A stretch of DNA of 33,399 nt from Bifidobacteriaceae bacterium (GTDB taxonomy: Bacteria > Actinomycetota > Actinomycetes > Actinomycetales > WQXJ01). The notes below the pieces were generated by a model that searched no databases, was not told where the DNA came from, and saw nothing but the letters and a program-made list of their open reading frames with translations. A program made the position numbers and the translations under genes. The stretch lies in contig JAIROU010000307.1 in the NCBI GenBank assembly GCA_031257375.1, positions 1-33,399 of the forward strand, given 5' to 3'. Within the stretch, counting starts at the first letter, position 1, and each line of letters starts with the position of its first letter. This document shows, piece by piece, positions 1 through 33,399 of this stretch.

Positions 1-2
1 AA

Positions 3-107
3 GTCTGGGCCGGAACCGAATTCAAAGACGGCGAACCGGTCACCAAACCAAACCCCCAAACCACCGAAAACCAACCCGAATCCGACACCCCCATCCACAA
101 GATTTGA
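3..107 (+). CDS. 3' end of an unidentified ORF (VWAGTEFKDGEPVTKPNPQTTENQPESDTPIHKI*)
   Basis: Open frame from the window edge to TGA at 105-107; no domain recognised. Confidence 0.3.
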   Translation, partial: VWAGTEFKDGEPVTKPNPQTTENQPESDTPIHKI

Positions 108-140
108 CAATTTCTCCTCCAACTGCTGCCCGGGGCGGAG

Positions 141-1622
141 TTGGCGGTGCCGAACCTGGAGCAGTACTCGTTCTTGGGGGCGGCGGGCACGCCAATCTGG
201 CAGGTGTCGCAGACCCAGGACTACGAGTTGCTGTGGCCGGGCTGGTCGACCGAGCACATCGCGGCCGGGACCCTGGCCGGCGGGGTCGAGTGGCGGCTCA
301 CCGCGGCGGACGGCCCGGGAGACTTCTTCTTGTACACGCAGGGCGGTTTCGGCACGGTTGACGTGCAGTTCAACACCGCCGATGCCGTCGGCGCCGCCGA
401 TTCGTTCACCATTCCGCAGGCCACCCACGCCCACGGGAATTGGGCGTTCACCGCCGAGGGCGTCTATTGCCTCGACTTCGAGCGGACGGCCGCCCTGGTC
501 GGCGGGACGCCCGTGGCGGACGCCTTCACCTTGGCGGTCGCCGTCGGCCAGACCGATCCCACGGCGGTGGACCCGGCGAACTGTGTCGCCACCCATCCGG
601 CCGCGGCGCCCGAGGCGCCCGGCGCGCCGCAGGTGTCGGTTGACGGGTCGACGGTGACTGTGTCCTGGGCCGCGCCTCCCGATGGCGGCTCGCCGCTGAC
701 CGGTTACACGGCGCGATTGCTCGGCGGGGACGCGCCGCTGGTGCGGGAAGTGGCCGCTTCGGCCGCCAGCGCCGTGTTCTCGGAGGTCCCGCCCGGCGCG
801 TACACGGCCACGGTGGTCGCGGTCAACGCCATCGGAACCTCGGCGGCATCGGAGCCGTCCGGGCCGGTCACGGTCGCGGCGGCGGAACCCGGCGATGACC
901 CGGGTGACGGGCCTGGCGACGATCCGGGCGACGATCCGGGTGACGACCCGGGTGACGGGCCGGGTGACGGGCCGGGCGACGACCCGAGCGACGGACCGGG
1001 TGATGACCCGACGGATGACCCTGGCGATGACCCGACGGATGAGCCTGGCGATGACTCGGGCGACGGGCCTGGCGATGACCCGACGGATGACCCGAGCCGG
1101 GACCAGGATGAGGACCCGGCCGACGATCCATCTGATCCGGGCGAGTCCGAGGACGAGGTCTCGCCGGTGCCAGACGCGCAGTTGGCGGACGGCGCGCGCG
1201 GCGACGTGCAGGTGTCAGGACCGGTGACGGCTGGCGGCCAGGTCACCATCACGGTCCCAGGCCACGCGGGCGAGCGGGTGCTGGTCTGGCTGCACTCGAC
1301 GCCGAGACTCCTGGCCACGGTCACCCTGGACGCGGACGGCAAAGCGGTCGTGACGGTCCCGGCCGACGCGGCCGCGGGCTCGCACAAGGTCGTGGTGCAG
1401 GCCGTTGACGGCTCGCTGGTCGGTTGGGACACTCTGCTGGTCAACGCCGCCGCCCAAGCTGCCCAACCGGACGCGGGCAAGCAGTCGTCCGGGTCCGACC
1501 AGAAGTCCCTGCCCGTGACCGGCGCCCGGTCCGGCCTGTGGATCGTGGGCGCCGCGCTCGGCCTGGTGGCCGGAAGCTTGATGCTGGCCTGGCGCCGCCG
1601 CCGCTTGAGCCAGTCGATCTGA
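141..1622 (+). CDS. Cell-wall surface protein: choice-of-anchor M/TIGR03769-like domain, fibronectin type III, DPGD/DPTD-rich stalk, LPVTG sorting signal; apparently N-terminally truncated
   Basis: THAHGNWAFTAEGVYCLDF motif, FN3-like segment APEAPGAPQVSVDGSTVTVSW, Asp/Pro/Gly repeats, C-terminal LPVTG + TM + RRRR; only a TTG start and no signal peptide. Confidence 0.75.
   Translation: MAVPNLEQYSFLGAAGTPIWQVSQTQDYELLWPGWSTEHIAAGTLAGGVEWRLTAADGPGDFFLYTQGGFGTVDVQFNTADAVGAADSFTIPQATHAHGNWAFTAEGVYCLDFERTAALVGGTPVADAFTLAVAVGQTDPTAVDPANCVATHPAAAPEAPGAPQVSVDGSTVTVSWAAPPDGGSPLTGYTARLLGGDAPLVREVAASAASAVFSEVPPGAYTATVVAVNAIGTSAASEPSGPVTVAAAEPGDDPGDGPGDDPGDDPGDDPGDGPGDGPGDDPSDGPGDDPTDDPGDDPTDEPGDDSGDGPGDDPTDDPSRDQDEDPADDPSDPGESEDEVSPVPDAQLADGARGDVQVSGPVTAGGQVTITVPGHAGERVLVWLHSTPRLLATVTLDADGKAVVTVPADAAAGSHKVVVQAVDGSLVGWDTLLVNAAAQAAQPDAGKQSSGSDQKSLPVTGARSGLWIVGAALGLVAGSLMLAWRRRRLSQSI
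895..1120 (+). repeat. Degenerate tandem repeats encoding PGDDPGD/PTDDPGD stalk
   Basis: Repeated ccgggtgacgacccgggtgac-type units read directly. Confidence 0.8.
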
Positions 1623-1638
1623 TCCGAATAGCAAGGCT

Positions 1639-1681
1639 GGGTTTCTGGGCGGGCCGCTCACGCTGGCTCGCCCAGAAACCC
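1639..1681. terminator. Hairpin terminator between convergent genes
   Basis: gggtttctgggcg ... cgcccagaaaccc inverted repeat, 13-bp perfect stem. Confidence 0.7.
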
Positions 1682-1720
1682 GGTCCGGCGGGAATGACCG
1701 CGCCATCCGGCGCCGCCATC

Positions 1721-2230
1721 TCATCGGTTGGAGCCCATGGCGCCGGGTCCAAGCCGCACCGCCCGGCGCGAACGCCGCCAGACCGCCAGCGCCACGACCG
1801 CTTCGACCACCAGCATCCCGGCCATCCATACCATCACCAACTCGTGATTCCAGGTGGCCGCCTGCGCCGATGTCATGCAGCCGGAGGCGTGAGGCGTGGC
1901 GAAATCGGTGCCGTCGCAGATCGCGTATAGTCCTTGCACACTCAGTTGGGGATGCAAAAACCAGGTGAACACCGTATACGGCACACACATGTACCCAACG
2001 CGGACCAATCCGGCAGCTACCTGTCCAAGCCGGGTGCGGAACGGGTTCGGACCCTTGACCAGCATGTAAAGGCCCAGCGCCGCCGGGGCGAGCAGCCCAA
2101 TGTGTCCCGGCTTCCACAAGCCGAGCGCCTCGACCATGGAGATGCCGCCCAACCCGAGGAAAACTGGGCGGGTGTAAGGCCCCCACCACGGCGGCTCCCC
2201 GGCCCTTGGCGCCTGCGGCCAAACGGTCAC
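1721..2230 (-). CDS. Hypothetical multi-pass membrane protein
   Basis: 169-aa ORF with several hydrophobic segments. Confidence 0.5.
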   Translation of the reverse strand: MTVWPQAPRAGEPPWWGPYTRPVFLGLGGISMVEALGLWKPGHIGLLAPAALGLYMLVKGPNPFRTRLGQVAAGLVRVGYMCVPYTVFTWFLHPQLSVQGLYAICDGTDFATPHASGCMTSAQAATWNHELVMVWMAGMLVVEAVVALAVWRRSRRAVRLGPGAMGSNR

Positions 2231-2792
2231 CCGTCAAGCCTAGTTGTCCCTCCCCTAAAACCCCGTGTGAGCAAGCCCCGAACGTCGCGGCAGTCCATGA
2301 AGGTGTCGTTGTCCCACACAACGATGGTTTTTCCGTTGGTGGCGAATCGGTACTCGGAAAAGACACGGGTTCACCACCCATTGATTGTGGTCGCTGTTCG
2401 CCAGTCTATGCGGCCGCTAACCAGCGCGCTGAAGCCTCGGGGCGGCGCCGCAATCTTCGGCCGCCTCCCCCGCCACCAGTGCTGTCATCGAACCGTACCC
2501 GTGGGGTTTCCGTGGGGCAACCCCGGGGCACGCCGACGATGCATTTCGCCCCTTGGGACAGAACAGAAGGCGCCCGGCCTGCGCCAGGCGGCATCGGCGA
2601 GAGCGGAGGCGAGTCTGCGGTCCTTGACGCCCTGTCTGATCAGAGGTAGACGCGCTTGCCGCAGCCTCTCGCGCGCGCCCCCCGCGGTGCCTGCCTCACC
2701 GCCCTGAGCCAAGCCCACCACCGCGCCCAACAGCCAAGCCGAAAGCTGTCCGCGCTCTTCCGAGGCCGGAAGAAGGCTGATGACCCACATCC

Positions 2793-3179
2793 CTAGGAAT
2801 TCGGCCGCTGGGGAGTTTGGCCGCCCGCGTGGAGCGTGGAACCGGCTTCGGCGAACAGTCTTGCAAGGGCGGCCCCCCACTCTGGAAGGCTCTTGGCGAG
2901 CGTGTTCCAGGTGATGTCACGGTCGATCTCGTCGTATTGGTGAATCAACCAATTGCGGTTGGCCACCGCCAGCGACCAAGACGCCCCGTCCGGTGCTGGC
3001 AGGCCGGACCGCTCAAGCCGGTTCGCCGCTTCGCCCAGTTTCATCATTAGCGAGTCGCCGGCTTCTTGGATGAGCGGGTCGGCCATGTACGCTGACTTGC
3101 CGCGCCGGACTATGTCGCTCGCGTGCCCGAGCCAGGCGCGCACATGTGCCGGTTCTTTCGCTGAGCGGGTATCCATCAC
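2793..3179 (-). CDS. hepT: HepT-like (DUF86) HEPN RNase toxin
   Basis: RNWLIHQY matches the Rx4HxY motif; adjacent MntA-like gene with 4-nt overlap. Confidence 0.8.
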   Translation of the reverse strand: MMDTRSAKEPAHVRAWLGHASDIVRRGKSAYMADPLIQEAGDSLMMKLGEAANRLERSGLPAPDGASWSLAVANRNWLIHQYDEIDRDITWNTLAKSLPEWGAALARLFAEAGSTLHAGGQTPQRPNS

Positions 3180-3649
3180 AGCGGCACCGCCTGGTGCCTG
3201 ATGTCGTCATCGAGGCCGGGCTTCAACGCGCCGTGGGTCACCAGGTCAACGCGGCGCCCAAGGATTTGCTCGAACACCTGCTTGAGGTCGAGCAAGTCAC
3301 CGATCGTGGCCCCCTCGGGAGGCTGTGCCAACAGGTCGACGTCCGAGTCCGTCCCGGCTTGACCCCGCGCGAGTGATCCGAAGACCGCCAGCCGGGAGAA
3401 TCCCCGCTCGGCCGCTATCGCCTTGAGCACTGGAACTGCGGCTTCCAACGCCACGTCCGCGGGCAACGAGGCAAAGCCCTTCGCAGTCGCTAACCGCTGG
3501 CTCACCGCCGGCTGGCTCACCCGCAGAGTCTTGGCGATTTCAGCTTGACTCATCCCCACCGCCGCCATCGCCCGCAGCGTGGCGTGGTGGCGCGCCCGCG
3601 CCAAGAAGGCCTCCTTCTTGGCTGCCGCGATGAGCCCAGCGAAATCCAT
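3176..3649 (-). CDS. mntA: MntA-like minimal nucleotidyltransferase antitoxin with N-terminal HTH
   Basis: GSLARGQAGTDSDVDLL (GSx10DxD) and HTH MSQAEIAKTLRVSQPAVSQRL. Confidence 0.85.
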   Translation of the reverse strand: MDFAGLIAAAKKEAFLARARHHATLRAMAAVGMSQAEIAKTLRVSQPAVSQRLATAKGFASLPADVALEAAVPVLKAIAAERGFSRLAVFGSLARGQAGTDSDVDLLAQPPEGATIGDLLDLKQVFEQILGRRVDLVTHGALKPGLDDDIRHQAVPL

Positions 3650-3915
3650 AAGGCAAGCTTATCAGCTCTGCCGGGGTCACCGCCGAGGCCCCCCTCCCGC
3701 CTGCTGCCGGTGCCCGCGAATCAGATCTGCGGCGTTGGCGCTGGTTCGCGTCCAATCCGTGGGGTTTGCGTGGGGGACAGATGGGCGGGGGCATCTCTGT
3801 TCGCGGTGGCTCCCGTCCATGCGGACAGAGGTCTGCGCTTGCGGCTTGGCCGGCACGGCGGTGTTGTTTCGGGGCTGCGGCGGTGGCCTTGGCTTGGCCT
3901 TGGATCGGCTGGTCT

Positions 3916-4553
3916 AGCCGGGCTCCGCGAGAGCCTTGATGAGTTGCCTGGTGAGGGCTGCGAATGCTGGGGCGATGGCGGGGTCGTCGGAGGCGGCGCG
4001 GGCCGCGAGCCGTGGGAGCGGCCGGTCTGGATCGGCGCCTTAGCGGGCGATGAACTGGACGGCATCCGTCGAGACGCGGGCGGCCCGGGGCTCGCGTCGA
4101 TGGGAGCGCAGCCCTGCGGCCAGGTTGCCTGTGTCGATGGCCTGGAGCAGCCGGAACATGTCGAGGGCGTCCTTGTCTCTCAACCGGCCAGGCTGCCGGC
4201 CCGCGTCCTGCCCGCGTTCGGCGACTTTGACGGCCTTGGCGGCCAGGAGGGCGGCCGGGTTGGCGATCCGGAGCGGGTGCGTCCTGGGGTCGCTGTCTTC
4301 GAAGGGGGCGATGAGGTTGACTGCGTTGTCGATGATCGCGGGTTCAAGGCCAGGCGCGGTCGGGCCGACGTTGTCGGCGTGGGGAGGGATTCGGGCTCCT
4401 CGGGCGTTCTTCTTGGTGGTTCCGGCCTGATGGGGCGCAACCATGATGTCGATGGCGACATCCCCGAGGCCAAGCCAGTGTCCGGGGTTCGCGCCCGCGG
4501 CGAAGCCCGCGGCGGGCGGCGACGTATTCCGGGGCGGGCATCACGGCTTCCAT
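3916..4553 (-). pseudogene. Decayed AbiEii-like nucleotidyltransferase-family gene (frameshifts, N-terminal region shortened)
   Basis: Pieces in three frames: MPAPEYVAARR; GLGDVAIDIMVAPHQ...LRDKDALDMFRLLQAIDTG; DRPLPRLAARAASDDPAIAPAFAALTRQLIKALAEPG*. Confidence 0.5.
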
Positions 4554-5608
4554 TCTGGGTCGGTCTTGGCGAGCGCGTCCATCAGCGCGGCGGCCTGGGC
4601 CGGGAAGCGGCCGGGCAAAGTGAGCAGGTCCGCCAGCACTACGGGCAGGGGCGCCACAGGTAGTCCCGCGCGGACTTCGGGGTTGTCGAGGATGGCGAGG
4701 TCTTGGGGGGTCAGAACGATGACGTTGGCGGACGGCGGGTCGGCGCCGACCAGGCCGAGCTCGTCGGCGGCATCGGCGGCATCGGCGGCATCGGCGGCAT
4801 CGGCGGCGTACAGGACGACTTGAGTGGTTGGCAGGGTGGCCGAGACCTCGTTCGGGAGCCAGGCGTTACCCGCCGAACCGCCGCTCAGCGCGACGCCGCG
4901 CAGCGTCTTCGCCTTATCGAGAACAGGGCCGATGCCGCGCGGCGCGACATAATAGCTGGGCGCTCCGTTGGATTTGAGCAACTCGTAGTCGGCGGTCCAC
5001 CGGTCGAGCAGTCTGCGGCGGTCCACTTTCGTGACCCGGCCGACCGCGTCCCGTTCGACGGTGTTGTCTACGGCGAGCAAGGGCAGGGTCTTGGAGACGG
5101 TCCCAGGCGACACGCCTGCCAGGGCGGCCAGTTGGCGCACGCCGACGGGCGTGGACGAGCCCAGCAGCTCGCGGACGATCCGGCCCGCGCCGCGACCGTC
5201 GAGGCGGGTGATCGTCTTGTTCCCCGGTTGCGCGGGCGCCTTGGCCGCCCCTTGGGCGGTGATGGCCAGCATGGGCTGGTCGGACACGATTCGCACCCAG
5301 CCGGTGCTGTCCGCGTACGAGACGCCCGCCCGCGCCAGCGCCTCCCTGACAGCCGGCGACGCATAGGGGGCGAGGTAAATCAGCCCCGCAACGTCCGCCG
5401 GTGGCTGCGCTGCGGCTGACAGCGCGGCGGCGGGGACGGCCCCCGAGCGCCCCACGACCACCGTGAAGCGCGCGGAGACCTCCGGCGCCGACACCGTCAA
5501 CACGCTGTTTGTCTGATCCAAGCTGGCCCGCCAACCAGCCGGTAGAGACGCCCGCACCGATTGGACGGCATCCGGGACTGTTTCCTGAAACAGAGCGTTT
5601 CCTTTCAC
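4541..5608 (-). CDS. Winged-helix transcriptional regulator, AbiEi-like position upstream of a nucleotidyltransferase
   Basis: GVRQLAALAGVSPGTVSKTLPLL HTH; GTG start at 5608 with a TATACA -10-like box 9 nt upstream (leaderless). The longer ORF start at 6046 runs through att sequence and is not believed. Confidence 0.65.
   Translation of the reverse strand: MKGNALFQETVPDAVQSVRASLPAGWRASLDQTNSVLTVSAPEVSARFTVVVGRSGAVPAAALSAAAQPPADVAGLIYLAPYASPAVREALARAGVSYADSTGWVRIVSDQPMLAITAQGAAKAPAQPGNKTITRLDGRGAGRIVRELLGSSTPVGVRQLAALAGVSPGTVSKTLPLLAVDNTVERDAVGRVTKVDRRRLLDRWTADYELLKSNGAPSYYVAPRGIGPVLDKAKTLRGVALSGGSAGNAWLPNEVSATLPTTQVVLYAADAADAADAADAADELGLVGADPPSANVIVLTPQDLAILDNPEVRAGLPVAPLPVVLADLLTLPGRFPAQAAALMDALAKTDPEWKP
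4765..4808. repeat. 9-bp tandem repeat (cggcggcat)n inside the regulator gene, encoding (ADA)n
   Basis: Four exact copies at 4765-4800 plus a partial fifth. Confidence 0.9.
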
Positions 5609-5635
5609 GCGAAACAGTGTATAACGGGAAACAGG
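5578..5635. promoter_or_regulatory. Cluster of GTTTC/GAAAC inverted repeats at the regulator promoter (putative autoregulatory operator)
   Basis: ctgttt-cctg-aaacag; gtttc-N9-gaaac; ggaaacagg. Confidence 0.6.
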
Positions 5636-5828
5636 TGATCGCTCGCGGGGCCGCAGCACATCGATGCCGCCGCCCGGCCAGCTCCCATGATGCCTTATCG
5701 TCGGCCAAAGTGGAGTTTCGCCGGTTCCGGCGCGCCAGAATTCGGCCTGTGGGCCTTGCGTGGGAGAAACTACTCCGTAACAGATTACCGGGTCTTCAAG
5801 GCCTACGCGGGCCTGCCACCTGCGGAAA

Positions 5829-5895
5829 CGAGCCGCCTTGGGGAATCGAACCCCGGACATTCTCAGCGGTTGATTGGCTTCCAACGGTTTGCGTG
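5829..5895 (-). repeat. att-like partial tRNA-Thr 3' end, copy A
   Basis: agccgccttggggaatcgaacccc (minus strand GGGGTTCGATTCCCCAAGGCGGCT: T-arm plus acceptor). Confidence 0.75.
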
Positions 5896-5978
5896 CCAGG
5901 CGGAACGTTCTGAGCGACGCCCAAATTCGGCCGCGTTGGGCGCCAATCCCTGGAACCCCGCTGCGTGTGGGCGGCCAG

Positions 5979-6254
5979 TCAATCCAGCCGGCTGCCTTCA
6001 TCGTCTGCGGGCGCCGAGGCCAGGTCCAGCTCGACTGCCCGATCAATCAGCCAGCGCTCGATGATCGTTTGTCGGTCGGTGCCTTCCGCGTCAGCCGCCA
6101 GGTCGATCGACGCCACCAGGGCTGCGGAAAGCAGCACGCTGACGTACTGGTCGTCGGCATCGCGCTTCGCGCTGCCGAGGTCAACGTATTCGTAGAACTC
6201 GTCACTTGCCTCATCGAACAACCGGTCGAGTTCGTCAGCGTCGATTTCTTTCAT
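5979..6254 (-). CDS. BrnA-like antitoxin, copy 1
   Basis: SVLLSAALVASIDLAADAEGTDRQTIIERWLIDRAVELDL; downstream of and overlapping BrnT-like gene; paralogous to 8175-8420. Confidence 0.65.
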   Translation of the reverse strand: MKEIDADELDRLFDEASDEFYEYVDLGSAKRDADDQYVSVLLSAALVASIDLAADAEGTDRQTIIERWLIDRAVELDLASAPADDEGSRLD

Positions 6255-6565
6255 AGTATTGCCGTACCTCCCTCTGAGTCGCTAGTCGTACTGAAATCAG
6301 CAGCACGGCATCGCCGCGTGGCGTCCAAAAGGCCGCATAGATTCTGTTCTCCAGCCGGGCAAGACGCAGGAACCGAGTCTCCGACGGATACTTGGCAGAG
6401 TCGTCGAACCCTAGTCTGTCGCGCCAAAGACGCTGCGCCCGCTCGAAATCGATCCCGTGTTTCGCGCGGTTGGCTCGGCTCTTGCCCGGGTCGTACTCGA
6501 AAACAGGGGTGCCACGGTGCGGGCGCTGGCCGGGGGGGACCGCTCAGCTCGCCTCGCCCGCCCAT
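6235..6565 (-). pseudogene. BrnT-like (DUF497) toxin, copy 1, frameshifted at a C7/G7 homopolymer
   Basis: FEYDPGKSRANRAKHGIDFERAQRLWRDRLGF...RIYAAFWTPRGDAVLLISVR in minus frame; ATG at 6565 out of frame; a 6-nt tract would restore the frame. Confidence 0.65.
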
Positions 6566-7197
6566 CACCCATCCTCGGGCAGGCGCGCGACTATGCGCTG
6601 GTCCCGCGCGTAGGGGACAACCACAACCTTGCCGAAATCCCACATCTCGTCGAACGGCTCCCCGTAGCACACCACGATGGAAGGCCGAATCGCCCTGAAC
6701 ATCTCCCCGTAACCGCGCATAAACTCCCAAGGGACGTCGCGGCAACCCACAGTTGAGACCGACACCACAGAACCGATCTCTATACCCGCGAAGCAGAAAT
6801 CGAAGCTCTTCCCCCCGCTCCACGACACAGTTGGAATCACCGTCATGCCTTGAGCCTGCCAATAGGCGCCGCACCAACGGTTCCGGAACGTATTGACAAG
6901 TTGCAGCATCGCGGACGTGTCCATCCATAAGCTGAAGTCCGGTGACAGGACCTGGCGGTACGCGGCCAATTCCGCGAGGTGTCCTTCGGGAGCACTCCAT
7001 ACCTCGTCGAACTTGCCGTCATCCTCGTAGAAGTGGACGCTGGCCGCCGCGCCCTGGACGTCGTCAGTGACGGTGTTGCTGTACCGAATCAGCTGCAGGT
7101 CGTCTAAGGCCACAGCCTGCCTGCGGATCAAGGGCATGTCGTAGCGCCCCACCAACGGCAAGCCCTGTTCGAAATACCATTCGATCAGATGCGCCAT
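6565..7197 (-). CDS. DUF4417-like protein, full-length copy
   Basis: YRQVLSPDFSLWMDTSAMLQLVNTFRNRWCGAYWQAQGMTVIPTVSWSGGKSFDFCFAGI. Confidence 0.65.
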   Translation of the reverse strand: MAHLIEWYFEQGLPLVGRYDMPLIRRQAVALDDLQLIRYSNTVTDDVQGAAASVHFYEDDGKFDEVWSAPEGHLAELAAYRQVLSPDFSLWMDTSAMLQLVNTFRNRWCGAYWQAQGMTVIPTVSWSGGKSFDFCFAGIEIGSVVSVSTVGCRDVPWEFMRGYGEMFRAIRPSIVVCYGEPFDEMWDFGKVVVVPYARDQRIVARLPEDG

Positions 7198-7475
7198 TCT
7201 TTGAGTCTACCGCCGTGGTGCCTCGTGTGGCGCGAGCGGGCTGGCCGACAGGGAGCCGCTGTTGTCGGCGCATCTCGTTGGGCGCGAGCGCGGTTGTCGT
7301 CTTGGGGGCCGGATACACCCATAGTGCCGAGAGCGGTCAAAGCGCCGCGCGCGGCAAACGTCTCGCTTTGCGGCTCTTGTGTTGCGCGCCCAGAATTCAG
7401 GCCGGGAGTATGGGGCAATCTACTCCATGACGGATTGCCGGGGCTTCGGGGTCGATGGGGGCATCTGACCTGGGC

Positions 7476-7516
7476 AAACGAGCCGCCTTCGGGAATCGAA
7501 CCCGAGACCTATTCTT
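7476..7516 (-). repeat. att-like partial tRNA-Thr 3' end, copy B
   Basis: aaacgagccgccttcgggaatcgaacccgagacctattctt. Confidence 0.75.
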
Positions 7517-7519
7517 GGC

Positions 7520-7868
7520 GGCGGCGCTGCAGGTGGTCAACACGTTGCGCAACCGATGGTGTGGCGCGTACTGGCAGGCGAAAGGGCTGACCGTGATCCC
7601 GACTGTGTCGTGGGGCAGCGGCAAGAGCTTCGACTTCTGTTTCGCGGGAATTGAGCAGGGCGGTGTGGTGTCAGTCTCGACTGTCGGCTGCAAGGACGCG
7701 CGGAGGGAGTTCATGCGGGGGTACCAAGAGATGCTGCGGGCGGTAAGACCCGAAGCGGTGGTCTGCTACGGCGAGCCTTTCGAGGAGATGTTCGGGCAGA
7801 GCGAACTTGTCATCGTCCCGTACGTCCGCAACCAGCGGATCGCTACCCGTTTGCGAGGGGATGCCTAA
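7520..7868 (+). pseudogene. 5'-truncated DUF4417 gene, starting at att copy B
   Basis: LQVVNTLRNRWCGAYWQAKGLTVIPTVSWGSGKSFDFCFAGI... aligns to residues from about 99 onward of the 6565-7197 protein; 5' part replaced by the tRNA-like sequence. Confidence 0.65.
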
Positions 7869-8203
7869 TGGGCGGGCGGGGCGGCCTCCCGGGCGGGTGG
7901 CCTCAGCGAGTTTGGCCCGCCCCCGAGTTCGAGTACGACCCGCGCAAGAGCAAGCTGAACAAGTCCAAGCACGGCATCGATTTCGAGACGGCAAAGGATC
8001 TGTGGGACGATCCCTTGGGCTTCGATGTCGCTGCCGGCCACTGGTCAGAGGTGAGGTTTACCCGCCTTGCACGTCTCGGGGGCAAGGTGTACGCGGCAGT
8101 TTGGACGCCCAGGGGCGAGGTAATCAGGTTGATTTCGGTTCGCCGAGCGATTCAAGAGGAGGTGCATAGGTACCGTGGAGGGAATCGACGCACAGGAATT
8201 TGA
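7868..8203 (+). CDS. brnT: BrnT-like (DUF497) toxin, copy 2
   Basis: FEYDPRKSKLNKSKHGIDFETAKDLWDDPLGF...KVYAAVWTPRGEVIRLISVRRA. Confidence 0.75.
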   Translation: MGGRGGLPGGWPQRVWPAPEFEYDPRKSKLNKSKHGIDFETAKDLWDDPLGFDVAAGHWSEVRFTRLARLGGKVYAAVWTPRGEVIRLISVRRAIQEEVHRYRGGNRRTGI

Positions 8204-8420
8204 TCGTCTGTTCGATGAGGGCAGTCCCGAGGCCGTCAAGTATATGGATTTCGCAAATCCAATCGGTAGGCCGGAGAACCAGTTCATCAGTGTGGAGTTG
8301 TCGGCCGCGATGGTTGCCCTGATCGATGAGGTAGCGGACGCGGACGGCGTGGATCGGCAGACGGTCATAGAGCGCTGGCTGTTGGACAAGGCCGTTGCCT
8401 TGGACATGGAGCAGACCTGA
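8175..8420 (+). CDS. BrnA-like antitoxin, copy 2
   Basis: Overlaps toxin 3' end; paralogous to 5979-6254. Confidence 0.65.
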   Translation: MEGIDAQEFDRLFDEGSPEAVKYMDFANPIGRPENQFISVELSAAMVALIDEVADADGVDRQTVIERWLLDKAVALDMEQT

Positions 8421-8540
8421 CCCGGGAACGACGCGACACCTGCTTGCGATCGCGACGACCGCGTTTGCCGTCGCGCGTTGAGTGGTCCAGCCTGCGACGC
8501 TGGTGCCGTCGCCTTGCGCAAGGCAGAAGCCATGTGTGGG

Positions 8541-8612
8541 AGCCGCCTTCGGGAATCGAACCCGAGACCTATTCTTTGCGGTTGATTCGCTTCCAACAGT
8601 TTACGTGGGTTC
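8541..8612 (-). repeat. att-like partial tRNA-Thr 3' end, copy C
   Basis: agccgccttcgggaatcgaacccgagacctattctttgcggttgattcgcttccaacagtttacgtg; shares extended flank with copy A. Confidence 0.75.
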
Positions 8613-8844
8613 GCGTCACCTTCCGTAAACTGCCATTGACCACGGACGATGCCGTGCCGGGGCTTTCGTTGTTTGCCGTCAGTTCGCGCAGGCTCGCGTC
8701 CATTCCGTGGGGTTTCCGTGGGGTTCGGGGCACCCGCGGACAGCGGGAAACGGGAAAATGAAGAGCGCCGCGGCCGTGAGGCCTGCGACGCTCTTCCCAA
8801 CCCCGTTGCCGGGGAATTGTGCTTCAACTGTAACCTGGGATGTG

Positions 8845-9639
8845 ATGTTGCCGCAACCAGAACCCAAGCTCGTGCCGGGGCTGCTGGCCATGGTGGCGCC
8901 AGAGCGCCTGCGGAAGTTCCGTCGAGCCGCCCCGGCAGGGGCGCACCGGGCGGCCCTCAGCATGTATCTGGTGGATGCCGAGTTGACCTCGTACTTCCAT
9001 GCGTTGCTGCGGATCGTTGAGGTGCTGTTGCGTGAGGCCATCCACCGGGCGATGCGCGATGCGTTCGGGACACCCAGGTGGTTCGCCGTTCCAAACGTGC
9101 GCGCGCTGCTCGATCCGCGAACCGTCACGGCCCTGGACGACGCGCAGCGAGGCGCCAACCCCAGTGTCCGCGGCACACCCGCCGCAGGCAGTGTCGTGGC
9201 GGGAATGATGTTCGGAACCTGGGTGAACCTCCTTGACACTGGCGCGCGCGGAAATTACGAAGCGGACTTGTGGCGTCCAGTCATTTCCGGGGTATTCCAG
9301 GCTGACCAGCCAACGGCGCCGCATCCGCGGGCTCAGGTTCACGCCCTGGCCAAACGTATGAACTGGGCCAGGAACCGCGTCAACCATTGCGAACCGGTCA
9401 TCTTCGGCTTCCCGCGCAAAGGCCAGATCACTGCCCAGGGTCTGCGGCTGCGGACAACGCCGCACCAACTGCTCGACGATGCCCGGACCTTATGCGGGTT
9501 CATCAGCCCGGAAACTGCGGCATGGCTCGCCGGTTGGCACCAGTTCGAGGACGTGTTGGCAACCCAGCAGGTAGCCGAAGCTTTGCGCTACATCGACCGC
9601 CAGCCCGGAATCGCCCTCCAAGGACGCCGCAGACAATGA
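8845..9639 (+). CDS. Abi_2/AbiD-F-like abortive infection protein (HEPN)
   Basis: AELTSYFHALLRIVEVLLREAIHRAM...FGTWVNLL...RMNWARNRVNHCEPVI (Rx4H motif). Confidence 0.75.
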   Translation: MLPQPEPKLVPGLLAMVAPERLRKFRRAAPAGAHRAALSMYLVDAELTSYFHALLRIVEVLLREAIHRAMRDAFGTPRWFAVPNVRALLDPRTVTALDDAQRGANPSVRGTPAAGSVVAGMMFGTWVNLLDTGARGNYEADLWRPVISGVFQADQPTAPHPRAQVHALAKRMNWARNRVNHCEPVIFGFPRKGQITAQGLRLRTTPHQLLDDARTLCGFISPETAAWLAGWHQFEDVLATQQVAEALRYIDRQPGIALQGRRRQ

Positions 9640-9751
9640 CCGACCAATAGCGCGTGACCTGCGGGCCTGGCTCAGCGCCCTGAACGGCTTACGCAGTCCA
9701 CGACGGGAAGCAAACTCGGCAAGTTTAGCCCGGTGCGCGGGACCAAGACCC

Positions 9752-10924
9752 CTACTTGGCTGCGGCATGTCGCATGCGAAGCTCGGCTCGGTATTCCCGC
9801 CGGACCTGGTCGTAACGAGCGTCGTCAAGTGCCGCCAGGTAGCTCACGGCATCGCCCGACCAACTCGTGGTCTGCGAGCTCATGTGTCGCCAGGCATATC
9901 TGGGCTGGTCCCTTAGTCCTTCTTTCCAGCAAATCGCCTGGTAGTCGCGTGTAGTAAGGTGCCGTCCGTTTCGGCGTTGGTTGACTTTTGCCAGGAGTTC
10001 TGTGGCGCTGTGGGGATGGGTCTCATTGGGGTCGGTCTTCCTGATAGCAACTCTGCCATTGGCCGTCGGTACGACAGCCACGGCTAGGTCGGCACTCGTA
10101 ACCTTCTTGACTGACTGAAGGCTGATGTCATATACCATCGCCACCCTTGCCATATCGCTCCCCGAAGCTTCGGCTTCTGCCAAGAGCTTGCGCAAGTCCT
10201 CAACGAACTCTTGAGCCACAGCGACCATGCGGGCATTCTTGTCTACTCGCATGAAAGACACGGAGTCCGCCGGTGCCGTGGCGGCCAGCGGCAGCAGTTG
10301 CCAAGTGACGGAGTCCGCTAGGTCCTTCCCGAACCTGGCCAGCACGAAATCGCGGTAGTTCAGGACGTTCTGCTGCAGGAACGGGTAGATCAACGCGCCC
10401 AGCCCTTGCGCGTTGTAGAGGTGGATAGCGCGGTCGCGGAACTCGGTCAGCGCGCTGATGTTGGCAGTTAGGGCCGAGCCGTCAATCCGGTCCGGCCACA
10501 GCTTACTGTTGGTGACCCTGACCAAAGCATGCTGAAGCGACACCGATCGGTACTTTTCGCCGCGCTTCGTGCGATAGAAGAGGGACTTGCCAGCTTGTCG
10601 CAGGGCGGCCTTCAAGGCAAGCTCCCAGGCGTTGGTCAGCAGGATGGTCGTAAGGGGCCGCCGAAAAATTAACGTCGCGCGGCGCGCCCTGGGCGGGCGC
10701 CCGGCGGCGCCGCAGGCCGCGCCCACGTAGCCCAGCTACGAGGGCGGACCTGCGGCTTGCCGGCCATCCCGCCCAGAACCCGCCGCCACGACGTTAATTT
10801 TCCGGCGGCCCCTAACCTCTTCCCGGTAGGCGATCTGAGGCTTGTTGTAGATCTCAATCGCGGACAACATGGCAGAGAGTGAGTTTGCAACCAATCGCCT
10901 GCTCGACACATACGGGGCCGACAT
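9752..10924 (-). pseudogene. DUF3644-family gene interrupted by a small palindromic element
   Basis: N-part MSAPYVSSRRLVANSLSAMLSAIEIYNKPQIAYREEV and C-part TTILLTNAWELALKAALRQAGKSLFYRTKRG in the same frame, separated by the insert with in-frame TAG at 10736-10738. Confidence 0.75.
10654..10812. mobile_element. MITE-like imperfect palindrome, 159 bp, flanked by TAA direct repeats
   Basis: Ends ggggccgccgaaaaattaacgtcg / cgacgttaattttccggcggcccc (one mismatch over 24 bp); flanks cgTAA and TAAcct. Confidence 0.75.
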
Positions 10925-10939
10925 AGCGCTCTCCTTCGA

Positions 10940-13717
10940 TCAGAACAGGGCTGGGTCGGATTGGTTGGTCAGTTTCGCGTACCGGCGCAAGAGGATACGT
11001 CTTCGGTCGTCGTTGGACGCGCCTTCGGGCACTCGGAACGCATCATCTATCACGGCGTCGACCGTGGCATGGGCTACGAGGACATCTCGCGGCTCGCGCC
11101 CGGCAGCGTAGAGGTCGGCAAGCGACATCTCATACCGCGTCTCATACCGCGTCCGTGCGTCAACGATGGCCCTGGCGCCCTCGATCAACGCCCCCCTTTG
11201 CCTCTCGGTCAGAGTTGGCAGCGGGAACGAGTTGTATGTGAAGGTATTGGAGAACCGCAGGTCGGACTTGATGCGCCCGCCGACGGCCCGCATCCACTGG
11301 ATGAACATCGTGGACGACAGCACGGCGAAGACGAAGCCATCAGGATCGGGAGTCATCGCGTTGGCGTCCCCGCAGATCACTTCTGGCCCAAACCTTGCCG
11401 CCAGGAAGAAGCGGCGGTTCTCACCGACGTGGCGCGGGATCGCCAGGTAGCTGGTCTCTGGTTGCCGCCGCTCGTCGAAGAGCCAGGCTGTCGCCGCCTT
11501 CTTGCGTGTAGGAGCTTTGGCACTGGCAGACCGGAAAGCCTTCACTGCGGAGACTCTGGAGGCGAGTAGCTGTGAACTCGCGATCTCTTCCGGAGTCGCG
11601 CTTTCCAGCCAAAGGCACCACCGGTTGATTCCGTGCAGGAGCTCCCGCGCGCCGACGAACCGGCGAACGAAGCGCCGGGCGATCGGATCTGCTTGTGCAG
11701 TGGCGAGCGATTCCCCGTCGAGGAAAAAGTTCCCATCGTCGGTCGGCTGGCTGCCTTTGGTGACTGTGGGGAGCCGCGCCCCGAGCGGGGCACCCGCACT
11801 GCTTATGTAGATCATCGGCGCGTCCGCGATCAGGTAGGCGTTGATCTGGGCGGCGTCTGTCCGGACCTGTTTGCCTTGGCCGTCTTCGCCATAGGTCCAG
11901 AGCACCGGTTTGGGTGTCGCGGATCTGTCGAAGCCGATGATTGAGACGTGCACAGCCGCCCCGTCTGCCGCCTCGGTCGCCCAGCGGAAAGAACGGTGGG
12001 CGAATCGGCAGCGCCACCCGTTTGCCGTTATGGGCCGCCACAGATATTCAGCGCCTTCGCCCGTGCAGATGGAGTTGGTGGAGACGAAGCCCCAGCGAGC
12101 CTTGTGATCGCCGTAGTAGTCGATCACCTTGGCGTACCAGCAGGTCACATAGTCTAAGTAGCCGTTGTAACGGGTGCCCCAGACGGTCTGAGCTTCAGCC
12201 TTCTGGGTTGCGGTCTTGGTGTATTGTCCGACGAAGGGCGGGTTGCCGACGATTATCACCTGGTCGGATGGGGGAACGATGGCCGCCCAGTCCTCGCGCA
12301 GGGCGTTGCCGTGGATGATGGTGGGGGCCAGTTTGATGGGGAGCCGGTGCGGAGCGGTGCCGAACTCTTCTTCCATTTGCTGGTTGGCCAGGTGGTCTAC
12401 CAGGAGCATGGCGGTCTCAGCGATGCGGGCGGGCCATTCCTCGATCTCTATGCCAAAGAAGTGGTCGATGGTGACGCAGACGTACTGGCTGACGTCAAGG
12501 ACGCCTTGGGCGAGGTTGCCCCTCTCGCTGTTGACCTTGCCGTCCGCCATGTCGAGGTTGCGGCGGTGAACCAGTGCCCGCAGTTCGATGGAGCGCAGTT
12601 CGCGGTAGGCGACCACCAGGAAGTTGCCGCAACCGCAGGCCGGGTCCATGACCCGGAGCGCCTTGAGGTCGTCTAACAGGCGGGTGAGCTGGCCCTTGTC
12701 GTGCTTCGCCCGCTCCAGCCGGTCTTCGAGTTCGTCCAGGAACAGCGGGCGCAGGGTGCGCAGGATGTTCGTCTCGGTGGTGTAGTGCTCGCCCATCTTG
12801 CGGCGGGCCTTCTTGTCCTTCACCGTCTGGAACATGGAACCGAAGATCGCCGGCGAGATAACAGACCAGTCGAAGTCGCAGGCGCCGAGCAGGGCAGCGC
12901 GGAAGCCTTCGCCTAGCTGCGGCAGGTCCAGCGGCTCGCTGAACAGGCCGCCGTTGATGTACGGCAGGCGGTGTAGCGGATGGCCATCATCAATGCCGCG
13001 TTCTGTCTCGGCCTGGTTGGCCAGCGCGAACACCTCAAGGAGTCCCGTATGCAGGTTTTCATCCGTGGTGTGCCGGTCGATGTATGCCTTGAAGATGTCG
13101 GAGCGGTTCTGGCCCCACATGGTGGTGTCGTCGCCGAACAGCAGGAACAGGAGCCGCGCCAGCAGCAGGGTGGCCTGGCCGCCTGTCACGCCGACGGTCT
13201 CCAGGTTCCCGTAGAGCGTGCCCATGAGCTTGGCGGCTTTGCTCGACTCGGATTCAATCTGGACGTCAAAGGCCTCCCGCATGCGCCCCAGCAGCGCGAC
13301 CAGCGTCGGCGGTTGCTTGATGTCGATCTCTATCGCCCCAAGCTTTTGTTCAAGGTCTTGGTTCCGCTCTCCCACCACATACCGGTGCACCATGAGCTTG
13401 GCGTTTATCCCGCCGGTCTGCGAGCGCCGGGGCCAGCGCCAGTCCTGGTAGCCGTCACCGCAGAAAATGAGCAGCCGCTCCTGGCTCTCCTTGCCGACCA
13501 CCGCGTCGATCTGCCGTTGGACTCTTCGGGGCGGCGCCTGGTCGCACACCCAGACCCGGAGACCCTTGTACGATGCCGCCGGGTCAAGCTTGTACGTGGT
13601 GCCCTCGGCCCAGACGGTGAGCGGTTCGCGATCCGGGTTGTTCCAGCCCAGTCGCTTGATGAAGAGCGAGCGGAAGCGGCCGGCGTCTACCAGTTCCAAG
13701 ATGCTGCCGCCGCTCAT
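10940..13717 (-). CDS. Large MmeI-like / class I SAM-dependent DNA methyltransferase (probable N6-adenine)
   Basis: VMDPACGCGNFLVVAYREL (motif I), VIIVGNPPFVGQ (motif IV), MGEHYTTETNILRTL. Confidence 0.85.
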   Translation of the reverse strand: MSGGSILELVDAGRFRSLFIKRLGWNNPDREPLTVWAEGTTYKLDPAASYKGLRVWVCDQAPPRRVQRQIDAVVGKESQERLLIFCGDGYQDWRWPRRSQTGGINAKLMVHRYVVGERNQDLEQKLGAIEIDIKQPPTLVALLGRMREAFDVQIESESSKAAKLMGTLYGNLETVGVTGGQATLLLARLLFLLFGDDTTMWGQNRSDIFKAYIDRHTTDENLHTGLLEVFALANQAETERGIDDGHPLHRLPYINGGLFSEPLDLPQLGEGFRAALLGACDFDWSVISPAIFGSMFQTVKDKKARRKMGEHYTTETNILRTLRPLFLDELEDRLERAKHDKGQLTRLLDDLKALRVMDPACGCGNFLVVAYRELRSIELRALVHRRNLDMADGKVNSERGNLAQGVLDVSQYVCVTIDHFFGIEIEEWPARIAETAMLLVDHLANQQMEEEFGTAPHRLPIKLAPTIIHGNALREDWAAIVPPSDQVIIVGNPPFVGQYTKTATQKAEAQTVWGTRYNGYLDYVTCWYAKVIDYYGDHKARWGFVSTNSICTGEGAEYLWRPITANGWRCRFAHRSFRWATEAADGAAVHVSIIGFDRSATPKPVLWTYGEDGQGKQVRTDAAQINAYLIADAPMIYISSAGAPLGARLPTVTKGSQPTDDGNFFLDGESLATAQADPIARRFVRRFVGARELLHGINRWCLWLESATPEEIASSQLLASRVSAVKAFRSASAKAPTRKKAATAWLFDERRQPETSYLAIPRHVGENRRFFLAARFGPEVICGDANAMTPDPDGFVFAVLSSTMFIQWMRAVGGRIKSDLRFSNTFTYNSFPLPTLTERQRGALIEGARAIVDARTRYETRYEMSLADLYAAGREPRDVLVAHATVDAVIDDAFRVPEGASNDDRRRILLRRYAKLTNQSDPALF

Positions 13718-16700
13718 GGCGCCACGCCCATCGTCGTGATGATCCGCACCGGGTCTTCGCCCGCCTTGGTGGGGATGACCAACTTGCCATCGGAGTGAAG
13801 ACTCCCCAGCAGCGCGAACAGGTCTATGTCGCTGACCCCGTTGCGGATGGCTCGGCGCAGGCGCGTCTCAGCCAGGCCGGTCAACGGGTGTTGGTAAAGG
13901 GCCTCCAACGCCAAATGGCCTTCATCGTCGGTGTTCGCGGGTTGGAGCGGCTCTCCGAGCCGCGTCCAAACCCGCTTGCGGACCCCGCGCAGACGCCCTG
14001 AGGCGGTGGCGGCTTTGGTCAAGTCGCCGCGGACCATCGTTTCAACAAGCGAGTCGTGGTCTTCCCTGAGCGGCTGTCCGGGCTCGTGCGGGTCGGCCCG
14101 GAACAAGGCGAGCGCCTCATGGCCGGTGAGGTGACGCGGGGCTAGGCCCGGCCCGCAGAACGCGAACCCGTCCACGCCGTTGGCGGAGCGCACGTAACAC
14201 CCCACCCCATCGGCCTGCTCGCCGAGCCGTTTGGCACGGGTCGCATCCACCATGTCCGGCATCGCCGGGGTGCGCTTGGCCAGTTCCGGCTCGCGTTCCA
14301 CCGCTTGACTCCAATACTGGTAGGCGAGCGAAGAGGCGTCCACGTCCTCGTCGGTGGCGATCTCATCCAGCTTGCCGTTGTACAAGTCTTCGATGATCTG
14401 GGTCTCGTCGGCGGAGCCGAAGAACTGCTCATCGGAGCCGAACGCCTGGGCGTTGGCGGCCAGGCGGTTCCCGATCCGCTGCCTAAGCGAGATCACATTA
14501 TCGACGCTCTCATGGAAGAAGGAGTAGATCACCACCTCAGCCGACCGCTGGCCGATCCGGTCGACCCGCCCGGCGCGTTGGATCAGACGGATGATGGCCC
14601 AAGGTAAGTCGAAATTCACCACGACGTGGGCGTCCTGGAGGTTCTGGCCCTCCGAGAGCACGTCGGTCGCCACCAACACGCGCAACTCGCCTTGATTCGC
14701 CACTGCTCTCTCGCCCGCAGCGCCGTTGGAGCAGGGAGCGAACCTCGCCGCCAACAAGGTCGGGTTCTCACTGTCTCCCGTCGCCACACCAACCTTCGCG
14801 ATGCCTGCGACCTCAAGCTGTTTGCCGAGGTAGACGGCAGTGTCCTGGTACTCGGTGAAGATCAGCACCTTCTCCTGCGGGTGGTCGACCTTGAGCAGCC
14901 TCACCAGTTCATTCAGCTTCGAGTCGGCCCCGGCGGTCCACGGCCCGTACCAGTCCAGCAACTCTCTGATGGCCGCGCTGTCGTGCGCGATGTCGGCCGC
15001 AAGCCGACCCGAGAACAATTCGGCTCGCACCCACTCCACGCCGCTGGGGTCGGATTGCCGAAGGGCCTCATATGCGGCGCCCGGATCAGCCTCGCCTGCC
15101 GCGTCGCCGTCCAACGTGCCGTCGGCGTCATCGTCCAAGCTCAGGGCGGAGATGTCGCCTGTTGGCACGGGCAGCCCGTCGGACAGCGCGTGCAACCATA
15201 GATCGTTGCGGGCCAGGTGCCGCCGGAGCGAAAGCTCGAAGGAGAACCCGCAAGACGACAGCCGCTTATACAAGGTGGTCCTGACAAACCCAGCCACATG
15301 CCCCCTACCGCGGGTGACGCGGTCGAAAAACTCCAGCTCTGCGTCGGTCGGTTTGACGGTGCGCAGCACATACTGACCAAGCTGATAGCGGGGCAGCTTC
15401 AGAGACAAGATCGCGTCGAGCGTCGCATCGGAGGCCATCTTGGTTGCGGGGTCGTCCGGGCCGAATGAGTGGTCTACGGGTCTTGGGCTACGACTGGGGA
15501 ATGTGAAGCGGCTGCCGTCTGTGAACTCCAGGTACCGCTCGCCTGTGGCCAAATCGGTCTTGGAGTAGCTGGATTCAATAAACGAGCGGGTTCGTCTGAC
15601 CAAATGCTCTGACATCAGCCGCTTCCAATCGTCGGCGTCCTCGGATTTGCGGAACGCAGCCAAGGTGGTGGTCTTGGAGTCCACACTGTCGGCGATGTTC
15701 GGGTCTTCGCGCAGGGCGTTCAGGGGCGCTATTCCGAGGTCGTCGTCATCGTCCACATACAGAGCGAGTTGGTTGGCGACATCGGCGAACCGGATGTTGA
15801 ACGGTGTCGCCGTGAGCAGCAACACCTTCGATTCGTTGCGTTGGATGTAATCACGGATCGCCTGATAATCCTGGCGCCGGTCGTTTCGCAGCGTATGAGA
15901 CTCGTCGGCGATGACGAACGGATAGCGGCGCAGCTCCGGCAACACTTTTCCGGCCATCGAGTAGGGCACCACACGGCCGTGCAAGTCGTATTCTTCCAAG
16001 TGGTCCTCCCACATCCGTTGCAGATTCTTCGGGCAAAGGACCAATGGCTGGTAGCCATGCTCGTCGCGGAGCATCAGCGCTACCGCGATGGCCGTCAAGG
16101 TTTTCCCCAGGCCGACCACGTCGCCGAGCATCGCGCCGCGTCGGTTCATGATCCGCCGGGCGAGCGTGCGCACGGCAGTGGTCTGGTAGTCCAGGAGGGT
16201 TCCGGCGATCTGCTGGGGAACCGAGTACTCCGCCAGGCCGTCGCGAACATCGCGGGACAAGTCGTAGCAAAGCTTCAGGAACACGTCGTACGGCCGCCGA
16301 GGGCTCGGCGCCGCCCAGGACTCGTCAATCAAGTCCAGGATGTCATCTGTGACATCGAGAGAGAACCTGTCGTTCCAGCGGTCCTCGAACCACCGAGCCA
16401 AGTCCGCCGCCCCCTGATTGTCCAGCACGTCAACGTTCAATTCGTAGTTCGAGGTCAGTCCCGGATACGTCAGGTTCGACGAGCCCACAAAACCGACAAT
16501 CGGACTGTTCACGCTGGCGGGCTTGTGGAAGATGTAGGCCTTGCCGTGCAGCGGGCGGGCTGTGAAAACTTTGACTTGGACCTTTCCCGACTTGATCTGG
16601 GCACGCAGCGCTTGCAGGGTCTGGCGGTCATCCGGGGTCGGAAGGCCCCGCATCAGCTGGGTCCTTAGATGCTCAACCAACTCCCCGCAGCGCGCCATCG

Positions 16701-16980
16701 CTGTGGAACCGTCAGCGTCGAAGACGCGGCGTCCGTCAACACAAGCCTGCAACCCGTCCAACGCCTCGCGGTGCGCGGTGCCCGTCGCCATGCCGATCAG
16801 CACACGCGCAACCGGGTCGTCGCCAGCGGGACGGTTGTCCACCAGCGGAGCGAATGTGCCCCACCCGCGGAGGTTGAAGTAGCCGACCGCCACGTCCATC
16901 CGCTCGAACCCGTCTTCGAACGTAGCCACCAAGTGTTTGCCGAGTTCGTTGCCCTTGATGTTGTCGAGAATGCGGGTCAC
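13714..16980 (-). CDS. PLD-nuclease-domain SNF2-family helicase
   Basis: LHGKAYIFHKP...GSSNLTYPGLTSNYEL (PLD); GAMLGDVVGLGKTLTA, IADESHTLRNDR, LLTATPFN, VLVATDVLSEGQNLQ, RLIQRAGRVDRIGQ (SF2); likely GTG start at 16980; 4-nt overlap with the MTase gene. Confidence 0.9.
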   Translation of the reverse strand: MTRILDNIKGNELGKHLVATFEDGFERMDVAVGYFNLRGWGTFAPLVDNRPAGDDPVARVLIGMATGTAHREALDGLQACVDGRRVFDADGSTAMARCGELVEHLRTQLMRGLPTPDDRQTLQALRAQIKSGKVQVKVFTARPLHGKAYIFHKPASVNSPIVGFVGSSNLTYPGLTSNYELNVDVLDNQGAADLARWFEDRWNDRFSLDVTDDILDLIDESWAAPSPRRPYDVFLKLCYDLSRDVRDGLAEYSVPQQIAGTLLDYQTTAVRTLARRIMNRRGAMLGDVVGLGKTLTAIAVALMLRDEHGYQPLVLCPKNLQRMWEDHLEEYDLHGRVVPYSMAGKVLPELRRYPFVIADESHTLRNDRRQDYQAIRDYIQRNESKVLLLTATPFNIRFADVANQLALYVDDDDDLGIAPLNALREDPNIADSVDSKTTTLAAFRKSEDADDWKRLMSEHLVRRTRSFIESSYSKTDLATGERYLEFTDGSRFTFPSRSPRPVDHSFGPDDPATKMASDATLDAILSLKLPRYQLGQYVLRTVKPTDAELEFFDRVTRGRGHVAGFVRTTLYKRLSSCGFSFELSLRRHLARNDLWLHALSDGLPVPTGDISALSLDDDADGTLDGDAAGEADPGAAYEALRQSDPSGVEWVRAELFSGRLAADIAHDSAAIRELLDWYGPWTAGADSKLNELVRLLKVDHPQEKVLIFTEYQDTAVYLGKQLEVAGIAKVGVATGDSENPTLLAARFAPCSNGAAGERAVANQGELRVLVATDVLSEGQNLQDAHVVVNFDLPWAIIRLIQRAGRVDRIGQRSAEVVIYSFFHESVDNVISLRQRIGNRLAANAQAFGSDEQFFGSADETQIIEDLYNGKLDEIATDEDVDASSLAYQYWSQAVEREPELAKRTPAMPDMVDATRAKRLGEQADGVGCYVRSANGVDGFAFCGPGLAPRHLTGHEALALFRADPHEPGQPLREDHDSLVETMVRGDLTKAATASGRLRGVRKRVWTRLGEPLQPANTDDEGHLALEALYQHPLTGLAETRLRRAIRNGVSDIDLFALLGSLHSDGKLVIPTKAGEDPVRIITTMGVAP

Positions 16981-17092
16981 ACGTAAATGTTCCCACCCGC
17001 CGTGACCGCCCCGCCACCTGCGACCCAACGCCTGAGGCGACAGAGCATAGGCCGTCGCGGGGATGCCGATCGGCGCGTCTCACAAGTCCGGC

Positions 17093-17632
17093 TCAGATGA
17101 GCTGTACTCGCGCACGGGTTGAGCTGCCCGGTGTGAGGCCGCCATTGTCGGTGCTGATGGTTCGGATGGCGGCTGTGGGGCGGCGTCGAGACGTCAGTCG
17201 GCTGGGGTCGTGTTCGACGCTCCCCTCCCTGCGGTCGGCCTGGTCAAGGGCTGGGTCGTATGCTGGTCGGGTCGCCGCCGGGCCGCTAGCAGCCGCTTTG
17301 GCCAAGGCTGTGAGTGCCGCCTGGGCATCCGGCCTAGCGAGCACGGCGGCGTAGATCTCGCGGGCGCGGTCGCCTTGCTCGGTGCCTTGCCTACGGTAGG
17401 CGTCGCGGTTGGCGCGTGGGTTCCCCAACTCCGGCAGGTGCTCGTAGCCGATGCCGTGTTCGGCCAGCTTCTCGGCCAGTTTCCGCTTCGAGAACCCCGG
17501 CTTGCGGGACAGCGGCGTCAGCCTTACATCGAACACCACCGACACACCTGAGGAGACCAGGTCAGCGATGACCTCTTCAACCGCGCAGCCCTCGTAGCCC
17601 ACGCCGACCAATCCACCCGGTTCACGGGTCAT
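17093..17632 (-). CDS. DUF488-family protein
   Basis: GYEGCAVEEVIADLVSSGVSVVFDVRLTPLSRKPGFSKRKLAEKLAEHGIGYEHLPELGNPRANR; C-terminus atypical. Confidence 0.75.
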   Translation of the reverse strand: MTREPGGLVGVGYEGCAVEEVIADLVSSGVSVVFDVRLTPLSRKPGFSKRKLAEKLAEHGIGYEHLPELGNPRANRDAYRRQGTEQGDRAREIYAAVLARPDAQAALTALAKAAASGPAATRPAYDPALDQADRREGSVEHDPSRLTSRRRPTAAIRTISTDNGGLTPGSSTRARVQLI

Positions 17633-17714
17633 CGCTGCCCTGCTCCCACCTTGCGGAAGCTCGGGGTAATCCCGGCTAGGCCGCATGCGTTGTGGCACGA
17701 ATAATCCTCTCGCC

Positions 17715-18110
17715 TCAAGGGCAACCATGGTCTCTCTTACGCTGGTCAAAGGCCCAGAGCGGGGCCCGGCGCGGTCCAGGGCGCCGGGGTCGGCTGGTTC
17801 GAGCCAGTGTATCGCGCATGAAGCGCATGTCTGGCGCGGGCAGCGTGGGCGCGTTCGATGTGGCTCGCACGCCGGCCGCTGTGGGTTCGGCCGCGCCGGG
17901 GAACCCAGCGGTGTGCGCGGCATCGTTCTCAGTGGTGGCGACGTAGGCGGTGTTGGCGCGCCGGCTGCGGGTCAAGGCGACGTAGAGGGTTTCCCTGGTC
18001 GCCTGCGTGGTGATGATGGCGTGGGCGGTGTCTGTGGTGACGCCTTGGGACCTGTGCGCCGTGGTCGCGTAACCCAAATCCAATCGATCGGCCACAGAGG
18101 AGGCGGGCGG
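17715..18110 (-). pseudogene. 3' remnant of a MobF-type (TraA/TrwC-like) relaxase-helicase
   Basis: DRLDLGYATTAHRSQGVTTDTAHAIITTQATRETLYVALTRSRRANTAYV (C-terminal helicase motifs); upstream body absent. Confidence 0.65.
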
Positions 18111-18144
18111 CACGACGGCTGCCCCGGCTTTGCGGCCGACCCGC

Positions 18145-18375
18145 CGCTTCCGCAAGACCGTGGGCACTGCCACCGCTCGGGCGCTCGGCGCGGAAGCCGC
18201 CGCCCAACAGCTAGCCCACACCGACCCAGCGCTCACCAGGCGCCACTACATCGAACAGCCAGACGAGGGGCCCGACGTCCGGGAAACCCTGGGCGGCTTC
18301 AGCATCCAGAGCGGGGTGTCTCCAACCGCCCCAAATCCCACAATACGGTCCAGCGGTCCCGCTTTGGGCCTCTGA
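18145..18375 (+). pseudogene. 3' remnant of a tyrosine integrase
   Basis: RFRKTVGTATARALGAEAAAQQLAHTDPALTRRHYIEQPDEGPDVRETLGGF (Arg/His box region and terminal Tyr). Confidence 0.7.
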
Positions 18376-18558
18376 CCTGGGGGATTGGTCGCGGAAGAAG
18401 GGAGAGAACCAACAACTGGGTTCTGCGCGATGCCAGGTGGTGCGACGGAGGCGACTCGCAGCACAGGCTGGACCCTACGTGATCGCACCTGGCCGGTCTC
18501 CGTGAACATCACAGGACCTTAGTTGTCGTTTTGGTTGCTGTTCCGGTAGTCTTGGCGT

Positions 18559-19371
18559 GTGAGCAGGCGTGAGGTGTACCCGAACGCTCCGATCGTGCTG
18601 GTGGCCATCGAGATCCGGCATCCCGCGGATGGGCCGCTTGGGCGCAGCCACCGGATGCAGCTGTCAACGTCGGTTCGAGATGTATTGCCGGTGCCTGACG
18701 AGGCGACCACGGTCACGGTCGAACTCCTGGCCGCCTCGGACCGCCAGCCGGCTCAAAGGCAAATGGTCACGTCTGTCCCGCGGTGGACGGCTCGCGATAG
18801 GAGGACCGCGCTGACGGTTCGCCCCGACGGTCTTGTCATTGAGACTAGTAGGTACCGCGGGTATGAACAGATTCGCGACCTGCTGGAGCTGGCTTTGCGT
18901 GCCCGCGCGGCCGTCTCGGCCCCCGCAGGTGTGGAGCGCATCGGGTTGCGCTACATTGACGAGATCCGCGTCCCGTCGGACAGGACTGATGGCCGGCCAT
19001 CTTGGCAGGAGTGGGTTGACCCGTCTTTGCTCGGGCCAGTCCATGTTGCCGACGGCATCGGGTTGACCCCTGCCGGGGGCGAGGGTATATCGGTGTTTTC
19101 GGGGACAGGCGACAAGGCCCTTGTGCTCAGGTACGGGGTTCAGGACGGCTACGCGGTCCAGTCGACGCCGCAGTTGCGTCGGCCGCTTCCGCCGCCGGGA
19201 CCCTTGTTCAAACTGGATATTGATAGCTTTTGGCAGTCGGCGAACGAGGTGCCGGAGTTCACCGTGGACTTTGTTCTTGAATGCGCCGACGAACTGCACG
19301 CGCCGGTCAGTGACCTGTTTGAGAGCTTGATTTCGGATCGGCTTCGAGAGGAAGTACTGCGCAATGGGTGA
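18559..19371 (+). CDS. TIGR04255-like family protein
   Basis: VLVAIEIRHP...ERIGLRYIDEIRVP...FWQSANEVPEFTVDFVLECADELHAPVSDLFESLISDRLREEVL. Confidence 0.6.
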   Translation: MSRREVYPNAPIVLVAIEIRHPADGPLGRSHRMQLSTSVRDVLPVPDEATTVTVELLAASDRQPAQRQMVTSVPRWTARDRRTALTVRPDGLVIETSRYRGYEQIRDLLELALRARAAVSAPAGVERIGLRYIDEIRVPSDRTDGRPSWQEWVDPSLLGPVHVADGIGLTPAGGEGISVFSGTGDKALVLRYGVQDGYAVQSTPQLRRPLPPPGPLFKLDIDSFWQSANEVPEFTVDFVLECADELHAPVSDLFESLISDRLREEVLRNG

Positions 19372-20023
19372 TGCGGTAACCGCTAACGCCGCTGTCGCGT
19401 CCGCGTTGACGGAGCGTGGAACCGCGAGTGATCTGATGACCGGCCCGGCTCGTTCGGAGACCAGACTCATGGCCGCGCAGCTGACTGAAGAAGTCGGTGG
19501 CAACCGTGGCGAGGCGCGCGCACTCCAGGCAGAGTTCGGTGATCTGCACCAGCGGATTCACAATGCCGAGTGGCGCATTGCCGCCGCCGAGCGGGCGAAG
19601 GCGAGCGTCGCGGCGATGCTGGGCGAGTTGGCGGATCTCGGTTTTTCCTGGCGAGAAATCGCCCAGCTTGTGCGTGTCAGCGTTCCGGCGGTCCAGAAGT
19701 GGCGCAAAGGCGACAGAGCGTCCGGCGAGAGCCGGCTAAGGCTCGCCAGCCTGCTCGCCGCCTGTGACCTGATCGGCGAGCACTACATGGTCGATGAGAT
19801 CGCGTCCTGGTTCGAGATGCCGCTGTCAGCCGCCGCCCCGGTGACTCCGATTGACTTGTATTCGGCTGATCGCGCCGATCTGGTGTTTGAGTTCGGGAGC
19901 GGCCATGCGGACCCTGAAGCGCTGCTAACCCAGTTCGATCCCGGTTGGCGCGACCGCTACCGGTCTGATTTCGAGGTGTTCGAGGCGGGCGACGGCAATC
20001 GATCTCTGCGCTCAAGGGCCTGA
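19364..20023 (+). CDS. HTH DNA-binding protein (antitoxin-like)
   Basis: LADLGFSWREIAQLVRVSVPAVQKWRKGD; overlaps preceding gene by 8 nt. Confidence 0.6.
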   Translation: MGDAVTANAAVASALTERGTASDLMTGPARSETRLMAAQLTEEVGGNRGEARALQAEFGDLHQRIHNAEWRIAAAERAKASVAAMLGELADLGFSWREIAQLVRVSVPAVQKWRKGDRASGESRLRLASLLAACDLIGEHYMVDEIASWFEMPLSAAAPVTPIDLYSADRADLVFEFGSGHADPEALLTQFDPGWRDRYRSDFEVFEAGDGNRSLRSRA

Positions 20024-20026
20024 GCG

Positions 20027-20743
20027 TTGGGCGGGGGCCTCGAATCGCCGCATGTGAAGGGCGCGCCGCAATGGGGCGCCCTCTACCGCGCGCGAGGCGA
20101 CGAGGTTTCACAGACCCGACCTGTGTTCACCGGGGACGTGTTCACGGGGCCGCTGCTTCCCGGCCCGACTGGCAACATCAAAACACGCACCGTGGCAATC
20201 ATTCAGCATCCATGCTCGATGCGCACAGACGGTGTGGAACTCTCCTGGCAAGTGCTCGTCGCCGAGGTGAAAAGCCGGAAGGAGATCTCCGAAGCGGACT
20301 GGGCGAGCGGCTTCTTCAACCTGATGCCGTTGCCCGACCTCAGCCCTGGCGAGGCACCGCGAACTCGCCACCGAGCGGTGGACTTCGACAACCTCTACAC
20401 GGTCGCGCCGAACCTGCTCACCCGGCGGATAGCCTGTCTGTCGCCGTTCGGCGTCAACCTCCTGCTTCAGCGTTGGGTCCACTACAGCTCAAGGGTCGTC
20501 GTGCCCACCCACAGTTTCCAGTCCGTGACGCAAGCCTTCTACGAAGAGGCGGACCTTATTGAGGAGTGGTGCGACGAGGCGGCCGGGGACCTGCGGTCGG
20601 AAGCAGAAGCGTGCGTGCGGTGGCTGCGGGCTGACCGCGCGGGCACGACCTACCAACAGATGCTGAAGGACCCGCAAACTCACAGCATGATCCGCAAGGC
20701 GATGCGTGCCGAACTCAAGAACCGGTGGCCGACCGAGAGCTAG
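20027..20743 (+). CDS. Protein of unknown function, third gene of the TIGR04255/HTH operon
   Basis: Begins 3 nt after the preceding stop (TTG 20027 or GTG 20054); SQTRPVFTGDVFTGPLLPG...VAIIQHPCSMRTDG. Confidence 0.6.
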   Translation: MGGGLESPHVKGAPQWGALYRARGDEVSQTRPVFTGDVFTGPLLPGPTGNIKTRTVAIIQHPCSMRTDGVELSWQVLVAEVKSRKEISEADWASGFFNLMPLPDLSPGEAPRTRHRAVDFDNLYTVAPNLLTRRIACLSPFGVNLLLQRWVHYSSRVVVPTHSFQSVTQAFYEEADLIEEWCDEAAGDLRSEAEACVRWLRADRAGTTYQQMLKDPQTHSMIRKAMRAELKNRWPTES

Positions 20744-20835
20744 CGCAGGCCGCAGCGTTCAAACCGGTCAGTTTCCGGTCACCCCGAACCCCATAACGCG
20801 GCCTGGACACCCCTTCTTGGGTCTCTGACCTCGTA

Positions 20836-20882
20836 AACGAGCCGCCTTGGGGAATCGAACCCCAGACCTATTCATTACGAGG
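20836..20882 (-). repeat. Prophage att site D: tRNA-Thr(CGU) 3' half
   Basis: Minus strand CTCGTAATGAATAGGTCTGGGGTTCGATTCCCCAAGGCGGCT: anticodon loop through 3' end; about 65 bp from the integrase stop. Confidence 0.8.
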
Positions 20883-20948
20883 GTCTGGCGCGCCGCGTAG
20901 CGGCGCGTGCCGTCATGTAGCGCCGGGAGCATTTTGGCACGTCACGGG

Positions 20949-22106
20949 TCATTTCGACGCGACCAGGCGTAGCCTGGCATAGCGTGGCGGGGTGGAAGCC
21001 TGCCCCATGTTTGCCCCACGCGGCGGGGGCAGCGCGGCCCGTATGTCGTCCGCGGTGGCGGGCGCGAAGTGGGCGTAAAGCTCGGTGGTCCGGGTCGATG
21101 AGTGGCCGAGCAACTGCGCTATGCGGCTGAGCGGGACGCCGGCCTGGGCGAGCCAAGAGGCATGGGTGTGGCGAAGATCGTGCAAAGTCGGACGCATGGC
21201 CGCCAGCCCGGCCGCCCTGACGGCGGGCTCCCACACTCGGCGCGTGAAGTTGCGGTTGTCGAGCGGGCCTCCGTTGCCGTTCGGGAACACCAAGCCCGAC
21301 GGGCACTCGCTGTGCCTGTGGGGAACGCCGCAGGGGCGCGGCTCGGGCACGGCCAGACGCTCGACGGCCCAGTCCATGAGCGGGACTCGCCGGAGCCGGC
21401 GGCCCTTCGGGTAGGGCTTGATCTCTTTGCCGCCCACCACGTCGGCCACCGTCACGACGCGCCCCTCGGCGTCAAAGTTGTGGACGTGGAGCCCGGCGAG
21501 CTCGCCCCAGCGGACACCGGTCCCCACCAGGAAGTCGAGAACGGCCCGGCTCTGCTGGTCATGCTCGGGAACCGCGCCCACCAGGGCGGCGTATTGCTCG
21601 CGGGTGAAAAAGACTGGCTCCTCGGGATTGTCTGGCGGCAGTTTGATCCTGGTTGCCGGGTTGGCCTGTAGCAGGTCGGCGTCGATGGCGGCGCTCAAGC
21701 TGGTGCGGAGGACCGCGAGGATTCGCCGGACGCCGGACGCCTTGTGCCCGTTGCCCTCGGTCAGCAGCCCGGACGCCCAGGCTTGCACGTCGTGGCGGCG
21801 GATTTCTGCGAGTTGCACGTCTCCCCAGCGCGGCATTATGTGGGTGTTGACGATGCTGGTCTCGGCGGTGAGCGTCTGCGGCTCCACCGCGCGTGACGGC
21901 CACCAAATGTCGCGCCATTTCGACCAGGTTATTTCGCTTGCGCGCGGATCGAGCGCGCCGGGCTTCCGCGCGTTGACCTCGGTCTCGGTGGCGGCGTTCA
22001 GCGCCGCCTGCTTGTGCTTGTAGACGCCGACCGACCGTTTCGCGCCGTTCCGGAGCCGGTACATGCCCCGCCACCTGCCAGACGGCAGTTTCTCTGTCCA
22101 GGCCAT
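20949..22106 (-). CDS. int: Tyrosine-type site-specific integrase (prophage)
   Basis: LVGTGVRWGELAGL; LHDLRHTHASWLAQAGVPLSRIAQLLGHSSTRTTELYAHF. Confidence 0.95.
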   Translation of the reverse strand: MAWTEKLPSGRWRGMYRLRNGAKRSVGVYKHKQAALNAATETEVNARKPGALDPRASEITWSKWRDIWWPSRAVEPQTLTAETSIVNTHIMPRWGDVQLAEIRRHDVQAWASGLLTEGNGHKASGVRRILAVLRTSLSAAIDADLLQANPATRIKLPPDNPEEPVFFTREQYAALVGAVPEHDQQSRAVLDFLVGTGVRWGELAGLHVHNFDAEGRVVTVADVVGGKEIKPYPKGRRLRRVPLMDWAVERLAVPEPRPCGVPHRHSECPSGLVFPNGNGGPLDNRNFTRRVWEPAVRAAGLAAMRPTLHDLRHTHASWLAQAGVPLSRIAQLLGHSSTRTTELYAHFAPATADDIRAALPPPRGANMGQASTPPRYARLRLVASK

Positions 22107-22291
22107 CAGCGGCGGCGTTTCCGGCGACCGCCGAGACCGAAGGACAGCCCAGGTGCAATGCGGATTGAGGCGCGGCCCCGTGAGTTGACGGTAAGCGGGC
22201 CGACGCGCTTGGACACGCTAGCGCCGCCCTTGGACAGATTCAGGAGGGTGCCCTTGCCTAGGCTCTTGGTCTTGCGGAATCTGAATGCCAT
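22106..22291 (-). CDS. DUF4236-like small protein
   Basis: MAFRFRKTKSLGKGTLLNLSKGGASVSKRVGPLTVNSRGRASIRIAPGLSF. Confidence 0.7.
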   Translation of the reverse strand: MAFRFRKTKSLGKGTLLNLSKGGASVSKRVGPLTVNSRGRASIRIAPGLSFGLGGRRKRRR

Positions 22292-23050
22292 TCAGTTCTC
22301 CTTGGTTCCCTCGTCTCTGTCGCACGCCACGTTGTCTCCGTCACCATCGAGGCGCGGGTTCCACCTGGGGTGATCTGGAGTCATGTCCCAAACTCCGTCT
22401 GCATTGGCTTCGGGGCAGCTATTGTACGCCGCCAGGGTCGGCTCGGGCTCTGGAGCGGGCTCGTCTTGGGTGGCCCCGGTGTCCGGTTCCTCGGTGCCTG
22501 GCGGCGCGGAATCGCAATCATCCACCAGCCAAGCGCCGTCCTCCAGCACCATTGGGATAGATAGAGGGGCTACATATTGCGCGGCCTCGGCGTCGAGCGC
22601 CGCGCCCATAAACCCTTCAACGGTGGCTGCCGCTGTGGTCGGGCCGGTGATTGTCGCTTCCGTGGCGACCGCGCCGTCGTAGGTGCCAGCGATCATCTCC
22701 TGAAGCTCGGCGTCCATGCCTTGTTCCTGTTCAACGATGCGGCAACGCGCCGACGTGTGAGCGAGGACGGCGTCGTAGTCCGCTGCCGTCCAGGCCTCAA
22801 TGTACGCGGTCATAGCGGTCTTCACGTCATCGGCTGACGGCGCGGCGGGGGCCGGGTCGGTCTGTCGGATTGACGGTGTCGGGCTGCTCGGCGGTGAGGC
22901 GTTGTCGGATTGAGCGTTGGCGGCCATCACGTTGATGCCGACGAACGCGGCAAGCCCAACGAGCGCCCAGAACCAGCCACGGGACCAGGGTTTCGCGCGC
23001 GGCATGTTGGATCGCCAGGGCTGTTCGCCGCTGGGAGGGACGGTGCTCAC
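22292..23050 (-). CDS. Membrane-anchored exported protein with Excalibur calcium-binding motif
   Basis: N-terminal TM (GWFWALVGLAAFVGINVMAA), C-terminal YNSCPEANADG...PRLDGDGDNVACD; start may be 23005. Confidence 0.75.
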   Translation of the reverse strand: MSTVPPSGEQPWRSNMPRAKPWSRGWFWALVGLAAFVGINVMAANAQSDNASPPSSPTPSIRQTDPAPAAPSADDVKTAMTAYIEAWTAADYDAVLAHTSARCRIVEQEQGMDAELQEMIAGTYDGAVATEATITGPTTAAATVEGFMGAALDAEAAQYVAPLSIPMVLEDGAWLVDDCDSAPPGTEEPDTGATQDEPAPEPEPTLAAYNSCPEANADGVWDMTPDHPRWNPRLDGDGDNVACDRDEGTKEN

Positions 23051-23312
23051 TGGGCCAACTTACCGTCGCGCGCAGAGCCCGGCGAGGGCAGCGCCAAGAG
23101 TTAACTAACTGTTCAACCCCAGTTAAGGCCGTGTTTGCCGGGGCGGTGGGGTTCACCTGGTGTTCTCCTATGGTCCCTCGCGCGTTTACCGCTCACCATG
23201 AGCACTCGGGCGGCTCCGGCGCGCGCCCCCCACGTCCCCAGGAGTGGATCTCATGTCAACCTTGCTTGTCCGCGACCTCGGCGTCTTGGCGCGCCATCTC
23301 GATGTGATGCCT

Positions 23313-23576
23313 TCAACCCTGCTGGGCCTTGACCCGGATCGCGGCGCGGTCCAGCATCGCGCCCGGTTCGACGCCGAGTGCCTGGCTGATGGCGTAAAGC
23401 GCGGGCACGGGGATTGCCCGCTGGTCGTTGAGGTACCGGATCACGGTTATCTCGGGCAGGCCTGACCTGCTCACCACATCGCGGATTGTCAGTTGGCGCG
23501 CCGCTCGTTCGGCTCGCAATTCGGCCGCCACTGCTGCGTTGAACTGATGCCCGTAACTATCCATACGGACCATCAT
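23313..23576 (-). CDS. Phage repressor-like HTH (CI-like)
   Basis: RQLTIRDVVSRSGLPEITVIRYLNDQRAIPVPALYAISQALGVEPG. Confidence 0.75.
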   Translation of the reverse strand: MMVRMDSYGHQFNAAVAAELRAERAARQLTIRDVVSRSGLPEITVIRYLNDQRAIPVPALYAISQALGVEPGAMLDRAAIRVKAQQG

Positions 23577-23584
23577 ACCGCCAA

Positions 23585-23670
23585 TATGGCTAGTGCGACA
23601 CACCAAATAGATTGGCGACCGGGCTTGACACTAGCCAAACGGCATGCTTGACTATCCGTATGGCTAGTTC
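23585..23670. promoter_or_regulatory. Divergent lysogeny switch with three TGGCTAGT operator-like sites
   Basis: tggctagtg (23587-23595), cactagcca (23629-23637), tggctagtt (23661-23669); TTGACA at 23625-23630. Confidence 0.65.
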
Positions 23671-23920
23671 CGATGAGGTCACCGCGCATGTGGCCCGCGA
23701 GGTCGCGGCGGCAATCGCCCGCGCCGACCGGTCGTGCGCGTGGGTGGCGAAGACGACCGGCATCCCGAACACCACCTTGGGCCGCAAGCTGCGCGGCCAT
23801 GTGCCGTTCAACATGGTTGAGCTGGCTAGTATCGCGGAGGCACTGGGCGTCCCTGCGTCCAGGTTTGTGCCCCCGAGTTTCATCGTCGCGGCCCCGCCGC
23901 CGTTGGGGCGTGCGGCGTGA
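23660..23920 (+). CDS. Cro-like/HTH DNA-binding protein
   Basis: CAWVAKTTGIPNTTLGRKLRGHVPFNMVELASIAEALGVPASRF; divergent from the repressor. Confidence 0.75.
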   Translation: MASSDEVTAHVAREVAAAIARADRSCAWVAKTTGIPNTTLGRKLRGHVPFNMVELASIAEALGVPASRFVPPSFIVAAPPPLGRAA

Positions 23921-24384
23921 GCGGCGGCGAGCGGGAGGCGCGTGATCGGGCGTTGATCATCGCGGATCGGTGCGCGGCGTTGTGGCTGGCGTTGGATCGC
24001 GGTGACCGGGATGGGGCGCTTGGGGCTGTTCGGACGATTGAGCAGGAGACGCATCTGCTCGGGTTGGCGTTGCCGACCGGGCCGAGTTTGTGCCCGAAGG
24101 TCACCGGCGCGGGCGGCGGCCCGGTTTTGGAGTATCTCAACTTGCCGGGGGCGCTCGCCGCCTCGGAGCGTGTCGAGGATTTGGAGGCTGGGGCGGAGGC
24201 CGGTTGGCGGCGTTTCATTGACGCGCGGGACGAGGCCGCCGCGCTGCGCGATGAGGTCGCCAGCTTGGGCCGGGAGTTGCGGGAGGCCCGGTCTCGGATA
24301 GCTGACCTGGAGGCGGACGCCGAGTTCTTGCGGGGGCAGGCGGCGCGTGACCGGTTCCGCGATGGGATCTGGTGGCCGCGATGA
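23917..24384 (+). CDS. Hypothetical phage protein with C-terminal coiled coil
   Basis: Overlapping GTGA start; AALRDEVASLGRELREARSRIADLEADAEFLRGQ. Confidence 0.6.
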   Translation: MSGGEREARDRALIIADRCAALWLALDRGDRDGALGAVRTIEQETHLLGLALPTGPSLCPKVTGAGGGPVLEYLNLPGALAASERVEDLEAGAEAGWRRFIDARDEAAALRDEVASLGRELREARSRIADLEADAEFLRGQAARDRFRDGIWWPR

Positions 24385-24602
24385 CGGGGTTGTTGACGAC
24401 TGGGGAGGCGGCTGAGGCTGCCAGGCGGCATCCGGTGACGATCCGCCGGGCGTTGGAGGCGGGCGAGTTGCACGGCTCGCAGCGGGGCGCTGGCGGCCGG
24501 TGGGTGATCCGGGAGGCCTGTTTGGAGGCGTGGCTGGGCGGCGGCCGGTGCGAGCACCAGGAAGACCGGCGAAGACTTCGGCTTGTGCGTGGCGCGGGCT
24601 GA
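24381..24602 (+). CDS. Excisionase/MerR-like HTH protein
   Basis: LLTTGEAAEAARRHPVTIRRALEAGELHGSQRGAGGRWVIREACLEAWL. Confidence 0.7.
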   Translation: MTGLLTTGEAAEAARRHPVTIRRALEAGELHGSQRGAGGRWVIREACLEAWLGGGRCEHQEDRRRLRLVRGAG

Positions 24603-24634
24603 TCGACCAATCAATCAACTACGGAAGGGCACAA

Positions 24635-25171
24635 ATGATGACTGCGGCAGTGATGGCGGAGGCCCCGACGCGGGAGCATTCCGCGACGTTTCACCGGTGG
24701 GAGGACGCCGAACTGGCGGCGCTCGCCAAGTACACCCATGAGCGGCTGGGCATTCTGGACCGCCTGTCGGCCGAGATGGCCGACGACGACTTGGCGGACG
24801 CGGCTGGCGCGATCTGGCGGGAGTTCGCCAGGGACCGGGGCCGGGGCGGGCGGGTTGGCCCGGACCGGGCCGGGGAGGTGGCGCGGCTCGGGGCGGGCGT
24901 GGTCGCCCACCTGGCCCACCACCTGCCGGGCGTGGATCTGGTGGCGGCTGTCCGCCTGATGTGGGGCGACACGCCGAGGCATTCGGTGTTCAACCGGGAG
25001 GCGGGCCGGACGGGCGTTGTCGCATGGATGCCGGAGGCGGGCGCCGTCCACATTTTCTACGACCGGGACGCCGCGCACCCCGTGTGCTACGGCCTGTCGG
25101 TCACCGCCGAGGCGACCACGGTCTTGGACGAGGCGGGCAACGCGCTCGCCTCGGTGGGGGCCGGGTCGTGA
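24635..25171 (+). CDS. Hypothetical phage protein
   Basis: ATG following acggaagg RBS-like sequence; couples to the next ORF. Confidence 0.55.
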   Translation: MMTAAVMAEAPTREHSATFHRWEDAELAALAKYTHERLGILDRLSAEMADDDLADAAGAIWREFARDRGRGGRVGPDRAGEVARLGAGVVAHLAHHLPGVDLVAAVRLMWGDTPRHSVFNREAGRTGVVAWMPEAGAVHIFYDRDAAHPVCYGLSVTAEATTVLDEAGNALASVGAGS

Positions 25172-25800
25172 GCGGGGGCGGCCCCATGGTCGCGGGGGCG
25201 GCCGAGGCGCGAAGGGGTTTGGCTTGGGACTTCTTCTTCCGCATGGGCCGGGCGTCGGATCGTCCGGTGTTCGAGTGGGGTCCGGTCAGAGTCGCGGCGG
25301 TGTCTCATCCGGCGTGCCGGGGCGAGTCACTTGTCGCGTTGACGGTGGGCGGCGGGCGGACGGCCCTGTTCGGTGCCGCTGACGCGGCTTGTCTCGCGCG
25401 GCAATTGCTTAGCGCGGCAGAGGCGTTACCAAACCTGGTCGGCCCGGTGCTCTGGGAAGATTTCGTCGATTACGCGCGGGTCGCCGGTGAACGCGAAGGG
25501 GATGCCGCCGCCGACGAGGAAGACCCCGACAGCGCCGTCCGCGAGGGGCAGGCCTTCGCGGCGGGTCGGGCTGTCGGTGGCGACTCGGGCGAAGTTGGCG
25601 ATGACGTGGGGTTGCCCGGCGTCTACGAGGAATGTCTCCCCGGCGTAGCGCAGCGTGATTTGTGCCATGAGGCCTCTCCTGTGTTCGCGGGGCCGCCCTC
25701 GGAAGGCGGCCCGTCCCGGCCCAGTGTAGGGGCCGTGCGGGGGGTTGGGGACATGGCGCCGGCGGGCCCGGCGCCCGGCCGGGCGGGGGCCGGGTCGTGA
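25168..25800 (+). CDS. Hypothetical phage ORF; 3' part conflicts with an antisense ORF
   Basis: GTGA overlap with preceding gene; C-terminal half is antisense to 25426-25668. Confidence 0.35.
   Translation: MSGGGPMVAGAAEARRGLAWDFFFRMGRASDRPVFEWGPVRVAAVSHPACRGESLVALTVGGGRTALFGAADAACLARQLLSAAEALPNLVGPVLWEDFVDYARVAGEREGDAAADEEDPDSAVREGQAFAAGRAVGGDSGEVGDDVGLPGVYEECLPGVAQRDLCHEASPVFAGPPSEGGPSRPSVGAVRGVGDMAPAGPAPGRAGAGS
25426..25668 (-). CDS. Hypothetical small protein
   Basis: MAQITLRYAGETFLVDAGQPHVIANFARVATDSPTRR; AGGAG about 7 nt upstream of the start. Confidence 0.5.
   Translation of the reverse strand: MAQITLRYAGETFLVDAGQPHVIANFARVATDSPTRREGLPLADGAVGVFLVGGGIPFAFTGDPRVIDEIFPEHRADQVW
25687..25711. 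terminator. GC hairpin, possible terminator or attenuator
   Basis: gggccgcc-ctcggaa-ggcggccc. Confidence 0.4.
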
Positions 25801-26102
25801 GCGGGGTCGCGGCGCGGGCGCGGGCGGGCGACCCGGCCACGTCGAAACTGGCGGCGGAGTCGCTGCGGCTGGCCGGGTCCCAGGCGTTCGTGATGCGCCT
25901 GTTCCGGGCGGTCCGCGAGCCTTTGGCGGACCATGAGCTTGTCGATTTGGCGGTCAGCGCGGGGTGTCGTTTGACGGCCCAGCGGATCAGGACGGCGCGG
26001 GCGGAGTTGGCGGCGCGGGGCTTGGTGGTGGTGGTGGCGGGCGAGACCCGGCCGACCCCGGCCGGGCGGCGCGCCTTGGTGTGGAAGGCGGCGGGCTCGT
26101 GA
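25797..26102 (+). CDS. Winged-helix phage protein
   Basis: RAGDPATSKLAAESL...ELVDLAVSAGCRLTAQRIRTARAELAARGLV. Confidence 0.6.
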   Translation: MSGVAARARAGDPATSKLAAESLRLAGSQAFVMRLFRAVREPLADHELVDLAVSAGCRLTAQRIRTARAELAARGLVVVVAGETRPTPAGRRALVWKAAGS

Positions 26103-26533
26103 GCGTGAGATTGTCGAGCCGCCTGGCGGACGACGGCAGCAACGGTTTGGGCCGGATCGAGCCGACCCTGATCACGCGGCCCGACACCCGCCACATTGTG
26201 ATCGGGGTTTTGGATTGTGTTTCTCACCGGCTGGATTGGACCGAGGACGGCGAGCGGGTCACCCCGACCGCGGCGTTCGCGTTCATCGAGCCGGTGACGG
26301 AGCCGGGCAGCGTTCAACGGCTGGTGGACATGCTGGTCGCGGAGCGCATGGCCCGGATGGCCCCGCCGGAGCCGACGTTGGAGGACGCGGCCGAGTTCGA
26401 GGGCGACCTGGACGCGGCCGGGGTCGGGTTGCGGCTGGCCCAGGCCCAGGCCCAGCGTGACAAGATCGCCTGGAACCTGGCCGGGGCGCGCCTTGAGGAC
26501 ATGATCGGCCAAGTCGTCAGGGTTGAGCCGTGA
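26099..26533 (+). CDS. Hypothetical phage protein
   Basis: Coupled ORF from GTG 26099. Confidence 0.6.
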   Translation: MSVRLSSRLADDGSNGLGRIEPTLITRPDTRHIVIGVLDCVSHRLDWTEDGERVTPTAAFAFIEPVTEPGSVQRLVDMLVAERMARMAPPEPTLEDAAEFEGDLDAAGVGLRLAQAQAQRDKIAWNLAGARLEDMIGQVVRVEP

Positions 26534-27516
26534 GCGGCGTCGACGTGGCCCTGCCGGACCGTGAGAGGCCGATGTTGTGGGCGGTCGCGCCGGACCGGGA
26601 GGCGTGGCTGGCCGAGCGCGCGAAGGGCGTGTGCGCGTCGGAGGTCCACCGGATCGCGAACGGCGGCAGGTCCACCTGGCGGCGCATCCTGGAAGACAAG
26701 CTGAACGGCTCGACGTTCAAAGGCAACCGCCACACCCGGCGGGGCCATCGGCGCGAGCCGGTGCTGCTGGGCGTTTTGAAAGACACGGTGAGCCGGACGA
26801 TTGAGCCGAACGACCGGTTGTTCAGCCATCCCGAGCATTCGCGGCACATGGCGACCCCGGACGCGATGGGCTCGGACGACCGCCGGTTCGGGGTGGAGGT
26901 CAAGTCCCACGCCGCCGGTTGGGCCAGGACCGACGTGCCGCCGGATCATTACGACCAGTGCCAGTGGGGCATGTGGGTGACCGAATCGCCCAGGTGGTTG
27001 TACGCCTGGGAGGTCATGGACGAGGACGGCCTGCCGTCCCTGGACGACCCGGCGCACGTCTGGATCGACCGGGACGAGAAACGCATAGCCGAGTTGGCGG
27101 CTGCCGCCGAGGCGTTCCTCGCGTGGTGGGACGCGGGCGCGCCGGAGGATGACGGCCTGCCGGACGAGTTGGACGAGGCCCTGGCCGCCTGGGTCGAGGC
27201 CCGCGCCAGGAAGCAGGCGGCCGAGGCGGACGAGAAAGCCGCCGAGGCGGTCGTCAGGGCGCACATCGCGGGCGTGCCCGGCGCTGAGGACAAGGGGTTG
27301 AAACTGGCGGGTTGGCGCGCCCAGGTCGCTTACACGGTGTCAACCCGCCGCGTCCTGGACGAGGCGGCGTGGCGGGCGGCCGAGCCGGACGGCTGGCGGG
27401 AGTGGGCCGAGGCGGCCGAGGCCGCCGAGCGGGCCAGGAAGGACGCCGAGTTGTTGTACGGCCGGGCCGCGAGGCAGACCCGGCTGCGGATCACACCTAG
27501 GGAGGTTGGGAAATGA
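26530..27516 (+). CDS. YqaJ-like phage recombination exonuclease
   Basis: CASEVHRIANG...RRGHRREPVLLGVL...HMATPDAMGSDDRRFGVEVKSHAAGW...PPDHYDQCQWGMWVT. Confidence 0.8.
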   Translation: MSGVDVALPDRERPMLWAVAPDREAWLAERAKGVCASEVHRIANGGRSTWRRILEDKLNGSTFKGNRHTRRGHRREPVLLGVLKDTVSRTIEPNDRLFSHPEHSRHMATPDAMGSDDRRFGVEVKSHAAGWARTDVPPDHYDQCQWGMWVTESPRWLYAWEVMDEDGLPSLDDPAHVWIDRDEKRIAELAAAAEAFLAWWDAGAPEDDGLPDELDEALAAWVEARARKQAAEADEKAAEAVVRAHIAGVPGAEDKGLKLAGWRAQVAYTVSTRRVLDEAAWRAAEPDGWREWAEAAEAAERARKDAELLYGRAARQTRLRITPREVGK

Positions 27517-28094
27517 CTGACGATGCGGGCCGGGCCGAGGCGGCGGAGAACACCTTGGCCGCGTACGAGGTGGCCGTGATCAAAACCGGGCAGTGGCTGG
27601 GCACCGAGGTCTGGTTCTCGGTGGACGGCCGGGAGTGGCGCGAGGTCGTGCCGAAAACCGATGAGCACATGTTCCCGAGGTTCGCCAAGGCCGTGGTGCG
27701 GCGCGAGGGTTTGACGGTCCCGGTGGTGGTGGTGGCATCTTGGTCCGAGGTCGTGCCACAGGCCCGCGAGTGGATGGGTTTGTGGTGCCAGCGCCCGCAT
27801 GTGATGTTCGGGGCGTACGTGATGAGGGCGGCGCTCAGGCGGGCGTTCCGGGACGTGATCGGGGACGGCATCGCCCCGGACGAGGCCGACGCCCCGGCCG
27901 TCCCGGACAGGGATTGGCCGGCCGAGGTCGCCCAGGCGGACACCGAGGCGAAGGTGCGGGCGTTGTGGGACGAGGCGAAAGCCGCCCGCGCGGTCACGGT
28001 GGAACTGGAGTCCGCGCTGCGGGCTCGCCTGCGGGAGGTGGCCGCCCCGAAACCGGGGCCGCGCAAGGGGGGCGGCGGCGATGGGCGGCGCTGA
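27513..28094 (+). CDS. Phage protein, possible recombination partner of the YqaJ nuclease
   Basis: Position directly after YqaJ; MFGAYVMRAALRRAFRDVIGDGI; family not established. Confidence 0.4.
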   Translation: MTDDAGRAEAAENTLAAYEVAVIKTGQWLGTEVWFSVDGREWREVVPKTDEHMFPRFAKAVVRREGLTVPVVVVASWSEVVPQAREWMGLWCQRPHVMFGAYVMRAALRRAFRDVIGDGIAPDEADAPAVPDRDWPAEVAQADTEAKVRALWDEAKAARAVTVELESALRARLREVAAPKPGPRKGGGGDGRR

Positions 28095-28512
28095 CCAGGC
28101 CCGCCCGGACCAGGCGTGGCCGCTGCTGCGGATGGCCGTCGAGCGGGCCATGGACGAGCGCCCCGAAGACCCGGCCGGGGTGGCCATCGTGATGCGCCGG
28201 GTCGAGGGCCTGCTCCTGGACATCGCGGACTTGTTGGCCAGGTTGAACGCCGCCCGGTACGACGCCGAGGTCACATACACGTCGGTCCGCAACCAGGCGA
28301 TGGCGAAAGCGGCCGGCGAGGGCCATTCGGTGACCATCGCCCGCGCCCTGGGCGAAGAGAAAGCGGTCCCGGAGCGGCGCGCGTGGGACGCGCAAAGGGT
28401 GTTGTTCCACTACGCCGAGGACACCCAGCGGGCGTTGGCCGCGAAGCATTACGGGCTGATGAACACCCAACGGAGCCTTAGCTCTGTGCTCTATGAGGCG
28501 GGCCGACGATGA
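28081..28512 (+). CDS. Hypothetical phage protein
   Basis: Coupled ORF, no domain recognised. Confidence 0.55.
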   Translation: MGGADQARPDQAWPLLRMAVERAMDERPEDPAGVAIVMRRVEGLLLDIADLLARLNAARYDAEVTYTSVRNQAMAKAAGEGHSVTIARALGEEKAVPERRAWDAQRVLFHYAEDTQRALAAKHYGLMNTQRSLSSVLYEAGRR

Positions 28513-28853
28513 GCGGCCGCGTCCTATACCTGTCAGGGCCGATGACCGGTTACCCGAACAACAACCTGGCGGCGTTCGACCACGCCGAGGAACTGCTTAC
28601 CAATGCGGACTACCAGGTGATTTCACCCGCTAACGCTGCCCGTATCACGGCCTGGGAGTTGACGTGGACCGAGTATATGCAGACCGCTATCAGGGCGATC
28701 TATCAGGCGGACGGCCTAGCGCTGCTACCAGGCTGGCCTGGATCTAAAGGTGCCCAAATCGAGGTCACAGTGGCGACTTGCCGGGGCATCCCGGTGGCGC
28801 CCGTCGCGGATTGGTTGAGACGTGAGTATAAGGAGAACGAGGAATGGCGATAA
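28509..28853 (+). CDS. DUF4406-like protein
   Basis: RVLYLSGPMTGYPNNNLAAFDHAEELL...ALLPGWPGSKGAQIEVTVA. Confidence 0.8.
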   Translation: MSGRVLYLSGPMTGYPNNNLAAFDHAEELLTNADYQVISPANAARITAWELTWTEYMQTAIRAIYQADGLALLPGWPGSKGAQIEVTVATCRGIPVAPVADWLRREYKENEEWR

Positions 28854-29266
28854 CACGGAAACTGCTTCGGCAGTTGAATCAGCGTGACGGGCACCGGTCG
28901 GCTTGGACCGGCCAGGACGCCGAAACCTTGGTGCCGCACCATCGGGTGAACCGGGGCATGGGCGGGCGGCCGAGCCTGGACCGGATCGAGAACCTGGTGT
29001 GGCTGGAGTCGGACATCAATGAGCGGATCGAGGCCGACCCGGAGTGGGCCAGGATAGCGCGTGAGCGCGGGATCAAGCTTGCGTCGTGGCAACGCCCCGA
29101 GGCGATGGTGATAGATCACGCGGTGCATGGCAAGGTGCTCCTAACTGACGCGGGGCAGGTGCGCGGGGCGGGCGTGGCTGACCGGGTGGCGTCCAGGGCG
29201 GCTAATGGTGTCGATTATCTCTGCGCGCTGCTCGACCAGGCTCAAGGCAAGGAGGTGGCGTCATGA
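28844..29266 (+). CDS. HNH-like nuclease-fold phage protein
   Basis: LVPHHRVNRGMGGRPSLDRIENLVWLESDINERIEADPEWARIARERGIKLA. Confidence 0.55.
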   Translation: MAITRKLLRQLNQRDGHRSAWTGQDAETLVPHHRVNRGMGGRPSLDRIENLVWLESDINERIEADPEWARIARERGIKLASWQRPEAMVIDHAVHGKVLLTDAGQVRGAGVADRVASRAANGVDYLCALLDQAQGKEVAS

Positions 29267-29901
29267 GCGGGACTGCTGTGGTGATGCCGTGGGCCGAGTG
29301 GCGGCGGTTGTTCCAGACGGCCGAGAAGTTCGCATGCCAGGACCGGAGCCTGCCGGACTTGTGCGGGGTGCGGGTTTGGACCGAGCCAGACAAGCTGTTG
29401 GCTTGCGCGACTGACCGGTTCAAAGCGGTTCGGCTGTCGATCCTGGCCGGTCAGGCTAACGGGTTGGACGCGCCTTTGCCGAAGGTGGAGGCTTGGCTGA
29501 CCCGCCCGGCTTTCCGGGTGATGGCGAGCGCGCTGTCGGGTCGGGGTCGGTCGAGCCTGCCGGTGTCGCTGTCAACCGAGCGCATATGGTGCGGCGGGGA
29601 TGACCCGGAGGTGTCGGTCAAGCTGGGCGAGCCCGCCCAGAAGGACGGCCTGCCAATACCTCCGGCAGATTTGGTGGACGGCGCGGACGAGTTGGCGCCG
29701 GCGGCGTTTCTGCGGTTGAATGCGGCCTATTCGGCGGCGGTGTTCCAGGCCGCAGACGCTTGGATGCGGCCTGACGACAAGCCCCTCGAGGCGATGCTGG
29801 CGGGACCGCCGGAGGGCACGGGCGCCTCGAGTCTGCTGGTTGTGGCGGACGGTTTCAAGGCCCGCCAGGTGTGCATCTACCGGACGGGGGGCACGCCATG
29901 A
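29263..29901 (+). CDS. Hypothetical phage protein; possibly a divergent sliding-clamp-like fold
   Basis: ACATDRFKAVRLSI and C-terminal SSLLVVADGFKARQVCIYR; weak resemblance only. Confidence 0.4.
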   Translation: MSGTAVVMPWAEWRRLFQTAEKFACQDRSLPDLCGVRVWTEPDKLLACATDRFKAVRLSILAGQANGLDAPLPKVEAWLTRPAFRVMASALSGRGRSSLPVSLSTERIWCGGDDPEVSVKLGEPAQKDGLPIPPADLVDGADELAPAAFLRLNAAYSAAVFQAADAWMRPDDKPLEAMLAGPPEGTGASSLLVVADGFKARQVCIYRTGGTP

Positions 29902-30240
29902 CGGCGGTCGTTATCCCGCCGTTGGCGATGACGTATGTGGCGTCCTGGGACCGGTTGGGGATTATCAAAGTGGGCCGGTGTTGGAAGATGAGCCGCATCC
30001 GGGCGTTGGTGAAGGCTGGCGCGCGGATAGTGGTGTTGTGGCGGGACAGCCCGGCCTCCTTTGAGCGGGAGGCGTTGAAAGAGTTGCGCGCCGAGCTGGA
30101 GCCCGCGTTCGCCAGCGCGACGGACAGCGACGGCGTTCTGCCGCCTGGCGGGCGCGGCTGGACGGAGTGTTTCAAGGCCCCGACCCAGGCGTTGTATGAG
30201 CGGGCCAAGGAATTGATTTTCAAAGGAGTTCGCCGTGCCC
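29898..30240 (+). CDS. Phage protein, possibly T5orf172/GIY-YIG-like; true 3' end unclear
   Basis: MTYVASWDRLGIIKVGRCWKMSRIRALVKAGARIVVLWRDSP; the frame has no stop before 31055. Confidence 0.4.
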
Positions 30241-30876
30241 GTGACGCGGAGGTTGAGGTCGGTCCCAGCGGAGATGTTCACAGACGAGACGCTGATGGGC
30301 TTGCCCGCGAAGGTCAGGCTGACGGGCGTGGGGCTCCGGTTCGCGGCGGACGACGAGGGCAGGGCGTCCGCGACGGCGGCGGTCCTTCGGGGCTTGCTGT
30401 GGCCGCTGGACCCGGACATGACGGACGACCTGATGGACGAGCACCTGCTGGCCCTGGCCGACGCGGGCTACATCGTCTTGTACGCGGTCGAGGGGCGGAC
30501 GTACCTGGTTCTGGCGGATTGGCCGGCGGTGGACCGGCCGCGCCCGTCGCGCCTGCCGGCCCCGCCCCCGCGCGAATCCCTCGCGAGTTTGTCTCGACAC
30601 CCGCGCGAGGACTTCGCGGTAGTGGGGGGAGGGGGAAGGCAGGAGGAGGCGGCCCAGCGGGCCGAGGGGGAGGAAGCCCGGCGGGCCGAGGCGGGGGCGG
30701 CTGGCGAGGGGGCGGCTGGCGGCGGCGCGGACGCCACGCGAGACCTTCGCGAGCCTTCGCCGTTCTGTCGGCGGCATCCCGATGGCTCGGAGCGCCCTTG
30801 CGGCCCGTGCGGGTCGGCCAGGAAGCGCCACGACTTTTGGCTGCGGGACCAGCACCAGGCCGAGGCCAGCCGGTGA
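30235..30876 (+). CDS. Phage replication-region protein
   Basis: RBS ggag before GTG; SVPAEMFTDETLMGLPAKVRLTGVGLRFAADDEGR...LLWPLDPDMTDDLMDEHLLALADAGYI. Confidence 0.65.
   Translation: MPVTRRLRSVPAEMFTDETLMGLPAKVRLTGVGLRFAADDEGRASATAAVLRGLLWPLDPDMTDDLMDEHLLALADAGYIVLYAVEGRTYLVLADWPAVDRPRPSRLPAPPPRESLASLSRHPREDFAVVGGGGRQEEAAQRAEGEEARRAEAGAAGEGAAGGGADATRDLREPSPFCRRHPDGSERPCGPCGSARKRHDFWLRDQHQAEASR
30570..30752. repeat. Three CGCGA-N5-TCGCG dyads
   Basis: 30571-30585 cgcgaatccctcgcg; 30604-30618 cgcgaggacttcgcg; 30737-30751 cgcgagaccttcgcg. Confidence 0.85.
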
Positions 30877-31055
30877 GCGGGCGCCCGCCCCGCCCGGTCG
30901 ATGGGTTCAGGCGCCGCCAGGTCGCGGCGGGCTTGGCGTTCCATGACGCGCTTGGCGCGCGCGAACGGCTGGAACGGGCCGGTGGGCAGGCGTTCGTCCT
31001 GGCCGGGCCTGGGGACTTGTGGGACGTGTGCGCGCTCGAGCCGGCGGTGGCGTGA
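30873..31055 (+). CDS. Small hypothetical phage protein
   Basis: GTGA-coupled ORF MSGRPPRPVDGFRRRQVAAGLAFHDALGARERLERAGG. Confidence 0.5.
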   Translation: MSGRPPRPVDGFRRRQVAAGLAFHDALGARERLERAGGQAFVLAGPGDLWDVCALEPAVA

Positions 31056-31360
31056 TGGCCAAGTGGGATTATTCGGCCGCGTCAGACTCGGCGCGCCGGT
31101 TCGCCAACCTGGCTGAGGCTGCCGCCCTGCTCGACTACGCGATGGCCCTGGTCGATGAGGCCGGGCAGGGCTCTTTGGCCGGCGGTTTGCTGCACGAGTC
31201 GATGGAGGCGTGGGCGCTGGCCGAACAGACGGCCGAGGGGCTGACCGCCGAAGATGTCCGGGTCCTGCTGGATGCGCTGGAGGCGGGCGAACTGGGCGGC
31301 GACATGGACGACCAAGCCGCCGAGATTCTGCGGGCGCGCGGCATGGATGTGGCATTGTGA
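31055..31360 (+). CDS. Hypothetical phage protein
   Basis: ATG 31055 MAKWDYSAASDSARRFANLAEAAALLDYAMALVDEAG. Confidence 0.6.
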   Translation: MAKWDYSAASDSARRFANLAEAAALLDYAMALVDEAGQGSLAGGLLHESMEAWALAEQTAEGLTAEDVRVLLDALEAGELGGDMDDQAAEILRARGMDVAL

Positions 31361-31887
31361 CGGCGCGGGCGGCGGCGTGCGGCACCGATTCGGGCTATTA
31401 CAGGCATGTCCGGTCGGGCGGGTTGGCTTGCGGGGCGTGTCTGGCGGCTCACGCGGCGGCCGGGCGCGCGCGGTACCGCCGGGCGGTCAGGCGGCCGGTT
31501 CGGAACTGGGGCGAGGCGGTTTGCGGCACCGATTCGGGTTACAGCCGTCACCGCTACCGGGGTGAGCCGGCGTGCGCGGAATGCCTGCGGGCTCGGCGCG
31601 AGTCGGCGGGCCGCAGACGGCGGGCGGCGGGGAAGACCTATGTGGGGTTGCCGCGGTTGCGGCGTGCGCCTATCCGGGCCGTCGCGCCTGTGTCGCCGCT
31701 GGTCGAGGACGCGCAGTGGCTGGACGAGACGGGCCAAGGGTTGGGGCGGCTGTTGGAGGCGGCGCGGGCGGCGGGCCGCCCGTTGGGCCGTGACGGGGCG
31801 CGGGCGGCGTTGAAGCGGGCCGGCCGCCTGGACTTGTGGGAGCGTTTGGCGTCCCGCGACCAGGGCCGGTGGGGGGAGGCGTGCTGA
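31357..31887 (+). CDS. Cys/His-rich phage protein with two internal CGTDSGYxRH...ACxxC repeats
   Basis: CGTDSGYYRHVRSGGLACGACLAAH and CGTDSGYSRHRYRGEPACAECLRAR. Confidence 0.7.
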   Translation: MTARAAACGTDSGYYRHVRSGGLACGACLAAHAAAGRARYRRAVRRPVRNWGEAVCGTDSGYSRHRYRGEPACAECLRARRESAGRRRRAAGKTYVGLPRLRRAPIRAVAPVSPLVEDAQWLDETGQGLGRLLEAARAAGRPLGRDGARAALKRAGRLDLWERLASRDQGRWGEAC

Positions 31888-32090
31888 TGCTTTTCGGGAG
31901 TCTGTTCACCGGCTACGCCGGGCTCGAGATGGGTTTGGCCGAAGTGTGGCCAGGTTTGGAGACCGCGTGGACGGCCGACTTGACGCGGACCGCCCAACTG
32001 CGGCTGCTGGGCAACGGCGTGGTCCCCCAGCAGGCCGCCCGCGCGGTGCGCTCGCTGTTGGAGGCTCGGGCTTGGGCGGTGGCGGCATGA
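31887..32090 (+). pseudogene. Internally deleted DNA C5-cytosine methyltransferase (motif I fused to motif X)
   Basis: MLFGSLFTGYAGLEMGLAEVWPGLETAWTADL + TRTAQLRLLGNGVVPQQAARAVRSLL; no PCQ or ENV motif. Confidence 0.75.
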
Positions 32091-32542
32091 GCCTCGAACT
32101 GGCGCCAGTCTCCCTGGCGGACGCGCGGGCGTTCATAGCCGCGTGGCACCGCCACAACAAACCGCCCCGGCGGACCATCTGCCAAGTCGGGTGCGCCCGT
32201 GACGGCGTGCTGGTCGGGGTGGCGACCTTGGAGTGGCCGAAAGGGCGCGGCAACGCAGACGGCCGCACAGCGGAGATTAGCCGGTGCGCCGTCGCCGACG
32301 GCGAGCGGAACGCTTGCTCGATGCTGTACCGCGCGTGCGTGCGCGCCGCCCTGGCGCTCGGCTACACGAGGGTCATCACGTACACCCGCCAGGACGAGTC
32401 TGGCGGGTCGCTGCGCGGCGCGGCGTTCCGGCTGGTGGCCGAGCGGCCCGCCCGTGGCGACCACTTCCAGTCCGCCGGGCGGCGCAGGATGCCGAACGGG
32501 GCCGAAGGCGTGGCCCGCTACTTGTGGGAGGCGACCGCATGA
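32087..32542 (+). CDS. XF1762-family-like (GNAT-like) phage protein
   Basis: FIAAWHRHNKPPRRTICQVG...EISRCAVADGERNACSMLYRACVRAALALGYTRVITYT. Confidence 0.7.
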   Translation: MSLELAPVSLADARAFIAAWHRHNKPPRRTICQVGCARDGVLVGVATLEWPKGRGNADGRTAEISRCAVADGERNACSMLYRACVRAALALGYTRVITYTRQDESGGSLRGAAFRLVAERPARGDHFQSAGRRRMPNGAEGVARYLWEATA

Positions 32543-33246
32543 GCGCCGAGCCGTACTACCAGGACGACCTGGTGGTCCTTTACCTGGGCGATTGCCTTGA
32601 CCCGGCCCTGGCCGCAGTCTGGGCCGGCGCGGACGTGCTCATAACTGACCCGCCCTACGGGATCGGCTACCGGAGCCCTTCTTTGCACATGTCCCGCGGC
32701 AAGTGGGCGCAAAGAAAAGACGGCGAAAGCAGCGTCTCCCAGGATGAAGACACCAAAACGCGCGATGCCGCGCTGTCGCTGTGGGAGGGGAAGGCCGCCG
32801 CTGTGTTCGGGTCGTGGCGGAAACCGCCCCCGGTGAGACCCGACCATCGGATTGTGTGGCACAAGACGAACCGGGGGAACCTCATCAAGACCGCGCCTTG
32901 GGCGTCTTCCGACGAGGAGATTTGGATCTACGGGGGCGGGTGGACCGGCCCGACGTGTGGCAGCGTGATCCCCACCGGCGAAATGAGGGCCGGGTCGGCC
33001 GGGCTCCCGAAGAAGCTAGGCCATCCGACGCCAAAACCGGTAGGGCTCATGGAGTTGTTGATCTCGAAGGCCCCGCCTGGGGTGATCGCGGACCCGTTCG
33101 CCGGGTCGGGTTCGACACTGGTGGCGGCCCGGAACCTGGGGCGCCAGGCGGTTGGCGTGGAGATCGAGGAGAGGTACTGCCGATTGATCGCCAACCGCCT
33201 GTCCCAAGGGCTGCTCGACCTGGGCGGGAAGCCGGCAAACCCATGA
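32539..33246 (+). CDS. DNA methyltransferase (DPPY type, N4-cytosine or N6-adenine)
   Basis: VLITDPPYGIGY and GVIADPFAGSGSTLVAARNLGRQAVGVEIEERYC. Confidence 0.85.
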   Translation: MSAEPYYQDDLVVLYLGDCLDPALAAVWAGADVLITDPPYGIGYRSPSLHMSRGKWAQRKDGESSVSQDEDTKTRDAALSLWEGKAAAVFGSWRKPPPVRPDHRIVWHKTNRGNLIKTAPWASSDEEIWIYGGGWTGPTCGSVIPTGEMRAGSAGLPKKLGHPTPKPVGLMELLISKAPPGVIADPFAGSGSTLVAARNLGRQAVGVEIEERYCRLIANRLSQGLLDLGGKPANP

Positions 33247-33399
33247 ACCTGTCCCCCAACAACCACGAAAGCAACAGTGTCACCCCACGGGTAACAGTCA
33301 CATTGCACATGGAAGGCGGCGCCGAAAGCCTGGATTTCACAGAATCCTGGCCCTTCGGCGCCGACCCCCACAACACCGTTGACATGGTGATCGAACGAG
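33243..33399 (+). CDS. Partial ORF running off the window
   Basis: MNLSPNNHESNSVTPRVTVTLHMEGGAESLDFTESWPFGADPHNTVDMVIER. Confidence 0.5.
   Translation, partial: MNLSPNNHESNSVTPRVTVTLHMEGGAESLDFTESWPFGADPHNTVDMVIER

Follow-up and report, generated by a model that had tools for sequence, protein, structure and literature searches.

In Dehalococcoides, ssrA islands lie in tandem downstream of one tmRNA gene, whose 3' end is directly repeated at their boundaries, with the crossover placed in the T-loop; 15 of these islands lack an integration module and were viewed by the authors as possible CIMEs (PMC3146451). The CIMEs and microCIMEs of Streptococcus salivarius are att-bounded, lack an integrase and stand in tandem with intact elements, classical CIMEs measuring 1.2-13 kb (PMC7563491). 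In Methylophilaceae, 20-bp tRNA-Lys 3' ends recur in an additive flexible island, which is variable and ranges from 330 bp to 42 kb (PMC10872708). Finally, CGI48 of Shewanella is a tRNA-integrated composite island that carries HipAB and is kept by its toxin-antitoxin (TA) system (PMC8978831).

Here, we describe a locus in an uncultured high-GC bacterium that is very probably an array in which integrated elements and remnants of such elements follow one another in tandem at the tRNA-Thr(CGT) 3' end, built by CIME-like accretion with decay. The window, i.e. the whole stretch of DNA that was analysed, is 33,399 nucleotides long. By analogy with the Dehalococcoides islands and the streptococcal CIMEs, such a locus would be of a known kind; the new details are its TA-rich mini-modules, several putative classes of arm sites at one tRNA, and T-stem variants that seem to record past occupants. 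As far as the published descriptions go, the Dehalococcoides islands involve serine recombinases of one family, 20-bp repeats and reductive dehalogenase cargo (PMC3146451), whereas we find here tyrosine integrases of apparently several arm classes, a tRNA-Thr target, and TA or defence cargo in modules of 1-3 kb. The S. salivarius CIMEs are described as occurring in stacks of 2-3 and as deriving from conjugative or mobilizable elements at the 3' ends of rpmG, rpsI, fda and rplL (PMC7563491), whereas the one identified intact occupant here is a phage and the stack has at least four boundaries. The Methylophilaceae island resembles our locus in its repeated 3' tRNA ends within a variable island, and its reported cargo consists mostly of proteins of unknown function (PMC10872708). 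Unlike the stack in the window, CGI48 is reported as nested, intact and excisable, with one TA pair (PMC8978831).

Results

A repeat finder run on the window located four 3' fragments of tRNA-Thr(CGT), starting at 5830, 7480, 8540 and 20839, all of one family and in direct orientation, with the tRNA sense on the minus strand. The four direct copies reported by the first-pass annotation are thus real, although its coordinates were off by 1-4 bases.

5830..5863, minus strand: fragment A, T-arm, acceptor and discriminator of tRNA-Thr(CGT); T-stem CGGGG/CCCCA with one pair broken
7480..7513, minus strand: fragment B; T-stem TCGGG/CCCGA, paired; 5' side adjoining a truncated DUF4417 gene
8540..8573, minus strand: fragment C; T-stem TCGGG/CCCGA, paired
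20839..20881, minus strand: fragment D, covering tRNA-Thr(CGT) from its anticodon loop to the 3' end; 43/43 identity to the intact tRNA of four relatives; integrase-side junction of the resident prophage

The 13-mer GGGAATCGAACCC occurs in four exact copies in the window, and allowing up to two mismatches added none (shuffle mean, 1.36 at up to two mismatches). Across the 3.85-Mb genome, the 29-base fragment pattern was found four times, always within the window and in a single orientation, and the reversed control gave 0 matches. A fifth, degenerate tRNA-Thr fragment is located on contig C485 of the source genome. ARAGORN detected no tRNA gene in the window, as expected from the earlier statement that a complete tRNA is absent, and the sole match of an Rfam scan, at D, was sub-threshold and due to chance. 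The intact tRNA-Thr(CGT), which was to be looked for outside the window, is on another contig (C160:8240-8315). From the anticodon loop to the 3' end, D is identical to the intact gene of relatives G001, G004, G011 and G012 (43/43) and matches that of its own genome at 37/43 positions; the identity with the relatives upholds the earlier assignment of the fragments to the 3' part of tRNA-Thr(CGU), with D reaching the anticodon loop. A, B and C start in the 3' strand of the anticodon stem and D in the anticodon loop; A-C are of another class than D, and the four copies are not equivalent.

The same fragment remnants recur across a family of 18 genomes, in which an intact tRNA and a fragment share a single contig at G009:C122, G011:C26 and G015:C33. 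The T-stem is fully paired in all 12 intact tRNA-Thr genes vs 12 of 20 fragments, and at G008:C29:6625 one T-stem half is fused to a tRNA-Thr(TGT)-type acceptor. T-arms are generally alike between tRNAs, and weak cross-matches do occur, but it is barely conceivable that the fragments have nothing to do with integration and represent scattered short repeats or tRNA-like decoys. The window copies are all direct, and the genome-wide search gave no control matches. In the window and in relatives alike, the copies are attached to conserved arms bearing 11-bp repeats, adjoin integrases or their relics and, in several genomes, mark module edges.

As the first-pass annotation had claimed, the fragments act as dividers of the window, which contains two BrnT/antitoxin/DUF4417 modules (A-B and B-C), a restriction/defence block (C-D) and an integrase-bearing prophage.

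5979..6254, minus strand: A-B BrnA-like antitoxin (NF047399 at 44.8 bits, under the cut-off of 60)
6235..6543, minus strand: A-B BrnT-like toxin, frame given from stop to stop with no start assigned; 59% identical to BrnT of B-C
6565..7197, minus strand: A-B DUF4417 protein (PF14386, E 3.3e-52)
7518..7868, plus strand: B-C DUF4417 remnant, cut at fragment B
7868..8203, plus strand: B-C BrnT toxin (PF04365, E 2.4e-19)
8175..8420, plus strand: B-C BrnA-like antitoxin (NF047399 at 43.7 bits, under the cut-off of 60)

A tandem duplication was rejected as the origin of A-B and B-C, since the two BrnTA modules have opposite orientations, inverted relative to the direct fragments, and their DNA is only 76% alike. 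No P arm remains at B because its 5' side adjoins the truncated DUF4417 gene, an arrangement that simple site-specific integration does not explain. In the family, 9 of 10 fragment-bounded intervals are shorter than 3 kb and without an integrase match, and the small ones mostly contain one TA or similar unit each. All nine small family modules, A-B and B-C included, are att-bounded and devoid of recombination genes, as CIMEs are. These correspondences between fragments and module boundaries, in the window and in relatives, support the earlier proposal of repeated site-specific integration at one tRNA-Thr(CGT).

The fourth fragment borders the resident prophage, 67 bp from the end of the Int gene.

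20949..33399, no strand assigned: early half of the prophage, with Int, RecE-like, RecT-like and DNA methyltransferase genes; late half on contig C160
20949..22106, minus strand: resident tyrosine integrase, 385 aa (PF00589, E 7.6e-28), with 60-61% identical homologs in Microbacterium
21002..21020, minus strand: arm repeat CGTGGGGCAAACATGGGGC within the 3' end of int; same repeat after the intact tRNA on C160

The arm repeat of the resident Int, CGTGGGGCAAA, has an 11-bp period and lies inside the 3' end of int. On C160, phage endolysin and tail genes come after the intact tRNA, and the P' repeat at this tRNA, CGTGGGGCAAACGTGGGGC, matches the repeat in the Int 3' end beside D. Given these matching 11-bp repeats, D and C160 would therefore represent the two ends of one prophage. 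Across the two contigs, we observed features of a temperate phage, namely an Int by a tRNA 3' core, arm repeats on both sides and phage genes. The ends of C160 and C287, the contig of the window, do not overlap, which leaves the shared repeat and the complementary gene content as the basis for linking them in one prophage; C160 or C287 may be mis-binned, the source genome being a draft (89.5% complete, 491 contigs). Five of nine loci with Int homologs were inspected, and all five, from named actinobacteria, end at a tRNA or a tRNA 3' fragment (ARAGORN and inspection by eye). Furthermore, the resident arm repeat recurs in the 61% homolog from Microbacterium jejuense. No relative of the RecE was found in viral contigs.

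Other arms carry other repeats.

8574..8724, minus strand: P arm of C, about 150 bp; arm plus core 83% identical over 185 nt to G008:C29:6625
8708..8723, minus strand: type i arm repeat CCCCACGGAAACCCCA, 11-bp period
20766..20781, minus strand: type ii arm repeat TGACCGGAAACTGACC, non-prophage side of D, assigned to the P' arm of an older element

The repeats at C and on the non-prophage side of D differ from those of the resident Int, and those at A and B are degenerate or missing. Of 57 arm windows, which were picked after the repeats had been seen, 24 contain a repeat with an 11-bp period; the controls gave 0-4 of 57 for periods of 8-10, 12 and 13, 2% for random windows and 0 of 12 for windows upstream of intact tRNAs. 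Type i repeats are spaced by about 150 at C of the window, about 148 in G008 and 135 in G015. Arms common to modules with unlike cargo stop sharply at about -151; flanks upstream of intact tRNAs align over ~700 bp in several pairs, and alignments starting at the core stop by about +100 downstream. In one relative, a type ii arm is fused to the end of a tRNA-Met, a secondary tRNA target for one arm class. The type ii arm plus core pattern had no match in viral contigs.

These repeats bear on the earlier suggestion that the resident integrase may mobilise the segments, which was not supported. A full-length Int lies beside D, the tRNA 3' end is common to all four cores, and the resident and type i repeats share the 7-mer CCCCACG with 11-bp spacing, in opposite orientation to the core. 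However, the resident repeat was seen solely at the prophage's own two ends, D's integrase side and the C160 tRNA end, and A-C lack the anticodon-loop part found at D. With arm sites of different kinds and, in most modules, ends that are mismatched or absent, it is improbable that the segments are mobile now by means of this integrase. On the arm repeats, A-C were rejected as its attachment sites, and A-B and B-C are presumably immobile at present.

The interval between fragments C and D contains the following features.

8707..9639, plus strand: PD-T4-5-like protein, with a 50% homolog beside a tRNA-Thr fragment in G009
9752..17923, minus strand: DUF3644 (PDC-S19), MmeI-type REase/MTase, SNF2/PLD helicase and DUF488
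18136..18354, plus strand: type ii integrase C-terminal relic, 78% identical to G007 Int residues 323-395
18559..20743, plus strand: unit of three genes (TIGR04255 protein, HTH_23 protein, unknown), flanked by D and a presumed lost attachment near 18.4 kb

Judged by its sequence, the integrase relic shows C-D to be an apparent descendant of an int-bearing element. One attachment was probably lost inside C-D near 18.4 kb, as suggested by this relic together with a tRNA-terminator-like sequence recognized by eye.

Discussion

We propose that several tyrosine integrases, distinguished by their 11-bp-period arm repeats, each used the same tRNA-Thr(CGT). With every integration, the incoming element would have come to lie next to the tRNA, separating it from the older occupants, and a copy of the tRNA 3' end would have been left as the new boundary. 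The newest arrival would be the prophage with its Int beside D, inserted at or near the anticodon loop. The T-stem is GAGAG/CTCTC in the intact tRNA of the source genome and TGGGG/CCCCA in D; the prophage may thus have swapped the 3' half of the tRNA for its own, now on C160, and moved the old half to D. A, B and C would then be older boundaries or attachment remnants with other arm repeats, and the elements between them would have lost their integrases by deletion, leaving remnants retained in a CIME-like manner, perhaps because they carry TA or defence genes. Neither a circular form nor an empty site was seen in this analysis. On this account, a tRNA gene can gather tiny att-bounded modules that each hold a single TA or defence unit, and every past occupant would leave a readable record in the form of its T-stem version and its own arm repeat.

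Integron gene cassettes are small one-operon units that follow one another in an array; they often carry TA genes, and each has a recombination site at its end. Integrons rely on folded single-strand attC sites and IntI, whereas the cores here are double-strand tRNA 3' ends with 11-bp arm repeats. By a comparable scheme, which we consider unlikely, each module would consist of cargo and a complete attP (P arm, tRNA 3' end and P' arm) without an integrase, and the intact tRNA-Thr(CGT) would be the entry site. Several phage-type integrases acting at this tRNA would insert and excise TA or defence cassettes in trans, and arm exchange at the shared core would change the helper class. If modules do move in trans, defence genes would spread integron-fashion by phage-type integrases, without integrons. 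Unrelated cargo is indeed accompanied by conserved arms of about 150 bp and 75-100 bp, none of the nine small bounded modules has an integrase match, and type i repeats occur at both ends of G008:C29:6625-9251. Related cargo is also found by cores with unlike arms and flipped, as for the protein encoded at 8707 and its G009:C3 homolog, and one type ii arm is joined to the tRNA-Met end. In contrast, arm types clearly match at both ends in only one of the nine small modules; G015:C33 is mixed (i and iii), and the other seven have at least one end without a clear repeat or with none of the three types. B in the window lacks a P arm, and a near-identical module in two places was not found. The mixed ends suggest decay.

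Accretion with decay may extend beyond the four fragments. Left of A, type i repeats at 2502 and 3760 enclose the following pair, and this region is a possible further decayed module.

2793..3649, minus strand: MNT nucleotidyltransferase/HepT-like pair (HepT at 26.2 bits, under the cut-off of 60)

The tRNA-Thr(CGT) fragments and their intact counterpart

The first-pass annotation described four direct-orientation 3' fragments of a tRNA-Thr in the window and no complete tRNA gene, and our searches confirmed both points. A 29-base pattern had four matches in the whole 3.85-Mb draft genome, precisely fragments A to D, its reversed control had none, and ARAGORN predicted no tRNA in the window.

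A, start 5830, tRNA sense on the minus strand: tRNA-Thr 3' part, direct copy
B, start 7480, tRNA sense on the minus strand: tRNA-Thr 3' part, direct copy
C, start 8540, tRNA sense on the minus strand: tRNA-Thr 3' part, direct copy
D, start 20839, tRNA sense on the minus strand: anticodon loop to 3' end of tRNA-Thr, direct copy

Contig C485 of the same genome also carries a fifth copy, a degenerate one, which came to light in a search with the arm (attachment-site flank) of C. The intact tRNA-Thr(CGT) expected outside the window was located at C160:8240-8315. D is identical at 43/43 positions to the intact tRNA-Thr(CGT) of four relatives (G001, G004, G011 and G012), which establishes the proposed isoacceptor, and matches its own genome's gene at 37/43. 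The T-stem of this resident gene is GAGAG/CTCTC instead of TGGGG/CCCCA. T-stem pairing is complete in 12/12 intact genes versus 12/20 fragments, a pattern that fits a history in which incoming elements replaced the 3' half of the tRNA and, for some of them, tRNA versions recombined within the T-arm. In the clearest hybrid (G008:C29:6625), the T-stem of one version is joined to a tRNA-Thr(TGT)-type acceptor.

Arms shared by fragments with different cargo

At up to 3 mismatches, the core (tRNA 3'-end) pattern was matched in 15 of the 18 genomes of the family, intact genes counted too, and fragments are present in several of them. Our comparison covered 32 cores, of which 12 belong to intact genes and 20 to fragments. 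For several pairs of intact genes, the upstream chromosome is alignable over ~700 bp; downstream, alignments starting in the core stop by about +100. Fragments behave differently on their upstream side, where modules whose cargo differs can be aligned pairwise from the core as far as about -151 but not beyond (for example G009:C3:1645 and G009:C147:5021, 87%). These shared ends bear a direct repeat with a period of 11 bp, of which there are three main classes:

Type i: CCCCACGG
Type ii: TGACCGG
Type iii: CTCATCG

This repeat occurs in 24/57 arm windows versus 2% of random windows; since the arm windows were picked once repeats had been noticed, the fairer test is the comparison with periods of 8, 9, 10, 12 and 13, found in 4, 0, 1, 0 and 0 of the 57, respectively. 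Upstream of intact tRNAs it was found in 0/12. The type ii repeat begins 141 bp before the core in all four cases found, and lies ~57 bp past the core at D and in G007, G006 and G017.

The resident prophage beside D

20949-22106, minus strand: tyrosine integrase (PF00589), ending 67 bp from D

The window genes to the right of this integrase include RecE-like, RecT-like and methyltransferase genes, and on C160 genes for an endolysin, a tape-measure protein and minor tail proteins come after the intact tRNA. The repeat CGTGGGGCAAACATGGGGC lies within the 3' end of int (21002-21020), and CGTGGGGCAAACGTGGGGC comes after the intact tRNA on C160. Because the phage halves are complementary and the same arm repeat is on both contigs, we infer, as the simplest reading, that the two contigs would be the ends of one prophage, a link that stays indirect as their far ends showed no overlap on comparison. 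At 5/5 loci inspected in named actinobacteria, out of nine, the integrase homolog (38-61% identity) terminates next to a tRNA, either intact or reduced to a 3' fragment, as judged by ARAGORN and by eye.

Small modules rich in toxin-antitoxin genes

The family yielded ten intervals that have a tRNA-Thr(CGT) core at both sides on a single contig.

Intervals bounded by tRNA-Thr(CGT) cores
A-B: 1650 bp
B-C: 1060 bp
C-D: 12299 bp
G008:C29: 2626 bp
G009:C3: 2948, 971 and 1402 bp
G009:C122: 1861 bp
G015:C33: 2336 bp
G011:C26: 1706 bp

The nine intervals shorter than 3 kb gave no integrase match (38 integrase queries, E 1e-4). A-B and B-C carry BrnT/antitoxin/DUF4417, while the others carry, in one interval each, AbiEii, AbiEi with AbiEii, a VapC-family toxin, RhuM with Fic, HTH_17 with a sub-threshold PIN, a DUF4143 ATPase, and a 234-aa protein that matched nothing. 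Of the nine intervals, six thus contain a recognised toxin-antitoxin or Fic-type unit, A-B being counted by 59% identity to the BrnT of B-C. The two BrnTA modules annotated between the fragments are upheld. As a rough yardstick, a toxin-antitoxin family was found in 1/10 proteins randomly drawn from a pool of 41 at six other loci; since this sets modules against proteins, the units differ and the comparison is not a formal test.

If these modules were complete minimal elements, the same arm class would be expected at both ends. This was clear in only one of the nine (G008:C29, type i); G015:C33 has type i at one end and type iii at the other, B lacks a P arm, and the remaining modules have at least one end without a clear arm class. 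The genes of A-B are related to those of B-C but face the other way, and the two are 76% alike in DNA, pointing to separate acquisitions. Furthermore, the repeat of the resident integrase was not seen at A-C, so the earlier suggestion that this enzyme mobilises the segments found no support. Given the mostly unmatched ends, the likely separate acquisitions and the missing resident repeat, we interpret the small modules as remnants of elements that have decayed, resembling CIMEs (att-bounded, without recombination genes); the integron-like alternative appears improbable to us. Published reports describe stacked Dehalococcoides islands with direct repeats of the tmRNA 3' end, some without integrase (PMC3146451), CIMEs as att-bounded remnants of 1.2-13 kb (PMC7563491), repeated tRNA-Lys ends in Methylophilaceae (PMC10872708) and a composite Shewanella island stabilised by toxin-antitoxin genes (PMC8978831). 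Stacking and att-bounded remnants are thus already known. Among the open-licence papers searched, we recognised none describing mini-modules rich in toxin-antitoxin genes that share one tRNA but differ in arm class, and this combination appears to be a new form of a known process.

Composite structure of C-D

The type ii repeat sits inside the 3' end of a 405-aa integrase gene adjoining an intact tRNA (G007:C209), and was therefore assigned to that integrase. A C-terminal piece of the same integrase type (78% identical) lies at 18136-18354, followed by a tRNA-terminator-like sequence lacking the core, which suggests that an attachment site was probably lost there. Since this relic is present, with a type ii repeat on the outer side of D and a type i repeat in the arm of C, C-D is composite: one part is a defence block that includes a defunct type ii integrase, the other a three-gene unit adjoining D. 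The type ii class is not limited to tRNA-Thr, as in G015:C88 such an arm adjoins the 3' end of a tRNA-Met. Between the DUF3644 and MmeI-type genes, at 10650-10816, lies a 28-nt inverted repeat whose halves are 93% complementary and 111 nt apart.

Related observations at other sites

At 2502-3775 of the window, type i arm repeats (2502 and 3760) flank an MNT/HepT-like pair where no tRNA core is left; this may be one more module, older than the others. The arm at 3734-3775 shares 88% identity with the arm of C. A fibronectin type III protein (141-1622) contains a long 12-bp repeat tract at 853-1125 and has a 43% homolog on G017:C380, a contig also bearing a tRNA-Thr fragment. In G002, 44-47-nt 3' copies of tRNA-Thr(GGT) lie 2.6 kb (C241) and 0.4 kb (C121) from the intact gene, each adjoining a tRNA-Met gene. 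G009:C87 carries an intact tRNA-Thr(TGT) and, 7.5 kb off, a 33-nt copy of its own 3' end, with integrase pieces in between. On G014:C52, a 51-nt tRNA-Gly(TCC) fragment is near a DUF4417 gene, the same cargo family at another tRNA. Finally, in another family of the same order, G021:C8 carries a 15-kb element between two tRNA-Thr(CGT) 3' copies, with an integrase 34% identical to that of the window.

Follow-up and report, generated by a model that had tools for sequence, protein, structure and literature searches.

A probable fold-back MITE in a DUF3644 gene of a predicted defence operon has a hairpin core that is shared across phyla

In a member of the Bifidobacteriaceae, the last gene of a predicted defence operon is interrupted by a short hairpin element. 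We are highly confident that this element is a non-autonomous MITE that inserted at a TAA within the gene, which encodes a DUF3644 protein, and truncated it, and that the element combines lineage-specific ends with an old, shared core. The window (the whole stretch of DNA that we analyzed) is the 33,399 nucleotides at positions 1 to 33,399 of contig JAIROU010000307.1, and it comes from a genome assembly of 3.85 Mb in 491 contigs, with 89% completeness. The features of the element and its operon are listed in Table 1.

Table 1. Positions of the element, its parts, and the genes of the interrupted operon in the window.
Feature	Position	Strand	Remarks
Interrupted DUF3644 gene, last in operon	9752..10924	-	PF12358 and PF18740; PADLOC PDC-S19; uninterrupted homologues
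Left copy of the TAA target duplication	10651..10653	.	From sequence; other copies are flanked by TTA/TTA or TAA/TAA
159-bp fold-back MITE, copy e1 (probable)	10654..10812	-	Minus is the better-pairing strand and the host gene's sense strand
Left terminal inverted repeat, GGGGCCGCCGAAAAATTAACGTCG	10654..10677	+
Conserved hairpin core, common to several genera and phyla	10690..10773	-	Covariance model R2, 72.8 bits, E = 1.8e-12
GTG, the sole possible in-frame restart inside the element downstream of the stop	10724..10726	-	Opens a 324-aa ORF
In-frame TAG stop in the hairpin loop region, truncating the host gene	10736..10738	-
Right terminal inverted repeat, read inwards, GGGGCCGCCGGAAAATTAACGTCG	10789..10812	-
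Right copy of the TAA target duplication	10813..10815	.	From sequence
MmeI-like type IIG restriction-modification enzyme, operon neighbour	10940..13717	-
PLD and SNF2-type helicase, operon neighbour	13714..17028	-
DUF488 protein, operon neighbour	17093..17923	-

The original prediction placed a 159-bp hairpin with TAA flanks at 10651-10815, and these coordinates are exact. It also described the ends as inverted and the two halves as alignable, which we can now quantify: the inverted ends and their flanks are 93% complementary across 28 nt, and an alignment of the element with its reverse complement spans 161 nt at 80%. As DNA, the element folds with -78.6 kcal/mol, as compared to a mean of -46.1 for shuffled sequences (z = -10.1), and 0 of 200 shuffles did as well. 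All six frames of the element contain stops, so it is non-coding. In its length, its lack of coding capacity, and its terminal inverted repeats, the element fits the usual definition of a MITE (50-500 bp). Also, it has a target duplication (TAA/TAA), and there are uninterrupted homologues that correspond to the empty site (loci L062 and L063).

The operon contains four co-directional genes, which encode, in order, DUF488, the PLD/SNF2 helicase, the MmeI-like type IIG enzyme, and DUF3644. The host protein has a DUF3644 domain (PF12358, E = 2.8e-25) and a C-terminal restriction-endonuclease-type domain that is EC042_2821-like, and PADLOC lists it as the candidate defence protein PDC-S19. Relatives of this protein (E <= 1e-10) are found in 6 of 396 genomes of the order, including its own. 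Convergent with the interrupted gene is an ORF at 8707-9639 (+) that PADLOC matches weakly to PD-T4-5, an anti-phage protein (E = 8e-9).

Read on the minus strand, the gene begins MSAPYVSS...IAYREEV, is then broken by the element, and resumes with TTILLTNAWEL. The two closest DUF3644 homologues (64% and 52% identical) lack the insert and read ...YRDEVTVMLIVNAWEL and ...YRDEVTVLLVVNAWEL. If the window's flanks are rejoined with one TAA, they give ...YREEVTTILLTNAWEL, which has the same length as the homologues and matches them without gaps. In other words, removing the element and one TAA, which had been predicted to join IAYREEV to TTILLTNAWEL, restores exactly the reading of the uninterrupted homologues. 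That homologous genes might carry this segment as normal coding sequence was one of the objections that the original prediction named, and neither homologue does. These two genes can be read as the empty site at the protein level, from other species and at 52-64% identity. The closest one, L062 (G096:C1), lies directly downstream of a TatD-type-hydrolase-like gene rather than the MmeI-type enzyme, which shows that DUF3644 does not always have the same operon partners.

We propose that a transposase supplied in trans would have inserted the element at a TAA in the DUF3644 gene, duplicating those 3 bp, with the element's better-pairing strand in the gene's sense orientation. We infer that a DDE transposase moved it in this genome. 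The in-frame TAG, which had been predicted to truncate the protein, is directly visible in the frame of the gene; it would end translation after 62 codons, and the DUF3644 protein would be lost unless translation restarts within the element. A restart at an ATG at 10726 had been suggested: there is an in-frame candidate at that point, but its codon is the GTG at 10724-10726, not an ATG. Given the stop codon, we expect that the protein is lost, and its defence function would presumably be lost as well. Precise excision of the element is possible in principle. The ends, as the presumed recognition sites of the transposase, are lineage-specific, and the central ~83 bp form an old, conserved hairpin that elements of this kind have in common across the Actinomycetota and the Proteobacteria.

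A search for further copies, which the original prediction had made decisive, turned up three more complete copies in the same genome: on contig C114 (93%, flanked by TTA/TTA), on C443 (89% over 123 nt, TTA/TTA), and on C106 (67%, TAA/TAA). These percentages are identities to copy e1 in the stretches that match. There are also about 12 fragments, on different contigs. All four of the complete copies have the same three bases, TAA or TTA, on both sides, so we read the duplication as TWA. These copies, with their 3-bp duplication, bear out the description of the element as MITE-like. The window's copy is unusual in lying inside a gene. The copy on C443 sits exactly at the stop codon of a gene, after 428 open codons, and on C462, an element end is at a gene's stop codon after 499 open codons; in both cases, the stop is within the duplicated bases. 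We considered if position 12215 of C462 might be the end of an IS, and rejected this: it is a truncated MITE copy, fused at the gene's stop codon to another repeat. This fused repeat (AAACGGAGGCTTCGCC..., from there to the end of the contig; locus L016) is matched at 24 places in the genome, often close to the end of a contig, and is a second repeat family, separate from the MITE.

Within one genome, the two ends of each copy match over the first ~10 bases, and those bases vary from copy to copy (GGGGCCGCC, GGGGCCGTGC, GGGCTTGGGC, and GGGCTGGCC). In the window's genome, pairing each copy's own arms is the best of all pairings (1/24), and in the unrelated genome G678, 2 to 4 of 720 permutations of the arms do as well as the copies' own pairing. 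The arms retain distinguishing marks (GAA vs. GGA), so one arm was not simply copied onto the other. We also considered if the ends might be duplicated palindromes from the target, and rejected this: in the homologues, a palindrome of that kind is absent from this position.

Between lineages, the ends of the element are unrelated, and the soil actinobacteria and the proteobacteria that carry the core have quite dissimilar ones. The ends of the Streptomyces copies (CTAGTGCTGTGnCCGGAAAGGTT...) match 27-31 bp of the ends of IS630-family elements (1.7-1.9 kb) from Streptomyces plasmids. These IS630-family elements (L223, L227, and L228) contain a transposase and share the CTAG context with the Streptomyces copies, but they lack the hairpin core, and their ends are unlike those of the window copy. 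Because the ends match elements without the core, it appears that the ends follow the transposase and the core does not. A TA duplication within CTAG, together with IS630-type ends, was found for the Streptomyces copies only. We rejected an IS630 origin for the window copy, as TWA (3 bp) is the best reading of its duplication, and the Streptomyces IS630 elements have other ends.

A 3-bp TNA duplication, as expected for IS5-type elements, is present in 4/4 complete copies (TAA or TTA). However, in the 491 contigs (89% complete) of the window's genome, we found no autonomous partner with matching ends, using the DNA pattern of the ends, PF01609, and PF13359, and so the IS with matching terminal repeats that the original prediction called for did not appear there. 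There was also no match to DDE_Tnp_4 in this genome. A complete IS5-family element (L039 at G000:C177; 992 bp; NF033580) does share the TAA/TAA target duplication, but we rejected it as the partner because its ends (GAGGCTGTTTGGGAA) differ from GGGGCCGCCGAAAAATT.

To find relatives of the element, we compared it to 99 related genomes with BLAST, which gave only short GC-rich matches, so a covariance model was required to detect the true relatives. A model built from the copies in the window's own genome identified full-length relatives (166-169 bp) in three further genera of the family. Two of these relatives match records in a pattern scan of 85,462 species, namely a Micrococcales MAG and a Bifidobacteriaceae MAG. 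That scan also detected the core in Pseudonocardiales, Frankiaceae, and Tamaricihabitans, as well as, outside of the phylum, in Roseateles. With the Roseateles copy as the BLAST query, the core turned up on plasmids from Mitsuaria, Comamonas, Cupriavidus, and Martelella (E to 2e-13), in stretches without an annotated gene; these matches span the Beta- and Alphaproteobacteria. A covariance model of the core only had matches in 15 of 398 genomes of Actinomycetota, with 5 to 10 copies in several of them. About 25 copies of the core are in one 8.6-Mb genome; the element ends in it agree with those on Streptomyces plasmids, and on that basis we take it to be a Streptomyces. No match turned up in phage records. 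One related element (L103, at G012:C9) separates two convergent frames, which stay open for 461 and 380 codons. Each of these frames meets a TAG stop where it joins the element, which would fit an insertion into a CTAG at which both genes ended.

On its better-folding strand, the core has about 83 bases and reads approximately GATGcATCGCAAGGCGgagg...nTAGCagcGCTAn...CGACAACGCcGCgaGGCGCCatc. Among 62 aligned copies of the core (56 distinct rows), 91% of the cells pair, and 20 of the 23 pairs show compensatory changes (changes on both sides). The covariation score is 0.521, as compared to 0.192 +/- 0.011 when shuffled and 0.106 or less when slid; since the alignment had been fitted to the model, it is biased towards the structure, and the slid controls have only part of this bias. 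Rfam's covariance models, at a relaxed E-value, gave only sub-threshold hits, none of them on the element, and other Rfam searches had no hits.

The core also has a polarity. With strands named by core homology, one and the same strand gives the better RNA fold in 15 of 16 diverse copies and 40 of 40 further loci, and in the window this is the sense strand of the DUF3644 mRNA. On the better-folding strand, isolated mismatches in the hairpin are G-T in 160 cases and A-C in 30, and in ten Streptomyces-type copies, nearly all of the imperfect arm positions are of the G-T kind. A strand-neutral count that includes internal loops shows a weaker bias than the isolated mismatches do (502 vs. 331, with 18 genomes for a G-T bias and 4 against). 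In all of these mismatch counts, many of the copies are related, so the mismatches are not independent events. Given the weaker bias in the strand-neutral count, we treat an RNA reading as likely only. The G-T bias would be explained by selection that acts on a single-stranded structure, or else by mutation that is specific to one strand.

A preserved interior behind changing ends has two main explanations: either the core is a functional single-stranded hairpin, or it reflects shared ancestry with strand-biased mutation. Under the second explanation, which we consider to be quite plausible if a little short of probable, the element is an ordinary MITE whose core is functionless and has spread horizontally, and the G-T bias is an effect of strand-specific mutation. 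MITEs do spread horizontally, and C-to-T or A-to-G mutation on one strand would equally leave G-T mismatches on one strand. On the other hand, the outer ends have diverged beyond recognition between lineages and the core has not. Compensatory changes at most of the core's pairs also speak against a functionless core, as does the way that the ends change in step within single genomes. The excess of G-T among the arm mismatches on one strand suggests that the core has a single-stranded (probably RNA) role, and we infer that selection on that structure may have kept it. More specifically, and as a tentative proposal, the core might be a functional structure, formed either by RNA or by a single strand of the DNA as a hairpin, and a passenger of non-autonomous elements between transposase systems: it would sit behind the ends of unrelated ISs across phyla, with its pairing under selection.

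It is very improbable that the gene has domesticated the hairpin or uses it as a functional part, such as a protein linker or a regulatory hairpin. The insert and one TAA add up to 162 nt, a multiple of 3, and the Rickettsia palindromic elements, which are palindromes of ~150 bp, do sit in frame within protein-coding genes without shifting the frame (PMC10969869). However, those elements are translated through, and the window element has a stop in the frame that the host uses, as well as in every other frame. Also, uninterrupted homologues exist, and 3 does not divide all of the copies' lengths (131, 159, and 161 nt). Least probable of all is that the element is a palindrome of the REP type, which a REP-associated tyrosine transposase moved instead of a DDE transposase: the element is palindromic, mostly intergenic, and strand-polar, but it is several times the size of a REP, its Streptomyces copies share their ends with a DDE (IS630) element, and it duplicates its target (TWA or CTAG/TA), which is not expected of REP transposases.

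The reading as a non-autonomous MITE agrees with what is known of the type II MITEs of prokaryotes (PMC10969869), which have 150-200 bp, no coding capacity, terminal inverted repeats, and short target duplications. In those elements, too, the likeness to an autonomous element is confined to the ends, the stem-loop is transcript-like, and insertion can inactivate genes. Type II MITEs usually share their ends and have an arbitrary middle, whereas in this family, it is the middle that stays conserved from phylum to phylum and the ends that vary by lineage; the family's targets are TWA or CTAG/TA. The Caulobacter CcrM-associated intergenic repeat (CIR) and similar alphaproteobacterial palindromes are a lead by description only, as long intergenic palindromes.

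The rest of the window contains other repeats. Four copies of a 42-nt sequence that resembles the 3' end of a tRNA gene (GAGCCGCCTTCGGGAATCGAACCC...) are at 5830-5871, 7480-7521, 8540-8581, and 20839-20880. The last of these adjoins a tyrosine integrase (20949-22106, -), and there is no complete tRNA gene in the window. The defence operon is probably on an integrated island with nested attachment sites. A 222-nt inverted repeat (6691-6912 and 7521-7742; 76% complementary) surrounds a DUF4417 gene (6565-7197, -) and looks like an inverted duplication between the attachment-site repeats. Also, a long ORF contains an array of 12-nt tandem repeats (853-1125, +) that encodes a repetitive, acidic stretch rich in Pro, Gly, and Asp.

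MITEs that inactivate genes are well known (PMC10969869), and as far as the literature and Rfam show, what is new is a conserved, covarying core behind different ends. We found no description of such a core in Rfam or in the literature outside of most subscription journals, and a search on the core motif and on the MITEs of actinobacteria, within that same scope, gave no mention of the family.

This locus is a concrete case of a mobile hairpin that interrupts one gene of a defence operon. The autonomous partner IS should have ends like GGGGCCGnnnGAAnAATT or GGGCTnGnnnGAAGAATTATCG, with TWA duplications. The usual definition of a MITE is by its ends; in a family where the interior is the conserved part and the ends follow the local transposase, the interior would have to do something, either for the spread of the element or for the host. 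Because the core hairpin is common in the genomes of culturable Streptomyces, this is directly testable.
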